A DNA stretch of 64,000 nt from Croceibacterium aestuarii. Lineage in GTDB: Bacteria; Pseudomonadota; Alphaproteobacteria; Sphingomonadales; Sphingomonadaceae. The stretch is taken from NCBI RefSeq assembly GCF_030657335.1, contig NZ_CP131039.1:1442501-1506500 (forward strand), given 5' to 3'. Below the pieces are notes generated by a model. That model was not told the origin of the DNA and made no database searches. It was given only the letters and a program-made list of their open reading frames with translations. Positions 1 to 64,000 of the stretch are shown in pieces. The position numbers and the translations under genes are program-made. Position 1 is the stretch's first letter. Each line of letters opens with the position of its first letter.

Positions 1-2290
<2,290 letters not shown>

Positions 2291-2403
2291 TGAATTCACA
2301 TCATCAACGTCAGTCCTGCGTGGACTTGCGTTGTGGAGGATCATCCAGCCAGACGCTCATCGAATACAACAGCATCGATTAAACCGAATTGCGCCGGCTC
2401 CAT

Positions 2404-2521
2404 TGCTTGGTGGCCATGGCGTCTGTGACCCACCCGATCCCATCTCGAACTCGGCCGTGAAACCAGACAGCGCCGATGGTACTAGTGCTCAAGCACTGGA
2501 AGAGTAGGACGCCGCCAGGCA
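2404..2521 (+). rRNA. rrf: 5S ribosomal RNA
   Basis: This 118-base 5S rRNA lies about 113 bases after the 23S end. The termini form the helix I pairing (tgcttggtggc with gccgccaggca, allowing G-U pairs). The internal segments cgatcccatctcgaactcgg and gtgaaaccagacagcgccgatggt-type conserved positions are typical of alphaproteobacterial 5S. It is co-oriented with 23S and with the following tRNA, the normal rrn order. Confidence 0.95.
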
Positions 2522-2562
2522 TTGCAGCCGGCGCAGTTCGGTCAAACCCATTCACAAGTCAG

Positions 2563-2604
2563 AGGGCCTGATTAGGCCCTTGAGAGGGCCCTTGCGGCCC
2601 TCTT
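2563..2604 (+). other. Tandem hairpins between 5S rRNA and tRNA-fMet
   Basis: Two adjacent inverted repeats follow the 5S gene. The first is agggcc-tgatta-ggccct (2563-2580). The second is agagggcc-cttgc-ggccctct (2583-2603), followed by only a short T stretch. They could be a weak terminator or an RNA processing site that separates 5S from the tRNA. The tRNA 30 bases later, with a much stronger terminator after it, argues for read-through and processing. Confidence 0.5.
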
Positions 2605-2634
2605 TGCGTCTCCGTAAGGCGCGAACAACGGTGC

Positions 2635-2711
<77 letters not shown>

Positions 2712-2738
2712 CCGTCTTCCGTTCTCACTGAACGCGTC

Positions 2739-2767
2739 AGCGCTGCCGGTTTCCGGTGGCGCTTTTT
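2739..2767 (+). terminator. Rho-independent terminator of the rrn operon
   Basis: The stem agcgctgccgg / ccggtggcgct has 11 pairs, two of them G-U, around a ttt loop at 2750-2752. It is followed by ttttt at 2763-2767. It lies 27 bases after the tRNA and just before the end of the convergent permease gene. Confidence 0.88.
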
Positions 2768-2790
2768 CTATTTGCGGCGCGGAAGCCGGA

Positions 2791-3963
2791 TCAGTGCGAC
2801 AGGGCTGGCACGCCATGCGCCGGACGATGTCGACGCCGCGCCCGAGCCAGCATTTGCCGCAGTTTCGAGCTTGGCCAGCGGCGCATGAGGCGCAGAAAGA
2901 ACTCGTCGAACGCGCCGGCTCCCGCGCGCCGGTTCCACTCCGCGATCCCGGTGACCAAGGCCCCCCATGCAGCGGCAAGGCCCAGTCCCGCGAGTTCGGG
3001 CGAGAGCCCGGTCGCGCGATCGACCATCGAAATCGACTTGATGCACAGGACGATCAGCACCAGGCCGAGAAACAGCGACAGCGCCGATACGCTGCGTCGC
3101 GGGGGGCGGCCGAGTGAAAGGCCGAGCCACGGTGTCAGCAGGGCCAGCAAGGCCCACAAAATCCGGCCGTATGCTGCTGCGCGCGCTTCTGGCGTTCCTT
3201 GCTCAAGGAGAGACGACAGCGAGACCTTCTTGAACGGCACACTGGTAGCGGTGCGTTGTTCAGGGAACGGCTGGCCTTGCTCGAAGAATTCCAGTTTATC
3301 GAACTTGGCCACACTTCGGTCCCTGGCATTCACCGATTGGCCGTCGATCAGCCTGACGAAAATGCCTCCTTGGGGCGCAATGGAAACTTGTCCGACTGCT
3401 GCCGTGTATGTCGTGCCGTCTCCCACCAAGAAGATGTTCTCCAGCGACGAACCGTCGTCGCTGACGGCTCTGAACGTCATGGCGCGATCGTCGCCGAGCT
3501 TGACCATTTCGTTCGGCTGCACGCTGTAGCCGAATTCACCGGCATGCATTCGCCGTCCGATGTCATCGAGCCGTTGTTCGCCACCCGGCATCAGCCATCC
3601 CTGGTTGATGAGAATGACCAGCGCGACAACGAGCGAGAGAAGTGCGGGCCAACGCATCCAGCGCAGGGACCCGATGCCCGACGCTTCGATCGCATCGAGC
3701 TCGCCGCGCAGAGCTAGCCGGCGCACTGCCAGGGCGTTGGCGAGATAAAGTCCGACGAGCAGACCAAGGCCGGCGTACTCGGGGAGCAAGCCGGCGAGCG
3801 TTTCGATGACGATCTCGCCGCGGTGACCGGACAGACGGGTGATATCGAGCAAGCGCGGCAGGTGTTCGAGAATCATCAGCGACATGACAACCCCGAGCAC
3901 GCTGAAGAGTGTGCCGATGGTCTGTCGCAAGACGTAGCGATCGAGAATGGTGACCGCACTCAT
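2791..3963 (-). CDS. LptF/LptG family (YjgP/YjgQ) permease
   Basis: This 390-residue inner-membrane protein belongs to the YjgP/YjgQ family. LptF and LptG of that family form the transmembrane part of the LPS-export ABC transporter LptBFG. The N-terminus MSAVTILDRYVLRQTIGT and a first TM helix at about 15-35 are typical. TM helices follow near 60-80 and 105-125, then a periplasmic domain (about 130-270) and three C-terminal helices (about 280-370). It is the last gene of a minus-strand cluster and starts 9 bases after the preceding glycosyltransferase. Lpt permeases normally occur as an adjacent lptF-lptG pair, but here there is one copy among glycosyltransferases. It could be the genuine subunit or a specialised paralogue that exports a locally made glycolipid. 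Confidence 0.85.
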   Translation of the reverse strand: MSAVTILDRYVLRQTIGTLFSVLGVVMSLMILEHLPRLLDITRLSGHRGEIVIETLAGLLPEYAGLGLLVGLYLANALAVRRLALRGELDAIEASGIGSLRWMRWPALLSLVVALVILINQGWLMPGGEQRLDDIGRRMHAGEFGYSVQPNEMVKLGDDRAMTFRAVSDDGSSLENIFLVGDGTTYTAAVGQVSIAPQGGIFVRLIDGQSVNARDRSVAKFDKLEFFEQGQPFPEQRTATSVPFKKVSLSSLLEQGTPEARAAAYGRILWALLALLTPWLGLSLGRPPRRSVSALSLFLGLVLIVLCIKSISMVDRATGLSPELAGLGLAAAWGALVTGIAEWNRRAGAGAFDEFFLRLMRRWPSSKLRQMLARARRRHRPAHGVPALSH

Positions 3964-3972
3964 TCTCCCGCT

Positions 3973-5133
3973 TCAGGCCGCCCGTACCCGCTGTGCTTCG
4001 ATGATCGCGCGATAGGATCCGAACAGTTCGGTGAAGTGATCCTCCATCGTGCGCGATTTTTCGTCTCGAGCGCCTCGAAAGCCCATCTCCGCGAATTCGC
4101 GAATGGCCCGTGCGACGTCGCTCCCGGAGCCGGCTTGGAATGTCAGGCCGCCGCCCTCGCGGGCGAAATCGGCCGCGCCGCCGAGGTCGGGAACGATAAC
4201 CGGGATGCCGCTGGCCCGCGCCTCCGCCGCCACCATGCAAAATGTCTCGGCCTCGCAGCCGTGGATCAGGGCATCGGCGCTGGCCAGGATTGTCGCGAAA
4301 TGCGCCCTGTTGCGTTCCGGCGGCAGCACGCGGATGTGGGGATTTCCGGCAATGGACTTGAGCAGACTGCCTTTTTCGCGCCCCTCTCCAATTATGACCA
4401 TCCCAACCGGCCAATGGCGGCCTACTGACGTGACGGCCTCGATCAGCATCGGGATGCGCTTTTCCGCGGCCAATCGGCCTGCGGCGATAAGCAGGATGGC
4501 ATCGTCTCCGAGCTCACATCGACGCAGCAGTTCCTGGCGCAGGGCCAAGTCGCGCCGCTGCGGCGAGAACAGTCCCGCTTGCACGCCCATGGGCAAGGTT
4601 TGCACACCTGCGACCCCGCCTGCGCGGAGTCGCCCGGCGAGCTGCTCGTTGGCGCAGATGATCGTCGCGAATGCCGCCCCCAGCCGGCGCAGGTGACGCC
4701 AATAGCCTTCGCAGCGCTTGTCGATCTGGGCACGGGTCATGAACGGGCCGAGGTACCGGTAGGCGTAGGCCGCGAGAGGATCGGCGTGCATGACCAGCGA
4801 TTTGGGAATATCCGGCCGCCAGGTTGCGACCATCGCCGGGCTTCGCCAGGGGGATGATGCTTCGACCAGATCCGGTGCCCATCGGTCGAGTGCGGAATGG
4901 ATCGCAGCCTCGTCGTCAAAATAGCCGTACTTGCGATCGACCGGCAGGCGCGGAGCTCGCAGAGTGACAATTCGCGCCGAACCGCCGCGCTCTTCGAGAC
5001 GATCGTCGTCGCCCGGAACGATTACGGTCATGTCGACCCCGAGTGCGCCGGAAAGGGCCAGCTTCTGTTCGATGTACGTGCGAACTCCGCCGCCTTGCGG
5101 CGAGTAGAAAGCGCAGACGTCGGCGATCCGCAT
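3973..5133 (-). CDS. Glycosyltransferase, GT4-like (group 1)
   Basis: This 386-residue cytoplasmic GT-B glycosyltransferase is predicted to move a sugar from a nucleotide donor to a lipid or saccharide acceptor. The N-terminus MRIADVCAFYSPQGGGVRTY carries the acceptor-side glycine-rich loop. The C-terminal donor domain has the strand LLIAAGRLAAEKRIPMLIEA (about 214-233) and the late glutamate motif of the retaining family (EAETFCMVAAEARASGIPVI, about 301-320). The exact donor and acceptor cannot be read from sequence; GDP-mannose-type donors are common in this group. The gene begins 7 bases after the DUF2141 gene and runs into the permease gene, so they are probably one operon. Confidence 0.85.
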   Translation of the reverse strand: MRIADVCAFYSPQGGGVRTYIEQKLALSGALGVDMTVIVPGDDDRLEERGGSARIVTLRAPRLPVDRKYGYFDDEAAIHSALDRWAPDLVEASSPWRSPAMVATWRPDIPKSLVMHADPLAAYAYRYLGPFMTRAQIDKRCEGYWRHLRRLGAAFATIICANEQLAGRLRAGGVAGVQTLPMGVQAGLFSPQRRDLALRQELLRRCELGDDAILLIAAGRLAAEKRIPMLIEAVTSVGRHWPVGMVIIGEGREKGSLLKSIAGNPHIRVLPPERNRAHFATILASADALIHGCEAETFCMVAAEARASGIPVIVPDLGGAADFAREGGGLTFQAGSGSDVARAIREFAEMGFRGARDEKSRTMEDHFTELFGSYRAIIEAQRVRAA

Positions 5134-5140
5134 CGCCGCC

Positions 5141-5668
5141 TTAATCCGGCTTTTTCAGCGGGCGCATGGCGAGCCCGTGCGCATAATTGAGCACGATAGT
5201 GATCGGCGTGGGACCGGCTCCCGCTCGCGCGCTCGCCCTGGTAGCCTTCGGCTTGCTCCAGCCGAGTTTCGGATTGCCGGCAAAACCCAGTCCGTCGACA
5301 CGCCAGCCGAACTTGCGATTGCTGTCGCGGTCATGCAGCAGCATCACGCCATAGGTGCCCGGCGCGGGCACGCGGATGCACAGCACGGGTGTTCCGCTCG
5401 ACGGCGTGGCCACTTCGACCCGGCGAAAGGTCTTGCCCTCCGAAATGAGGATGTTGTCGTCCGCGAGGAAATCCTTGTCGTTGGACGGATAGACTTCGAG
5501 CTTGAGATTTCCCGCCCGGTCCTTGAGGCCCGCCACGCTCACCATGAAGGATGGCCCACTCTCGTCAGCGCGGCACTTGCCCTCTGCCTTGCCGAGGTCC
5601 GGCGTCGAAGGAATTGTGGCGGCGGCGAGGAAAGGCAGGGCCAGCAAGCTAGCAAGCGGCCTTCGCAT
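5141..5668 (-). CDS. Exported DUF2141 family protein
   Basis: This 175-residue protein starts with a signal peptide (MRRPLASLLALPFLAAATIP) and is predicted to be periplasmic or exported. It has the DUF2141 pattern: KLEVYP near the first third, then a CIRVPAPGTYGVMLLHDRD-type beta segment, then NRKFGWRVDGLGFAGNPK. The biochemical role of this family is unknown. The start at 5668 is supported by a ribosome-binding site (GGAG six bases upstream); an in-frame upstream ATG would give a poorer signal peptide. With this start the gene overlaps the end of the preceding membrane-protein gene by 20 bases, which suggests translational coupling. Confidence 0.8.
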   Translation of the reverse strand: MRRPLASLLALPFLAAATIPSTPDLGKAEGKCRADESGPSFMVSVAGLKDRAGNLKLEVYPSNDKDFLADDNILISEGKTFRRVEVATPSSGTPVLCIRVPAPGTYGVMLLHDRDSNRKFGWRVDGLGFAGNPKLGWSKPKATRASARAGAGPTPITIVLNYAHGLAMRPLKKPD

Positions 5669-6584
5669 TGCGATCTCCATCAAACAGGTCGACCAGCGCA
5701 AAAGTCACACCAATCAGAATATGGGTCAGAAGGATCAAACCCGCCATCATCGTCACCAAGGCAGCCATTTCCGCATCCTTGCCGACCACGAGAATTGCGA
5801 CGCCGGCGAACACGATGTCCTTGTTGGGCACGAAAGGCAGGCGCGAGATGAGGAGGCGTAGGGCGGCCAGCAAGAGCCACCAGGCAAGCGCCACCTCGGG
5901 CAGGACAAGATGCCACAGGAGCCCCGACAAGAGCGTGGAGACTACGATGCGCAGAACCTGAACGACGGCCACGAACCACAACTCAGGCCGGCTGAGCGAG
6001 AAAATTCTCCCACGCCAGATCATTACCGCGACCGAGGTGCCGATGACGAATGCCAGGGACCAGGCGATGGTCGCGGCGTAGTCATCGAGCGGCAGCAGGC
6101 GTAGGAACGGCGAGGCCAAGGCGAGCACCAAGAGCGTGACGATGTTGCCGGTCAACGCCGACAAGACCGCCACGTCCTTGACCGCGCCGAACGGCGAGGC
6201 CGCAAGCGCGAGTTTACGCCGCGCCCAGCTGTAAAAGTAAACCTCGCCGAGGTATCCGACGAGAAGTTCGTTGTAGATCAGCTTGCGCAACAGCGCGCCG
6301 AACGCGCTGGCTCCGCACTTCCAGAGGCGCCGGAATATGATCCAGTCGCTCAGCGGGCCGGCAAGGTAACTGGCCGCGAACACCGCCCAGAACAGCAGCG
6401 AACCTGGCACGATGGCCGTTATGTCGGACAACTTCAGCGACCGCATCTGGTACGCCGCCATGAACAGGACGAAGACCGACAGGGCCATGCTGGCGATACG
6501 CGGGATCGTCAGGATTGGTGGGCGGTCGTTCGGCTCCAGGACGATGACGTCCGACGCAGCGAGAGCGTTAATGTGATGGGTCAT
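5649..6584 (-). CDS. Multi-pass membrane protein, possibly of the LPG-synthase/flippase TM superfamily
   Basis: This 311-residue protein consists mostly of hydrophobic helices: about 30-48, 60-80, 130-150, 165-185, 200-220, 225-245 and 258-300. The hydrophilic N-terminus is about 25 residues. It resembles the UPF0104/AglD/MprF-type transmembrane region by overall topology and by a conserved-looking YNELLVGYLGEVYFYSW stretch, but I cannot name a family with certainty. Its place between two glycosyltransferases suggests a role in moving or presenting a lipid-linked sugar. It is transcribed with its neighbours (27 bases from the upstream gene). Confidence 0.6.
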   Translation of the reverse strand: MTHHINALAASDVIVLEPNDRPPILTIPRIASMALSVFVLFMAAYQMRSLKLSDITAIVPGSLLFWAVFAASYLAGPLSDWIIFRRLWKCGASAFGALLRKLIYNELLVGYLGEVYFYSWARRKLALAASPFGAVKDVAVLSALTGNIVTLLVLALASPFLRLLPLDDYAATIAWSLAFVIGTSVAVMIWRGRIFSLSRPELWFVAVVQVLRIVVSTLLSGLLWHLVLPEVALAWWLLLAALRLLISRLPFVPNKDIVFAGVAILVVGKDAEMAALVTMMAGLILLTHILIGVTFALVDLFDGDRNAKAAC

Positions 6585-6611
6585 CTGGTCCCTGCAGAAA
6601 GCTGTTGCTTG

Positions 6612-7781
6612 TCAGACGCCGCGCTCGGCCCAATTCCGCAACCCGCCCTGGCTGGTCGCGAGCGGAGCTGTCCCGTCGGCGGAGGCGATGCGGGCAAATT
6701 CGCGAAGGTAGAGGCGGCTGGAGTTCTCGAGCGTGAAGCGCGCGGCGAGGCTTCGCATTTGCGCGACTGGCGCCTTCATCCGCGCGGCCTGGACCATAGC
6801 GGCGCCAAGTCGCTCGATGTCGCGGCAGGGAGCAAGGACGCCGAAACGGCCGTGTCCGACGAGCCATTCCATGCTGACGCAGCAGTCGGTGGCGGCGATC
6901 GGCAGTCCCGCCGCCAGAGCTTCGATGATGACCGCCGGAACCCCTTCGTAATCCGACGACAGCACAAACACGTCTGCGGCTGCGTAGAGTGCGGAGACGT
7001 CATCGACGTGGCCGGGCAGCGAGACCCGGTTGGTAAGGTCGAGCCGCTTTATGCGCGCTTCCAGGCGGCGGCGCTCCGGACCCTCACCGGCGATGATCAA
7101 TGTGTCGCCGGCGTCGGCGCACCGGGCGAATGCATCGATCAGCAGCGCCTGGTTCTTCTGCGGGCACAGCCGGCCGACCGACAGGAATTGTCGGCCGGGG
7201 CGTCTTTCTCCTTTGCTGTGCGTGGTCGCTGCGCGGTCGAATTCCCAACGCGCGAGCGCAGGGTCGGGGATGCAGACCACCTTGCGGCGCGCAACGTCGA
7301 ACTTTCGTTCGATTTGCTGCTGCATCGGCTCGGCAATCGCTACAAAATGCTCGAGATAGATGCCCTGGAGGCGGAGCCACAGTCCATATGCGGCCCGGCC
7401 CGGAGCCGGCATGTCGCTCCGATCGACCTCGTTGCTGACCTTGACCAGCACCGGGGGGCAGCGCGTCCCAAGCAGGACCTTCATGGCTACGCAGACGACC
7501 GTGTATGTATTGCCGGGGCAAAAGATCGCGTCGACCTCCTCGGAGAGCAGGAAGCGATAGAGCGACCAGATCATCCAGATCGTCTCCCACCAGTCGGTGG
7601 CTATCGGCTCGCTGCGGGTACGATAGTCGAGCTTGGGGGCGCTCATCCTTGCAGCGCCGCGATCCCGCCCTAGGACGACGACCACCTCCTCGCCGTCTTC
7701 CCGCCACCTCTCGGCCAGACGCAGAGCAACGCGTTCTACGCCGCCGGGTTCGAAACTATGGATGGGTATGGCGATGCGCAT
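6612..7781 (-). CDS. Glycosyltransferase, GT4-like (group 1)
   Basis: This 389-residue GT-B enzyme starts at MRIAIPIHSFEPGGVERVAL, the usual N-terminus with the GGVE/R acceptor loop. The donor domain has FLSVGRLCPQKNQALLIDAF (about 196-215), IIAGEGPERRRLE and the glutamate motif SSDYEGVPAVIIEALAAGLP (about 274-293). An in-frame ATG 78 bases upstream would add a proline/arginine-rich stretch and overlap the upstream gene, so the later start is preferred. It differs in sequence from the other glycosyltransferase here, so the two probably add different sugars of the same glycan. The substrate is unknown. Confidence 0.85.
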   Translation of the reverse strand: MRIAIPIHSFEPGGVERVALRLAERWREDGEEVVVVLGRDRGAARMSAPKLDYRTRSEPIATDWWETIWMIWSLYRFLLSEEVDAIFCPGNTYTVVCVAMKVLLGTRCPPVLVKVSNEVDRSDMPAPGRAAYGLWLRLQGIYLEHFVAIAEPMQQQIERKFDVARRKVVCIPDPALARWEFDRAATTHSKGERRPGRQFLSVGRLCPQKNQALLIDAFARCADAGDTLIIAGEGPERRRLEARIKRLDLTNRVSLPGHVDDVSALYAAADVFVLSSDYEGVPAVIIEALAAGLPIAATDCCVSMEWLVGHGRFGVLAPCRDIERLGAAMVQAARMKAPVAQMRSLAARFTLENSSRLYLREFARIASADGTAPLATSQGGLRNWAERGV

Positions 7782-7827
7782 GCCGCTACGACGCCGCGGC
7801 CACGGGCAATCCGGAGCTGCGAAAAAG

Positions 7828-8577
7828 TCAGAATTTTCGAAGGTCGCGGTAGCGTCCAATTGCGCGGTGCCTCGTGAAGCAATCGAGGGTCCGGCCTATG
7901 CTGTCCAGAATTGACGCCTTCGTGACGTCGCCGGGATGAACCGCGACGCGCACCGTCTGCAGCGGATGGAGCATCTTTCGCGCCGCGGCGGCGAAAAACA
8001 GCGACGATGCGGTCCTGGCCGGCGAACGGCTCGCCCAGGTGATCACCGGCCCCCGCGCCACGGTCCGTTTGGTCGCCGGCTCCCAGACGCGCATATGATC
8101 TTCCGCGAGGGCGTAGCCGCTTTGTTCGAGGGCCGTCAGCGCACCGGGGCCATAAAGCCAGGCCGGGGCGATGAATCCTGCCGCCTCGCGGCCGATGATG
8201 TCCTCGATCAGCGCTCGGCCGTCGGCCATTCTGCGCGCGGCTTCCGCTTCGTCGAGACCGAGAAATTCGCCCTCGGAGGCGGTCATGTGCCTCGCCTTGA
8301 ATTTCGCCATCCCGCTGTGTTCGGCCAAGTCGCGGTGGAACCAGCCGTGGACGAACATTTCCACGCCGCGATCGGCCCAGCCCCGGAGCTTGCCGGCAAA
8401 TTCGGTTCCTGCGGCCAATCGCTGTCCGCCCCAGTGATCCGGGACCACCAGCATCGCAAAGTTCGGCCCCGCGAGTTGCGCCTCGAGCCGATCGGCGAGC
8501 TCGTCGATCTGTGCGGCAAAGCGCGGACCCACATCGTGGATCGAGGCAAGTAGAAGCTTCCGTTCGTGATGCGGCAT
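7828..8577 (-). CDS. DUF2334 family protein (polysaccharide deacetylase-like)
   Basis: This 249-residue protein is of the DUF2334 group, whose fold is that of NodB-type carbohydrate esterases. Visible elements are the first-strand aspartate motif LLASIHDVGPRF (about 9-20), the metal-site histidine segment MFVHGWFHRD (about 74-83) and the later GFIAPAWLYG segment (about 134-143). There is no signal peptide, so it probably acts on a cytoplasmic or lipid-linked sugar. Metal-dependent N-deacetylation of an amino sugar is the plausible reaction, but family members are poorly characterised. It is the second gene of the minus-strand envelope cluster, 46 bases before the next glycosyltransferase. Confidence 0.8.
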   Translation of the reverse strand: MPHHERKLLLASIHDVGPRFAAQIDELADRLEAQLAGPNFAMLVVPDHWGGQRLAAGTEFAGKLRGWADRGVEMFVHGWFHRDLAEHSGMAKFKARHMTASEGEFLGLDEAEAARRMADGRALIEDIIGREAAGFIAPAWLYGPGALTALEQSGYALAEDHMRVWEPATKRTVARGPVITWASRSPARTASSLFFAAAARKMLHPLQTVRVAVHPGDVTKASILDSIGRTLDCFTRHRAIGRYRDLRKF

Positions 8578-8660
8578 GGAGGGCTTATCCTGGTGCCCGG
8601 GTTGCGCGGGCGTTCTGGTTGGCGAGCAAGTCCGGCAAGTGCAAGCACGCTAATCGCGCA

Positions 8661-9350
8661 TCAGAATCTGAAGTTGGTCGCAAGCGCCAGAGATCGTTCG
8701 CGTCCGAGACCTCTGGTGTACGAGCTTTCCGCTCGCAAGCTTAGCGAGACTGCCGAGGCGTAGGCTGCCGGCGTGCTGCCGATTTTGAGGGCAAAGCCGG
8801 CCTTCTGCCGAGCAACCCCGCTGGCGATGGTGCGTGCAAATTCTTCGATCGAGCCGGGATTCCAGCCGCCGTTGTCGAAGGCACTGAGCGTGAAACGTGC
8901 TCCGCCCTCGCTCGCCAGCGACAGGTCCGCTTCGGCCGAACGGCGCGTAGTCTTGCCGACGAACAAAGGCCCGCCGATTGCGCCTTGCTTGAGATAGGTG
9001 CCTCGCCCGCCGACGCCCGTGCGCCATCCCGGCGCGAGGTCGAACTCGAGTTGCGCGAGGACCATTGCGCCCCGCCGCCACAGTTCTTCGGTACCCGCCG
9101 CAACGCCGTGCTTGCGACCTTCCCTGATGTGCGCGGCATCGAGCCGCAACGCGCCGGTGCCCCAGTCCAGATCGGCGCCGTGCAGGCGGGACCGGGGTTG
9201 CGGCGATGTTTCCAAGTCGCGCACGATGTCCACGGTCACCCTTTCCAGGCTCGGCGACGTCCCACCGGTCGCCTCCGCCAGCGCCGGCGCCGCGCTGAGC
9301 GCTAGCACGGGCAACCCGATGGCCAGGAAGGGGCGGGAACCGGAAATCAT
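8661..9350 (-). CDS. Exported protein of unknown function, possibly a small outer-membrane beta-barrel
   Basis: This 229-residue protein starts at MISGSRPFLAIGLPVLALSA, a clear signal peptide with a likely cleavage after ALA. The rest alternates polar and hydrophobic residues (for example GARFTLSAFDNGGWN) and ends in ...ALATNFRF. A terminal phenylalanine is the usual BAM-recognition end of outer-membrane barrels. I do not recognise a family. It is the first gene of the minus-strand cluster, and its promoter should lie in the 109-base gap shared with the divergent secreted nuclease-like gene. Confidence 0.65.
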   Translation of the reverse strand: MISGSRPFLAIGLPVLALSAAPALAEATGGTSPSLERVTVDIVRDLETSPQPRSRLHGADLDWGTGALRLDAAHIREGRKHGVAAGTEELWRRGAMVLAQLEFDLAPGWRTGVGGRGTYLKQGAIGGPLFVGKTTRRSAEADLSLASEGGARFTLSAFDNGGWNPGSIEEFARTIASGVARQKAGFALKIGSTPAAYASAVSLSLRAESSYTRGLGRERSLALATNFRF

Positions 9351-9459
9351 GGGGACGCTCCTCGCAAATTGCCTGTGCGGAGAAGACGCCGGCGTGCCGG
9401 GAAAACCGGAGTTCGCGCCGTCACTACGGAACGGGCTGTCGCACGGCGTCTGAGGGGTG

Positions 9460-10512
9460 ATGATACCATTCCGCAGCAATCGAGGCTGGGCCATGGGCGG
9501 CCTGTTTGTGGCTCTGGCGGCGGCCCTTCTGCTGGCGCCCGGCGCCAGTGCGATCGATACCCAGCGCCTGCAAATTGCCGATCACGAGCCCAACCCTGCC
9601 GCGCAACTCACGGTGCTGACCTACAACGTAAAAGGATTGCCCTGGCCGATCGCCGGCAACCGCACGCCGCAGCTCGACGCCATCGGCGCCACGCTCGGAG
9701 AACTGCGGCGCCACGGCAACCAGCCGCATGTCGTGCTGTTGCAGGAAGCGTTCAGCAGCGAGGCGAAGGCCATCGCCACGGCGGCGGGATATCGCCACGT
9801 CGCATTCGGTCCGAAAGAGGCGCCCAAGCTCGCCGCGCCGCCTCTCGGGGAGGCCTTTGCGAAGGCCGCGCAATGGACGCGGGGTGAAACAGCCGGATCA
9901 TTGGCCGACAGCGGTCTGGCCATGCTGTCGGATTATCCAATCGTCAAAGTCGAGCGCGCCGCGTTCCCCCAGGGGGCCTGCGCCGGGCTCGATTGTCTCG
10001 CTGCAAAAGGCGTGCTGCTGGCCTGGATCAGGGTACCGGGGATTCCGACTCCGGTCCTGATCGGCGACACGCACCTCAACTCGCGGCATGCAAGCGGGGT
10101 CGGTGCCGGCCGTGCCAACAAGGCATACGCCTGGCAAGTCGGCGACCTTGAGAAGCTGGTCGCGAAGGCCGCCACGCCCGGCACACCGATGATCGTGGGC
10201 GGGGATTTCAATATTGGCCGGGACAATGCCCGCGTTGCGGCCTTCGACCGAAGTGGGTTGCTTGGCTCCGAACGTCGCGACGACCTTGCATTCATTCACC
10301 AGGCCTCGCTCGAGAACCCCGGTGCGGCGGAATTTCCCGCCATCATGGCCGACAACAAGATCAAGCTGTTCAGCCGCGGGGGGCGCGCTGTCCGGGTCGA
10401 GCCCCTCGAGGCTTGGGTACCCTTTCCCTCGACATCCGATCCCAGTCCCCTCTCCGACCACCCAGGGCTTATCGTCGAATACCGGCTTATCTCTAAGCCG
10501 ACTGGTCGGTGA
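9460..10512 (+). CDS. Secreted endonuclease/exonuclease/phosphatase (EEP) family protein
   Basis: This protein of about 350 residues has an N-terminal signal peptide (hydrophobic stretch [19 protein letters not shown]). The EEP (DNase I/sphingomyelinase-like) motifs occur in order: LTYNVKG (about 52-58), the metal-binding glutamate LLQEAF (about 93-98), GDTHLNS (about 203-209), GGDFNIG (about 248-254) and the catalytic SDHPGLI near the C-terminus. It therefore probably hydrolyses a phosphodiester outside the cytoplasm (nucleic acid or phospholipid). An in-frame GTG at 9457 directly precedes the ATG used here and either may be the start. It is divergent from the putative outer-membrane protein. 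Confidence 0.85.
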
Positions 10513-10538
10513 GCTTCGAAGCTGGCAGATGCCGGGCC

Positions 10539-10996
10539 ATGACTTCGATCCGCATTCTTGTCGATGCCGACGCATGTCCGGTGAAGGAAGAAATCTATCG
10601 TGTCGCAGAGCGTCGCAGGATTCCGGTCAGCGTAGTCAGCAACAGCTATTTCCGGGTGCCGGTCGGGCCGCTGGTGGAGCGAGTCGTGGTGACGACGGCT
10701 TCGATGCAGCGGACGATTGGATTGCCGAACGCGCCGCCCCCCGCACAGTCGTGATCACCGCGGACATCCTTTTGGCCGATCGCTGCCTGAAGGCCGGGGC
10801 TACGGTGATCGGCAACAATGGCCGGCCCTTCACCGAGGGCAGCATCGGCGGCGCCATCGCCACCCGGGCCATCATGGCCGATCTGCGCGCCGGAGGAGAT
10901 GTCGTCGGCGGTCCTGCGCCATTTGCCAAGGCCGACAGGTCGCGCTTTCTGCAAGCGCTGGACGAAGCGCTGGTGAGATTGGAGCGCACTGCTTGA
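10539..10996 (+). pseudogene. yaiI: YaiI/YqxD (DUF188) family protein, frameshifted
   Basis: Two frames together encode a full-length DUF188 protein. The first frame starts at 10539 ([20 protein letters not shown]) and runs through [20 protein letters not shown]. The matching C-terminal half, from [14 protein letters not shown] through the [17 protein letters not shown] core to ALVRLERTA, is in another frame and ends at 10996. One base is missing near 10692, where relatives read [13 protein letters not shown]. Left alone, the first frame runs on to a stop at 10754. Without the lost base the product would be 152 residues, normal for the family. It is either a recent inactivation, a sequencing error or, less likely, programmed frameshifting. 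The role of the family is not well defined. Confidence 0.85.
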
Positions 10997-11196
10997 CGCC
11001 CCGGCAGCGTAGGTCGGGCGCGCGAGCCCTTACAAATCCGTGACCCGTCGCTATATGGGTCACACTGCGGGCATTCGCTAACCTAAGCGCTCGCGGCTGA
11101 GAGATACGACGTGCTCCCGCTTACCCTGCAGGAGACGACCGTGCCGCTCCCCCTCACTCTCGACCATTCGATTCCGTCGAAGAGGCCGGTGCTCGT

Positions 11197-11388
11197 TTGA
11201 GCGACCGGACCCTGCTCGCCTATGGGCTGATCGCATTGCTGGTTCTCTGGCTTGGCGCGCTCATCTGGTGGCGACGCTACCATTCCAACCGGCAGACAGA
11301 GGTGCGCTCAAAATTGCGACGCCAGAAGCAAAGCGATGCGCGGGCGCTGAAATTTATGGCGGAAGACGACGCCGGCCTGCGACCATGA
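11197..11388 (+). CDS. Small membrane protein of unknown function (63 aa)
   Basis: This short frame begins at a TTG. It encodes an N-terminal transmembrane helix (LLAYGLIALLVLWLGALIWW, about 6-25) and a basic tail rich in arginine and lysine. Its TGA stop overlaps the ATG of the next small gene in an ATGA arrangement, which favours both being real. An upstream GAAGAGG could serve as a distant ribosome-binding site. The 200 bases before it show no other gene. It has no recognised family and the start codon is uncertain. Confidence 0.45.
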   Translation: MSDRTLLAYGLIALLVLWLGALIWWRRYHSNRQTEVRSKLRRQKQSDARALKFMAEDDAGLRP

Positions 11389-11522
11389 TCGACCTCGTCT
11401 TCTTGGTCTACGGCCTGCTGCTCGCGGCAATGGTCGGCGTCGCGGTCTGGCTGGACATACGCCGGCGCAGGCGCCGCCGGCTGGTCGATGCCTCTACCCT
11501 GCTGTCCAGATCCACTTCCTGA
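11385..11522 (+). CDS. Very small membrane protein (45 aa)
   Basis: Starting at the ATG that overlaps the previous stop, this frame reads MIDLVFLVYGLLLAAMVGVA and then an arginine cluster (DIRRRRRRRLVDAS). This gives one TM helix followed by a strongly positive cytoplasmic flank, the same design as the 63-residue protein before it. The pair looks translationally coupled. I recognise no family. It could be a membrane-anchored accessory peptide, but the evidence is only the overlap and the topology. Confidence 0.45.
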   Translation: MIDLVFLVYGLLLAAMVGVAVWLDIRRRRRRRLVDASTLLSRSTS

Positions 11523-11535
11523 AAGGAACTTCATC

Positions 11536-11745
11536 ATGACATCCGACGGTCCCAAGCCCTTCCTCATCGTCAAGGACGAGGCGGGACAATTCCGCCTTAC
11601 CGTGCGCGAGACGCGCTACAACAGCCAGGGCTACCCGTGGGTGGTCAGCAAACCTGTCGAACAGGCGTTCAAGTCCACAGCTGCGGCGCGTGCCTATGCG
11701 GTCGAAGAGTTCGGGGGCAAGGCCGGCGAGTTCGCCTTCCGCTGA
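11536..11745 (+). CDS. Small conserved-looking protein of unknown function (69 aa)
   Basis: The start at 11536 has a good ribosome-binding site (GAAAGGAAC). The product has no membrane segment and reads like a compact alpha-beta domain: PFLIVKDEAGQFRLTVRETR, then YPWVVSKPVEQAFKSTAAAR, then a final AEF-type strand. It weakly resembles small DUF1508/YegP-type domains (a KD-x-AG-x-F-R start), but the similarity is too thin to assign. It lies 66 bases before ku on the same strand, so it may be the leader gene of the repair operon. Confidence 0.6.
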   Translation: MTSDGPKPFLIVKDEAGQFRLTVRETRYNSQGYPWVVSKPVEQAFKSTAAARAYAVEEFGGKAGEFAFR

Positions 11746-11811
11746 ACTCCGCCAAGGAACCACTGCTCTCTCCGCGCGCTTATTTCAACGCAACGCGGAG
11801 AACCTGTTTCG

Positions 11812-12672
11812 ATGGCAGCAAGGGCATACTGGAAAGGTCAGATTCGGCTGGCACTCGTCTCGATCCCGGTGGAAATTTACTCTGCCGCGAAAAGCGGGGC
11901 CTCGATCAGCTTCCGGCAGATACACGAACCTTCGGGCAAGCCGATAAACTACGAAAAGGTCGTGCAGGGTATCGGCCCTGTGGATCGCGACGATATCGTC
12001 AAGGGGTACGAGATATCCAGGGGCAACTATGTCCTGCTCGACGAGGACGAGATCGAAGCAGTCAAGATCGAGAGCAAGAAGACACTGGAACTCGTGCAGT
12101 TCGTCGGCAGCGACGAGATCGACCCCCTCTATTTCGAAAAGCCTTACTACGTCGCACCAGCCGACGACCTCGCCGAGGAAGCCTTCGTCGTGCTGCGCGA
12201 AGCGCTGCGCAGTGCGAAGAAGGTCGCGCTCGGACAGCTGTCACTTCGCGGCCGCGAGCAACTCGTCGCGCTGAAACCCTGTGGCAAGGGTATCCTGCTC
12301 GAAACCCTGCGGTATGCCGACGAAGTGCGGCAGGGCCAGGCGTTCTTCAAGGAGATAGGCGACGCCAAGCCCGACAAGGCGCTGCTCGAGCTTGCCACCA
12401 CGCTGATCGATCAAAAAACCGCCCCGTTCGATGCCGGCGAGTTCCATGATCGCTACATCGACGCCCTGCGCAAGCTGGTAGAAAAGAAGGCTAAGGCGAA
12501 GGGCAAGAAGGTCCTCGAGGATGTCGAGGAACCGGAGACGCAGTCGGGCGGCAACGTGATCGACCTCATGGCTGCGTTGAAGAAGTCCGTGGGCAACGAG
12601 AAGAAGAGCTCTTCCAGCTCGAGCAAGAAGAAGGCTTCGTCCGGATCGTCCCGGGCGAAGAAGCGAGCGTAA
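11812..12672 (+). CDS. ku: Ku protein, non-homologous end joining
   Basis: This 286-residue bacterial Ku homologue forms a homodimeric ring on double-strand DNA ends and recruits LigD. The beta-barrel core runs from MAARAYWKGQIRLALVSIPV (1-20) through typical segments near 35-60 and the ELVQFVGSDEIDPLYFEKPYY segment (about 91-111) to ALLELATTLIDQKTAPFDAG (about 188-207). The end is a lysine/serine-rich tail (about 255-286, KKSSSSSSKKKASSGSSRAKK), a type of extension known to aid DNA binding. It is followed with a one-base TAATG overlap by an MgtC-family gene and then ligD, so the three appear cotranscribed. Confidence 0.97.
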   Translation: MAARAYWKGQIRLALVSIPVEIYSAAKSGASISFRQIHEPSGKPINYEKVVQGIGPVDRDDIVKGYEISRGNYVLLDEDEIEAVKIESKKTLELVQFVGSDEIDPLYFEKPYYVAPADDLAEEAFVVLREALRSAKKVALGQLSLRGREQLVALKPCGKGILLETLRYADEVRQGQAFFKEIGDAKPDKALLELATTLIDQKTAPFDAGEFHDRYIDALRKLVEKKAKAKGKKVLEDVEEPETQSGGNVIDLMAALKKSVGNEKKSSSSSSKKKASSGSSRAKKRA

Positions 12673-13142
12673 TGCCGCTCAATCCCCCGATCCTGCTGCA
12701 CTGGCTGGACGGCGATCTGTTTGCCCGCCTCGGTCTCGCAGCCTTGCTGGGCCTGCTGCTCGGCCTCGACCGCGAGATCAGGGGACATGCCGCGGGGCTG
12801 CGCACGCACGGGCTCATCTGTTTCGCCTCTGCGGCCATGACGGTGTCGATCATCGCGCTCTTCCACCAGCTGCACGGCGCGCGGATGGATCCGTTGCGCG
12901 TGTTCGAGGCGACCGGGGCCTTTGTCGGCATTCTGGGGGCGGGGTTGATCGTGTTTTCGAAGGGCGAGGTAAAAAACCTGACCACTGCCGCCCATCTGTG
13001 GCTGACCGCAGTGGTGGGCATAGCCTGCGGGGCGGGGCAGTGGCCGCTTGTCGCGCTCGCGGCGGTCATCTCGCTGGTTTTACTCACACTCGTAGGCATC
13101 GCCGAGAAGCGGCTGTTCCCCGAAGCCGAGGAGAAAAACTGA
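12672..13142 (+). CDS. MgtC/SapB family membrane protein
   Basis: This 156-residue inner-membrane protein has four or five TM helices. The MgtC signature is at the N-terminus (LGLAALLGLLLGLDREIRGH, about 16-35, then AAGLRTHGLICFASAAMTV). A second conserved block, FVGILGAGLIVFSKGEVKNL (about 82-101), corresponds to the family's GxGxI region. MgtC proteins are tied to Mg2+ limitation and to modulation of ATP synthase or cation homeostasis. Here it sits between ku and ligD with TAATG and TGATG stop-start overlaps, an unexpected place for such a protein. It could be a real partner or a passenger of the repair operon. Confidence 0.88.
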   Translation: MPLNPPILLHWLDGDLFARLGLAALLGLLLGLDREIRGHAAGLRTHGLICFASAAMTVSIIALFHQLHGARMDPLRVFEATGAFVGILGAGLIVFSKGEVKNLTTAAHLWLTAVVGIACGAGQWPLVALAAVISLVLLTLVGIAEKRLFPEAEEKN

Positions 13143-15658
13143 TGGCGAAATCGGCCGATCTTCTTGCCGAATACAACCGCAAACGCGACTTCAAGAAAAC
13201 GGCCGAGCCGGCTGGGAAGCGGGCAACATCCGAAGGCGGCGATCGTTTCATCGTACAGAAACACGCGGCCACGCGCCTGCACTGGGATTTCCGGCTCGAA
13301 GCCGACGGCGTGCTCAAATCGTGGGCCGTGACGAAGGGGCCGAGCCCCGATCCCGACATCAAGCGCCTTGCCGTGCGGACCGAGGATCACCCCCTGTCCT
13401 ATGCCGAGTTCGAGGGCAGCATCCCCGAAGGAGAATACGGCGGCGGGACGGTGATGCTGTGGGACGATGGCACTTGGGAGCCGGTCGAGGGCAAGAGCTG
13501 GAAAGACATCGAAAAAGGGCACCTGCACTTCGTGCTTCACGGGCGGCGCATGAAGGGCGAATGGCTGTTGATAAGGCTGCGGAAGAAACCGGGAGAGAAG
13601 CGGGAGAACTGGTTGCTGAGGAAGCTCGACGATCGCTACGCCGAGCCTGGCGACGCCCTGGTCGAGCACGAGCTCACCAGTGTGCTGACCGGCCGCTCGA
13701 TGGCCGAGATCGCGAGTGACCAGAAGGGCGAATTCTCGCTCAAAGGAAAAAAGGGCGCGGCATTCAAGGAACAGATGGCCAAGGCGGCGAAGCGCAATGC
13801 CAGCGTCGGCAAGCCGAAAAGCAAGAGCAGTGCGCCCTTGCCGAAGTTCCATGAGCCGCAGCTCGCCACGTTGGTGGACGACGTGCCGACCGGAAACGGT
13901 TGGATGCACGAAATCAAGTTTGACGGCTACCGGGCGCTCGTCGCTTGCAAGGGCGGTGACGTGAAGGTCTACACCCGCAGCGGGAAGGACTGGACGGACA
14001 AGTTCGTTCCGCTTGCCGAGCGGTTCAGGGCGCTCGATCTGCCGCCGTGCCTGATCGACGGCGAGATCGTCGCCTACGATGCACAGGGCAATCCGGATTT
14101 TTCGAGCCTGCAGGGCGTGCTCAAGCGCGGTCACGGCAGCCAGAAGGACAGCGACCGGCTCTCGTTCCACGCGTTCGACCTGCTGTCGCTCGACGGCGCG
14201 GACCTCACGGGACTTTCCAATATCGAGCGCAAGGAGAGGCTCGAGGCGCTACTCGTCGAAGCGGAGCCACCCGTCCACGTCGCCGACCACGTGATCGGCG
14301 CGGGCGAGAAGCTCTACCGGGCGATGTGCGATGCCGGGCAGGAAGGGATCATTTCGAAGAAGATCGATGCAAAATACTCCGGGCGGCGGAGCAAGAGCTG
14401 GCTCAAGGTGAAATGCACGCGGCGGCAGGAATTCGTGATCATCGGCTGGAAGAAGTCGAGCGCCAAGGGGCGCCCCTTCTCCTCGCTCCTCCTCGCCCAG
14501 CACGAAGGCGGCGAACTGGTTTACAAGGGAAATGTCGGGACCGGCTTCACGCAGGAGACCCTGCAGGAGCTGGCGGCGAAGATGGACCGGCTCGAGCGGA
14601 AGACGCCGCCGGCAGAGGTCGACAGGGCCTCGTCGCGAGGAGTCACCTGGGTGACTCCCAAGCTGGTCGCGGAGATCGCCTTTTCGGAGTTCACCGCCGA
14701 AGGCAACGTGCGCCACGGCAGCTTCATCGGTCTGCGTTCGGACAAGGAGGCGGATGAGGTGACGCCGGAAGAGGCGACCCGGACTCCCACGGACCAGCCT
14801 CAGGTCAAGATATCGAGCCGCGAGCGTGTGATCTTCCCCGAAAGCGGCCAGACCAAGGGTCAATTGGCGGATTACTACGTGGCGGTGGCCCCGCTCATGC
14901 TGGCATTTTCTGCCGATCGCCCGATCAGCCTGGTGCGCTGTCCGCAGGGACGGGCGAAGAAGTGTTTCTTCCAGAAGCACGACAGCGGCGCTTTCGGGGC
15001 GCACGTCCATCATGTGCCCATTCAGGAGAAGAACGGCGGAACCGAGGACTATCTCTATGTCGAAGACGCCGCCGGCCTCCTCGAATGCGTGCAGATGGGC
15101 ACGATCGAATTCCATGGTTGGGGATCGCGCAGCGGCGATGTCGAAAAGCCCGACCGCATGGTGTTCGATCTCGATCCCGACGAGGGCCTGGATTTCGGCG
15201 ACGTCAAGCAGGCAGCAGCCGATATTCACCGGCGACTGGCGGAACTGGGTCTCACGAGCTTTGCGATGTTGTCCGGCGGAAAGGGCGTCCATGTCATTGT
15301 CCCGCTGACGCCGGGCCATTCCTGGGACGCGCACAAGGACTTTTCGAAGCGCTTCGCCGAAGCCTTGGCGATGGCCGAACCGGACCGCTTCACCGCCACG
15401 ATGAGCAAGGCGAAGCGCAAGGGCAAGATTTTCATCGACTACCTGCGCAACCAGCGCGGCAGCACGGCGGTAATGCCCTACAGTGCCCGCGCCCGCGCGG
15501 GCGCGCCCGTCGCCGCCCCCATCGCCTGGGGCGAGCTGAAGGATATGGAAAGTGCGCACGAGTTCTCGATCGACGACGCCAAGAAGCTGCTCGATCGGGC
15601 CAAAAGCAAAGGTCTTGCGGGTTGGGGCTTCGCCGTACAGCGGCTGCCCGATCTCTAG
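13142..15658 (+). CDS. ligD: Multifunctional DNA ligase LigD (phosphoesterase-ligase-polymerase)
   Basis: This 838-residue ATP-dependent ligase works with Ku in end joining. An N-terminal 3'-phosphoesterase domain (about 30-185) has HAATRLHWDFRLE with His41, His47 and Asp49. A central ligase domain (about 235-540) has the nucleotidyl-transfer motif KFDGYR with Lys259 as the expected AMP-accepting residue. The C-terminal primase-polymerase domain (about 560-838) has the metal-binding DLDPD motif at about 676-680. The order PE-LIG-POL is that of Pseudomonas LigD. The start at 13142 (MAKSADLLAEYNRKRDF) overlaps the MgtC stop as TGATG; a longer frame reaching back to 12998 is an artefact. Confidence 0.97.
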   Translation: MAKSADLLAEYNRKRDFKKTAEPAGKRATSEGGDRFIVQKHAATRLHWDFRLEADGVLKSWAVTKGPSPDPDIKRLAVRTEDHPLSYAEFEGSIPEGEYGGGTVMLWDDGTWEPVEGKSWKDIEKGHLHFVLHGRRMKGEWLLIRLRKKPGEKRENWLLRKLDDRYAEPGDALVEHELTSVLTGRSMAEIASDQKGEFSLKGKKGAAFKEQMAKAAKRNASVGKPKSKSSAPLPKFHEPQLATLVDDVPTGNGWMHEIKFDGYRALVACKGGDVKVYTRSGKDWTDKFVPLAERFRALDLPPCLIDGEIVAYDAQGNPDFSSLQGVLKRGHGSQKDSDRLSFHAFDLLSLDGADLTGLSNIERKERLEALLVEAEPPVHVADHVIGAGEKLYRAMCDAGQEGIISKKIDAKYSGRRSKSWLKVKCTRRQEFVIIGWKKSSAKGRPFSSLLLAQHEGGELVYKGNVGTGFTQETLQELAAKMDRLERKTPPAEVDRASSRGVTWVTPKLVAEIAFSEFTAEGNVRHGSFIGLRSDKEADEVTPEEATRTPTDQPQVKISSRERVIFPESGQTKGQLADYYVAVAPLMLAFSADRPISLVRCPQGRAKKCFFQKHDSGAFGAHVHHVPIQEKNGGTEDYLYVEDAAGLLECVQMGTIEFHGWGSRSGDVEKPDRMVFDLDPDEGLDFGDVKQAAADIHRRLAELGLTSFAMLSGGKGVHVIVPLTPGHSWDAHKDFSKRFAEALAMAEPDRFTATMSKAKRKGKIFIDYLRNQRGSTAVMPYSARARAGAPVAAPIAWGELKDMESAHEFSIDDAKKLLDRAKSKGLAGWGFAVQRLPDL

Positions 15659-15674
15659 CGCCGGCGCAACGCGA

Positions 15675-15875
15675 TCAGCGCTCGATGCTCCATAGACCCT
15701 CGCCGAGGTGGACTATGGCCCCGACGCGCTTCTCTCCCTCCCACAACGTGGCACGGCGATTGGCATTCTCGCGCATGAGGAGGTGAAATACCGGGTCGGG
15801 GTCAACGGCGTCGAACTCGATGTTCTTCGCCTCGCCCCGCCCGTCTGCTTCGAAATGTAATCGAAAATTGCGCAT
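15675..15875 (-). CDS. Small hypothetical protein (66 aa)
   Basis: This frame on the opposite strand to ligD ends 16 bases after the ligD stop. It encodes MRNFRLHFEADGRGEAKNIE followed by DAVDPDPVFHLLMREN and a C-terminal strand pair ending GLWSIER. It has balanced composition and no TM segment or signal peptide. Its convergent position and coherent composition make it a plausible real gene, but the ribosome-binding site is weak and I know no family. Confidence 0.5.
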   Translation of the reverse strand: MRNFRLHFEADGRGEAKNIEFDAVDPDPVFHLLMRENANRRATLWEGEKRVGAIVHLGEGLWSIER

Positions 15876-16096
15876 GACGACCCCGGTAACAGCAAGGCCG
15901 AGTCCCGACTTTGCTCCCTTCGCTTAGGCGCTTGTCCTGCGCCATGCGGCAACAAATGTGCTATTGCGGCTGCGAAAAGCAGTCTATTCGCATCGCCCGC
16001 TCGCTCGCGGCAAAATGTAGCGAGCATAAAGGTATAGTCTTCATTTTCGGGTCTGGCTCAGGCGAAAGCCGTGGGGCGTTACTGGCAGGGGGAAAT

Positions 16097-16870
16097 ATGG
16101 CCACTCGAACGCGCTCGATGCGCGCCCGCTCCACCTACCGAATCGATCCCAATCTGGAGCGATTTCTCGCAACGGTGCGCAAGCGCTTCGAGTTTTCCCG
16201 CGAAGAGTTCGCCATGCTGGCGGAAAAGATGACCACCGCGGCCGATTTCGAGGCCGGCGACGTCATGGTCGAGGAAGGAAAGCGCGCAACGCATTCCTCG
16301 CTCCTGCTGGAGGGTTATGCCGCGCGCTCGAAGTATACTCCCAACGGCGAGCGCCAGATCATGGAATTCCAGATCCCGGGCGACTTCATCGACCTGCATT
16401 CCTATCCGCTCGAATGCCTCGACCATTCGATAACCGCGGTCTCGGACTGTACAATCGTCCAGCTCGATCACAAGGATATCTCCGACCTGATCGAGCGGCA
16501 TTCAAGGTTTGCGCGTATTTTCTGGTTCGCGACGATGACCGACGCCTCGATCCACCGCGAATGGATACTCAACCTCGGTTCGCGCGGAGGGGTGGAACGG
16601 GTCGCGCACCTTCTGTGCGAAATGTACTGCCGTTCAGAGATCGTCGGGCTCACCGACAACCATAGTTTCGAATTTCCCGTGACGCAGGTGCAGATGGGCG
16701 AGGCACTCGGCTTCTCGGCCGTCCATGTCGGCCGCTTGCTGCGCGAACTCCATGATCGGAAGCTCGTGACCAAGGATCGAAAGATCGTCCACTTGCACGA
16801 CTGGCCCGCATTGCAAGAGCTTGCCGGGTTCGACCCCGAGTACCTCTATCTGCAGCCGCGCAAGGGGTGA
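16097..16870 (+). CDS. Crp/Fnr family transcriptional regulator
   Basis: This 257-residue regulator has an N-terminal cyclic-nucleotide-binding-like beta roll (about 30-150; DVMVEEGKRATHSSLLLEGY) and a long dimerisation helix. The C-terminal winged helix-turn-helix (about 180-245) has the recognition helix in FSAVHVGRLLRELHDRKLV. No N-terminal cysteine cluster is present, so it is not a classical oxygen-sensing Fnr. The start is set by AGGGGGAAAT just before the ATG at 16097; the open frame extends upstream without such support. Target genes and signal are unknown. It is convergent with the GH3 gene (4 bases between stops). Confidence 0.88.
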   Translation: MATRTRSMRARSTYRIDPNLERFLATVRKRFEFSREEFAMLAEKMTTAADFEAGDVMVEEGKRATHSSLLLEGYAARSKYTPNGERQIMEFQIPGDFIDLHSYPLECLDHSITAVSDCTIVQLDHKDISDLIERHSRFARIFWFATMTDASIHREWILNLGSRGGVERVAHLLCEMYCRSEIVGLTDNHSFEFPVTQVQMGEALGFSAVHVGRLLRELHDRKLVTKDRKIVHLHDWPALQELAGFDPEYLYLQPRKG

Positions 16871-16874
16871 TCCT

Positions 16875-19103
16875 CTAGGGCTTCCACTGCGGCGGCAAGC
16901 GCAGCGCGGGCAGGCTGATATAGGCAGTGTCGGCCATGTCGCGCGAGTTATGGCCCACGCTGACGGTATAATCGCCGTCGCGCCGAAACCATCCGGGACC
17001 CTCTCCCGACCGGGAGCCGTCGTCCCACACGGAGAGCAGTCGCGGGTCGACCTTGATGCCGACTATCGTGCTCTCACCCGGATCGAGCGTGACCTTGGCG
17101 AAGCCCCCCAGGCGGCGCAGCTCGGGCCATTCGGGGCCGGCGAGGTAGAGCTGGGCGACGTCGGCCCCGCTTCGTTTGCCGGTGTTGGTGATCCTGACCG
17201 TGGCCACGATGCTGTTCCCCATCGGCCGCACGGTCAGGTCGCCGTAGGCGAAAGAGGTGTAGGACAGGCCGTAGCCGAACGGAAACAGCGGCTCCAAACC
17301 CTTGGCGTCATACCATTTGTAGCCGACGAGAACGCCCTCGTCGTAGGTCGTGGTGCCCTCGTGCGGTTCGTCCGGGTGCGGCAACTGCTCGAGCGAGCGC
17401 GGGAAGGTCGCGGGCAGATGGCCCGAGGGGTTGACCGTTCCGGCGAGCACACTGGCGATCGCCGCGCCGCCCATGCGGCCCGGAAACCACGCTTCGACGA
17501 TGCCTTTCACCTGGTCGGCCCAGGGCATCAACACCGGTCCGGCCGTTTCGAGCACCACGACGGTGTTGGGGTTGGCGCCGGCGACGGTGGAAATCAGCGC
17601 GTCCTGTCCTTCGTCGAGGGCGAGGGGCACGTCGATGCTCTCGCTCGCCCACTGTGTGGCAAAGACCAAAGCGATGTCGGCTTCGGCGGCGATCTGCGCC
17701 GCTTCGGCCGGGTCCTCGCCCGACGCGTATGCGAAGGTGGCCTCGGGCAGCTGGTCTCGCAGCCCCTGCAGCGGGGCAGAGGGGTTGAACACCACCGGTC
17801 CGGGCCAGGTCGCCGGTTCGATACCTGGAACGGCGTTTACGCCGTCGGGGTAGACCTGGCTCGATCCACCGCCCGAAATGACTCCCTTGTCGGCGTGACC
17901 GCCAATCACCGCGATGCGCTTGGCCCCGGTGAGCGGCAGCAAGTCCCCTTCGTTCTTGAGCAACACGATCGCGGCCTGCGCGTCGGCCTGGCTGACCGCG
18001 CGGTTGGCCTCGAACGGGATCGGACTGCCGTCCTCGACCAGATTGTCCATCAGGCCGTGCGCGAACATCGAGCGCAGGATGCGACCCGCCATGGTATCGA
18101 TTCGCACCATGTCGAGTTGGCCGCTGTCGAGCGCGGTCTGCAGCTTGTCGGCACCGAACCAGTCGTCGCGCTGCAAGCCGTAACCCGATTCCTGATCGAG
18201 GCCCGCACGGGCTGCGGCCACGGTCGAATGGGCGGCGCCCCAGTCTGTCATGACGTAGCCCGGCCAGTCCCAGTCGTCGCGCAGGACCTGGGTCAGCAGC
18301 CACGGATTCTCGCAGGCATAGTGCCCGCCGACGAGATTGTACGAGCACATCACCGATCCGGGCCGCCCGCGCTCGATGGCTATCTGAAAGGCGAGGAGGT
18401 CGCTCATCCGGAAGGCGCCGTCCTCGAGCTCGAAATTGCCGGTGTTGCGGGCGGTTTCCTGGTCGTTGAGCGCGTAGTGCTTGACGGTGGATATGATCTC
18501 GTTCGACTGGATGCCCGCGATGAGCGCGCCGACCATCGAGCCCGCCAGCAGCGGATCTTCTCCGGCGTACTCGAAATTGCGTCCGTTGCGGGGCTCGCGC
18601 ATCAGATTGACACTGCCGGCGAGCATGACGTTGAAACCGCTTGCCCGCGCCTCCGACCCGATCATCGCCCCGCCGGCATAGGCCAGGGCCGGGTCCCAGG
18701 TCGCCGCGGTGGCGAGGCCGGAGGGGAGGGCGGTACGCGGCCTCTTGTCCTTTGCTTCCTGCTGCGAAGCGACGCCGATCCCGGCGTCGGTCTCCCATTG
18801 CGGCGGAATGCCGAGACGCGGGATGCCCGGGACGTAGCCGGCCGAGCCGCGGCGCGCTTCGGCCGGCGGCCCGTAGGCTTCGAGTTCGCTGCCGGGAAAA
18901 CCGCCGAATGCGCTGCCGAAGTATCCCTTGAGAAGGGTCAACTTTTCGGCGGGCGTCATTTGCGCCAGCATCGCCGCGGCGCGCTCGTCGGGCGTGCCGA
19001 TGGTCTCGGCGGCCATGACGACCGGCTTGTCCTGCGCAATAGCTGGAGGCGTTGCGACTATGACCAGCGCACTCGCGGCAACAATAGACTTGATAACGTT
19101 CAT
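16875..19103 (-). CDS. Exported GH3 family glycoside hydrolase (beta-glucosidase/beta-xylosidase type)
   Basis: This 742-residue protein has a signal peptide (MNVIKSIVAASALVIVATPP, cleavage after AIA). The GH3 N-terminal barrel includes the KHYALND segment (about 208-214), and the catalytic nucleophile is Asp287 in YVMTDWGAAHS. The C-terminal alpha/beta sandwich (about 370-600) and fibronectin-III-like domain (about 650-735) complete the usual architecture. It should remove single beta-linked sugars from the non-reducing ends of oligosaccharides in the periplasm. Whether it prefers glucose or xylose is not clear from sequence. It stands alone, 20 kb from the arabinoxylan locus, and its upstream region lacks that locus's operator. 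Confidence 0.93.
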   Translation of the reverse strand: MNVIKSIVAASALVIVATPPAIAQDKPVVMAAETIGTPDERAAAMLAQMTPAEKLTLLKGYFGSAFGGFPGSELEAYGPPAEARRGSAGYVPGIPRLGIPPQWETDAGIGVASQQEAKDKRPRTALPSGLATAATWDPALAYAGGAMIGSEARASGFNVMLAGSVNLMREPRNGRNFEYAGEDPLLAGSMVGALIAGIQSNEIISTVKHYALNDQETARNTGNFELEDGAFRMSDLLAFQIAIERGRPGSVMCSYNLVGGHYACENPWLLTQVLRDDWDWPGYVMTDWGAAHSTVAAARAGLDQESGYGLQRDDWFGADKLQTALDSGQLDMVRIDTMAGRILRSMFAHGLMDNLVEDGSPIPFEANRAVSQADAQAAIVLLKNEGDLLPLTGAKRIAVIGGHADKGVISGGGSSQVYPDGVNAVPGIEPATWPGPVVFNPSAPLQGLRDQLPEATFAYASGEDPAEAAQIAAEADIALVFATQWASESIDVPLALDEGQDALISTVAGANPNTVVVLETAGPVLMPWADQVKGIVEAWFPGRMGGAAIASVLAGTVNPSGHLPATFPRSLEQLPHPDEPHEGTTTYDEGVLVGYKWYDAKGLEPLFPFGYGLSYTSFAYGDLTVRPMGNSIVATVRITNTGKRSGADVAQLYLAGPEWPELRRLGGFAKVTLDPGESTIVGIKVDPRLLSVWDDGSRSGEGPGWFRRDGDYTVSVGHNSRDMADTAYISLPALRLPPQWKP

Positions 19104-19289
19104 TTGCGCCTCTCCATCGAGGCGTTGTGCCCTCTCGGCCGCGGATTGCCAAGCGTTGGGATGCGGCTGTTTCGAACGGCTGGACGAGCGAGACGGCCCT
19201 GTTCGAAGAGCACTAATCGCCTGGGAGGAGCGTCATAGGGATCGCCGGCGTGATTGCGATCAGAGCGCCGGCGCGGCTGCGCGCCCGGG

Positions 19290-20354
19290 TTAAGCGTCGT
19301 GCTCTTGCACGCCCGGAGTCCATTCCTCGTCCGGCGGAAGCGGGGCGAAGATTGCGTCGAGCATCTCGGCGGTGACGCCCGCGGGTTCCCGCGGGTTCCA
19401 GCGAGGGTCGTTGTCCTTGTCGACCAACACCGCGCGGACACCCTCAATGAAATCGGGGCGCATCATCATGCGCGCGGCGATGCGATATTCGGCGGCCATT
19501 TCGGCGGCGAAGTCCGGTTGGGTGAGGCCCTGCGCAAATTGCCGAAGCGCGACCTTTGACGTCGTCGGGCACTTGGCCGCGACTGCCTTGCGCTCCTTCA
19601 TCGCCCAGTCCGAACCGTCGGCGGCCAACGCGGCGACAATTTCTTCAAGGGTGTCCGAGGCGAACAGCCGGTCTATGCGTTGGGCATTGCCGGCAATGCG
19701 CGGGTCGGGCGGGGGCGCCGCAAGCTCGCCGAGGATCGCGGCGACGTCGCCAGGCGCGGCAATGATCTGCGACTTGGCCTCGGCAAGTTTTTCGCTCGGC
19801 AGATAGTGCGTCGCGAGTCCGGCCCAGAGACATTCCGCGCCATCCAGCCGAGCGCCGGTGAGCGCGAGGAACGCACCCGTCCGGCCGCGCAGCCGCGGCA
19901 GGTACCAGCCCGCGCCGACGTCTGGAAACAGCCCGATTGCGCCTTCGGGCATGGCGAAGAGCGTGTTCTCGGTCGCGACCCGGTATTTCGCCGGCTGGCT
20001 GATGCCGACGCCCCCACCCATCGTCACGCCGTCCATGAAGGCGACGATCGGCTTGGGGTAAGTGAACATCAGGTGGTTGAGGCGGTATTCGGCGTGGAAG
20101 AACGCGCGCCCAGTCTTGCCGCCATCCTCCAGCGCCGAGCGGCGGACCAGTTGCACGTCGCCCCCGGCGCAAAAGCCGCGGCCTTCGGCGTGGTCGAGCA
20201 GGACGGCCTCGATGCCGTCGTCGGTGCGCCAGGCGAGGAGTTTCTCGCTCATCGCTTCGCACATGCCCTGGGTCAGCGCATGGAGCGCCTTGGGGCGGGC
20301 GAGCGAGATGTGGCCGACCGCGCCGTGATGGTGGAGATGGACTTGGTCGTTCAT
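19290..20354 (-). CDS. 3-hydroxyisobutyryl-CoA hydrolase-type enoyl-CoA hydratase/isomerase
   Basis: This 354-residue crotonase-fold enzyme starts at MNDQVHLHHHGAVGHISLAR. The oxyanion-hole segments are GRGFCAGGDVQLV (about 58-70) and GVTMGGGVGISQPAKYRVAT (about 108-127), followed by FAMPEGAIGLFPDVGAGWYL. Its length and C-terminal region match 3-hydroxyisobutyryl-CoA hydrolase, the valine-degradation enzyme that frees 3-hydroxyisobutyrate. The start overlaps the preceding acyl-CoA dehydrogenase stop as ATGA, so the two are translated together and fit one pathway. Confidence 0.87.
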   Translation of the reverse strand: MNDQVHLHHHGAVGHISLARPKALHALTQGMCEAMSEKLLAWRTDDGIEAVLLDHAEGRGFCAGGDVQLVRRSALEDGGKTGRAFFHAEYRLNHLMFTYPKPIVAFMDGVTMGGGVGISQPAKYRVATENTLFAMPEGAIGLFPDVGAGWYLPRLRGRTGAFLALTGARLDGAECLWAGLATHYLPSEKLAEAKSQIIAAPGDVAAILGELAAPPPDPRIAGNAQRIDRLFASDTLEEIVAALAADGSDWAMKERKAVAAKCPTTSKVALRQFAQGLTQPDFAAEMAAEYRIAARMMMRPDFIEGVRAVLVDKDNDPRWNPREPAGVTAEMLDAIFAPLPPDEEWTPGVQEHDA

Positions 20355-21496
20355 TGCCGCAACAGATCCCGGCCGACGATCATGCGCATGATCTGGTTGG
20401 TGCCCTCCAGGATCGAATGGACCCGCAGATCGCGCCAGAAGCGCTCGATCGGGTAGTCTCGCAGGTAGCCATACCCGCCGAACAGTTGCAGCGCGTCGTT
20501 GACCACGGCCGAGCACTCGTCGGTGGCGAAGCGCTTGGCCATGGCGGCGAAGCGGGTCTTGTCGGGCGCGTTCTCGGTGACCTTGGCGGCGGCGAGGTAG
20601 AGCAGCGCGCGGCTCGCCTCGAGCCGGGTGGCCATGTCGGCCAGCGTGAATTGGGTGTTCTGGAACTCGGCGAGCGCCTGGCCGAACTGCTTGCGCTCCT
20701 TGGTGTACCTGACCGCCTCGTCGAGGCAGCGCTGCGCGCCGCCGAGCGAGCAGGCGCCGATGTTGAGCCGCCCGCCGTCGAGCCCCATCATGGCGATACG
20801 GAAACCTTCGCCTTCCCCGCCGACCATGTTTTCCGCCGGCACGCGGACGTTATCGAGGTTGAGCGCCGCGGTCGGCTGCGAATGCCAGCCGAGCTTCTTC
20901 TCCTGCGCGCCGAAGCTGACGCCTGCCATGTTCTTTTCGATGACCATGCACGAGATGCCCTTGGGCCCGTCCTCGCCCGTGCGGACCATGGTCACGTAGA
21001 CCTCGTTCTCGCCGCCGCCGGAGATGAACTGCTTGGTTCCGCTGACCAGCCAGTCGTCGCCGTCCTTCACCGCCTTCGTCTTCAGCGCCGCCGCGTCCGA
21101 TCCGCTCGACGGTTCGGTCAGGCAATAGCTGGCGATCTGCTCCATGCCGATCAGGCGGGGCAGGTACTTGTCCTTGACCGCCTGGCTGCCGAAGCGGTCG
21201 ATCATCCAGCTGGCCATGTTGTGGATCGAGATGAACGCGCTGGTCGAAGGGCAGCCGTAGGCCATCGCCTCCATGATCAGCGCACTTTCGAGCCGGCCGA
21301 GGCCGATGCCGCCCGATTCCTCGCTGACGTAGATCGAGCCGAAGCCGAGTTCGGCCGCCTTCCTGATGGTCTCGCGCGGGAAGATGTGCTCCTCGTCCCA
21401 CTTCGCGGCGTGGGGCGTGATCTCGTCGGCGGTGAAGCGCTGCGCCATTTCCTGGATGGCGAGCTGGTCGTCGGTAAGGGCGAACTGTCCGGTCAT
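20351..21496 (-). CDS. Acyl-CoA dehydrogenase, probably isobutyryl-CoA dehydrogenase
   Basis: This 381-residue FAD flavoprotein oxidises an acyl-CoA to its 2,3-enoyl-CoA and passes electrons to ETF. It has the two acyl-CoA dehydrogenase signatures, ASYCLTEPSSGSDAAALKTK (about 127-146) and the C-terminal QLFGGYGYLRDYPIERFWRD (about 333-352). The ILEGTNQIM segment follows at about 361-369. Isobutyryl-CoA specificity is inferred from the coupled 3-hydroxyisobutyryl-CoA hydrolase. The start at 21496 is placed because AGAGGA directly precedes it; a more upstream ATG would put that site inside the coding sequence. Confidence 0.88.
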   Translation of the reverse strand: MTGQFALTDDQLAIQEMAQRFTADEITPHAAKWDEEHIFPRETIRKAAELGFGSIYVSEESGGIGLGRLESALIMEAMAYGCPSTSAFISIHNMASWMIDRFGSQAVKDKYLPRLIGMEQIASYCLTEPSSGSDAAALKTKAVKDGDDWLVSGTKQFISGGGENEVYVTMVRTGEDGPKGISCMVIEKNMAGVSFGAQEKKLGWHSQPTAALNLDNVRVPAENMVGGEGEGFRIAMMGLDGGRLNIGACSLGGAQRCLDEAVRYTKERKQFGQALAEFQNTQFTLADMATRLEASRALLYLAAAKVTENAPDKTRFAAMAKRFATDECSAVVNDALQLFGGYGYLRDYPIERFWRDLRVHSILEGTNQIMRMIVGRDLLRQ

Positions 21497-21548
21497 GAGG
21501 TCCTCTTGCAAAGGCCCATGCCGCGAAGCCGTTTCACATGCAACCGTC

Positions 21549-21833
21549 TCAGCTGCAGCTAACCTTGGTGATGACCATGTCGTCGTCGTAGCTCACGGTC
21601 AGTCGGTCGGGGCGGAAGTCCATCGTCACCGCGGTGCGTGGCGGTACCCAGCGCAGCGTCTTCGCGCCGGTGGCGAGGAGGAGGTTGTGTCCGGTCTCGG
21701 TGGTCGCCTTTTGTCCTTCGAAGCGCTGACCCTTGACGAGGTTGCACGTTCCACCGGCGTCGCGCACATCCGTCGTGGTGCAGGCGGACAGCGCTCCGAG
21801 GGCCAGGACGGACAAAGGGGCAAGCACTTTCAT
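21549..21833 (-). CDS. Lipoprotein with peptidase inhibitor I78 domain
   Basis: This 94-residue protein has a lipoprotein signal (MKVLAPLSVLALGALSAC, lipid-modified Cys18). Its compact domain matches the I78 inhibitor family: CNLVKGQRFEGQKATTETGH, then GAKTLRWVPPRTAVTMDF, RLTVSYDD and a terminal ITKVSC. The two outer cysteines (Cys30 and Cys93) probably form the family's disulfide. Family members inhibit secreted serine proteases, so this one may guard the envelope. Its ATG overlaps the stop of the RidA gene (TGATG). Confidence 0.85.
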   Translation of the reverse strand: MKVLAPLSVLALGALSACTTTDVRDAGGTCNLVKGQRFEGQKATTETGHNLLLATGAKTLRWVPPRTAVTMDFRPDRLTVSYDDDMVITKVSCS

Positions 21834-22222
21834 CAATCGTCTCCAATAACCGCTTCGGCCTCGATTTCGACCTTCCAGCTCGGATGATAAAGTGCCGCAA
21901 CGGCAACGAGAGTTCCCGTTGGCCGAACATGGCCGAGCGCGCGGGTGAAGGCGGCGGTGATGGCGTCGGCATCCTTTATGTCGCTGGCGAACATGCGCAC
22001 GCGTACGACATCCTCGATCGTCCCGCCAAGCTCCTCGATATAGCCCTTGATCATTGCGAAACACCTGTCGGCCTGCTTGCCGGCGTCAGGCGATACGGAG
22101 CCGTCCTCCTCGACGCCGACGGTGCCGGCGCAGACGATGCGGTTGCCGGTACGCAGGGCGCGGGTGAAGCCGGCCTGCTCCTCGAACGGAGAGAGCGGCG
22201 GGATGCGGGTGCGCTTGCTCAT
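21833..22222 (-). CDS. RidA/YjgF/YER057c/UK114 family protein
   Basis: This 129-residue enamine/imine deaminase-family protein starts at MSKRTRIPPLSPFEEQAGFT. The family core is visible in NRIVCAGTVG, QADRCFAMIKGYIEELGGTI, the VVRVRMFASDI strand and the C-terminal RPTGTLVAVAALYHPSWKVE with its binding-pocket arginine. RidA proteins usually clear reactive enamines made by PLP enzymes. This one has a short insertion (VEEDGSVSPDAGKQ) and may have another substrate. It is bracketed by two lipoprotein genes with overlapping stops and starts. Confidence 0.88.
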   Translation of the reverse strand: MSKRTRIPPLSPFEEQAGFTRALRTGNRIVCAGTVGVEEDGSVSPDAGKQADRCFAMIKGYIEELGGTIEDVVRVRMFASDIKDADAITAAFTRALGHVRPTGTLVAVAALYHPSWKVEIEAEAVIGDD

Positions 22223-22653
22223 TCGCACTTCATATAGTCGAACGGGGTGGTCGATGCACCCTCGCCGAATTCGCGGCGCACTAGCACCTTGCCGTCGTCG
22301 CGCAGGTCGAGGATTTCGTCGCGCTTCCAATTCATGCCTTCGCCGGCGAACGAGAAGTTTCCGCGCAGGCGGCCCTGCGTGGCTTCCGTCACTTCATCGA
22401 GCGTCCCGACCGATTCGTAAAACTTGAGCGTTTTCGAATCGACTGTCAGCAGTCCCTTGTCGTCGCCCTGGGTGGTGGTGCAATCGTTCGGCGACAGGCC
22501 CCAGCGCCCCTGGAACTGCGCGGGGATTTCCGTCGGCAGAGGGGTGGGCGTCGGTGCGGCCGACGGCTGTTCGGCGGGGGTCTCGTCGGTTTGCGAACCG
22601 CAAGCGGCGAGAGCTAGGGCAAGGGCAGTAACGGGCAGGGCGAGAATTCGCAT
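22219..22653 (-). CDS. Small lipoprotein of unknown function
   Basis: This 144-residue protein has a lipobox (MRILALPVTALALALAACGS, Cys18) and a proline/threonine-rich linker (about 26-47). The folded remainder (FQGRWGLSPNDCTTTQGDDK onward, ending DYMKCE) looks like a small beta barrel with a Cys pair. I do not recognise a named family; similar lipoproteins are common in sphingomonads. The start is set by GGAG nine bases before the ATG at 22653; another ATG lies 15 bases upstream. The stop overlaps the RidA start (ATGA). Confidence 0.75.
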   Translation of the reverse strand: MRILALPVTALALALAACGSQTDETPAEQPSAAPTPTPLPTEIPAQFQGRWGLSPNDCTTTQGDDKGLLTVDSKTLKFYESVGTLDEVTEATQGRLRGNFSFAGEGMNWKRDEILDLRDDGKVLVRREFGEGASTTPFDYMKCE

Positions 22654-22758
22654 TCGGTTGGTCTCCATAAGGGTTTGCCCTTGCAACACGCAAGCGGCTG
22701 AACCTTTCCTGTAACGGCGAAAAAACCCGTGTTAGGGACCCGCGCGAAGGAGAACGAA

Positions 22759-23217
22759 ATGGCCGGATTGTGGCTTGAGGAATTCGAGGTCGGACAGGTG
22801 TTCGACCACCCGCTGCGGCGCACGCTGACCGAGACCGACAACCTGCTGATCAGCGCGCTGACCCACAACCCGGCGCCGCTGCACCTCGATGCCGAATACA
22901 TGAAGGGAACCGAATATGGCCGGATCCTGTTCAATTCGTGCTTCACGCTCGCGCTGATGGTGGGGATTAGCGTCAACGACACGACCCAGGGTACGTCGGT
23001 CGCTAACCTCGGCTGGGACGAGGTGCGCTTTCCCGCCCCGCTGTTCGTCGGCGACACCGTGCGGATCGAGACCGAAGTGCTCGAGGTGCGCGAAAGCAAG
23101 TCGCGGCCCGACCAGGGCATCGTCACCTTCGCCCACCGGGCGTACAATCAGGACGGTGTGCTGTGCGCGCAGTGCAAGCGGGCGAGCTTGCAGCGCAAGC
23201 GCCCGGTCGCTATGTAA
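22759..23217 (+). CDS. MaoC family hydratase/dehydratase
   Basis: This 152-residue hot-dog-fold protein acts on acyl-CoA thioesters, normally as an (R)-specific or mesaconyl-type enoyl hydratase. The MaoC motif is present: FDHPLRRTLTETDNLLISAL (about 15-34), then THNPAPLHLDAEYMKGTEYG (about 35-54), which holds the catalytic Asp and His. The start follows AAGGAGAACGAA. A TauD-type dioxygenase starts 30 bases after its end on the same strand, so the two are probably cotranscribed. The substrate is unknown. Confidence 0.87.
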   Translation: MAGLWLEEFEVGQVFDHPLRRTLTETDNLLISALTHNPAPLHLDAEYMKGTEYGRILFNSCFTLALMVGISVNDTTQGTSVANLGWDEVRFPAPLFVGDTVRIETEVLEVRESKSRPDQGIVTFAHRAYNQDGVLCAQCKRASLQRKRPVAM

Positions 23218-23247
23218 TTAGCAAGCTAATAAACCCGGAGAGGCGCC

Positions 23248-24195
23248 ATGCCGCTGAAAGTCGAACCCATCCTGCCGCGCTTCGGCGCCGTGTGCACCGG
23301 TCTCGACCTGACCCGCAAGCTGGCCGCCGACGAGGTGAAGCAGGTCACGGACGCCATGGACACCTGGGGCGTGACGGTCTGGCCCGACACCCGGATGTCG
23401 GATGAAGACCACGTCGAGTTCAGCCGCAATTTCGGTTACCTCGAACGCGTCCCGGTGCGCGAGAACATCAGGTACCGCCTGCCGTTCCGCGAGCTGTTCG
23501 ACGCCAGCAACCTCAATCCCGAAGGCGAGATCACGCAGGACCCGGCGGCAATTCAATACCGCAAGGGCGACCGGCTGTGGCACACCGACAGCGCCTTCAT
23601 GGAAAAGCGCACCAGCTATTCGCTGCTTCTGGCGCACAGCGTCCCGCCCGAAGGCGGCGAGACCTGGTTCGCCGATACCCGCAGCGCCTACGATGACCTG
23701 CCGCAGGACATGAAGGATTTCCTCGAGGACAAAATCGGGATCAATTCGCTGTGGTGGAGCCGCAAGCAGGCCGGGGCGGACATTCCCGACGAGGAAATCG
23801 ACAGCCGCTTCAAGGCGCGCCACCCGCTGGTCCACGTCCACAAGGGCTCGGGCCGCAAGGCGCTGTTCATTGCCGCGCACACCATGGACATCGAGGGCAT
23901 GGAGAAGGAGGCGGGGCGCCACCTGATCCGCGACCTTATCGAGCATTGCACCCAGCCGCAGTACACCTTCAGCCACAGCTGGAAGGTCGGCGACATGGTC
24001 ATTTGGGACAACCTGTGCTCGATGCACCGCGGCGGCGAATACGACTATTCGAAGTACAAGCGCGACATGCGCCGCACCACTGTGCGCGAAGGGACCGAAC
24101 CGCACACTCAGGACCTCGACGACCAGTTCAGCGTGCTGTTCGCGAACAGCCCGAAGGTGGTCGACATCCAAGGCGCGCGCGTGGCGGGGCGGTAG
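23248..24195 (+). CDS. TauD/TfdA family 2-oxoglutarate-dependent dioxygenase
   Basis: This 315-residue non-haem iron dioxygenase couples decarboxylation of 2-oxoglutarate to substrate hydroxylation. The iron facial triad is visible as His112-Thr-Asp114 in LWHTDSAFMEKR and His260 in DNLCSMHRGG. The 2-oxoglutarate-binding arginine is at about 275-276 (DMRRTTVR). It follows a MaoC hydratase and ends just before a palindromic repeat. Relatives attack taurine, alkyl sulfates, 2,4-D-like ethers and other carboxylates; the natural substrate here cannot be told from sequence. Confidence 0.9.
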   Translation: MPLKVEPILPRFGAVCTGLDLTRKLAADEVKQVTDAMDTWGVTVWPDTRMSDEDHVEFSRNFGYLERVPVRENIRYRLPFRELFDASNLNPEGEITQDPAAIQYRKGDRLWHTDSAFMEKRTSYSLLLAHSVPPEGGETWFADTRSAYDDLPQDMKDFLEDKIGINSLWWSRKQAGADIPDEEIDSRFKARHPLVHVHKGSGRKALFIAAHTMDIEGMEKEAGRHLIRDLIEHCTQPQYTFSHSWKVGDMVIWDNLCSMHRGGEYDYSKYKRDMRRTTVREGTEPHTQDLDDQFSVLFANSPKVVDIQGARVAGR

Positions 24196-24203
24196 GGATT
24201 CTA

Positions 24204-24309
24204 GCCCTCTCCCCTTCAGGGGAGAGGAAGGAGCCGCCAAGCGGCGGAAGGAGAGGGGATGTTGCGCAATTCCCCCTCTCCCAACCCTCTCCCCTGAAGG
24301 GGAGAGGGC
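24204..24309 (+). repeat. Paired palindromic repeat (inverted CCTCTCCCC units) between convergent genes
   Basis: Two hairpins with nearly the same stems flank about 55 bases. The first is cctctcccc-ttca-ggggagagg (24206-24227). The second is ccctctcccc-tgaa-ggggagaggg (24285-24308). The second is the reverse complement of the first, so the whole element is a larger inverted repeat. Such units are dispersed intergenic repeats in many alphaproteobacterial genomes. Placed between two convergent genes it may also act as a bidirectional terminator. Confidence 0.85.
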
Positions 24310-24317
24310 TTTCAGGT

Positions 24318-26108
<1,791 letters not shown>

Positions 26109-26130
26109 CGCGTCTCTCCTGGTTCCGCGC

Positions 26131-28458
26131 TTAATTTCTCAGGGGTTTGCCGGTTTCGAGCATCGTCTCGATCCGGGCCAGCGTGCGCGGATCGTGCAGC
26201 CGGGTCATGAATTCCTTGCGTTCGAGCGCGAGCATCTCGTTCTCGCTGATCGGCTGCACCGGGTCTCCGTCACCGCCGGTGAGGACCGTCGCCAGGGCGT
26301 CGGAGACGACCACGTCGTAATCGGTCGCAAGGCCGCGATTGTGGAAGTCGCTCACCGCCAGCATCAGCGCCGCCTTGCCGCTCGGTCCGGGCAGACGGAA
26401 TTCGGGCGGTTCGGGCGCGGTGTAGCCTTCGGCCAGCGCGAGCGCCTTCTGCTTGGCTTCGTAGAGCAGCCGGTCGCGGTTCATCGTCACGCCGTCGGCG
26501 GGCCGCAGGAACCCCAGCTCCTTGGCATTGGCGGCCGACTTGGAAACCGTGGCGGTCGAGACGATCTCGAACACCTTGGCCACCGCCGGCATCGGGCCGT
26601 TCGGCATCTTGGGCATCTTGCGCCAGCGGTCGAGCATCTCGCCGCAGCCGCCCCAGCCGGGGATCAGACCGACGCCGCATTCGACCAGGCCGACATAGAG
26701 CTCGGCATGGGCCTGGATGGCGTCGCAGTGGAGCAGGATTTCGCAGCCGCCGCCGAGCGCCATCCCGGCGGGCGCGCCGACGACCGGGAAGGGGGCGTAC
26801 TTGAGCGCCTTGTAGGCCATCTGTCCGCCGGCGACGAGCTGCTCGATCTCGGAATAGGCGGCGATGTTGTAAGCGAACAGCGCAAGGCCGAGATTGGCCC
26901 CGGCGGAGAAGTGGCTGCCCTCGTTGTAGACGACGAGCGCCTTATGGTCTTTCGCGACAAGATTGGCCGCCTGGCCGATCAGCTTCATCACTTCGCCGTC
27001 GAGCGCGTTCATCTTGCCAGTGAACTCGAGGCACACGACCCCGTCGCCGATATCCCACAGGGCGGCGCTGGAGTTCCTGAGCAGCGGCTTGGAAGCGCGC
27101 TTGATGTCTTCCAGCAGCAGGACGCCCTCGGCGCGCACGATGTCGTGGTACTCGCCATCGGTGCCGAGGTACTGCCGCTTGCCGTCCTCGATGCGGTAGA
27201 AGGTCTTGCCCGCGGCCAGCTTGAGCAGTTCGGGGACGGGCTTCCCGTCCTCCTCCAGCCGCTTGGCGACATAGTCGGCACCGAGCTTGTCGATCCACTC
27301 GAAAGGACCGAACTTCCAGTTGTAGCCGAGCTTCATCGCGTCATCGACGCCGACTATCGTATCGGAGATTTCCGGCACCAACAGCGCGGCGTAGGCGACG
27401 GTGTTGCCGAGTACCGTCCAGGCGTATTCGCCATACTTGCCCTCGGCCTCGACCAGCATCTTGAGGTCGCCTTTGGCCGCCGGGCCGACCGGCACGGCGG
27501 GGCGGGCGGCGGTGTGGTATTCGCCGGTATTGAGGTCGATCGCCTCGAGCGTGCGCTTGCCGCCGTCCTTGTTCATGCGGAAGAACCCGCCCTTGCCCTT
27601 GCGGCCGGTGAACCCGTCGGCGATCAGCTTCTCGATCAGCGGCTCGCTGCGGGCGATGGCCTGGTAGGGATCGTCCTTGGGCAGGGTGGACTGCAGGCTC
27701 GCCATGAGGTGCGGCTGCAGATCGAGCCCGACGAGGTCGACCAGCCCGAAGATGCCGGTCTTGGGCACGCCCATCGGCTTGCCAGCGATCGCGTCGGCCT
27801 CCTCGACCGACACGCCGAGGTCGAAGGCGGCGTTGACGCCGGTCTGGATCCAGTAGGTGCCGATGCGGTTGGCGATGAAGCCGGGGGTATCCTTAGCCCA
27901 GACCACACTCTTGCCGAGCGTGCGGTCGACGACAGTCTCGACCCTCTCGACGATCGCGGCGCTGGTGTGCTCGCTCGTCACCAGCTCGATCAGCCGCATG
28001 TAGCGCGGCGGGTTGAAGAAGTGGGTGATCAGGAAGGATTTCTTGAAATCGTCCGAGCGGCCTTCGGTGAGCATCGCCAACGGGATCGACGAGGTGTTCG
28101 AGCTGACCGGCGCGCCTTTCTTGCGGTGCTCTTCTAGCTTCTCGTAGAGCGAGCGCTTGATGTCGAGGTTCTCGATGATCGCCTCGACGATCCAGTCGCA
28201 TGTCGCGACCTTGTCGAGATCGTCCTCGATATTGCCGGTCTCGACCAGCTTGGCCGCGCCCCTGCTCATGAACGGGGCGGGCTCGGTCTTGAGCATCTTG
28301 GCCACCGCGCCTTCGGCAATGGCGCTGCGGTTGTCGCCTTCCTTGGCGGGGATATCGAGCAGCAGCACGGGCACGCCGGCGTTGGCGATCTGTGCGGCGA
28401 TGCCCGAGCCCATCACGCCCGAGCCGATGACGCAGACCTTTTGGATCGCCTCGGCCAT
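26131..28458 (-). CDS. 3-hydroxyacyl-CoA dehydrogenase/enoyl-CoA hydratase fusion (FadB/FadJ-type)
   Basis: This 775-residue bifunctional beta-oxidation enzyme has the dehydrogenase part first. The NAD-binding Rossmann loop is IGSGVMGSGIA (GxGxxG at 12-17), followed by the FLITHFFNPPRYMRLIELV segment and the 3HCDH C-terminal domains to about residue 420. The crotonase-fold hydratase domain occupies about 465-700, with the oxyanion-hole segments HFSAGANLGLAL and PAGMALGGGCEILLHCDA. This domain order is reversed relative to E. coli FadB but common in alphaproteobacteria. Its ATG at 28458 overlaps the thiolase stop (TAATG). A frame extending to 28863 is not used. Confidence 0.93.
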   Translation of the reverse strand: MAEAIQKVCVIGSGVMGSGIAAQIANAGVPVLLLDIPAKEGDNRSAIAEGAVAKMLKTEPAPFMSRGAAKLVETGNIEDDLDKVATCDWIVEAIIENLDIKRSLYEKLEEHRKKGAPVSSNTSSIPLAMLTEGRSDDFKKSFLITHFFNPPRYMRLIELVTSEHTSAAIVERVETVVDRTLGKSVVWAKDTPGFIANRIGTYWIQTGVNAAFDLGVSVEEADAIAGKPMGVPKTGIFGLVDLVGLDLQPHLMASLQSTLPKDDPYQAIARSEPLIEKLIADGFTGRKGKGGFFRMNKDGGKRTLEAIDLNTGEYHTAARPAVPVGPAAKGDLKMLVEAEGKYGEYAWTVLGNTVAYAALLVPEISDTIVGVDDAMKLGYNWKFGPFEWIDKLGADYVAKRLEEDGKPVPELLKLAAGKTFYRIEDGKRQYLGTDGEYHDIVRAEGVLLLEDIKRASKPLLRNSSAALWDIGDGVVCLEFTGKMNALDGEVMKLIGQAANLVAKDHKALVVYNEGSHFSAGANLGLALFAYNIAAYSEIEQLVAGGQMAYKALKYAPFPVVGAPAGMALGGGCEILLHCDAIQAHAELYVGLVECGVGLIPGWGGCGEMLDRWRKMPKMPNGPMPAVAKVFEIVSTATVSKSAANAKELGFLRPADGVTMNRDRLLYEAKQKALALAEGYTAPEPPEFRLPGPSGKAALMLAVSDFHNRGLATDYDVVVSDALATVLTGGDGDPVQPISENEMLALERKEFMTRLHDPRTLARIETMLETGKPLRN

Positions 28459-29591
28459 TACACGGACTCCAGCACGGTCGCGATGCCCTGGCCGCCGCCG
28501 ATGCACTGGGTGGCGAGGGCATACTTGCCCCCGTCGCGCTTCAGGATTTGCGCCGCCTTGCCGACGATCCGCGCACCGGTCGCACCGAGCGGGTGGCCGA
28601 TGGCGATGGCCCCGCCGTCGGGATTCACCTTGGCGCCGTCGAGCCCGAGGTCGCTCATGCAAGCCAGCGCCTGCGATGCGAAGGCTTCGTTGAGCTCGAT
28701 AACGGCGATGTCGTCGAAGCCGATGCCGGCACGCTCGACCGCCTTCTGCGAGGAGATCACGGGACCGAGCCCCATCACTTCGGGCGCGCAACCCGAAATG
28801 GCCACCGACTTGACCTTGGCGATCACGTCGAGGCCGTTTTCCTTCGCGAACTCGGCGCTGCACACCAGCAGCGCGGCGCAGCCGTCAGTCAGCGGAGAAG
28901 CGGTGCCCGCGGTCACCGTGCCTTGCGCATTGAACGCCGGCTTGAGCCCGGCAAGGCCCTCGGCGGTGGTGTCGGGGCGGATCGTGCCGTCCGTGTCGAT
29001 CACCGCATCCCCGATCTTGATGGGAATGATTTCCTCGTCGAACTTGCCGGCGGCGGCGGCGGCGGCAGCCTTCTTCTGGCTCTCGACGGCGAAGGCCTCC
29101 TGCTTCTCGCGCTCGATCCCGTACATCTTGGCGAGGTTCTCGGCCGTGTCGCCCATCGCGATGTAGGCATCGCTGGACTGGGCCAGCTTCGGATTGGGCA
29201 TCGGGTTGAAACCGCCCATCGGCACGCGGCTCATCGATTCGACGCCAGCGGCGATGAAGCATTCGCCAGCGCCCAGACAGATCTGTCCGGCGGCATAGTG
29301 CAGCGCGCTCATCGAGCTGCCGCAGAAGCGGTTCATCGTGATGCCGCCGATCGAATTGGGCAGGCCGGCGAGCAGAACCACGAGCCGCGCCATATTGAAG
29401 CCCTGTTCGCCTTCCGGGAAGGCGCAGCCAAGCGCCAGATCCTCGATCTTGGCGGTATCGACTCCGGTTTTGTCGATCAGTCCTTGGATCACCTGCGCCG
29501 CCATGTCGTCGGGCCGGACCTTCGCCAGCGCGCCCTTGTTTGCGGGGTGGAACGGGGAGCGGACGTAACCGGCGATGACGACTTCGGTCAT
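28458..29591 (-). CDS. Acetyl-CoA acyltransferase (thiolase)
   Basis: This 377-residue thiolase would carry out the last step of beta-oxidation, cleaving 3-ketoacyl-CoA with CoA. The catalytic residues are clear: Cys90 in TMNRFCGSSM, His333 in AIGHPLGATG and Cys363 in ATQCIGGGQG. It is the first gene of the minus-strand operon with the fused dehydrogenase/hydratase and the acyl-CoA dehydrogenase. It is divergent from an acyl-CoA ligase and MerR regulator. The promoter region between them carries a palindrome that probably controls both directions. Confidence 0.93.
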   Translation of the reverse strand: MTEVVIAGYVRSPFHPANKGALAKVRPDDMAAQVIQGLIDKTGVDTAKIEDLALGCAFPEGEQGFNMARLVVLLAGLPNSIGGITMNRFCGSSMSALHYAAGQICLGAGECFIAAGVESMSRVPMGGFNPMPNPKLAQSSDAYIAMGDTAENLAKMYGIEREKQEAFAVESQKKAAAAAAAGKFDEEIIPIKIGDAVIDTDGTIRPDTTAEGLAGLKPAFNAQGTVTAGTASPLTDGCAALLVCSAEFAKENGLDVIAKVKSVAISGCAPEVMGLGPVISSQKAVERAGIGFDDIAVIELNEAFASQALACMSDLGLDGAKVNPDGGAIAIGHPLGATGARIVGKAAQILKRDGGKYALATQCIGGGQGIATVLESV

Positions 29592-29660
29592 GGAGTGAAA
29601 GCCTCTCTGATGGGCGCGGGGAATCGGCCCGCGTCGGGATATTCCCTATAGGTGCGTGAA

Positions 29661-29676
29661 TTGACCTATACGTCAA
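29661..29676. promoter_or_regulatory. Candidate MerR-family operator in the divergent beta-oxidation promoter
   Basis: The palindrome TTGACCTATACGTCAA has 5-base arms (TTGAC/GTCAA) around six bases. It lies midway between the divergent thiolase and acyl-CoA ligase genes. MerR-type regulators of acyl-CoA catabolism (LiuR-like) bind palindromes of this sort, and a MerR gene ends the ligase operon. On the minus strand TTGACG could also serve as a -35 element, with TATAGG 20 bases further on. Confidence 0.55.
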
Positions 29677-29736
29677 GCGATTTTTGCGGCACAGTGCGAT
29701 TCGCGCGACCGGTTGCTGTCGCGTGAGGAGCGATGC

Positions 29737-31434
29737 GTGACGGCCATGCCGGATAACCGACAGGACGAAGAAAAGTTCACCGCAGCGGGCGAGGACCGGC
29801 TCGAATTGCGGCCGCGCGTGCTGCCTGCGCTCCTCGACCGTGCCGCGCGGCTCTATCCGCGGCACACCGCGCTGGATTTCTTCGGCCGCGAATGGACTTA
29901 TTCCGATCTCTACGACGAGGTTGAACGCGCCGCCGCGGGCCTGGCGCGTCTCGGCTTGACCAAGGGCGATCGCTTCGCCTTGTGCCTGCCCAACACGCAC
30001 TACTACGTCGTTCTCTATTTCGCCGTGCTTCGGTTGGGCGGAATCGCGGTCAACCTGAACCCGCTCTATTCGGACGAGGAACTGGAGCACCTGCTGCACG
30101 ACAGCGGCGCCAAGATGATGGCCGTGCCCGACGTGAAGTCGATCAGCGACAAGGCCCTGATGGCGGCGGGCAAGGCCGGGATCGCGCACGTCGTTCTGTG
30201 TCCGCTGGCGCAGGCCATGCCGCGCATGACCGGACTCGGATACCGACTGACCCAGATCGGCAAGACGTCGAAGGCGCGCGACGACGCGCTGTTCGTCGAG
30301 TGGTCGGACCTTCTGGGTCACGGCATGCAGTACGAGCGCGCCGATCTCGATCCCGACGACGTTGCGGTGCTCCAGTACACGGGCGGGACCACCGGCGTGC
30401 CCAAAGGCGCGATGCTTACGCACGCCAGCCTTGCGGCCAACGCACGGCAGATGCTGATCCATGCCGCGCCCGAGCGCGCGGTGCAGGAACGCACGACGGC
30501 GGTCCTGCCCATGTTCCATGTCTTCGCGCTGACCACGGTGCTCAACTATTCGATCGAGATTGCCGGCGAGATCGTCTTGCTGCCGCGCTTCGAGATGAAG
30601 CGCTTTCTCGCATCGGTGAAGCGCAAGCCGCCCACCCAGTTCTTCGGCGTGCCGACGCTGTGGATCGCGTTGAACGCGCTGCCGGAAGGCGACTTCCCCG
30701 ATTTCTTCGCCATGCGGTCCTTCGTCTCCGGCGGCGCCCCGCTGCCGCTCGAGGTGCGCGAGGAATTCGAGCGGCGCTCGGGCAAGCGGCTGGTCGAAGG
30801 GTACGGGCTGACCGAAGCGAGCCCGATCATCACCTGCAACCCGCTGTTCGAGGGCGTGGTCAAGGCCAACAGCTGCGGCCCGGCGTTTCCGCACACCGTC
30901 ATCGAGATCCGCGACCTCGACGATCCCCACAGGGTTCTCGCTCAGGGCGAACGCGGCGAGGTCTGCGCGCGGGGGCCGCAGGTGATGAAAGGGTACTGGA
31001 AGCGCGACGATGCGACCGAGCGAACGATGGTCGACGGCGCCCTGCGGACCGGCGATGTCGGCTATCTCGACGAGGATGGCTACCTGTTTCTCGTCGACCG
31101 CATCAAGGACTTGATCCTGTGCAGCGGCTACAACGTATACCCACGCACCATCGAGGACGCCGCCTACGAATTTCCCGCGGTCGCCGAGGCGATCGCCATC
31201 GGCGTGCCCGACCGCTATCGCGGCGAGGCGCCGTGGCTGTTCGTTGCGCCGAAGCCCGGCGAGACGATCGACATGGCCGATTTCAAGGCGTTTCTCGGCA
31301 AGCGTCTGAGCAAGATCGAGGAACCCGACCGCATCGAGGTGCGGCCGAGCCTGCCCAAGACGCAGATCGGCAAGCTGTCGAAGAAGGACCTCGTCGCGCA
31401 GGAGCACGACCTCATCCGAAGCGGCGCGAAATGA
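29737..31434 (+). CDS. Long-chain fatty-acid-CoA ligase (AMP-forming)
   Basis: This 565-residue ANL-superfamily ligase activates a fatty acid to its CoA ester through an acyl-AMP. The phosphate-binding loop is LQYTGGTTGVPKGAMLTHA. Downstream motifs are VEGYGLTEASPIITCNP, the RTGDVGYLDEDGYLFLVDRI hinge and the C-terminal PKTQIGKLSKKDL lysine motif. The GTG at 29737 is chosen because GAGGAG ends six bases before it; an ATG nine bases later is the alternative. It is divergent from the beta-oxidation operon and translationally coupled (ATGA) to a MerR regulator. Confidence 0.92.
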   Translation: MTAMPDNRQDEEKFTAAGEDRLELRPRVLPALLDRAARLYPRHTALDFFGREWTYSDLYDEVERAAAGLARLGLTKGDRFALCLPNTHYYVVLYFAVLRLGGIAVNLNPLYSDEELEHLLHDSGAKMMAVPDVKSISDKALMAAGKAGIAHVVLCPLAQAMPRMTGLGYRLTQIGKTSKARDDALFVEWSDLLGHGMQYERADLDPDDVAVLQYTGGTTGVPKGAMLTHASLAANARQMLIHAAPERAVQERTTAVLPMFHVFALTTVLNYSIEIAGEIVLLPRFEMKRFLASVKRKPPTQFFGVPTLWIALNALPEGDFPDFFAMRSFVSGGAPLPLEVREEFERRSGKRLVEGYGLTEASPIITCNPLFEGVVKANSCGPAFPHTVIEIRDLDDPHRVLAQGERGEVCARGPQVMKGYWKRDDATERTMVDGALRTGDVGYLDEDGYLFLVDRIKDLILCSGYNVYPRTIEDAAYEFPAVAEAIAIGVPDRYRGEAPWLFVAPKPGETIDMADFKAFLGKRLSKIEEPDRIEVRPSLPKTQIGKLSKKDLVAQEHDLIRSGAK

Positions 31435-31844
31435 ATTCGGACGCCAGCGGAACCCTCGTCGGCTCGCAGGTCGATGATCTGAAGGGCATTCAGGATGTCG
31501 CCAGCGAACTCGGCGTCACGCACCGCGCGCTGCGCTTCTACGAGGACAAGGGCCTGATCAGCCCGCAGCGCATCGGATCGACTCGAGTCTACACGAAGCG
31601 CGACCTCGGGCGGATGAAGTTGATTCTGCGCGGCAAGCGGCTCGGCTTTTCACTGCGCGAGATCGGCGAGTTTCTCGATCTCTACGACGTCGATCAGGAA
31701 CAGCACCACCAGATCGAGGCCCTGCTCGAACGCGTTCGCACCCGGCTCGACGACCTGCGTCACCAGCGCAAGGCCATCGACGAGACCATCCGTGAGCTCA
31801 CCGAAATCGAGAAGGAATCGCTCGCCTACCTCGAACGCGGTTAA
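31431..31844 (+). CDS. MerR family transcriptional regulator
   Basis: This 137-residue regulator has the winged-helix MerR domain at about 18-90: GIQDVASELGVTHRALRFYE, DKGLISPQRIG, VYTKRDLGRMKLILRGKRLG. A C-terminal coiled coil of about 45 residues follows. No metal-binding cysteines are present, as expected for the LiuR/fatty-acid branch rather than metal sensors. Its start overlaps the acyl-CoA ligase stop (ATGA). It probably controls the divergent beta-oxidation operons, perhaps through TTGACCTATACGTCAA. Its TAA stop shares the tetranucleotide TTAA with the stop of the convergent DUF3237 gene. Confidence 0.9.
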   Translation: MNSDASGTLVGSQVDDLKGIQDVASELGVTHRALRFYEDKGLISPQRIGSTRVYTKRDLGRMKLILRGKRLGFSLREIGEFLDLYDVDQEQHHQIEALLERVRTRLDDLRHQRKAIDETIRELTEIEKESLAYLERG

Positions 31845-32296
31845 CCCACGCGGTACACCGACAGGCTGACGGTCGAACCGACCTTGCCGCCCGCGGCGAG
31901 GAACAGCGCGCGATTGACCCAGTCGTAAGCCTTATCCCCGCATTCGAGCCGGATTGCCGTGCGCATGTAGTACTCTCTCGGCGGCACGCTCTCTCCCGCG
32001 GCGATGCGCGCGGCAACTTCGGGCGCGGCGTCGCGGATGCCCTGGCTGAGCACTTCGATCACCGCGCCATCCGGTGTCTCGATGGCGTAGCGTGCGTCGA
32101 GCTGCGCGACGCCGTTAGCCGTGACCGTCTGCCAGTCGGCGCCCACATCGAGGATGCGTCCCTGCAGCAGCGGACCGCTCACCGTCCCGCCGATGATCGG
32201 AATGATGCGCCGGATGCCGCTCGGGGCCTGCCCCATTTCGTGCGGCGGCGAGAGTTCCACCACCAGGTCGCAGGCATGTTCCAGCCGCGGGGTCAT
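31841..32296 (-). CDS. DUF3237 family protein
   Basis: This 151-residue protein matches the DUF3237 pattern: LEHACDLVVELSPPHEMG near the N-terminus, RIIPIIGGTVSGPLLQGRIL (about 30-49), GADWQTVTANGVAQLDARYA and MRTAIRLECGDKAYDWVNRA near the end. It has no signal peptide and its function is unknown; relatives appear beside aromatic or ring-degrading oxygenases. The ATG overlaps the stop of the FAD monooxygenase (ATGA), so the two are probably produced together. Confidence 0.87.
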   Translation of the reverse strand: MTPRLEHACDLVVELSPPHEMGQAPSGIRRIIPIIGGTVSGPLLQGRILDVGADWQTVTANGVAQLDARYAIETPDGAVIEVLSQGIRDAAPEVAARIAAGESVPPREYYMRTAIRLECGDKAYDWVNRALFLAAGGKVGSTVSLSVYRVG

Positions 32297-33582
32297 GCCG
32301 CGACTTGTGCCACCGTTGCGCCTGCGGGAATCGTTCGCGGAGCGGCGTTCAGTCGTTCCTGTGCGAACCCCGCCGCCTGCTGGTAGGCGAGCATGAAGGC
32401 GGCGCGCTCTTCGGCGGGGATCACCGCGTCGATATCGTCGAATTCGCCGCCGCAGCGATCCTCGACCATGTTGAGCAGGCCGAACGGTCCCGCACCGCGA
32501 TTGCGCAGGGCGATCTGCCCGATCGGGCCGCAATATTGCTCGTCGTAGGCGGCAAGGCTTGCGGCGGTCGCGCCGTGGTCGAGCATGATCCGGCCGATAT
32601 TGCGCGCGTCGACGATGGCCTGCGAGGCGCCGTTGGAACCGGTGGGATACATCGGATGCGCGGCATCGCCCATCAGCGCCACGGGGCCGTCGACCCAGGT
32701 CGGCAGCGGATCGCGGTCGATCATCGGGTTTTCGTAAGCGACCTCGGATCTGGCAAGCAGCGCGGGAAGGTCGAGCCACTCATAGACGAAATCGTCGAAT
32801 TCGTGCGCGAACTCCTCGAGCCCGACCGGACGGAACCAGCCCGACTTGGCCCAGTCGTGGTTGGTATCGTAGGTCTTCTCCGCGACCCAGTTGATGTCGG
32901 CCAGGCCGTTCTCGTCGGGCTGCGAGATCGGATAGAACACCACGCGGTGGCGGCTCGTGCCAAGACCCACGAACGAGGATCCGGTGCGGATCGGTTTTCC
33001 CCGCGAGGTGCCGCGCCACATGATCGTTCCGCCCCAGTGGATCGGCGGCTGGTCTGGATGCATCTGCGCGCGGACCGCGGAATGGATGCCGTCGGCGCCG
33101 AACAGCAGCGTTCCGGTGAATTCCTGCGTTCCTGCGGGAGTGGCGACCAGCGCGGTGACCGAGCCGCCCGCTTCCTTGCGATAGCCGGTGACCTTGTGGT
33201 CGAGCCTGAGGGCCTCCGGCCCGAGCCGCTCGACGACCTTCTGTGCCAGCATCAGGTGCAGGCGGCCGCGGTGCACCGCGTACTGGTGCCACTTGTAGCC
33301 CGCCGCCTTGCCGCGCGGCTCGGAATAGATCTGCTTGCCGTTGAGCCCGACGAGCGCCCACTCGCGCGCGGGAATTCCCACGTCGCCGAGTTCGTCCTCA
33401 CCGATCCCGAGGTCGTGCAGTTCGCGCACGGCATTGGGCTGGAGGTTGATCCCGACGCCGAGCGGCCGGAGTTCGCGCACGCTTTCGAACACCGTGCACG
33501 GCACGCCGATCTGGTCGAGAGTAAGCGCCAGCGCGAGGCCGCCGATGCCGCCGCCTGCAATCAAAACACCTCGCTGCGACAT
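32293..33582 (-). CDS. FAD-dependent monooxygenase (aromatic hydroxylase type)
   Basis: This 429-residue group A flavoprotein monooxygenase has the N-terminal FAD-binding loop MSQRGVLIAGGGIGGLALAL (GxGxxG). The GADGIHSAVRAQM segment (about 161-173) matches the DG fingerprint, and the GPVALMGDAAHPMYPTGSNG segment (about 290-309) is the GD motif. It resembles 3-hydroxybenzoate 6-hydroxylase- and salicylate-type enzymes in layout, but the substrate is open. It is 109 bases downstream of the acyltransferase-like gene on the same strand and coupled to DUF3237. Confidence 0.88.
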   Translation of the reverse strand: MSQRGVLIAGGGIGGLALALTLDQIGVPCTVFESVRELRPLGVGINLQPNAVRELHDLGIGEDELGDVGIPAREWALVGLNGKQIYSEPRGKAAGYKWHQYAVHRGRLHLMLAQKVVERLGPEALRLDHKVTGYRKEAGGSVTALVATPAGTQEFTGTLLFGADGIHSAVRAQMHPDQPPIHWGGTIMWRGTSRGKPIRTGSSFVGLGTSRHRVVFYPISQPDENGLADINWVAEKTYDTNHDWAKSGWFRPVGLEEFAHEFDDFVYEWLDLPALLARSEVAYENPMIDRDPLPTWVDGPVALMGDAAHPMYPTGSNGASQAIVDARNIGRIMLDHGATAASLAAYDEQYCGPIGQIALRNRGAGPFGLLNMVEDRCGGEFDDIDAVIPAEERAAFMLAYQQAAGFAQERLNAAPRTIPAGATVAQVAA

Positions 33583-33691
33583 TCCGTTATCCCGTGCTGC
33601 GCCGAACCGAGATCGCGCGCCTTTCGGCGCGCGAGCCGGGGGCCTCTAGGCAAAGCCGCCGTTCGAGGCAATGCGACCGTCTCGGGTGAAA

Positions 33692-34729
33692 CTAGCTCGC
33701 GGTAACGACGGCGCGCTGGTCGGGCATTCCCATGGCGGCGAGCAGCGGGGCATCGGCCTGCCGCGCGCGGAAATCGGCCTTGCTGCCCATGCTCCGCCAA
33801 CCGGCGAGAATCAGCGACTGCGCGACCGCGCCGCCGAGCGTCGTGCCGGGGCCGAGCACGATGAAGAGGTCGGGTGCGAACTCGCGCGCCGCGACCGTGA
33901 CGGCATGGGTGAAATCGTAGCTTTCGGTCACCTGCTGGCCGAGCGTGTAGTCGTAGAGCGCGGCGACATCGCTCGCGCCGGGCCACCAGATCTTGCCGCG
34001 GCCGTCGATCAGCGGAAGGTGCGGCTGGCCGAACAGGTCGCTGGGCAGCGCTTCGCGCCCGGCTTCGGCAACCGGTGCCTGCATTGGTGTATGGAAGGCG
34101 GCGTGATTGCCGAGCCGCAGCGGGAAACGCTCCTGCACTCGCGGAACCGCCTGCTCGAACGCTTCGAGCCCGGCGGCATTGCCGGCCAGCACCAGCATCC
34201 CGCCGAGATCGATCGAGAGGTACAGCTGCGTGTCCGGTTCGGCGCCGATGCGCGAGACGAGGTCCAGAAGTTCGCGCTTGCGCTCGGGGCGGGGCACCCA
34301 GTCCTCGTCCAGCCACGGATAGACCGTCTGGCCGCCGATCAGTGCCTGCTGCATCAGCGTGCCCATGGTGTTGGCGATGCGAAAGCCCGCTTCCGCGTCC
34401 AGCGCGCCGCCGCAGGCCAGCGCGGTGTACCAACCCATCGAATTGCCGGTGACCGCGACGATGTCGATGGCGCCGCGATCGATCGAGAGGAAGTCGCCCA
34501 GCGAAGCGGCGTAGATCAGGCCCGAGGCGTTGTCGCCGCGGGTGTGCTTGGCGAGCGAGAACCGCTCCGCCATGTCGAGTTCGCTCAGCGTCTCCTGCCC
34601 CGCTTCGGCGCGCATGACATCGAAACGCGCGAGCAGCGCCGGATCGGGGAAGTGCCGGCCGAGATAGCCGAGTTCGCCGGCGTTGTAGGTCCCGCGACCG
34701 GGGCAGATCACGACCGCGGTCGGCATCAC
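33692..34729 (-). CDS. FabD-like acyltransferase (ACP malonyltransferase fold) with altered active site
   Basis: This 345-residue protein has the malonyl-CoA:ACP transacylase fold. The nucleophile elbow is GNSMG (95-99, Ser97) and the catalytic His is His213 in AFHTPMQ. The C-terminal GPGTTLGGAV matches the FabD GPGxxL motif. Two FabD residues differ. The PGQGSQ loop is PGRGTY. The arginine that binds the malonyl carboxylate (MRGKFMQEA in E. coli FabD) is replaced by Met122 (TMGTLMQQA). A malonyl or other dicarboxylic substrate is therefore unlikely. The start is GTG 34729 or ATG 34726; both overlap the E1 stop. Confidence 0.82.
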   Translation of the reverse strand: MMPTAVVICPGRGTYNAGELGYLGRHFPDPALLARFDVMRAEAGQETLSELDMAERFSLAKHTRGDNASGLIYAASLGDFLSIDRGAIDIVAVTGNSMGWYTALACGGALDAEAGFRIANTMGTLMQQALIGGQTVYPWLDEDWVPRPERKRELLDLVSRIGAEPDTQLYLSIDLGGMLVLAGNAAGLEAFEQAVPRVQERFPLRLGNHAAFHTPMQAPVAEAGREALPSDLFGQPHLPLIDGRGKIWWPGASDVAALYDYTLGQQVTESYDFTHAVTVAAREFAPDLFIVLGPGTTLGGAVAQSLILAGWRSMGSKADFRARQADAPLLAAMGMPDQRAVVTAS

Positions 34730-36912
34730 TGGGCTCCCACGAGATCGAGCGCCGCGGCGACAATGCTATCGCGCGAGGGCATGGTCGCCGCGTAGGCGGG
34801 GCCGGTCGGGATGAAACTGTCCTCCGCGGTCAAGCGCGCGTGGGGCAAGTCTGCGTTTTCTGCGACCAGCGCCATCAGCGCCTCGGCCACGCCGCCGCTA
34901 CGCCGCGTCTCGTCGACGATCAGCGCGGCGCCGCATCCCTCGAGCGCGGCGGCGATGCCCTCGACCGGCAGCGGCGAGAGCCAGCGGATATCGATCACGC
35001 GCGCGTCCACGCCTTTCTCGGCCAGAATCGCCTGCGCCTGGGTGGAAAGATAGGTGCCGTTACCAAAGGTAAGTATCGCCAGATCCTCGCCCGTGCCGTG
35101 CACGCCGACTTCGCCCAGCGCGATGCGCCGCCCCGGTTCGGGATAGGTGCGCATCCAGCCGCCGTCGCCGGCCTCGTGCAGGTCGCGCATCGGATAGAGC
35201 GCGATCGGCTCGAGGAACACCGCCAGCCGCTGCTCCTCGCGCGCCAGCCGCACGCATTCGCGCAGCATCATCGCCGCGTCGGCGCCGTTCGAGGGGCAGG
35301 CGAGGACGAGGCCGGGGATGTCGCGTAGCACGGCGACCGAGTTGTCGTTGTGGAAGTGCCCGCCGAAGCCCTTCTGGTAGCCGAGCCCGGAAATGCGCAC
35401 GACCATGGGATTGGCGAACTGCCCGTTCGAGAAGAACGGCAGCGTCGCCGCCTCGCCGCGCAGCTGGTCCTCGGCGTTGTGCAGGTAGGCGAGGAACTGG
35501 ATCTCGGGGATCGGGATAAAACCGTTCTGCGCCATGCCAATGGCGAGGCCGAGGATCGACTGTTCGTCGAGCAGGGTGTCGATCACGCGGGGCGCACCGA
35601 AGCGGGCAGAAAGCCGCTGGGTCACGCCGTAGTTGCCGCCCTTCCTGGCGATGTCCTCGCCCATCATCACGATCTCGCCATGCTCGAGCATGAGATCGGT
35701 CAGCGCCATGTTGATGAGTTTGCCCATCGGCTGGGGCTTTTCCATCAGTGCCATGTCGGAACCGAAGGTCGCGGCGCGGCTGTCGGCGTCGGGGCCGTTG
35801 CTCGGGCTGGGCCGGCGCGGCGGCGGGATCAGGCTGGCCATGACCTGCTGCGCGGTTTCGAGGCGGGGGCGGGTCACGACTCGGGCGGAAACGCGCGCCA
35901 CCCGCTCGGTGGTGTCCCGGTAGATGTCGAGCGCTTCATTCGCGGCCAAGGCGCCCGCTTCATCGAGCTGCCGGACCATGTGAAGCAGCGGATCCTGCGC
36001 CTCCTCGGCTTCGACCTCGGCCTTCGAGAGATAGGCCATCGCCACATCGGCTCCGGCGTGGCCATAGAGCCGGATCGTGCGAACATGCAGGAAGGCCGGC
36101 TTGCGGCGAGTGCGAACGTAATGTGCGGCCTCCTTCGCGACGCGGTAGGTCTCGTAGATGTCGAGTCCGTCGCACTCGAAGTATTTGATTCCGGGGCGAC
36201 ATTCGAAGTTTGCCTTGACCCATCCGCGCGGCGTCTTGGTCGAGATGCCGATGCCGTTGTCCTCGCACACGAACAGCAGTGGCAACGGCACCGACTGGTA
36301 GCTCGTCCATCCCGCGGTGTTGAATGCGCCCTGCGCGGTCGAATGGTTCACCGAGGCATCGCCGAACGAGCAGGTGACGATGGCGTCGTCGGCAAGCTGT
36401 TTGAACTCGGGCGGACGCCGTCTGGCGAGCCCGATCGAATAGGCCGCACCGACAGCCTTGGGCAGGTGGCTGGCGATAGTCGAGGTCTGGGGCGGAATGT
36501 TGAGCGCCTTAGATCCGAGCACCTTGTGCCGCCCGCCCGAGATCGGGTCCTCGCTCGAGCAGGCGAAGGACAGGAGCATATCCCACAGGATCGTCTGTCC
36601 CGGCACCTGCTCGGCGCGCTGGATCTGGAAGGCGGCGTCGCGGTAATGCAGGAAGGCCATGTCGGAGGGGCGCAGTGCTGCGGCCACCGCGGCCATGCCC
36701 TCGTGGCCCGAGGAGCCGATGGTGTAATAGCCTTGTCCCGCCGCCTGCATCGCGCGGCTTTCCCGGTCGAGTGCGCGGGTCAGGCAGGCCGAGCGGAAGA
36801 TCGACACGGCGAGGTCGTCCGACAGGGGGCCTGCCGGCGCACCGCCCGCTGGATAGTCGCCATAGGCGACGCGGCGGAGGAAGTTGTCGTGTACGATACT
36901 GGCGCGGTCCAT
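34726..36912 (-). CDS. Thiamine-pyrophosphate-dependent 2-oxoacid dehydrogenase E1, fused alpha and beta
   Basis: This 728-residue protein combines E1-alpha (about 1-370) and E1-beta (about 388-728), which are usually separate subunits. The TPP-binding motif is in the alpha half (CSFGDASVNHSTAQGAFNTA, GDASVN at 184-189; then VCEDNGIGIS). The beta half carries MGEDIARKGGNYGVT and a transketolase C-terminal domain with GTYLSTQAQAIL. By layout it is closest to branched-chain 2-oxoisovalerate E1. No lipoyl E2 or E3 gene is nearby; instead it is translationally coupled to a FabD-like acyltransferase. The divergent partner genes degrade aromatics. Confidence 0.88.
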   Translation of the reverse strand: MDRASIVHDNFLRRVAYGDYPAGGAPAGPLSDDLAVSIFRSACLTRALDRESRAMQAAGQGYYTIGSSGHEGMAAVAAALRPSDMAFLHYRDAAFQIQRAEQVPGQTILWDMLLSFACSSEDPISGGRHKVLGSKALNIPPQTSTIASHLPKAVGAAYSIGLARRRPPEFKQLADDAIVTCSFGDASVNHSTAQGAFNTAGWTSYQSVPLPLLFVCEDNGIGISTKTPRGWVKANFECRPGIKYFECDGLDIYETYRVAKEAAHYVRTRRKPAFLHVRTIRLYGHAGADVAMAYLSKAEVEAEEAQDPLLHMVRQLDEAGALAANEALDIYRDTTERVARVSARVVTRPRLETAQQVMASLIPPPRRPSPSNGPDADSRAATFGSDMALMEKPQPMGKLINMALTDLMLEHGEIVMMGEDIARKGGNYGVTQRLSARFGAPRVIDTLLDEQSILGLAIGMAQNGFIPIPEIQFLAYLHNAEDQLRGEAATLPFFSNGQFANPMVVRISGLGYQKGFGGHFHNDNSVAVLRDIPGLVLACPSNGADAAMMLRECVRLAREEQRLAVFLEPIALYPMRDLHEAGDGGWMRTYPEPGRRIALGEVGVHGTGEDLAILTFGNGTYLSTQAQAILAEKGVDARVIDIRWLSPLPVEGIAAALEGCGAALIVDETRRSGGVAEALMALVAENADLPHARLTAEDSFIPTGPAYAATMPSRDSIVAAALDLVGAQ

Positions 36913-36995
36913 TCCGGGAGCCTCGAGTGAAAGTACCGGCGATCGTCGCTCAGCTTGCGGTGCCCTCTAGCAGCCGAACCGGCGGATGGAAAAGT

Positions 36996-37011
36996 AGTTG
37001 CATAAGAAACT
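36996..37011. promoter_or_regulatory. Imperfect palindrome in the divergent E1/dioxygenase promoter region (candidate operator)
   Basis: AGTTGCATAAGAAACT is 12/16 symmetric and sits in the 257-base gap between the E1 gene and the intradiol dioxygenase gene. The AGTTGCA..AACT shape is like MarR-family sites. No MarR gene is in the window, so the assignment is weak. Nothing else in this gap stands out except ribosome-binding sites. Confidence 0.3.
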
Positions 37012-37169
37012 CGGCCAATCGGACTTGCCGGAATCGACATGCCGCGCGAAGGTGTGGAACGTGCAATGGAAACGGTGATGGCGAAATCGGACCGTTTGCC
37101 GCGCAAGGTTCGAACAAGCTGCTTCAAGCAGCAGTGTTGGGAGGGGCCGCCGAGGGAGGAGATGCTGCC

Positions 37170-39202
<2,033 letters not shown>

Positions 39203-39248
39203 GCCTGCCTCGCTCGCCGAAGAACAAGGAGCGCCGCGAAACGGCAGC

Positions 39249-39262
39249 CGATAGCGCTACCA
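39249..39262. promoter_or_regulatory. LacI-type operator upstream of galM-GH51 (imperfect xyl-box)
   Basis: CGATAGCGCTACCA matches 12 of 14 bases of the palindrome TGGTAGCGCTACCA. On the minus strand it reads TGGTAGCGCTATCG and shares TGGTAGCGCTA with the box before the TonB receptor. It lies 77 bases before the epimerase start and 31 bases upstream of the FadR-type box. Confidence 0.55.
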
Positions 39263-39293
39263 TCGCTCTACGAATTCGGGTTTTCCAAAGCCG

Positions 39294-39310
39294 AATAGTC
39301 TGACAAATAG
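39294..39310. promoter_or_regulatory. FadR/GntR-type operator upstream of galM-GH51
   Basis: AATAGTCTGACAAATAG contains TAGTCTGACAA, which fits the FadR-subfamily consensus TNGTNNNACNA. It is identical at 16 of 17 bases to the site at 48872-48888. It lies 29 bases before the epimerase start, a position suited to repression, and probably binds the FCD regulator encoded at 45158-45937. Confidence 0.65.
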
Positions 39311-39339
39311 ACATTCGAGATGGGACCGAGGAGGGGTCG

Positions 39340-40491
39340 ATGAAGACTGTACTGGCTATCGTTTCGCTGCTGGCCATCGGCGCTGCGCCGGGCTCGGCGT
39401 TGGCAGCCGATGCGGCGCGCGAAGCGGCCGGAACTACCGCCGAGGGCAAGACCATCGAGGCAGTGACCCTGTCGAACGCCAGGGGGGTTTCCGCGAGAAT
39501 CCTCACCTACGGCGCAACGCTGCAGGCGCTCACTGCGCCCGATCGCAACGGCGTCCCGTCCGATATCATCATCGGCTACGACAATGCCGCCGACTACGAA
39601 TCCAAGCCGAACTATTTCGGCGTGACCGTGGGGCGCTATGCCAACCGGATCGGCGGCGGCCGCTTCGCCATCGGCGGCAAGACCTACCAGCTCACCCAGA
39701 ACGACGGCGAGAACTCGCTGCACGGCGGCACGCAGGGCTTCGACAAGCGGCTGTGGAAGATCGTTTCGGTATCGAGCGGTCCGGTGGCGAAGGCGGTCCT
39801 GTCGCTGACCAGCCCCGACGGCGACCAGGGTTACCCCGGCAAGCTCGAGGTGACCGTCACTTACACGCTCGATAACGGAGGCGATCTCGGCATCCTCTAC
39901 GAAGCGAAGACCGACGCGCCGACGATCGTCAACATGACCAACCACGCCCTGTTCAACCTCGCCGGGCGTGAGGCGCACGACGATGCGATGCACCACTGGC
40001 TGATGCTGCCGGCCTCGCACTACACTCCGGTGAGCGAGACCCTGATCCCAACCGGCGAACTGAGGCCGGTGGCCGGCACCGTGTTCGACTTTCGCCAGCC
40101 GCGCCTGATCGCCGACGGCCTGCGCGACGGGACCGATCCGCAGATCGTCATCGGCCGCGGCTACGATCACAACTGGGCGCTCGACAAGGGGCGGACGGCG
40201 AAGCCCGAACTCTCCGCCCGGCTCTCCGATCCGGGCTCGGGCCGGGTCCTCGATGTCCTGTCGACCGAGCCGGGGCTGCAGTTCTACACCGGCAATTTCC
40301 TGGTCGGCACGGTGACCGGCAAGGGCGGCAAGGTCTACCGCATGGGTGACGGCATCGCGCTCGAGCCGCAGCTCTTTCCCGACACGCCCAACAAGCCGGC
40401 CTTCGGTTCGGCGCTCGTCACTCCGGACAAGCCCTATCGCCATCAGATGATCTACCGGGTCTACACCGCCCCCACGGGTGACGGACAATGA
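39340..40491 (+). CDS. galM: Exported aldose 1-epimerase
   Basis: This 383-residue mutarotase has a signal peptide (MKTVLAIVSLLAIGAAPGSA, cleavage near ALA-AD). GalM motifs are FGVTVGRYANRIGGGRF (about 88-104), NSLHGGTQGFDKRLW with the substrate-binding His, NMTNHALFNLAG with the catalytic His, YDHNWALD and the late EPGLQFYTGNFL with the base Glu region. It interconverts sugar anomers in the periplasm, probably arabinose or xylose freed by the coupled GH51 enzyme. The start follows GAGGAGGGG, and its stop overlaps the GH51 start (ATGA). Confidence 0.93.
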   Translation: MKTVLAIVSLLAIGAAPGSALAADAAREAAGTTAEGKTIEAVTLSNARGVSARILTYGATLQALTAPDRNGVPSDIIIGYDNAADYESKPNYFGVTVGRYANRIGGGRFAIGGKTYQLTQNDGENSLHGGTQGFDKRLWKIVSVSSGPVAKAVLSLTSPDGDQGYPGKLEVTVTYTLDNGGDLGILYEAKTDAPTIVNMTNHALFNLAGREAHDDAMHHWLMLPASHYTPVSETLIPTGELRPVAGTVFDFRQPRLIADGLRDGTDPQIVIGRGYDHNWALDKGRTAKPELSARLSDPGSGRVLDVLSTEPGLQFYTGNFLVGTVTGKGGKVYRMGDGIALEPQLFPDTPNKPAFGSALVTPDKPYRHQMIYRVYTAPTGDGQ

Positions 40492-42050
40492 GCCTGCGCA
40501 GCCTCTCGCTCGCAGTGCTGTTCGCCGCGGCGGTCCCGGCTGCGGCCACGGCGCAGGACGTGACCGTCTCGATTGCCGCGGACGAACCCGGCCCGAAAAT
40601 CGATCGCAACATCTTCGGCCAGTTTGCCGAGCATCTCGGCACCGGCATCTACGGGGGTGTCTGGGTCGGCAAGGATTCGGGCATTCCCAACGTCCGCGGA
40701 ATCCGCAGCGACGTCGTCGCCGCGCTCAAGGCGATCAAGGTCCCCAATATCCGTTATCCCGGCGGGTGCTTTGCCGACGAGTATCACTGGCGCGACGGCG
40801 TCGGTCCGGTCCGCCGCTCGACCGTGAACGCCAACTGGGGCGGCGCGATCGAGCCCAACACCTTCGGAACCGACGAATACTTCGACTTCGTCGACCAGGT
40901 CGGCGCCGACGCGAACATTTCGGTCAACGTCGGTTCGGGTACGGTCAAGGAGGCGGCGGACTGGATGGCCTATATGACCGCCGATCAACGCAGCAGCGCC
41001 GGGCAGGACCGCGCAGCCAACGGCCATCCCGCCCAGTACAAGGTCAAGATCCTCGGCCTCGGCAACGAGACCTGGGGCTGCGGCGGCAACATGCGGCCCG
41101 AATATTACGTCGACCTGCTCAAGCGCCACGCCCGCTTCGATCGCAACTACAACGCGGCGCAGACCGGCGACGACGCGATGATGCGGGTTGCGGTAGGCCC
41201 GACCGACGACGACACGCGCTACACCGAGACGGTGATGAAAGCCTGGTCGGAGCGCGACTGGACATGGTCGATCGAAGGCCTTTCGCTGCACAGCTACACC
41301 GTGCCGCAATGGCCGCCCTCGCTGCCGAGCGTCGGCTTCGGCGAGGGCGACTATGCCCAGATCCTCAAGACCACGCTGGAGATGGACCAGCGGATCGCGC
41401 GGCATTCGGCCATCATGGACAAGTACGATCCCAAGAAGGAGGTCGCGCTCGTCGTCGACGAATGGGGGGTCTGGCTCAAGGAGGATCCGGGCACGCCCGA
41501 AGGCTTCCTGCAGCAGCAGAATTCGATGCGCGATGCGATCCTCGCCGCGCTCAACTTCAATATTTTCGCGCGTCATGCCGACCGGGTGCGCGCGGCCAAT
41601 ATCGCGCAGATGGTCAACGTGCTGCAGGCCGTGCTGCTGACCAAGGGTCCGCAGATGGTCCGCACGCCGACCTACTGGGTGCACCAGATGTACGTGCCGA
41701 TGCAAAACGCGACGTTCGTCCCGGTCAAGTTCGCCCAGGGGGAGTACCGTTACGGGGACCTGACCCTTCCGGGCGTCGATGCAAGCGCGTTCCGCGACAA
41801 GGCAGGGCGGCTCCATGTCGCGCTGGTCAACCTCGATCCGCATGTCGCCAAGTCGGTCGAACTGACGGCTCCGAGCGAGCAGTTCGGCAGCGCAAAAGCG
41901 ACGGTGCTCACTGCCCCGGCGGTCAATTCGGTCAACACATTCGACAAGCCGGATACGGTCGAGCCCAGGCCGATCGAGGCAAAGGTTCGCGGCGGCAAGG
42001 TGACGGTGGAAATGCCGCCGATGGCGGTTGCCGTCTTCGATCTCGGCTGA
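40488..42050 (+). CDS. Exported GH51 alpha-L-arabinofuranosidase
   Basis: This 520-residue GH51 enzyme has a signal peptide (SLAVLFAAAVPAAATA). The acid/base is Glu194 in GLGNETWGCGG and the nucleophile is Glu325 in VVDEWGVW. The IRYPGGCFADEYHWRD segment (about 88-103) is typical of the family. The C-terminal beta domain starts near 410. It would remove arabinofuranosyl side chains from arabinoxylan or arabinan oligosaccharides. It is coupled to the epimerase and ends 2 bases from the convergent dehydrogenase stop. Confidence 0.95.
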   Translation: MSLRSLSLAVLFAAAVPAAATAQDVTVSIAADEPGPKIDRNIFGQFAEHLGTGIYGGVWVGKDSGIPNVRGIRSDVVAALKAIKVPNIRYPGGCFADEYHWRDGVGPVRRSTVNANWGGAIEPNTFGTDEYFDFVDQVGADANISVNVGSGTVKEAADWMAYMTADQRSSAGQDRAANGHPAQYKVKILGLGNETWGCGGNMRPEYYVDLLKRHARFDRNYNAAQTGDDAMMRVAVGPTDDDTRYTETVMKAWSERDWTWSIEGLSLHSYTVPQWPPSLPSVGFGEGDYAQILKTTLEMDQRIARHSAIMDKYDPKKEVALVVDEWGVWLKEDPGTPEGFLQQQNSMRDAILAALNFNIFARHADRVRAANIAQMVNVLQAVLLTKGPQMVRTPTYWVHQMYVPMQNATFVPVKFAQGEYRYGDLTLPGVDASAFRDKAGRLHVALVNLDPHVAKSVELTAPSEQFGSAKATVLTAPAVNSVNTFDKPDTVEPRPIEAKVRGGKVTVEMPPMAVAVFDLG

Positions 42051-42052
42051 GC

Positions 42053-42979
42053 CTATTCGTGAAAGTCGGCGACGCGGGTGATCTGCCCGCGTCGCAGGGC
42101 CTCGGCGACCAGCCGCAGCGGCTCTGCGTCGACCTCGCTCGTGCCTGTCCCGATTAGCTCGGCGAAGCGGCGGTAGATTCTCGCGTACTCCCGGTCCGGC
42201 CCGTCGCGCCGTTCCCCCGGCAACTGCCACGCGCTGCCGCCCTTCGAAAGCAGCAGCTCGCCCTGCGCGGTTTCGATGCGGATGTCCCAGGTCTGCGGGC
42301 CCGTCTGCAGGAAATCGAGATCGACACGCACGGGCACGCCGGCTGAGTCTCGCAGCTCGAGCCGCGCCGCAATCGGGGCCTCGCAATTGGCCGGCACATC
42401 CAGCGAAGCGCTCGCCACCTCGAGTTGACGCGGGAGGATCGCGGTCGCGATCGACAGCGCATTGATGCCCGGGTCGAACACCCCGAACCCGCCCGCCTGG
42501 AAGATCCAGGGCTGGCCGGGGTGCCAGACGCGGACATCCTCGCGCCAGGTGATTGTGACTGAGCGGATCGCCTTGCCTTCGAGCCAGCGCCTGGCCGGCC
42601 CGACCCCGGCGGCAAAGCGCGAATGCCAGGCGGCAAAGACCGTCGCGCCGCCAGCCATTGCCAGCAAGTCGGCGACATCGGCAGGATCGCGTCCCGGCGG
42701 CTTTTCGAGCAAGAGATGCTTTCCCGCGCCCAGCGCCGAGCGGGCAAGGTCGTGGCGAACCTGCGGCGGGGTGCACAGCGCGACCGCATCGAAGTGCGCC
42801 GCGCTCGCCAGCAGGCTCTCGAGCGAGCTGAAATGCGGCGTGTCCGCAAGGCCCTCGCTCGCTGGATCGACCGTCGCGGCCAGGGCAAAGTCGGGATTGC
42901 CGGCAATCGCCGGGAGGTGCTGGTCGTGAGCGATCTTGCCCAGCCCGACCAGCGCCAGGTGGATCGGCGCATCGCTCAT
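42053..42979 (-). CDS. Gfo/Idh/MocA oxidoreductase, probable L-arabinose (D-galactose) 1-dehydrogenase
   Basis: This 308-residue NAD(P) enzyme resembles Azospirillum L-arabinose 1-dehydrogenase and the related galactose dehydrogenases. The N-terminus IHLALVGLGKIAHDQHLPAI holds the Rossmann loop. HLLLEKPPGRD (about 88-98) has the conserved EKP lysine, and the segment WHSRFAAGVGPARRWLEGK follows. It would oxidise L-arabinose to L-arabinono-lactone, the first step of the non-phosphorylating pathway. Its start overlaps the preceding FAH-family gene (42976-42979, ATGA). Confidence 0.85.
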   Translation of the reverse strand: MSDAPIHLALVGLGKIAHDQHLPAIAGNPDFALAATVDPASEGLADTPHFSSLESLLASAAHFDAVALCTPPQVRHDLARSALGAGKHLLLEKPPGRDPADVADLLAMAGGATVFAAWHSRFAAGVGPARRWLEGKAIRSVTITWREDVRVWHPGQPWIFQAGGFGVFDPGINALSIATAILPRQLEVASASLDVPANCEAPIAARLELRDSAGVPVRVDLDFLQTGPQTWDIRIETAQGELLLSKGGSAWQLPGERRDGPDREYARIYRRFAELIGTGTSEVDAEPLRLVAEALRRGQITRVADFHE

Positions 42980-43968
42980 AGCGGGACGACCCGGATGGGC
43001 GCGCTTTCGACCGGCAGCTTCCTGAGCGGATTGCGCAGCGGCAGCGTGAAGGGCGGCGCCTCGATCTCGAACACGTCGCCGTCCTGCGTTGCGAAGCCGT
43101 CGGCAAAAGACGCGGTCGAGGTGCCGAAAAAGTGCACGTGGACATCACCGGGGCGGCGGAACAGCGGATACTTGAAGTGATGGTGCTCGAGGTTGGCGAG
43201 CGCGTGGCTCATGTTGTCCTCGCCGGTAAGGAAGGGCTTCTCCCACGCCACCGCACCCGCGCGGCGGATGCGGCAGGTGCCGCGAATATCAGCGGGCAGC
43301 ATGCCGGTCAGCAGTTCGGGCCCCAGCGCGGCCTGGCGCAGCTTGGAATGGGCGAGCCACAGGTAGTTGTGCTTCTCGGTCACGTGGTCCGAGTATTCGT
43401 TGGCGAGGCAGAACCCGAGCCGGAACGGCGTGCCATCGGGCCCGATCAGGTAGAGCCCGGCGATCTCGGGCTCGTCGCCGCCGTCCTGGGCATAGCCGGG
43501 CATGTCGAGCGGCATTTCCGGCCCGACCAGATGCTCGCCGTTCCCCTTGAAGAACCATTCCGGCTGCTGGCCGATTGCGCCCTCCGCCGGCTTTCCGCCT
43601 TGCAGTCCTTCGAGGAAAATGCGCATCGAATCGGTCAGCGTCTCGCCCGCATCGGCGGCCCTGTGCATCCGGTCGCGGCCCTCGGCCGAGCCGAGGTGCG
43701 TCAGCCCGGTGCCGGCAAGCAAGAGGTGGGCCGGATCGGGATGGTCGAGCGGGGCGAGCAGCCGGCCCGCCTCGAGTTCTTCTGCCACGTCGACCTGCTC
43801 TCCGCGGCCGCAGTCGGCAATTTCCTCGGCCAGCGAGTGGCCGCGGTCGATCGCGCGCAGCGCGAGCGTGCGGGTATCGTTCACGCCTTCCACCACGCGA
43901 ATGTCGCCGTCCTCGCCGGCCAGGACCTCGCGCTTACCGCCGGGCGCAATACGTTGCAGCAGCTTCAA
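42976..43968 (-). CDS. AraD1/FAH family protein of arabinose catabolism
   Basis: This protein of about 330 residues contains a C-terminal FAH (fumarylacetoacetate hydrolase-type) domain: GLYLIGPDGTPFRLGFCLAN, EYSDHVTEKHNYLWLAHSKL, then GDVHVHFFGTSTASFADGFA. Acidic residues of such domains bind a divalent metal and act on 2-keto-3-deoxy sugar acids. Its place between the dehydrogenase and GH43 genes suggests a step after L-arabonate dehydratase. The start is uncertain. TTG 43968 has GAGGAG seven bases upstream and gives MKLLQRIAPGG. A GTG at 43986 overlaps the GH43 stop. Confidence 0.8.
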   Translation of the reverse strand: MKLLQRIAPGGKREVLAGEDGDIRVVEGVNDTRTLALRAIDRGHSLAEEIADCGRGEQVDVAEELEAGRLLAPLDHPDPAHLLLAGTGLTHLGSAEGRDRMHRAADAGETLTDSMRIFLEGLQGGKPAEGAIGQQPEWFFKGNGEHLVGPEMPLDMPGYAQDGGDEPEIAGLYLIGPDGTPFRLGFCLANEYSDHVTEKHNYLWLAHSKLRQAALGPELLTGMLPADIRGTCRIRRAGAVAWEKPFLTGEDNMSHALANLEHHHFKYPLFRRPGDVHVHFFGTSTASFADGFATQDGDVFEIEAPPFTLPLRNPLRKLPVESAPIRVVPL

Positions 43969-43982
43969 ACCAGTGCTCCTCG

Positions 43983-45050
43983 TCACTCTTCGGCCGGCAG
44001 GAGTATGCCCGCGGCGGTCTGGTCGACGTGCCGGATGGTGCCGTCGGGGTTGAAATACATCCGCTCGACCGAGACCGCGCGGCGCCCGATTGCGCCGGTC
44101 TGGTCGCCAACGGCGAGCGTACCGATGTGGTAGAACAGGTACCACTGGCCCTTGAATTCGACGATCCCGGGATGGATCGTGAAGCTGTTCGGGGCCGATC
44201 CCATGAGCTCGCCGCGCCAGGTCCACGGACCCTCGATGCTCGGCGCGGTGGCATAGGAAATCCGCTCGTCCGGGCTGATCGCCTTGTCCATCGAGGCATA
44301 GGCCAGGTAGTAGATGTCGCCGCGCTTGAAGATCCACGGCCCTTCCTCGAAGTCGGGCAGGTCGATCTTGCGGATCGGCCCGTCGAAACTGATCATGTCG
44401 GGGGCGAGCCTCGCAATCTTGCATTCGGCGTTGCCCCAGATCAGCCAACTGGTCCCGTCTTCCTCGGTCCAGATCGTCGGGTCGATGTCGTCCCACCAGT
44501 GCGGGCCGTCGGTGTCCTCGTTCTTCACCAGAGCGCTGCCGCGCGCGTCGACGAAGGGCCCCAGCGGGTTGTCGGCCACCGCGACGCCGATTGACTTGCC
44601 GTGCGAGGTCGCCGGGTCGTGCTCGACCGCGGTGTAGAACCAGAAGCGGCCGTCCTTCTCGTGGACCTGGCTGGCCCAGGCGTCCTTCTGCACCCAGTTG
44701 AAGTCGGTCGGTTTCATGATCGGGCCGTGCGCGGTCCAGTGGATCATGTCCTTGGTCGAATAGGCCAGCCATTCGGTGATGTTGAACATCTCGTCGCCGC
44801 GCGCCTCGTCATGCCCGACGTAGAGGTAGAGCGTGTCGCCGACGACAAGCGGAGCCGGATCGGCGGTATAGCGATCGCGCACGATGGGGTTGCCCCGATA
44901 GGTGAAGCTGTCGCCGGCCGCAGTCGGCAACTCGGCCCCGGCGCAGCTCGCAAGCGCTCCAGCGAGGAGAATGCAGGATAGCGCCTTCATTCGCGCCGTG
45001 CGCAGCGAACGGCCGATCCGTGCGGGTCCGCGCGATACACCGGGAGTCAT
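43983..45050 (-). CDS. GH43 family glycoside hydrolase, lipoprotein
   Basis: This 355-residue five-bladed propeller enzyme has a long n-region and a lipobox (LLAGALASC, Cys36), so it is anchored to a membrane facing the periplasm or outside. GH43 acidic residues are visible: Asp64 in YTADPAPLVVGDTLYLYVG (base), the Asp in WDDIDPTIWTEEDG and the Glu in DFEEGPWIFKRGDIYYLAYA (acid). Expected activity is beta-xylosidase or alpha-L-arabinofuranosidase. The start at 45050 is set by GGAG six bases upstream; the ATG at 44990 lacks such a site. It is the first gene of an operon with the FAH protein and the dehydrogenase. Confidence 0.9.
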   Translation of the reverse strand: MTPGVSRGPARIGRSLRTARMKALSCILLAGALASCAGAELPTAAGDSFTYRGNPIVRDRYTADPAPLVVGDTLYLYVGHDEARGDEMFNITEWLAYSTKDMIHWTAHGPIMKPTDFNWVQKDAWASQVHEKDGRFWFYTAVEHDPATSHGKSIGVAVADNPLGPFVDARGSALVKNEDTDGPHWWDDIDPTIWTEEDGTSWLIWGNAECKIARLAPDMISFDGPIRKIDLPDFEEGPWIFKRGDIYYLAYASMDKAISPDERISYATAPSIEGPWTWRGELMGSAPNSFTIHPGIVEFKGQWYLFYHIGTLAVGDQTGAIGRRAVSVERMYFNPDGTIRHVDQTAAGILLPAEE

Positions 45051-45157
45051 GCTTCTCTCCTCGACCATGACAAAGGGTGGTTCGGTTGATTTTTTCGGCC
45101 CGATCCCGAATAGCCCCGTCGAGGGGGCACTGCCGTCCCCGCGGGAGACCGGACGCG

Positions 45158-45937
45158 ATGGCCAGACGCAAACCGGGATCGCAGGCATCGCCCGGCACGC
45201 CCTCGCGCGCGCTGATCGCGGGTCCGCGCGACACCGGCCGTCGCCTGCGCGGTGCAGTGGCGCAGCATCTCGGCTCGGCAATCGTCTCGGGCCGTATCTC
45301 CCCGGGCAGCTTGCTGACCGGCGAAGTGGCCAATGCCGAGGCGCTCAATGTATCGCGTAGCGCCTACCGCGAAGCGGTTCAGGTGCTCACCGCCAAAGGG
45401 CTGGTAGAAAGCAGGCCGAGGGCGGGCACGCGCGTGCTCCCGCGCAGCCGCTGGAACCTGCTCGATCCGATGGTTCTTGCCTGGGCCTTTACCGGCGAAC
45501 CGGAAGCCGACTTCGTGCACGACCTGTTCGAATTGCGCGCAGTCGTCGAGCCGGCCATCGCCCGTTTCGCGGCCGAGCGGCGCAGCGCGGAGGAACTGGC
45601 GCGCCTGCAAGAGGCGCTCGATGGAATGCAGCGACATACGCTCGCCACAGAGGCTGGCCGCGCCGCCGACCGGGACTTTCACGAAGCCCTGCTGGAGGCT
45701 GCGCACAACGAAGTGATGATGTCGCTCGCCGCCAGCATCAGCGCCGCCGTGCAGTGGACCACGACCTACAAGTTGCGCGGGCGCTCGCTGCCGCGCGACC
45801 CCGTCCCCGACCACGCGCGCGTCTGCGAAGCCGTCGCCGAGCGCGACGCCGATGCCGCCGCCGCGGCGATGCAGGTGCTCGTCGACCTTGCCCACCAGGA
45901 CACGCGCGAGGCCATTGCCAGCGCCGGGCAGGGCTGA
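45158..45937 (+). CDS. FadR/GntR family regulator with FCD domain
   Basis: This 259-residue regulator has a GntR winged helix (about 27-90): LRGAVAQHLGSAIVSGRISP, LLTGEVANAEALNVSRSAYR, EAVQVLTAKGLVESRPRAGT. The FCD ligand-binding domain follows (about 110-245), with metal-site histidines in DRDFHEALLEAAHN and VPDHARVCEAV. It lies within the arabinose genes, divergent from the GH43 operon. FCD regulators typically sense sugar acids or keto acids, so an arabonate-type ligand is likely. Its probable operators are AATAGTCTGACAAATAG (39294) and AATAGTCCGACAAATAG (48872). Confidence 0.9.
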   Translation: MARRKPGSQASPGTPSRALIAGPRDTGRRLRGAVAQHLGSAIVSGRISPGSLLTGEVANAEALNVSRSAYREAVQVLTAKGLVESRPRAGTRVLPRSRWNLLDPMVLAWAFTGEPEADFVHDLFELRAVVEPAIARFAAERRSAEELARLQEALDGMQRHTLATEAGRAADRDFHEALLEAAHNEVMMSLAASISAAVQWTTTYKLRGRSLPRDPVPDHARVCEAVAERDADAAAAAMQVLVDLAHQDTREAIASAGQG

Positions 45938-45948
45938 ACGCTGCCGTC

Positions 45949-47025
45949 TCACTGCTGCATTTCGAACGCCAGCGACTTGCCGAAGAACGGCAGGACATGG
46001 TCCTGCATCCGGAAGGCGACCCGATTGGTGTGATTACCGTGGTAGATCTCGAAATCGTTGGCGATGCCCTGCGCCAGCAGCGCCTCGTGCATCAGGCGGG
46101 TATCGGTCAGCAATCCGTCCTCGTCGCCGACATCCATGGCGATCGCCCGGTACTTGCGGACCTTGAAGACGTACTGATCGAGAAACGCCAGCGGGGCGTT
46201 GGCGTCGAACTTGGCCAGGACGTCGGGCCGCGGCTTGCCGTCGGCATCGACCGGCAGGTCGAGGTAGAGCGGCGGCTTGTTCGGGTTGGGCGCAAAAGCG
46301 GCCGAAATGGCCAGCGGCCCGCGCAGCCCGAACGGCAGTGCTTCGCTTTCCTCGACCGAGCCGATCGCCTCGAGCTGACGAACCTGCTCGCCGGTCATGC
46401 CGCGAACGCCGAGCGGCGACTGGCAGCACGGCGACATCAGGTAGAGCGCGCCGTACATGTCGGCCCGCTTGATGCCGATCCGCGAGGCGCCGTAACCGCC
46501 CATCGAGTGGCCGACCAGCCCGCGGCTCGCCGGCTGGGCGAGGGTGCGATAGTGGCTGTCGACATAATCGATCAGCTCGCCGGCGATCCAGTTCTCGAAA
46601 TTTCCGGTGGTCACCGAATTGGCGTAGAAGGCGCCGTTGTACTCGTTCTTGCTCGAAGGGAAGACCAGGATCATCTCCGGCGTGCCCTTGGCAAAGGCGC
46701 CCTCGGCGACCTGCGGCACGTGAATTTCCCCCAGCCATTGCTCCGCGCCGATCGAGTAGCCGTGCAGCGCGTAGACCACCGGATAGCGCCGGCCGGGCTC
46801 CTTGTCGTAACTCGGCGGCAGGACCACGAAGACATCGCGCTCGGCCGATGTGCCGAGCAGGTTGCCGGCGATCTCGTCGGAATGGACCTTCAGGTGTTCG
46901 ACGCGCGCCTTGGCCGCGCCCTCGACCACCGCGGGAACTTCGGTCGTGACCTGGGCCGCGGCCGGCATGGCCCCCAGCGCCAGCGCGCAAGCCGCGGCCA
47001 ACCCCGGCAATGTCAGTTTCCTCAT
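45949..47025 (-). CDS. Exported esterase, alpha/beta-hydrolase (esterase D/feruloyl esterase-like)
   Basis: This 358-residue protein has a signal peptide (MRKLTLPGLAAACALALGAM, cleavage after AAA) and an esterase-D type alpha/beta-hydrolase domain. The segments are FVVLPPSYDKEPGRRYPVVY, the oxyanion region ALHGYSIGAEQWLG, the nucleophile elbow GLVGHSMGGYGASR and the late histidine near YHGNHTNRVAF. It likely removes acetyl or feruloyl groups from arabinoxylan fragments. It starts 22 bases after the arabonate dehydratase on the same strand, so they share a transcript. Confidence 0.86.
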   Translation of the reverse strand: MRKLTLPGLAAACALALGAMPAAAQVTTEVPAVVEGAAKARVEHLKVHSDEIAGNLLGTSAERDVFVVLPPSYDKEPGRRYPVVYALHGYSIGAEQWLGEIHVPQVAEGAFAKGTPEMILVFPSSKNEYNGAFYANSVTTGNFENWIAGELIDYVDSHYRTLAQPASRGLVGHSMGGYGASRIGIKRADMYGALYLMSPCCQSPLGVRGMTGEQVRQLEAIGSVEESEALPFGLRGPLAISAAFAPNPNKPPLYLDLPVDADGKPRPDVLAKFDANAPLAFLDQYVFKVRKYRAIAMDVGDEDGLLTDTRLMHEALLAQGIANDFEIYHGNHTNRVAFRMQDHVLPFFGKSLAFEMQQ

Positions 47026-47047
47026 CGGTGGACTCCCTCTCTCGGAT

Positions 47048-48832
47048 CTAGTGATTGTCGCGCGGCACGCCGTAGGTCTGTGCGATCCGCTGGTACTTCT
47101 CCGCCCCTTCGAGGATCGCCCCGCTGTCGAGCTGGCCGACCAGGGCACGCTGGATTTCCTGCCACGGCGTCTGCGAGGCCGGATAGGCATAGCCTCCCCG
47201 GGCCATGAGCGCCTCGCGTCGCGCCGCCAGCTCTTCCTCGGGTATCAGCAGGTTCACTTCGCCCTTGCCGAGATCGATCCGCAGCCGGTCGCCCGTCTCG
47301 ACCAGCGCGAGCCCGCCGTTGGCGGCCGCTTCGGGCGAGGCGTTGAGGATCGAGGGGCTGGCCGAGGTGCCCGATTGCCGCCCGTCGCCGATGCACGGCA
47401 GCGCGTGGACGCCCTCGGTCAGCAGGTAGTCCGGGGCGCGCATGTTGACGACTTCGGCCGCGCCCGGATAGCCGACCGGCCCCGTGCCGCGCATGATCAG
47501 CATCGTCTGCGAAGTGATGCCGAGCGCCGGATCGTCGATCCGGCGGTGGTAGTCCTCGGGTCCGTCGAACACGACCACAGGGCCCTCGAAGGCCTCGGGA
47601 TCGTCCGGGTTCGACAGGTAGCGCTGGCGGAACTCCTCGCCGATCACGCTGGTCTTCATGATCGCCGCATCGAACAGGTTGCCGCGCAGCACGATGAAAC
47701 CGGCCTTTTCGACCAGCGGGTCGTCGAACGGCCGGATGACCTCTGTGTCGCCAACGCGGGCGTCGCGGCAGTTCTCGCCGATCGTGCGTCCGTTCACCGT
47801 GGCCGCGTCTTCGTGGATTAGGCCCTGGCCGATCAGCTGCCCGACCACCGCCGGGACACCGCCGGCGCGGAAGAAATCCTCGCCCAGGTAGTCGCCCGCC
47901 GGCTGCAGGTTGACCAGCAGCGGGACGTCGTGGCCGTGCTCCTCCCAGTCGCCGAGCGACAGCGCGACGCCGAGGTGGCGGGCCAGGGCGATCAGGTGGA
48001 CCGGGGCGTTGGTCGATCCGCCGAGCGCGGAGTTGACCGCGATGGCGTTGAGGAAGCTCTCGCGCGTCATCACGTCCGACGGCTTGAGATCCTCGGCGAC
48101 CATTTCGACGATGCGCTTGCCGGTCAGATAGGCCGCCTCCTGCCGGTCGCGATGCGGCGCCGGGATCGCCGCCGTTCCCGGCAGCATCATGCCGAGCACC
48201 TCGGCCAGCGAGTTCATCGTCGTCGCGGTGCCCATGGTGTTGCAGTAGCCGGTCGAGGGCGCCGAGCTGGCGACCAGCCGGATGAATCCCTCGTCGTCGA
48301 TCTTGCCCTCGGCGAGCAGTTCGCGCGCCTTCCACACGATCGTGCCCGAGCCGGTCCGCTTGCCCTGGTGCCAGCCGTTGAGCATCGGCCCGACCGACAG
48401 CGCGATCGCCGGGATGTTCACCGTCGCCGCGGCCATCAGGCAGGCCGGTGTCGTCTTGTCGCACCCGGTGGTCAGCACCACGCCGTCGAGCGGGTAGCCG
48501 TAGATCAGTTCGACCAGCGCGACATAGGCGAGGTTGCGGTCGAGCGCGGCGGTCGGGCGCTTGCCGGTTTCCTGGATCGGGTGGACCGGGAATTCGAGCG
48601 CGATCCCGCCCGCCTCGCGAATGCCTTCGCGGGTCCGCTCGGCGAGGACCAGGTGGTGCCTGTTGCACGGGCTCAGGTCGCTGCCGGTCTGGGCGATGCC
48701 GATGATCGGCTTGCCGCTGCGCAATTCGGCCAGGCTCAGGCCGAAATTGAGGTAGCGCTCGAGATAGAGCGCGGTCATGTCGATGTTGTCGGGATTGTCG
48801 AACCACGCGCGGCTTCGCAACTTTTGCACCAT
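47048..48832 (-). CDS. IlvD/Edd family dehydratase, probable L-arabonate dehydratase
   Basis: This 594-residue iron-sulfur dehydratase removes water from a sugar acid to give a 2-keto-3-deoxy acid. The cluster cysteines are Cys56 (DLSPCNRHH), Cys124 (TTGCDKTTP) and Cys197 (TGYCNTMGT), spaced as in L-arabinonate dehydratase. The conserved serine/lysine region [14 protein letters not shown] and [18 protein letters not shown] lies in the C-terminal half. L-arabonate is chosen over xylonate because of the surrounding arabinose genes. Its upstream region carries the FadR-type box at 48872. Confidence 0.92.
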
Positions 48833-48871
48833 TCCAGCTCCTGCGCGCGCTTGACGCTTCCGATGGGCTCA

Positions 48872-48888
48872 AATAGTCCGACAAATAG
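48872..48888. promoter_or_regulatory. FadR/GntR-type operator between the arabonate dehydratase and the MFS transporter
   Basis: AATAGTCCGACAAATAG has the core TAGTCCGACAA (TNGTNNNACNA consensus) and is 16/17 identical to the site at 39294. It lies 40 bases upstream of the minus-strand dehydratase and 50 bases upstream of the plus-strand transporter, so one site can control both directions. Confidence 0.65.
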
Positions 48889-48938
48889 GGAATGCGCAAG
48901 CGGCCGCTCGCTTGCCGGGATTGCAGGGGAGGGTGGAT

Positions 48939-50249
48939 ATGGCTCTGGCGCCGGATGGAAGTGCTGCCGTGATCTCGGCCGATGGCGGCAAGCCGATGAG
49001 CTACCGGCCGGCGCTGGCCCTGCTCGCCTCGCTGTTCTTCATGTGGGGCTTCATCACCGTCATCAACAACACGCTGCTGCCGCACCTGCGCAGCGTGTTC
49101 GAGCTCAACTATACCCAGACCACGGTCATCGAATCCGTCTGGTTCATCGCCTACGGCGTGATGGGCATGCCCTCGGCGTTCCTGATCGAGCGGACCGGAT
49201 ACAAGAAGGCGATCATCATCGGCCTCGCTGCCATGGCCGTCGGTGCGCTGTGCATGGTGCCGGCGGCCCGGCTGCCGTCCTACGGCGTGACGCTGGCGGC
49301 GCTGTTCGTCATCGCCAGCGGCATCACCTTGCTGCAGGTCGCGGCCAATCCCTACGTTGCCGTCATCGGCCCGGCGGAAAGCTCCGAATCGCGCTTGACG
49401 CTGGTCCAGGCGTTCAACTCGATGGGCACCTTCTTCGCCCCTTATTTCGGCGGCTACCTGATCCTCAGCCGGACCATCGGCGGGACCTCGCTCGAGGGCA
49501 CCGAGCTGACCGCTGCGCAGCGGCTGGCGGATGCCGAGGCGACCCAGCTGCCCTATGTCCTGGTGGCGATCGTACTGGCGGTCATCGCGGTCATTATCTG
49601 GCGCTCGCCGCTCCCCGCGCTCGGTTCGGCCACGAGCCGCGTCGCGCAGGAGGAGCGCAAGAAGCTATCGCTGTGGAGCCACCGTCATCTCGTGCTCGGC
49701 GTGCCGGCGATCTTCATCTACCTGATCGCCGAGATCGGCGTCGCCAACCTGTTCATCACCTTCGCCATCCTGCCCGACATCGCCGCGATCACCCCGGCGA
49801 CGGCGGCCAACTACCTGGTGCTGATGTGGGGCGGGATGATGGTCGGCCGCTTCGCCGGCAGCTTCCTGATGCGCCGGTTCCCTGCCGACAAGACGTTGGC
49901 CGCCTTCGCGCTGTTCGCCATGGCGGTGATGATCGGCGCGGCGACGCTGCACGGCCCGGTTGCCATGTGGTGCCTGATCCTCGTCGGGCTCGGGCATTCG
50001 ATCATGTTCCCGACCATCTTCGCGATGGCCATCAAGGGGCTCGGCCCGCTCACCGAAGAGGCCTCGGGCCTGCTCATCACCGCCATCGCCGGCGGTGCGC
50101 TGGTCGTGGTGCAGGGCTGGCTGGCCGACACCTACGGATTGCAGAACAGCTTCTGGCTGACGGTGGCCTGCGAGCTTTACGTCCTGTTCTACGCGCTCTG
50201 GGGCTCGAAGGTGCGCAACCCGCTCCCGCCGGTGGTCGAGGCCGGATAG
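48939..50249 (+). CDS. Sugar MFS transporter, FucP-like
   Basis: This 436-residue major-facilitator protein has 12 predicted TM helices and resembles the fucose/glucose/galactose:H+ symporter group. FFMWGFITVINNTLLPHLRS (about 28-47) is the family's first-helix signature. TLLQVAANPYVAVIGPAESS and QAFNSMGTFFAPYFGG mark helices 4 and 5. The ribosome-binding site GGGGAGGG precedes the ATG at 48939. It shares a divergent operator region with the arabonate dehydratase, so it probably imports L-arabinose or xylose. Confidence 0.9.
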   Translation: MALAPDGSAAVISADGGKPMSYRPALALLASLFFMWGFITVINNTLLPHLRSVFELNYTQTTVIESVWFIAYGVMGMPSAFLIERTGYKKAIIIGLAAMAVGALCMVPAARLPSYGVTLAALFVIASGITLLQVAANPYVAVIGPAESSESRLTLVQAFNSMGTFFAPYFGGYLILSRTIGGTSLEGTELTAAQRLADAEATQLPYVLVAIVLAVIAVIIWRSPLPALGSATSRVAQEERKKLSLWSHRHLVLGVPAIFIYLIAEIGVANLFITFAILPDIAAITPATAANYLVLMWGGMMVGRFAGSFLMRRFPADKTLAAFALFAMAVMIGAATLHGPVAMWCLILVGLGHSIMFPTIFAMAIKGLGPLTEEASGLLITAIAGGALVVVQGWLADTYGLQNSFWLTVACELYVLFYALWGSKVRNPLPPVVEAG

Positions 50250-50292
50250 CCCTCGCTGCGAAACCTCTTGTCGAATGGGGCGCTGCCCGGTT

Positions 50293-50306
50293 AGGTAGCG
50301 CTAACA
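50293..50306. promoter_or_regulatory. LacI-type operator (xyl-box) upstream of the AraE-like transporter
   Basis: AGGTAGCGCTAACA differs at one base from the box before the TonB receptor (TGGTAGCGCTAACA). It lies 37 bases upstream of the transporter ATG in a 94-base gap. It should control the transporter-halogenase-halogenase-like operon. Confidence 0.75.
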
Positions 50307-50343
50307 TTAATCGCGCAAAAGCCGCGAACGAGGAGGGGATTCG

Positions 50344-51798
50344 ATGGAAACGACACGCACCAGCGTCAACATGGCGCTCATTGCAGCAATCGTCGCGGTG
50401 GCGACGATAGGCGGCTTGCTCTTCGGGTATGACAGCGGCGCGGTGAACGGCACCCAGGAAGGGCTGCGGCAGACGTTCGACCTCTCTCCGGCGGCGCTGG
50501 GGTTCACGGTCGGGTCGCTGCTGATCGGCTGCGCGGTCGGCGCCTTCTTCGCCGGGCGGCTGGCGGACGTGATCGGCCGCCGCAAGGTGATGATCATTGC
50601 CGCCCTGCTGTTCGTCCTCGGCGCGCTGGTGCAGGGCCTGACCGGAGTGCACGAGCTCTTCGTGCTGGCGCGTTTTTCCGGCGGCATGGCCGTCGGCGCC
50701 GCCAGCGTGCTCTCGCCGCTCTACATCTCCGAAGTCGCCCCGGCCAACATCCGCGGCCGGCTGACGACGGTGCAGCAGGTGATGATCATCTCCGGCCTGA
50801 CCGCCGCCTTCGTGGTCAACTATTTCCTCGCCCAGTCGGCAGGGAGCTCGCTCGGCGAGATCGGCGGAACCGTGGCTTGGCGCTGGATGTACCTGGCGCA
50901 GTCGGTCCCCGCGATCGTCTTCCTCGTCGCCCTGTTCTTCATTCCCGAAAGCCCGCGCTACCTCGTCAGCCGCGGCCACGACGAGCAGGCCCGCGGCGTG
51001 CTGACGCGGCTGTTCGGGCCCGACGAAGCGGCGCGCAAGCTCGGCGAAATCCGCGCCAGCTTCTCCGCCGACCACCGCCCGCGGCTGTCCGACGTGACCC
51101 TGCCGGGCAAGATCTTCCGCCCGATCGTGTGGGCCGGGATCATGCTGGCGACCTTCCAGCAGTTCGTCGGCATCAACATCATCTTCTATTACGGCGAAAC
51201 GCTGTGGAAGCTGGCCGGCGTGTCGGAGGAGGTGGCGCTGGAGCGCAACATCGTCTCGGGCCTGGTCTCGATCGCCGCGGTCTTCGCCGCGATCATGGTC
51301 ATCGACAAGATCGGCCGCAAGCCGCTGCTCATGATCGGCTCGGTCGGCATGGCGGTGACGCTGGGCGCGATGACCTGGGCGTTCTCCGGGGCGAGCGAGG
51401 ATGCGGCGGGCAACCTCATGCTCGATCCCAGCGTCGGCTGGGTCGCGCTGGTCGCGGCCAACCTCTACGTGATCTTCTTCAACTTCAGCTGGGGCCCGGT
51501 GATGTGGGTCATGCTGGGCGAGATGTTCCCCAACCAGATCCGCGGTTCGGCGCTGGCCGTCGCCGGCGTGGCGCAGTGGGGCGCGAACTACGCGGTGGTA
51601 CAGAGCTTCCCGTGGATGGCCGACAATTTCGGGCTGGCCTCGACGTACGCCTTCTACACCGTCAGCGCGGTGATCAGCTTCTTCCTGGTCAAGTCCTTCG
51701 TCAACGAGACCAAGGGCAAGGAGCTGGAGGAAATGGAAGGCTGGGAAGCTCCCTCGGCCGCCGGGGATGCAATTGTCCCGGCCGTCCGCGAAGGCTGA
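50344..51798 (+). CDS. Sugar porter MFS transporter (AraE/XylE-like)
   Basis: This 484-residue sugar:H+ symporter has 12 TM helices. Sugar-porter signatures are GGLLFGYDSGAVNGTQEGL in helix 1, ADVIGRRKVMI in loop 2-3, PESPRYLVSRGHDEQ after helix 6, QQFVGINIIFYYGETL in helix 7 and DKIGRKPLLMIGS in loop 8-9. The terminal KGKELEEMEGWE matches the family's ETKG-LEE end. Xylose or arabinose is the likely substrate, given the box and neighbours. It is followed 51 bases later by a tryptophan-halogenase-like gene. The start follows GAGGAGGGG. Confidence 0.94.
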   Translation: METTRTSVNMALIAAIVAVATIGGLLFGYDSGAVNGTQEGLRQTFDLSPAALGFTVGSLLIGCAVGAFFAGRLADVIGRRKVMIIAALLFVLGALVQGLTGVHELFVLARFSGGMAVGAASVLSPLYISEVAPANIRGRLTTVQQVMIISGLTAAFVVNYFLAQSAGSSLGEIGGTVAWRWMYLAQSVPAIVFLVALFFIPESPRYLVSRGHDEQARGVLTRLFGPDEAARKLGEIRASFSADHRPRLSDVTLPGKIFRPIVWAGIMLATFQQFVGINIIFYYGETLWKLAGVSEEVALERNIVSGLVSIAAVFAAIMVIDKIGRKPLLMIGSVGMAVTLGAMTWAFSGASEDAAGNLMLDPSVGWVALVAANLYVIFFNFSWGPVMWVMLGEMFPNQIRGSALAVAGVAQWGANYAVVQSFPWMADNFGLASTYAFYTVSAVISFFLVKSFVNETKGKELEEMEGWEAPSAAGDAIVPAVREG

Positions 51799-51849
51799 GC
51801 CGATGGCGCGGGGCTGGCCCGCGCCGCGCCATCGACCTATCCTGCATCG

Positions 51850-53373
51850 GTGAGCAATCCCGACCGCAAGCCCGTTCGCGTCGTCGTCCTCGGCGGCGGT
51901 ACCGCCGGATGGATGAGCGCGGCCGGGCTGGCCGGGCTGCTCGGCCCGCTGGTCGAAGTGACGCTGGTCGAGAGCGAGGATATCGGCATCGTCGGCGTCG
52001 GCGAAGCCACCTTGCCGCACATCCGCGGCTACGTGGAACGGCTCGGCATCGACGAGGCCGCGTTCATGCAGGCGACCCATGCGACCTACAAGCTGGGCAT
52101 AGACTTCCGCGATTTCGGGCGGATCGGCGAAAGCTACGTCCACCCTTTCGGCACCTTCGGCGAGGAAGTCGCCGGCGTCCCCTTCCACCACTACTGGCTC
52201 GAAATGCAGCGCCAGGGCCGGGCGGACGAGATCGGCAGCTACTCGCTGGCCGTCACGGCGGCGCTGGAGAACAAGTTCCGCCCGCCGACCACCGATGCCA
52301 GCCTGACCTCGACCTACGGCTACGCCTACCAGTTCGACGCCACGCTGTTCGGGCCCTTCCTGCGCGAGCACGCGAGGAAGCTCGGCGTTGCGCGGATCGA
52401 GGGCAAGGTGGTCGAAGTGAAGCAGGACGGCGAGAGCGGCGACGTCACCGCGCTGGTGCTCGAAAATGGGCAGCAAATCGCCGGCGACCTGTTCGTCGAC
52501 TGCTCGGGCTTCCGCGCGCTGATGATCGGCGGCACGCTGGAGGAGGAATGGGAAGACTGGTCGCAGTGGCTGCCGTGCGACCGGGCCGCGGCGATGCCGT
52601 GCGAGCACGTTCGCGAGGAAATCCATCCCTACACGACCGCCATCGCCATGCCGGCAGGCTGGCGCTGGCGCATCCCGCTGCAGCACCGGATCGGCAACGG
52701 GTACGTCTTTTCAAGTTCCTTCCTGTCCGAGGACGAGGCCTGTGCGGTCATCGCCGGGGCGGCGGAAGGAACCCGGCTGGCCGACCCGCGGGTGCTGCGC
52801 TTCCGCGCCGGGCGGCGCAGGGCGAGCTGGAACCGCAACGTCATTGCCGTGGGCCTCTCCAGCGGCTTCCTCGAACCGCTCGAATCGACTTCGATCTATC
52901 TGGCGCAGATGGCGGTGACCTACCTCCTCGAACTGTTCCCCGAAGGCGGCCGGATCGATCCGCGCGATCGCGACGAATTCAACCGCCTGGTCGACATGGA
53001 ATACGACCGGGTGCGCGACTTCCTGATCCTCCACTACCATGCCACGACGCGCGACGATTCCGAGTTCTGGAACCACGTGCGCACGATGCGGGTGCCGGAT
53101 TCGCTGCAGGAGAAGATGACTCTCTGGCGCGAGACCGGGCGGGTCGAGAAATACTCCGACGGACTGTTCTACGACGCCTCGTGGATCGCGGTCTATCTCG
53201 GCCAGGGATTGCTGCCCGAGTGCCACGATCCGCGCACGCGTCTGCCCGACCCGGACCGGATCGCGCGTGCGCTGGGTTCGCTGCAGCAGGCGATCCGCGA
53301 CGAGACCGCGGCGATGCCGGGCCACCGCGACTTCCTGATGTCGCGTGCCGAGCGGCTGGCGGCAGCGCCATGA
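51850..53373 (+). CDS. Tryptophan halogenase family flavoprotein (1 of 3 intact)
   Basis: This 507-residue flavin-dependent halogenase-like protein starts at GTG. It has the FAD loop GGGTAGWM (15-22), the halogenase lysine context ATYKLGIDF with Lys81, the WxWxIP motif WRWRIP (271-276) and the EPLEST segment that holds the second catalytic residue. FHHYWL and DLFVDCSGFR are other family segments. Halogenation of tryptophan is not implied; relatives sit beside TonB receptors in glycan-uptake loci and have unknown substrates. It follows the AraE-like transporter and overlaps a degenerate paralogue (ATGA). Confidence 0.9.
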   Translation: MSNPDRKPVRVVVLGGGTAGWMSAAGLAGLLGPLVEVTLVESEDIGIVGVGEATLPHIRGYVERLGIDEAAFMQATHATYKLGIDFRDFGRIGESYVHPFGTFGEEVAGVPFHHYWLEMQRQGRADEIGSYSLAVTAALENKFRPPTTDASLTSTYGYAYQFDATLFGPFLREHARKLGVARIEGKVVEVKQDGESGDVTALVLENGQQIAGDLFVDCSGFRALMIGGTLEEEWEDWSQWLPCDRAAAMPCEHVREEIHPYTTAIAMPAGWRWRIPLQHRIGNGYVFSSSFLSEDEACAVIAGAAEGTRLADPRVLRFRAGRRRASWNRNVIAVGLSSGFLEPLESTSIYLAQMAVTYLLELFPEGGRIDPRDRDEFNRLVDMEYDRVRDFLILHYHATTRDDSEFWNHVRTMRVPDSLQEKMTLWRETGRVEKYSDGLFYDASWIAVYLGQGLLPECHDPRTRLPDPDRIARALGSLQQAIRDETAAMPGHRDFLMSRAERLAAAP

Positions 53374-54818
53374 GCGAGCCGCGCGAACTTCCGGCCCGGA
53401 TCGTCGTCGCGGGCGACGGTCCGCTTGGCGTACTTGCCGCGATCGGCCTGCGCCGGGCCTTGCCGACCACCGAGCTGCTGGTCCTCGCCCTTCCGCCCGA
53501 TCCCGGCGCGTTCGCCGAGCGTATCGGCACCGCCTTGCCCTTCACCAACCGCCTCCACGACCGCCTGCAGGTCGGCGAGGACGATCTTGTGCGCAAGGCC
53601 GGGGCGAGCCACCGGCTGGTCATGCGCTATTTCGGCGGCGGCGGGCCGGGACAGCAGGGTGCCGCCGGTTACGGGGCGGCGGTCGACCCGGCGATGGCCA
53701 CGGCTTTCGCCAGGGAATGGGGCGGCGGTCCGCGCAACGCCGGGACCGCCGCGCCGCCGCGTTCGCTCGGCGAGGTTCTCGCTGCGGCAGGCCGCTTCGC
53801 GCCGCCGCAGGGCGAAGCGGAGTCTCCGCTGGCGGACCTCGATTACGCCCTGCGCTGGAACGTGCCGGCATACCGCGAACTGCTGGTCGGGATCGCCGCG
53901 CAGCTCGGGGTTCAGCACGCCCGGGTCGATATTCGCGGCTTCAGGCCGGACGGCGAAGGCGGTATCGCTGCCTTGGTCGCAGAAGGCGTGGGCGAGATCC
54001 CCGGCGATCTGTTCGTCGACTGCACCGGTTCGCGCGCGCTCCTTCATTCGCATCTGCCCGAAGCGCGGCAGATCGACTGGCACGCCATGCACCCCGTGCG
54101 GCGGATCGCGATGGCGGAAGCAGGGCGGCCGGTCCTGGCCTTGGAGGACCGTGCTGCGTTTACCCCGCTGGGCTGGCGGTGGGATCTCGCCGGGCGGGAC
54201 GGTCTGCAGACGATCCTCGGCATTGCCGGAGAGGCGGGCGACGAGGCGATTTCCGCCGCGCTGGGCGAGCCCCCCGCCGCGATCGTTCCCTTTTCGCCGG
54301 GGCGGGCCGAAGCGCCGTGGCTCGGCAACGTCGTGGCCCTCGGCGATGCCGCGGCCCGGATCGAGCCGCTCGGCGGCATTGCCCAGGACCTGGCCCACCG
54401 CCAGCTTGCTCTGCTCCTCGAGCTTCTCCCCGGACGCACCGTCGATGCTGCGGAGCGTGCCGAATTCAACCGCCGCGCCGCACTGATGGCGGACCGCGCC
54501 GCCGACTGGGTCGCGGTGCACTATGCGGCGCCCGCTGCCGGGGAGCTGTTCCCGCATCTGTGGCGCTCGCCCGAGCTCGAGCGCGCTCTCGACCAGTACG
54601 TGCGCCGCGGCCGGACCCCGTTCGCCGAGGAAGCGCCCATGCTGGTGCAAGAGTGGGGCGCGCTGCTCCAGGCGCTCGGCGTGCCCTCGGGAGAGAGCCC
54701 GCTGACCGCTGCGGCAGCCGGAGATGAAAACGATGGCGGACGGCACTTTGCCGCCCGGGCAGAGGCGGCGCTCGCCGCCGCGCCGCCCTATGCGGAGTGG
54801 GTGCAGGAGCTGCTTTGA
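53370..54818 (+). CDS. Degenerate tryptophan-halogenase-like protein
   Basis: This 482-residue protein follows the halogenase with an ATGA overlap and keeps the family layout but not the active site. The FAD loop is GDGPLG in place of GGGTAG. The residue aligned with the catalytic lysine is Arg82 (ASHRLVMRYF against ATYKLGIDF). WxWxIP has become WRWDLA (269-274), and EPLEST is EPLGGI (332-337). DLFVDCTGSR (213-222) is still clear. It probably lacks halogenase activity and may be a partner or a repurposed flavoprotein. The true family may also be called FAD-dependent oxidoreductase. Confidence 0.75.
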   Translation: MSEPRELPARIVVAGDGPLGVLAAIGLRRALPTTELLVLALPPDPGAFAERIGTALPFTNRLHDRLQVGEDDLVRKAGASHRLVMRYFGGGGPGQQGAAGYGAAVDPAMATAFAREWGGGPRNAGTAAPPRSLGEVLAAAGRFAPPQGEAESPLADLDYALRWNVPAYRELLVGIAAQLGVQHARVDIRGFRPDGEGGIAALVAEGVGEIPGDLFVDCTGSRALLHSHLPEARQIDWHAMHPVRRIAMAEAGRPVLALEDRAAFTPLGWRWDLAGRDGLQTILGIAGEAGDEAISAALGEPPAAIVPFSPGRAEAPWLGNVVALGDAAARIEPLGGIAQDLAHRQLALLLELLPGRTVDAAERAEFNRRAALMADRAADWVAVHYAAPAAGELFPHLWRSPELERALDQYVRRGRTPFAEEAPMLVQEWGALLQALGVPSGESPLTAAAAGDENDGGRHFAARAEAALAAAPPYAEWVQELL

Positions 54819-55132
54819 GGCCCTTGCACCGGCGCGGGTCGAGCGCGGCGGACAAAGCACTTTCCTACACGGCGGCAATCTGCCTAAGTCCCGCGTATGC
54901 GCGTCGCCCTGCCTCTTTTGCCGCCACACTCGGCTAAATGTGTTCAGGGGGCGGCATCGCAGTTCGCGCGATTTTTTTTCGCACTCCGCTATGAGTAACC
55001 CTGCGGATAGGCGATGATTACAAGCTCAAGGCATTGAAAGTATTGTATTTGCAGGATTCCGGACAAGGTTACACCAGTAAACTGGCGTAACCCTGCGCTG
55101 CCCCGCCGGCGGAGGCAGAGTGCCGATTTGGC
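54819..55132. other. 314-base intergenic region between convergent genes, with two hairpins
   Basis: There is no coding sequence here that I can support. A weak hairpin, atcgc-agttcgc-gcgat (54956-54972), runs into eight T residues (to about 54979) and may terminate the plus-strand halogenase operon. A strong inverted repeat, GGTTACACCAGT-aa-ACTGGCGTAACC (55067-55092, one mismatched pair), lies 41 bases after the end of the minus-strand cupin gene. It has no clear T run on either side. The rest has lower GC than its surroundings (about 55020-55070). Confidence 0.6.
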
Positions 55133-56146
55133 CTAGCCGGCAATTTGCCGCAGCATGGCCCTCATCTGCGCAAAGAGGCCCTCGCTCGCGGGCGAGAGGA
55201 TGCCCTTGGCGTGAGCGGGCAGGTGCGCGGCGGGATCGCCGTTGCTCTCGAACACGTAGTGGTCGAGCATCATGCGCCAGACGTCCCGGTCTTGCGGCGG
55301 CAGGTGGCGGAACGCGTAGATCGCGTGGAGCAGCGCGTCGTAAGGCGGCGCGATGCCCGGCGGGCTGTCGTTCCACCAGTAGTTGACGAGGATCGAGACG
55401 GGCTCGAGCGATTCCACCCCGTGCCACCAGGTGTAGGGAATGTAGAGCGCGTCGCCCGGCTCCAGAGTCGTCTGCTGTGCATGCTCCCAGGCCTCGGCGA
55501 AGCGCGGATAGCGCGCCAGATCGGGGGCGTGCGGATCGACCATGCTCACCGGTGTGCCCGCCGGGGTCAGCTCGAAGGGACCGGCATAGAGATTGGCAAG
55601 CTGCTCGGGCGGGAACAGCGTGAAGCGCCGCCGCCCGGCCACGCAGCAGGCCACGTTCTCCTTCACGTCGTAATGCGGCGCGACGCGGATGCGATTGCCG
55701 ATCCAGATGCGCGCGGCCACCTCGGGCAGCAGGGCGAGCCGGTTCGCCTCGGCAAACGCGGGCAGCACGTCGGGTATGACCTCGGACTGCACCGCGAACG
55801 CGGGCGGATCGCTGATCTCCTTCGCGGCGAGCAGGTCGCGCAGGAAATCCTCGAGGCGGCCCTTGCCTTGGCGGAAATTGAAGCCGGTCAGGTCGCTGTT
55901 GTAGAAGAAGCGGCCGTCCTCCTCCGGCGGTGCGGCGATCGCCACGACCGGCCGGCGCGGAGCGCATTCCACGAGGTATTCGGCGATCGCCTCGTCGCCC
56001 TCTCGGGCGGCTGCGACCGCCGGCCAGTCGCAGACCAGACCGCGCATGACCACCGGCTTGCGGGCCGCGCGAATCTGCGCGTGGAACCGTGTGGCATCGA
56101 CGCCCGGCACTTCCTCGACCGCGGGCGGCTGGGGCAGTGCGGTCAT
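55133..56146 (-). CDS. Cupin-like (JmjC/cupin_8) domain protein
   Basis: This 337-residue protein of the JmjC-like 2-oxoglutarate oxygenase fold has the metal triad His158-x-Asp160 in VAPHYDVKENV and His242 in YTWWHGVESL. GRRRFTLFPPEQLANLYAGP (171-190) is a strong family signature. Such proteins hydroxylate side chains or bind metal only. Genes of this type repeatedly accompany TonB receptors and halogenase-like proteins in sphingomonads and Caulobacter. Its ATG overlaps the stop of the upstream halogenase-like gene (ATGA), making it the last gene of a three-gene operon. Confidence 0.88.
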   Translation of the reverse strand: MTALPQPPAVEEVPGVDATRFHAQIRAARKPVVMRGLVCDWPAVAAAREGDEAIAEYLVECAPRRPVVAIAAPPEEDGRFFYNSDLTGFNFRQGKGRLEDFLRDLLAAKEISDPPAFAVQSEVIPDVLPAFAEANRLALLPEVAARIWIGNRIRVAPHYDVKENVACCVAGRRRFTLFPPEQLANLYAGPFELTPAGTPVSMVDPHAPDLARYPRFAEAWEHAQQTTLEPGDALYIPYTWWHGVESLEPVSILVNYWWNDSPPGIAPPYDALLHAIYAFRHLPPQDRDVWRMMLDHYVFESNGDPAAHLPAHAKGILSPASEGLFAQMRAMLRQIAG

Positions 56147-57678
56147 GCGATGCGCCGCTCATCCGCCGGTATCGCCGAACCGTTTGCGGCGAGGAACTGG
56201 TCCTGGGTCGGCATCTGCTGCGCCGTCTGCGCCACGACCTCGCGGATGTGCGCCAGCCGCTTGCGCGTTTCCGCGTCGGGCAGGAGGTCGGCGGCGGGGT
56301 GGTATCCGCCGGCCTCGACCCCCTGTCCGACCAGGACCGACAGCCAGCTCGTCTCGGTGAAGAGCTCGTTATGCTCGCGGAATATCCGCCCCGAGGAACG
56401 GAACATCGCCAGCTTCTCCGCCAGCCCCTTCGGCGGGGCGAGGTTGCGGCAATAATCCCAGAACGGCGAATCGTCTCGCTTCGTCGCGTTGTAATGCAGC
56501 AGCAGGAAGTCGCGGATGTCGACGTAGTCGCGCAGCGTCTCGTCGTTGAAGCGCTCGATTTCCCGCGTTCCGAACGCCCGGCTCGGGAACAGCGCCAGCA
56601 GCCGCGCGATGGCCGCCTGGACCAGATGGATTGCCGTCGACTCAAGCGGCTCGAGAAAGCCCCCGGCAAGGCCGAGGGCGACCACGTTCTTCTCCCAGGC
56701 CCGGGCCCGGCGCCCCGCCGTAAAGCGCAGTTGGTTCGGCTCGGCCAGCGGCTCGCCGTCGAGGTTGGCGAGCAGCAGGCCGGTCGCTTCGTCCTCGCTC
56801 ATGTACTGCGAGCAATAGACATGACCGTTGCCGATCCGGTGCTGCAGCGGGATGCGCCATTGCCACCCGGCCGGCCGCGCCGTCGAACGGGTCAGCGTTT
56901 CGCGATCACCGGCCAGCGTGCAGGGTATGGCGACGGCACGATCGCACGGCAGCCACTCGCTCCAGTCGGTGAACGGCACGCCAAGTTCCTGCCCGATCAG
57001 CAACGCGCGGAAACCCGAGCAGTCGATGAAAAGCTCGCCTTCCACTCTTGCGCCGCTTTCTAGCACCACGGCCGTAACGAAGCCGCTCTCACCATCGCGC
57101 TCGACCGAAGTGATCCTGCCTTCGGTCCGCTTCACGCCCTGGCGCTCTGCCCGCCCGCGCAGGTAGCGGGCATAGCGCCCGGCATCGAACTGGAAGGCAT
57201 AGGCGAGCTTGCTCAGCGGCGAACGGGGATTGTCGCGGGCCGGCCACGCCATCTTTCCCGCCTTCCCGGCAGCGACTGCGATCGAATATTCGTCCAGCTC
57301 GCTGGAATCGCCGAGCGAGCGGCCCTTGAGCCAGTGGTGGTGAAACTCGATCCCCATCATGTCCGGGCCGTAGGATCCGAACGGGTGGACATAGCGATGG
57401 CCCAGCCGCGTCCAGTCGACGAACTCGATGCCCAGCTTGTAGGTCGCATGCGTCTCGCGGACGAACTCACTCTCGTCGACCCCGAGCATCGCGTTGAACA
57501 GGTTGATCTGCGGGATCGTCGCTTCGCCGACACCGACCGTGCCGATGGCTTCGGATTCAACCAGCTCGATCGCGAGGCCGGGAAACTGGCCCATGACCTT
57601 GGACAGTGCGGCGGCGGCCATCCAGCCGGCAGTCCCGCCGCCGACAATCACGATCTTGCGAATGGGATCGCCGATCAC
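56143..57678 (-). CDS. Tryptophan halogenase family flavoprotein (2 of 3 intact)
   Basis: This 511-residue protein starts at a GTG that overlaps the stop of the next halogenase gene (GTGA). It has GGGTAGWM (13-20), Lys81 in ATYKLGIEF, WQWRIP (272-277) and the EPLEST segment, so all signature residues are kept. It also has HHHWLKGRSLGD and ELFIDCSGFR. The GTG is favoured because the upstream frame has no family-like sequence. It lies between another halogenase-like gene and the cupin gene, all coupled by four-base overlaps. The substrate is unknown. Confidence 0.9.
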   Translation of the reverse strand: MIGDPIRKIVIVGGGTAGWMAAAALSKVMGQFPGLAIELVESEAIGTVGVGEATIPQINLFNAMLGVDESEFVRETHATYKLGIEFVDWTRLGHRYVHPFGSYGPDMMGIEFHHHWLKGRSLGDSSELDEYSIAVAAGKAGKMAWPARDNPRSPLSKLAYAFQFDAGRYARYLRGRAERQGVKRTEGRITSVERDGESGFVTAVVLESGARVEGELFIDCSGFRALLIGQELGVPFTDWSEWLPCDRAVAIPCTLAGDRETLTRSTARPAGWQWRIPLQHRIGNGHVYCSQYMSEDEATGLLLANLDGEPLAEPNQLRFTAGRRARAWEKNVVALGLAGGFLEPLESTAIHLVQAAIARLLALFPSRAFGTREIERFNDETLRDYVDIRDFLLLHYNATKRDDSPFWDYCRNLAPPKGLAEKLAMFRSSGRIFREHNELFTETSWLSVLVGQGVEAGGYHPAADLLPDAETRKRLAHIREVVAQTAQQMPTQDQFLAANGSAIPADERRIA

Positions 57679-59252
57679 GAGGTCACCCCCGCCACCTCGG
57701 CCGTCCCCTGTTCGGCTTCCGCCCAGGCGCCGGCGCGGCGCAGAAACTGCTCCTGATTCGGCAGCGTATCGACCGCGCGGCGGAAATCTTGCCGCATCTG
57801 CCGCAAGGCCAGCGCGACCTTGGCCTCGTCCAGCGAGTCGACGACTGGATCCCATGCTTCGGGCCAGAGATTCTGACCGAGCATGACCGCGACCCAGCTC
57901 GTAACGCCGAACAGTTCGGCACCTTCGCGGAAAATCCGTCCGTGAAGCCGCCAGAGCTCCATCTTGCGCTTGAGGCTGTCCGGCACGTCCATGTCGCGCA
58001 CCGTGCGCCAGAACGCCGTGTCGTCCCGCTGCGTCGCCTTGTAGTGGAGGATGATGAAATCGCGTACGTCGTCGTACATCTCGCTCATGCCGCGATTGTA
58101 CTCGTCGCGTTCGGCCGGGCTGATCGGCTTGCCGGGAAACAGCGCAAGCAGGCGCTGGATGCCGTTCTGTATCAGGTGAATGCTGGTCGATTCGAGCGGC
58201 TCGAGAAAGCCCGAGGACAGTCCGAGCGCCACGACGTTGCGGTTCCAGCTGCGCGTGCGTCGCCCCGTGGCGAATCGGATGGTTCTCGGCTCGGCGAGGA
58301 TCTCACCCTCGACATTCGCGAGCAGTATCTCGCGCGCCTCATCTTCGGCCAGGAAGCTGCTGGCGAAGACGTGGCCGTTGCCCATGCGGTGCTGCAGCGG
58401 GATGCGCCATTGCCATCCGGCGCCGTGTGCGGTCGAGCGCGTGAAGGGGTCCGGCGACCCGGTGAGCGCCGTCGGCACGGCGATCGCGCGATCACAGGGT
58501 AGCCAACGGCTCCAATCGTCCCATCCGGTCTCGAGCTCCTGCTCGATCAGCAGCCCACGAAATCCCGAGCAATCGATGAACAGGTCGCCGGCAATCCGCT
58601 CGCCGCTCTCCAAGACGATTGCCGCCACGTTGCCCGTTTCGCCTTCCCTTTCAACCCCTACGATCTTCCCTTCTTTCCTGACCACGCCCTGGCGTTCCGC
58701 AACGCCGCGCAGGAAGCGAGCATAGAGCGATGCGTCGAAATGAAAGGCGTAGAAGATGTGCTGCAGCGGCGACTTCGCGTCGGGCGAGGGACGTCCGAAC
58801 CGGCGCTGTGCGGCGGCGATCGCGTTGACGCAGTAGTCGTCGATCGGCCCGGGATCGCCGATCTGCCGTTCGCGCAGCCACAATTGATGGAACGGAATGC
58901 CGTGAATATCGCTGCCGTAATTGCCGAACGGGTGCAGGTAGCGGTCTCCCTGCTTGCCCCAGTTCACGAACTCGATGCCCAGTTTGAAAGTGCCGCGGGT
59001 GGCTTTGAGGAACGCGTTTTCGTTGATATCGAGCATTCGGTTGAAATGGATGATCGGGGGAATTGTCGCTTCGCCGACACCTACCGTGCCAATGGCGTCC
59101 GACTCGACCAGCGTGATCCGGCGCCGGCCGTTGTTGAGGAAGCGCGTGAACGCCGCAGCCGCCATCCAGCCGGCCGTACCGCCGCCCACGATGACAAGAT
59201 CGCCAACTTCGGTATCGCTACCTTTTCCCCCGTAGCCGGCCGCTGCCTGCAT
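57675..59252 (-). CDS. Tryptophan halogenase family flavoprotein (3 of 3 intact)
   Basis: This 525-residue protein starts at MQAAAGYGGKGSDTEVGDLV after the site GGGAGGGGAACG. The FAD loop GGGTAGWM is at 23-30. The halogenase lysine is Lys90 in GTFKLGIEF, WQWRIP is at 280-285 and EPLEST is at 351-356. It is the first gene of the minus-strand halogenase-halogenase-cupin operon. It is divergent from the TonB receptor across a 132-base gap that carries a LacI-type box, so receptor and halogenases should respond to the same sugar. Confidence 0.92.
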   Translation of the reverse strand: MQAAAGYGGKGSDTEVGDLVIVGGGTAGWMAAAAFTRFLNNGRRRITLVESDAIGTVGVGEATIPPIIHFNRMLDINENAFLKATRGTFKLGIEFVNWGKQGDRYLHPFGNYGSDIHGIPFHQLWLRERQIGDPGPIDDYCVNAIAAAQRRFGRPSPDAKSPLQHIFYAFHFDASLYARFLRGVAERQGVVRKEGKIVGVEREGETGNVAAIVLESGERIAGDLFIDCSGFRGLLIEQELETGWDDWSRWLPCDRAIAVPTALTGSPDPFTRSTAHGAGWQWRIPLQHRMGNGHVFASSFLAEDEAREILLANVEGEILAEPRTIRFATGRRTRSWNRNVVALGLSSGFLEPLESTSIHLIQNGIQRLLALFPGKPISPAERDEYNRGMSEMYDDVRDFIILHYKATQRDDTAFWRTVRDMDVPDSLKRKMELWRLHGRIFREGAELFGVTSWVAVMLGQNLWPEAWDPVVDSLDEAKVALALRQMRQDFRRAVDTLPNQEQFLRRAGAWAEAEQGTAEVAGVTS

Positions 59253-59356
59253 CGTTCCCCTCCCGCTTTTGCACCTTGCCCCGCATGGACCCACTTGCCA
59301 AGGGTCCCCGGAATGAATATCGAATAGGGGAGAGTGACTAAGGGCCTGCCAGAAAA

Positions 59357-59370
59357 TGGTAGCGCTAACA
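59357..59370. promoter_or_regulatory. LacI-type operator (xyl-box) between the TonB receptor and the halogenase operon
   Basis: TGGTAGCGCTAACA is, from memory, identical to the xyl-box described for the XylR-controlled xylan utilisation system of Xanthomonas campestris. It ends 14 bases before the receptor GTG start and overlaps its leader, so it supports that start over a GTG at 59334. It is 104 bases from the halogenase start. Confidence 0.8.
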
Positions 59371-59384
59371 CGGGGGAGATTGGC

Positions 59385-62300
59385 GTGGCACAGCCTACGT
59401 TCGCACGCGTTTCGTTGGATTCAGATGGTAGCCGCTGGCTGCGCAACACCCTGCGGGGAGGGGCTTCGCTGCTCGCCGTCAGCTGTCTGCTGGCTTCGGG
59501 TGCAGCTTACGCCCAGGACGACCCGACAACGACCGAGACGGAAGTCGGCGGCGACGAAGCGCCGCCCGCAACGGACAATGTGATCGTTGTCACCGGCATC
59601 CGCCAATCGCTGGCGAATTCGCAGGACATCAAACGCGACGCCGATACGGTCCTCGATGCAATCACCGCGCAGGACATCGGCGCCCTTCCCGATCGGTCGG
59701 TAACCGAAGCCTTGCAGCGCGTTCCCGGGGTGGCCATCAATCGTTTCGCCGGCTCGAACGATCCGGACCACTTCTCGGTCGAAGGCTCGGGCGTGGTCGT
59801 GCGCGGCCTCAATTTCGTGCGCTCCGAATTCAACGGGCGCACCGCATTCGTCGCGGGCGTCGGCGGCCAGGCGCTCAATTTTGCCGACGTGCCCTCCGAA
59901 CTGCTCGGCTCGGTCATCATCAACAAGAATTCCACCGCGGAGATGATCGAGGGTGGCCTCGCCGGCACGGTCAACCTGAACACCCGCAAGCCGTTCGACC
60001 GCGATGGGTTCCACATCTCGTTCAGCGCGGAAGCGAACTACGGCGACCTGAGCGAGAAATGGACGCCGACCATCTCGGGGCTGATCAGCAATACCTGGGA
60101 CACGGATTCGGGCCGTTTCGGCCTCCTGGTCAGCGGCGCCTTCTCGCAGATCAAGAGCCGCGCCGACGGCATTCAGATCGCCAACTATCAGACCCGCGAC
60201 GGAGCATTTGTCGACGCCGCCAACACCGGAGGCGGCACTCAGATCTGCCGCAATCCGCTGCCGAGTTCGTCGGACACCATGACCCTGCCGCCACCGGGTG
60301 CAGCGTGCGGCTTCTTCGGCACCGCCGGGGCCGATGGTTTTGCCGACTACGCCACCTCGCAGGTGGCACCGGTGGGCGGCCAGTTCCGCACCCAGGAGTA
60401 CAACCGCAAGCGCGATGGTTTCACCGTTGCGGCGCAATGGGAAAGCCTCGATGGGGGGACCCGTGTGACGGCGGAATATATCCGTTCGCACACGACCAAC
60501 GCCTGGGGCGAATACACTTACGAAACCGCTCCCGACCTGGCCGAGTATTCGACCTACCCGCTCGGCTGCCAGCAGAACGAGGCAGGCCCGCCGACGTCGG
60601 CCGGGGATGCGACCGCGCGGGCTCAGTGCCCAGTCGGCGGTTTCGAGGACTACGTCTACGACGGGAACGGCCTGTTCCAGTCGGGCTACATCGTTAACGC
60701 CAGCAACGGCTGGCGCGGCGATCCTGCGGTTTCGCCGTACACCCCGATTGGGGGCGTGCAGCAATCGCTCGCCCGCCGCGGGGTCAGGGACGAAGTCCTC
60801 AATCAGGACTTCGGGCTAAATGTGGTATCGAAGCTGACTGATCGGCTGACGCTCGAAATCGACGGCCAATATGCCAAGTCGCACAAGCAAAACCTCGACG
60901 TCAGCGTGTTCGGATCGACCTTCGCCGACCAGGAACTCGACATTTCGGGCCAGTACCCGGTCATCATCCCGCACAAACCGCAGTTCCTTGGCTACACGTG
61001 GTCCACACCCGGGGCGGATCTCGCGAACGCCAGCGAAGCGGAATACTTCAATGATCCGCGCTTCCAGTTTTGGCGGGCAGCGATGGATCACAAGGAAGAC
61101 AGCACAGGCGACCAATATGCCATCAAGGGTGATCTCGCCTACGAATTCGACGACGATTCGTTCATTCGCCGGATCAAGGTCGGAGCGCGCTACCAAGATC
61201 GCGACCAGGTTGTTCGCTACACTACCTACAACTGGGGTATGCTGAGCGAGACGTGGTCGGGCAGCCGTCCAGTCAATTTCGAAGACACGGGGTCATCGAG
61301 CTCGGAGCGCTACAACTTCCCGAACTTCTTCCGCGGTCAAGTTCCCGGGCCTCCCGGAGCCCTTTACTACTCGGGCAACCTGATCGGCGATTACGATCAG
61401 TCGGTCGCGGACTTTCAGCAGATCCAGGACATGGCGACTGCGCTCGGCGGATCGCCGACCTGGGTGCCGTTGGCCGCCCGCAACGCGGGAACGCCCAATG
61501 CTGCAAACGCCGCCGGCTTCATTCCTCAGGATATCCAGCCTGTCGGACAAAAGGACAAAGCGGCCTACATCATGGCAAGCTTCGGCTCCGATGACGCGTT
61601 TGGCAGCGTCAGGCTCTCGGGCAACGTCGGCGTGCGCTATGTGGATACGAGCGTGACTTCTCGGGGTGAACTCGGCGTTCCGAGCCAGCAGGCGCTGAAT
61701 ATCGTCAGTTCGTATGACCAGAATTGCGCTGCTGTCGTGCCTCCGGGTGCGCCGCCGGGGACGCCTCCTTCGCGCCCTGGTGGAGCCTGTGCGCTCGGGC
61801 CCGCGGGGTACGCCGACCTTCAAGCTTTCGCCACCGGCGCGACAGCGACAAATGTGGCCAAGGCCAACTACCACTACTGGCTGCCGAGCCTTAATCTGAA
61901 GTTCGGTCTGAGCGACGAGCTGGTCCTGCGCCTTGCAGCATCGAAGGTGCTGACGCGGCCGGACAACTCGTACATTCGCAACTTCCTGACCGTCGGCTTC
62001 GATGTCGCAAGCGGGAACCTGACCGCTGAGACGGGCAACCCATACATCCGTCCGGCAACGGCCTGGCAGTTTGATGCCAGCATCGAATGGTACTTCGCCC
62101 GAGTTGGCTCGCTGACTTTCAACGGCTTCTACAAGTCGGTCGACAATTTTTTCTACCAGAACGTCTTCTCGCGCGACGTGACCAGCAACGGCGTCACCGA
62201 GAAGGTGTTCGTCCGGGGCCCCGACAATTACGATGGCACTGGCAAGATCAAGGGTTTCGAGCTGGCCTACCAGCAGACCTACGAATTCCTGCCGCAACCC

Positions 62301-62780
62301 TTCGACGGGCTCGGCTTGCAGGCCAACTATACCTATATCGAAAGCAAGGGGCTGCCGAACACCTTCCTCAACGGCGGCAACATCCCGAACACCTCGACCG
62401 TGCCGCCCGGCAATCTGCCGCTCGAGCAGCTCTCGAAGCACAACTTCAACGTCACCGCGTTCTACGAAAAGGGGCCGATTTCGCTGCGCGCAGCGTACAA
62501 CTGGCGCTCACGCTTCCTGCTTACCGCATCGGACGTGATCTTCCCGTACTACTCGATCTTTAACGAGCCGACCGGGCAGCTGGACGCCTCGATTTTCCTG
62601 AACCTTAAGGATGTTCTCAAGATCGACAATGATTTGAGGATCGGCGTTCAGGGGGTCAACCTGCTCAACGAGGTGACGAAAACGACCCAGGCCTATACCG
62701 GCGATCCGAAGGACCTGGCGCCGCGGTCTTACTTCATGAACGACCGCAGGTTCTCGTTCATTATTCGCGGCAATTTCTGA
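59385..62780 (+). CDS. TonB-dependent outer-membrane receptor
   Basis: This 1131-residue receptor has a long signal peptide (positively charged n-region, then GASLLAVSCLLASGAAYA, cleavage near residue 43). A TonB-box-like NVIVVTG (65-71) follows, and then the plug domain (about 75-200; DIGALPDRSVTEALQRVPGV). The rest is the 22-strand barrel, ending in SFIIRGNF with a terminal Phe. The start GTG 59385 follows GGGGGAG. It should import xylo- or arabinoxylo-oligosaccharides across the outer membrane using proton-motive force, and it heads its own transcript with a terminator at 62810. Confidence 0.93.
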   Translation: MAQPTFARVSLDSDGSRWLRNTLRGGASLLAVSCLLASGAAYAQDDPTTTETEVGGDEAPPATDNVIVVTGIRQSLANSQDIKRDADTVLDAITAQDIGALPDRSVTEALQRVPGVAINRFAGSNDPDHFSVEGSGVVVRGLNFVRSEFNGRTAFVAGVGGQALNFADVPSELLGSVIINKNSTAEMIEGGLAGTVNLNTRKPFDRDGFHISFSAEANYGDLSEKWTPTISGLISNTWDTDSGRFGLLVSGAFSQIKSRADGIQIANYQTRDGAFVDAANTGGGTQICRNPLPSSSDTMTLPPPGAACGFFGTAGADGFADYATSQVAPVGGQFRTQEYNRKRDGFTVAAQWESLDGGTRVTAEYIRSHTTNAWGEYTYETAPDLAEYSTYPLGCQQNEAGPPTSAGDATARAQCPVGGFEDYVYDGNGLFQSGYIVNASNGWRGDPAVSPYTPIGGVQQSLARRGVRDEVLNQDFGLNVVSKLTDRLTLEIDGQYAKSHKQNLDVSVFGSTFADQELDISGQYPVIIPHKPQFLGYTWSTPGADLANASEAEYFNDPRFQFWRAAMDHKEDSTGDQYAIKGDLAYEFDDDSFIRRIKVGARYQDRDQVVRYTTYNWGMLSETWSGSRPVNFEDTGSSSSERYNFPNFFRGQVPGPPGALYYSGNLIGDYDQSVADFQQIQDMATALGGSPTWVPLAARNAGTPNAANAAGFIPQDIQPVGQKDKAAYIMASFGSDDAFGSVRLSGNVGVRYVDTSVTSRGELGVPSQQALNIVSSYDQNCAAVVPPGAPPGTPPSRPGGACALGPAGYADLQAFATGATATNVAKANYHYWLPSLNLKFGLSDELVLRLAASKVLTRPDNSYIRNFLTVGFDVASGNLTAETGNPYIRPATAWQFDASIEWYFARVGSLTFNGFYKSVDNFFYQNVFSRDVTSNGVTEKVFVRGPDNYDGTGKIKGFELAYQQTYEFLPQPFDGLGLQANYTYIESKGLPNTFLNGGNIPNTSTVPPGNLPLEQLSKHNFNVTAFYEKGPISLRAAYNWRSRFLLTASDVIFPYYSIFNEPTGQLDASIFLNLKDVLKIDNDLRIGVQGVNLLNEVTKTTQAYTGDPKDLAPRSYFMNDRRFSFIIRGNF

Positions 62781-62809
62781 ACTCCCAGCGGACATTGCCA
62801 GACTCCGAC

Positions 62810-62838
62810 GCCGCCGCTCTCCGGAGCGGCGGCTTTTT
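62810..62838 (+). terminator. Rho-independent terminator after the TonB receptor
   Basis: The stem gccgccgctc / gagcggcggc has 10 pairs (62810-62819 and 62824-62833) around a four-base tccg loop and is followed by ttttt. It lies 30 bases after the receptor stop and 55 bases before the end of the convergent GH10 gene. Confidence 0.92.
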
Positions 62839-62892
62839 CTTTGTCACGATTCCTGCAAAGCGCCGCCGTTGACCCGGCCCGCCAAGCCGGGG

Positions 62893-64000
62893 TCAGGTAG
62901 CGGCCATGAACGAGCGGGCGAGCGCGGTGCGCAGCGGCTTGGGCCGGTAGTCCGAGGCGTAGGGGCTCCCGCGCACCTCCAGGCCGTCGTCGCGCGGGGC
63001 GAAACCCTGCAGCCAGTTGAAGCCGTCGACCATCCCCCAGACGAGGATGTCGCCCAGTTCGTCGTACTCCAGCATCAGGTCGAAGTAGCGCCGGGCGTAG
63101 TCGGCGACGCGCTCGTCGCGCAGCGCGATCTCGCCGGGCAACGCCTTGTCCTTTACGTCGAACTCGGTGATCAGCAGCTTGTAGCCCATGCCGACCACCT
63201 CATCGAGGAAGCGCCGCCAACCGGCCTCGTCATAAGAGCCGACGCCGGTCGCCGGATCGAGCGAGAACATCTCGATATGCGACTGAACGCCGAGCGCGTC
63301 GACGGGGACGCCGCGTTTGCGGAAGCCCTCGAGCAGGCGGAGCACGTCGTTGCAGTGATGGCGGTGCTGGGGCTCCCAGCTCATGTAGTCGTTGTAGACC
63401 AGTTGCCCGTCGGGCAGCTGCTCGCGCGCGCTGTGAAAGGCGAGGTCGAGCACCGCCTCCGGACTGCCCATGGCCCGGCTCAGGCTCGTTGCCAGGGTCC
63501 CATGGCTATCGTGATCGATGGCTTCGTTGACGACGTCGTAGCTATGGATCGTGCCGCGATAGCGATCGGTGACAGTGCGGATATGCTCGACGACCAGCCG
63601 CTCGGCTTCCCGCACCGGGTTGGCGCCGAAATCGTAGTCGTTGAGCCATTGGGGAAACCACTTGGGCCGATGCCACAGAAGGGTGTGGCCGCGCACCGCC
63701 AGGCTGTTGGCCTGCGCCCAGGCTACGATCGCGTCCATGCGCGCGAAATCGAAAGCTTCGGGGCCGGGGCGGGTGGCCTGCCACTTCAGCTCGTTTTCAG
63801 GGACCACAAGGCTGCATTCGCCTTTGACGATCGCCGCATAGGCGGGGTTGCCGATCGTACCGCCTTGCCGGCGTCCACCGGGGTTGGCGCCGATCGAGCT
63901 GCCGAAGCGCCGGCCCGACCGGCGAGAGAGGGTGTCGAGCGAGGGGCTTGGCACGCGGGCCATGCTGGCGGGCTCACCGCCGCGCCCGGCGAGGGTTGTG
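62893..64000 (-). CDS. GH10 endo-1,4-beta-xylanase (N-terminus outside the window)
   Basis: This GH10 TIM-barrel xylanase cleaves internal beta-1,4 bonds of xylan. Motifs, numbered from the ATG at 63963, are RGHTLLWH (91-98), the acid/base Glu147 in SYDVVNEAID and the nucleophile Glu267 in LLITEFDV. NDYMSWEP and ALGVQSHIEM are also typical. The frame stays open from that ATG to the window edge (preceding residues read TTLAGRGGEPAS), which looks like the end of a signal peptide. The real start is therefore probably beyond 64000. It is convergent with the TonB receptor and completes the arabinoxylan set. Confidence 0.94.
   Translation of the reverse strand, partial: TTLAGRGGEPASMARVPSPSLDTLSRRSGRRFGSSIGANPGGRRQGGTIGNPAYAAIVKGECSLVVPENELKWQATRPGPEAFDFARMDAIVAWAQANSLAVRGHTLLWHRPKWFPQWLNDYDFGANPVREAERLVVEHIRTVTDRYRGTIHSYDVVNEAIDHDSHGTLATSLSRAMGSPEAVLDLAFHSAREQLPDGQLVYNDYMSWEPQHRHHCNDVLRLLEGFRKRGVPVDALGVQSHIEMFSLDPATGVGSYDEAGWRRFLDEVVGMGYKLLITEFDVKDKALPGEIALRDERVADYARRYFDLMLEYDELGDILVWGMVDGFNWLQGFAPRDDGLEVRGSPYASDYRPKPLRTALARSFMAAT

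What the first reader, a model, noticed from the sequence alone, without database searches (positions are those of the whole stretch)
51850..59252. Four halogenase-family genes and a cupin oxygenase embedded in a glycan-uptake locus
Three proteins keep every halogenase signature (GGGTAGW, YK/FKLGI, WxWRIP, EPLEST), and they are split between two operons under the same operator. No secondary-metabolite genes are near. Halogenating or oxidising a plant phenolic (for example ferulate attached to arabinoxylan), or modifying the receptor or another envelope protein, are open possibilities. The co-occurrence is known for such loci in related bacteria, but the reaction is, as far as I know, undescribed.
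Basis: partly seen in the sequence, partly recalled or inferred. Interest (0 to 1): 0.72.

Follow-up and report, generated by a model that had tools for sequence, protein, structure and literature searches.

The report
Receptor-linked halogenases with inactive partner
A bacterial xylan-uptake locus carries three intact flavin halogenase genes and a fourth, catalytically dead one; the same enzyme family sits beside outer-membrane sugar receptors in many bacteria whatever the sugar, which points away from plant phenolics and towards the receptor or another cell component as the target.

Summary
Four PF04820 genes, a Cupin_8 gene, a TIGR01782 TonB-dependent receptor (TBDR) and a GH10 xylanase form one block, with one operator before both operons. 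HAL1, HAL3 and HAL4 keep the catalytic Lys and Glu. HAL2 has lost both (R82, G335) but keeps the fold and an intact, constrained frame.

Two results go further. (1) In 145 non-redundant halogenase loci a TBDR lies within 2.5 kb in 120, while the glycan genes vary: starch 43/46, beta-glucan 9/10, xylan/cellulose 32/33. A ferulate-type substrate is unlikely for the family. (2) Of 46 loci with three or more full-length halogenases, 40 have exactly one dead copy; of 63 single-halogenase loci, none. The HAL1 clade and a dead copy co-occur in 39 loci (neither in 98), in tandem.

Best reading: BrvH/Xcc4156-like halogenases partnered with glycan TBDRs, HAL1 acting as a heteromer with dead HAL2. The substrate is unproven. 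The receptor is the best candidate, but one halogenase-free genome keeps a starch-type receptor with its conserved aromatics unchanged. New variant of a known kind.

The parts
51850..53373 (+). HAL1: active-type flavin-dependent halogenase, 507 aa (K81, E345); member of a 44-leaf clade seen in 43 loci
   Evidence: PF04820 E 2e-181; nearest solved 9luq, 6frl BrvH, 6y1w Xcc4156; motif positions; tree
53370..54818 (+). HAL2: catalytically degenerate halogenase (K to R82, E to G335), 482 aa, start overlaps HAL1 stop by 4 bp
   Evidence: PF04820 3.4e-46; motifs; dN/dS 0.13-0.43 in six comparisons; fold kept, mean pLDDT 88.7, Foldseek best 6frl BrvH
55133..56146 (-). Cupin_8 (JmjC-like) putative Fe(II)/2-oxoglutarate oxygenase, 337 aa, HxD...H = H158, D160, H242
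   Evidence: PF13621 6.5e-69; nearest solved FIH, JMJD5, JMJD7; motif positions
56143..57678 (-). HAL3: active-type halogenase, 511 aa (K81, E346); overlaps HAL4 and cupin by 4 bp with the starts chosen
   Evidence: PF04820 4.2e-185; motifs; 52% identical to HAL4
57675..59252 (-). HAL4: active-type halogenase, 525 aa (K90, E354), divergent from the TBDR
   Evidence: PF04820 1.3e-193; nearest solved 6y1w, 9luq, 6frl
59385..62780 (+). TIGR01782 TonB-dependent receptor; start chosen at GTG 59385 after GGGGGAG (the ORF tool opens it at 59334); invariant W617 and W624 at the start of a long loop
   Evidence: TIGR01782 624.9 bits, cut-off 310 (frame from 59334); AF2 model mean pLDDT 75.4; Foldseek TBDR fold; conservation
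59357..59370 (+). operator TGGTAGCGCTAACA between HAL4 and TBDR
   Evidence: recurs in relatives
50293..50306 (+). operator AGGTAGCGCTAACA before sugar MFS-HAL1-HAL2
39249..39262 (-). weaker operator copy TGGTAGCGCTATCG, 90 bp before the gene at 39340
   Evidence: could be chance on its own
50344..51798 (+). XylE-like sugar MFS transporter, first gene of the HAL1-HAL2 operon
   Evidence: PF00083 2.1e-112; NF007484 below its cut-off
48939..50249 (+). FucP/GluP-like MFS transporter
   Evidence: TIGR01272 over cut-off
62893..63963 (-). GH10 xylanase
   Evidence: PF00331 5.6e-69
47048..48832 (-). IlvD/Edd-family dehydratase
   Evidence: PF00920 2.2e-103
45949..46968 (-). putative esterase (PF00756)
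45257..45937 (+). GntR/FCD-family regulator
   Evidence: PF07729, PF00392
43983..44990 (-). GH43 glycosidase
   Evidence: PF04616 8.5e-44
40488..42050 (+). alpha-L-arabinofuranosidase (Alpha-L-AF_C domain)
   Evidence: PF06964 1.4e-45

Best explanation
The genes form a receptor-partnered halogenase module of a xylan/arabinoxylan uptake locus. SHOWN from sequence: three intact halogenases (HAL1 and HAL4 nearest to BrvH/Xcc4156 among solved structures; HAL3 about half identical to both); one catalytically dead paralogue directly after HAL1, an arrangement that recurs in other bacteria; a FIH/JMJD5-like cupin with an intact metal triad; one operator before both operons; and, across bacteria, linkage to a TBDR whatever the glycan. 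INFERRED: HAL1 and HAL2 are made together and form a heteromer in which HAL2 binds or positions the substrate and HAL1 does the chemistry. The halogenases are cytoplasmic, take FADH2 from a general reductase elsewhere in the genome, and halogenate (probably brominate) an aromatic side chain of a protein rather than free tryptophan or a plant phenolic. The best candidate substrate is the companion TBDR before export, for example the invariant Trp pair at the start of a large predicted extracellular loop. The cupin would hydroxylate a side chain of the same or a related protein. The effect would be to tune receptor function when the glycan is present. The receptor step is the weakest link.
For: TBDR within 2.5 kb of a halogenase in 120 of 145 loci; starch 43/46, beta-glucan 9/10, xylan/cellulose 32/33. 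Own genome: only two TBDRs exceed the TIGR01782 cut-off, and both are at halogenase loci. At E <= 1e-60 the xylan-type TBDR is found in 0 of 40 genomes without halogenase and 32 of 55 with it; starch-type in 3 of 40 and 37 of 55. In the 55, 37 of 40 and 34 of 40 TBDR places have a listed halogenase within 2.5 kb. One dead copy in 40 of 46 loci with at least three full-length halogenases, in 3 of 36 two-copy loci and in 0 of 63 single-copy loci. HAL1 clade and dead copy both present in 39 loci, one alone in 4 and 4, neither in 98. A start codon for the dead gene overlaps the HAL1 stop by 4 bp in 29 of 39 pairs. HAL2 dN/dS 0.13-0.43 in six comparisons and full halogenase fold. BrvH and Xcc4156 do not halogenate free Trp, have an open site, and a peptide substrate has been proposed for them (PMC7336383 and PMC5945002, passages). 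SrpI shows the same indole-yes, free-Trp-no behaviour and brominates a Trp in a protein fusion (PMC10286304, passages). Operator pairs recur in nine relatives.
Against: No Trp column is shared by all halogenase-linked TBDR classes: W634/W641 (numbered from 59334; W617/W624 from 59385) are in 36/36 TBDRs of loci with a dead or truncated copy and 6/6 two-halogenase xylan-type ones, 83% of 12 single-halogenase beta-glucan/GH3 ones, but about 7% of 43 starch TBDRs, so they may simply bind glycan. Genome G050 has no halogenase yet keeps a starch-type TBDR that matches all ten listed conserved aromatic columns and differs at 2 of 114 conserved columns. The halogenases show no export signal by eye (no predictor was run), so the receptor would have to be modified before export. 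14 loci have no TBDR within 2.5 kb despite at least 5 kb of sequence on each side; in L057 the pair stands without a TBDR. In L016 and L017 the TBDR is 61-66% identical to the window's while HAL1 and HAL3 are 82-83%, so the enzymes are not tailored to one receptor sequence. The loci are not phylogenetically independent. Heteromer formation is not shown, and the dead copies are not shown to be one clade (34 in one weakly supported group, 8 in another, 1 apart).
Confidence: 0.42

Rival explanations
1. The enzymes halogenate or oxidise a plant phenolic such as ferulate released from arabinoxylan.
For: GH10, GH43, arabinofuranosidase and a PF00756 esterase are in the locus; ORFs read as aromatic catabolism lie just upstream (not tested).
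Against: The same family sits beside TBDRs in starch (43/46) and beta-glucan (9/10) loci where phenolics are not expected. The multi-copy xylan form could still have acquired such a role.
Confidence: 0.1
2. The enzymes modify an endogenous small molecule, lipid or signal shared by glycan-responsive cells, for example an indole- or aryl-derived signal or surface lipid, and are co-expressed with receptors for ecological reasons.
For: BrvH and the Xcc halogenases act on free indole in vitro; G050 keeps the receptor without the enzyme.
Against: BrvH activity on indole is low and its authors doubt that indole is the natural substrate. It does not explain why the recurrent neighbour is a TBDR or why three or four paralogues are needed. 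Apart from TBDR, glycan enzymes, transporters, regulators, SapC, Cupin_8 and DUF6445 I saw no labelled family recurring across the glycan classes, but many neighbours were left unlabelled.
Confidence: 0.22
3. The proteins are flavin oxidases or hydroxylases in vivo, using the flavin hydroperoxide without halide, acting on the receptor, a periplasmic protein or the incoming oligosaccharide.
For: The family belongs to the wider flavin monooxygenase fold (general knowledge); a putative oxygenase (Cupin_8) is in one operon with HAL3 and HAL4 through 4-bp overlaps; many of these habitats are low in bromide (general knowledge).
Against: 258 of 301 full-length copies keep the Lys and Glu used for hypohalous acid chemistry, and close relatives brominate in vitro.
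Confidence: 0.18
4. HAL2 is merely a decaying duplicate and the block is an ordinary tandem array of halogenases.
For: Weaker PF04820 score and faster divergence: 49-55% identity to the blocks of three other genera against 69-78% for HAL1, HAL3 and HAL4.
Against: Open frame, dN/dS 0.13-0.43, one per locus in 40 of 46 multi-copy loci, tied to the HAL1 clade, overlapping start in 29 of 39, confident fold.
Confidence: 0.05

Closest known systems
BrvH (6frl, Brevundimonas) and Xcc4156 (6y1w, Xanthomonas campestris)
   Same: With 9luq the top solved relatives of HAL1 and HAL4 and of the HAL2 model by fold; same catalytic Lys/Glu motifs; similar aligned length, so no sign of the longer substrate loops of free-Trp enzymes (loops not examined one by one). 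Native substrate stated as unknown or not indole.
   Different: Characterised as single enzymes; no dead partner or receptor context in the passages I saw.
9luq, tryptophan halogenase of Pseudoalteromonas sp. L11
   Same: Best sequence match of HAL1 among solved structures.
   Different: Only the PDB title was seen; function not known to me.
Tryptophan 5/6/7-halogenases (PyrH, Thal, RebH, PrnA)
   Same: Same family and catalytic residues.
   Different: Act on free Trp in antibiotic clusters (general knowledge); HAL1 and HAL4 match them at 252-295 bits against 457-511 for the BrvH group.
Peptide and protein halogenases SrpI and MibH
   Same: Flavin halogenases that act on ribosomal peptides; SrpI also ignores free Trp and brominates indole.
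   Different: SrpI needs a leader peptide; no small ORF is widely shared by the loci here.
FIH, JMJD5 and JMJD7 protein hydroxylases
   Same: Nearest solved relatives of the cupin; HxD...H triad.
   Different: Distant matches (E 2e-17 at best); eukaryotic enzymes with other substrates.
Carbohydrate utilisation loci with TonB-dependent receptor (CUT loci) of Xanthomonas and Caulobacter
   Same: TBDR, glycosidases, inner-membrane sugar transporter, dedicated operator.
   Different: The 2007 CUT paper's main text has no mention of halogenase, SapC, cupin or Pass1 (PMC1790865, term search). That SapC, halogenase and cupin genes occur in such loci is also my recollection from papers not held here.
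Enzymes activated by dead paralogues (trypanosome AdoMetDC/prozyme and DHS)
   Same: Active and dead paralogue acting as a pair, the model proposed for HAL1-HAL2 (listing and starts of abstracts).
   Different: Unrelated fold and biology; complex not yet shown for HAL1-HAL2.

Membership tests
Flavin-dependent halogenase (PF04820), HAL1/HAL3/HAL4 | Pfam match over cut-off, GxGxxG, WxWxIP | tested here: met
Flavin-dependent halogenase (PF04820), HAL1/HAL3/HAL4 | catalytic Lys and Glu | tested here: met
   K81/E345, K81/E346, K90/E354; that these are the catalytic pair is recalled for PrnA K79/E346 and agrees with the motif alignment to BrvH/Xcc4156
Flavin-dependent halogenase (PF04820), HAL1/HAL3/HAL4 | halogenating activity with FADH2 and halide | not testable with these tools
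   no assay
Active flavin-dependent halogenase, HAL2 | catalytic Lys and Glu | tested here: not met
   R82, G335; described as a halogenase-fold pseudoenzyme
Halogenase fold, HAL2 | overall fold of the family | tested here: met
   AF2 mean pLDDT 88.7; Foldseek top hit 6frl, TM 0.84
BrvH/Xcc4156 subgroup, HAL1/HAL4 | nearest solved sequences are BrvH and Xcc4156 rather than free-Trp enzymes | tested here: met
   (9luq lies in the same group); HAL3 was not searched
BrvH/Xcc4156 subgroup, HAL1/HAL4 | indole but not free Trp halogenated | not testable with these tools
   no assay
Cupin_8 Fe(II)/2OG oxygenase | HxD...H metal triad | tested here: met
   H158, D160, H242, region aligned with FIH
Cupin_8 Fe(II)/2OG oxygenase | 2-oxoglutarate-dependent hydroxylation | not testable with these tools
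   no assay
TIGR01782 TonB-dependent receptor | score over curated cut-off, plug and barrel | tested here: met
   624.9 against 310 bits; PF07715, PF00593; fold
Glycan uptake (CUT-type) locus | TBDR, glycosidases and sugar transporter, shared operator | tested here: met
RiPP halogenase cluster | precursor peptide gene nearby | tested here: not met
   no small ORF family in more than 4 of 145 loci (BLAST E 1e-4; very short or fast-changing peptides could be missed)
Halogenase operon with its own flavin reductase | PF01613 gene in the locus | tested here: not met
   two PF01613 genes in the genome, at 44183 and 2243870, window at 1442501-1506500
Active/inactive heteromer (prozyme-like) | dead paralogue coupled to an active one | tested here: met
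Active/inactive heteromer (prozyme-like) | physical complex and activation | not testable with these tools
   monomer prediction only

The most novel reading that the evidence does not exclude
HAL1-HAL2 is a heteromeric halogenase made of an active and a conserved dead subunit that, with HAL3, HAL4 and the cupin, installs halogen and hydroxyl marks on aromatic and other residues of sugar-specific TonB-dependent receptors: a genuine, regulated protein-halogenation system controlling nutrient uptake in many Proteobacteria.
Probability: 0.25. Interest if true: 0.92.

Novelty: new variant of a known kind. Interest (0 to 1): 0.62.

Why it matters
The survey links the family to glycan TBDRs independently of the glycan, which narrows the search to a shared component and makes it directly testable by mass spectrometry of one receptor. 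The recurring dead partner might explain weak activity of single proteins in assays, and gives a simple co-expression test. If the receptor is the target, it would be halogenation used as a regulated modification of a bacterial membrane protein.

Tried and rejected
Phenolic substrate: weakened by the starch and beta-glucan loci. RiPP-type peptide substrate: searched 2952 small intergenic ORFs within 6 kb of halogenases in the 145 loci; the largest family spans 4 loci and looks antisense. Specific Trp target: compared 112 linked TBDRs with 25 from halogenase-free genomes. The W634/W641 pair is class-specific, not universal; the halogenase-free starch receptor L240 differs at only 2 of 114 conserved columns, which does not support a specific aromatic target. 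The 25 free TBDRs are mostly distant, so they are a weak control. Number of halogenases against Trp count of the receptor: weak (Spearman 0.30, n = 112, uncorrected for kinship). Flavin reductase in the locus: none. Decaying duplicate for HAL2: rejected.

Operator control: genome-wide the pattern GGTAGCGCTANC is no more frequent than its reversed control (13 matches on both strands against 11). Only the clustering of its places near this locus, and the recurrence in relatives, speak for it.

Limits: my gene caller missed or merged some halogenases (the window's HAL4 was dropped), so adjacency was recounted by base distance and halogenases recounted from all ORFs by HMM. 150 loci were scanned; three duplicates were dropped, and L014 (a flank) and L093 gave no halogenase, leaving 145; L093 does hold one beside a TBDR but stayed out of the counts. 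The 80 named loci were found with patterns that require active-site words, which favours loci with an active copy. Loci of close relatives are counted singly. Glycan class uses clustered genes whose representatives, not every member, were tested with Pfam. In the 99-genome survey at most 14 candidates per genome were scored; three key genomes were rescanned in full. The '40 without halogenase' are 28 with no match and 12 with only matches near the cut-off; G016, G060, G062 and G075 (weak or partial matches) were left out of both groups. The empty result has its positive control. One search used 137 of the halogenase places listed (the weaker rows at the end were left out and the list itself is capped) and counts G059 as a miss although its two pieces look like one gene beside a halogenase. 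In one search the start of the dead gene is the in-frame start codon nearest to the HAL1 stop, not a verified start. The tree is midpoint-rooted FastTree; support of the HAL1 clade is 0.91, of several other deep nodes 0.26-0.5. Stretches L202-L204 were fetched but not analysed.

Literature: ten searches in one open-access library; subscription papers are missing, so absence there is weak evidence. Searches returned nothing.
Full report
WHAT IS THERE. The window lies in a 3.35 Mb single-contig genome. At its right end the genes are: sugar MFS, HAL1, HAL2 on the plus strand; cupin, HAL3, HAL4 on the minus strand; then the divergent TBDR and, convergent with it, a GH10 xylanase. Upstream lie an arabinofuranosidase, GH43, an IlvD/Edd dehydratase, a PF00756 esterase and a GntR regulator. 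With the starts chosen, HAL1/HAL2, HAL4/HAL3 and HAL3/cupin each overlap by 4 bp. I place the TBDR start at GTG 59385, behind GGGGGAG, because the operator at 59357 overlaps the longer frame.

REGULATION. TGGTAGCGCTAACA lies at 59357 and a one-mismatch copy at 50293. Nine relatives with the same block (L015, L016, L017, L051-L056) have two sites each: one before the TBDR in all nine, the other before the sugar transporter in eight (in L054 it falls in an unnamed called ORF). L057, which lacks the TBDR, has none. Starch-type loci have 2 sites in 906 kb, the xylan/cellulose class 30 in 687 kb. In the own genome the pattern GGTAGCGCTANC has 13 matches on both strands against 11 for the reversed control, so it is not enriched genome-wide; but seven of its ten places lie within 1481750-1537696, and a tandem pair at 1658967/1658987 lies just before a second operon TBDR-SapC-Cupin_8-HAL. 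All five halogenases may thus be in one regulon. The operator resembles, from memory, that of Caulobacter XylR; I did not verify this.

THE FAMILY FOLLOWS THE RECEPTOR, NOT THE GLYCAN. I collected halogenase loci from relatives and 80 from public genome records, called genes, clustered them and labelled clusters with Pfam. Of 145 non-redundant loci, 120 have a TBDR within 2.5 kb (107 within 500 bp). By glycan genes near the halogenase: starch 43 of 46, beta-glucan 9 of 10, xylan/cellulose 32 of 33, GH3/GH1/GH31 only 14 of 17, none called 21 of 38, mixed 1 of 1. Of the 25 without a TBDR within 2.5 kb, 14 have at least 5 kb of sequence on each side and are real exceptions. In the window's family, 68 of 99 genomes have a PF04820 match over cut-off, a few of them weak. 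At E <= 1e-60 the window's TBDR type matches 0 of 40 genomes lacking halogenase and 32 of 55 having it; a starch-type TBDR 3 of 40 and 37 of 55. In the 55, 37 of 40 and 34 of 40 of the TBDR places have a listed halogenase within 2.5 kb. In the own genome both TBDRs over the TIGR01782 cut-off are at halogenase loci. A substrate specific to arabinoxylan is therefore unlikely for the family.

A DEAD PARTNER. Of 301 full-length halogenases 258 keep both catalytic residues; 43 lack one or both (31 lack both), and 40 of those 43 still have a GxGxx(G/A) word. Among loci, 0 of 63 with one full-length halogenase, 3 of 36 with two and 40 of 46 with three or more have a dead copy, one in each. A 44-leaf clade holding HAL1 is present in 43 loci; dead copies are in 43; both in 39, HAL1 clade only in 4, dead only in 4, neither in 98. 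Three of the four HAL1-only loci (L060, L061, L134) carry a shorter relative instead (the L061 one is PF04820 at 105.8 bits). In 37 of 40 pairings HAL1 is immediately upstream of the dead gene, and all 40 are on one strand. In 29 of 39 an in-frame start codon of the dead gene overlaps the HAL1 stop by 4 bp; in the other ten the nearest one lies within 13 bp. HAL2 evolves faster than its neighbours but under constraint (dN/dS 0.13-0.43 against 0.12-0.29 for HAL1). Its model keeps the halogenase fold with BrvH as best match. HAL1-dead pairs occur in records named Sphingomonas, Asticcacaulis, Maricaulis and Aestuariibacter among others; Gilvimarinus (L140) has a dead copy without a HAL1-clade member. 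The dead copies fall in one weakly supported group of 34, another of 8 and one apart, so a single origin is not shown. A heteromer of an active catalytic and a dead binding or regulatory subunit is the natural inference. None of the 12 papers listed of 114 holds the term flavin-dependent halogenase.

CHEMISTRY AND SUBSTRATE. HAL1 and HAL4 are closest to 9luq, BrvH and Xcc4156. The BrvH and Xcc4156 papers state that native substrates are unknown, that free Trp is not accepted, that the site is open, and that a peptide substrate is possible (passages). SrpI has the same in vitro behaviour and brominates a Trp within a protein fusion (passages). The cupin's nearest solved relatives include FIH, JMJD5 and JMJD7, known as protein hydroxylases (general knowledge), and its metal triad is intact. 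A protein substrate fits, and the receptor is the most constant neighbour. In the TBDR model W617 and W624, invariant in the 24-row alignment, lie at the start of a roughly 105-residue segment between barrel strands 594-612 and 717-735, most likely an extracellular loop.

EVIDENCE AGAINST THE RECEPTOR. The Trp pair is absent from most starch-type TBDRs and present in single-halogenase beta-glucan ones. The halogenase-free genome G050 keeps a starch-type TBDR with the conserved aromatics unchanged. In L016 and L017 the TBDR seems to have been exchanged while the halogenases stayed. These results point away from one fixed target residue, or allow that modification is dispensable. I therefore give the receptor-substrate reading about one in three or four, and the receptor-partnered module with an active/dead pair a much higher chance.

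VERDICT. The finding is real. The phenolic idea is not supported. The locus is a xylan version of a widespread receptor-linked halogenase module, whose multi-copy form contains a recurrent dead halogenase that I have not found described in the library searched. It is a new variant of a known kind, with an open, testable substrate question.

Noticed in passing
window 20351-39202: Genes read as aromatic catabolism (a PobA-like hydroxylase at 38030-39202 and a ring-cleavage dioxygenase-like gene at 37170-38033) adjoin the arabinoxylan genes that start at 39340. Read from ORFs only.
   Followed up: no
L013 4067-10591 (own genome 1655001-1675000): Second module TBDR-SapC-Cupin_8-HAL with two tandem operator copies 80 and 100 bp before the TBDR.
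   Followed up: partly
L071, L079, L086: Single halogenases with no TBDR called in the fetched stretch (7-8 kb on each side); L071 and L079 also hold Edd-like dehydratase and glucokinase-cluster genes: exceptions to the receptor rule.
   Followed up: no
L016 and L017: Receptor only 61-66% identical to the window's while HAL1 and HAL3 are 82-83%: possible receptor exchange within a conserved block.
   Followed up: partly
L057: HAL1-dead-HAL pair with sugar transporter but no TBDR and no operator in 18 kb; the same genome has TBDR-HAL neighbours on other contigs.
   Followed up: partly
L179 8047-8739: DUF6445 (PF20043): its cluster has members in 12 of the 150 scanned loci; function unknown.
   Followed up: no
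starch-type loci such as L085, L099, L103: A second, divergent halogenase (about 430 bits) lies at the far end of the GH13-GH97 operon and keeps the catalytic residues.
   Followed up: partly
L115, L125: Records titled Arthrobacter and Bacillus hold halogenase-TBDR loci like those of sphingomonads, so the names may be wrong or the records contaminated.
   Followed up: no
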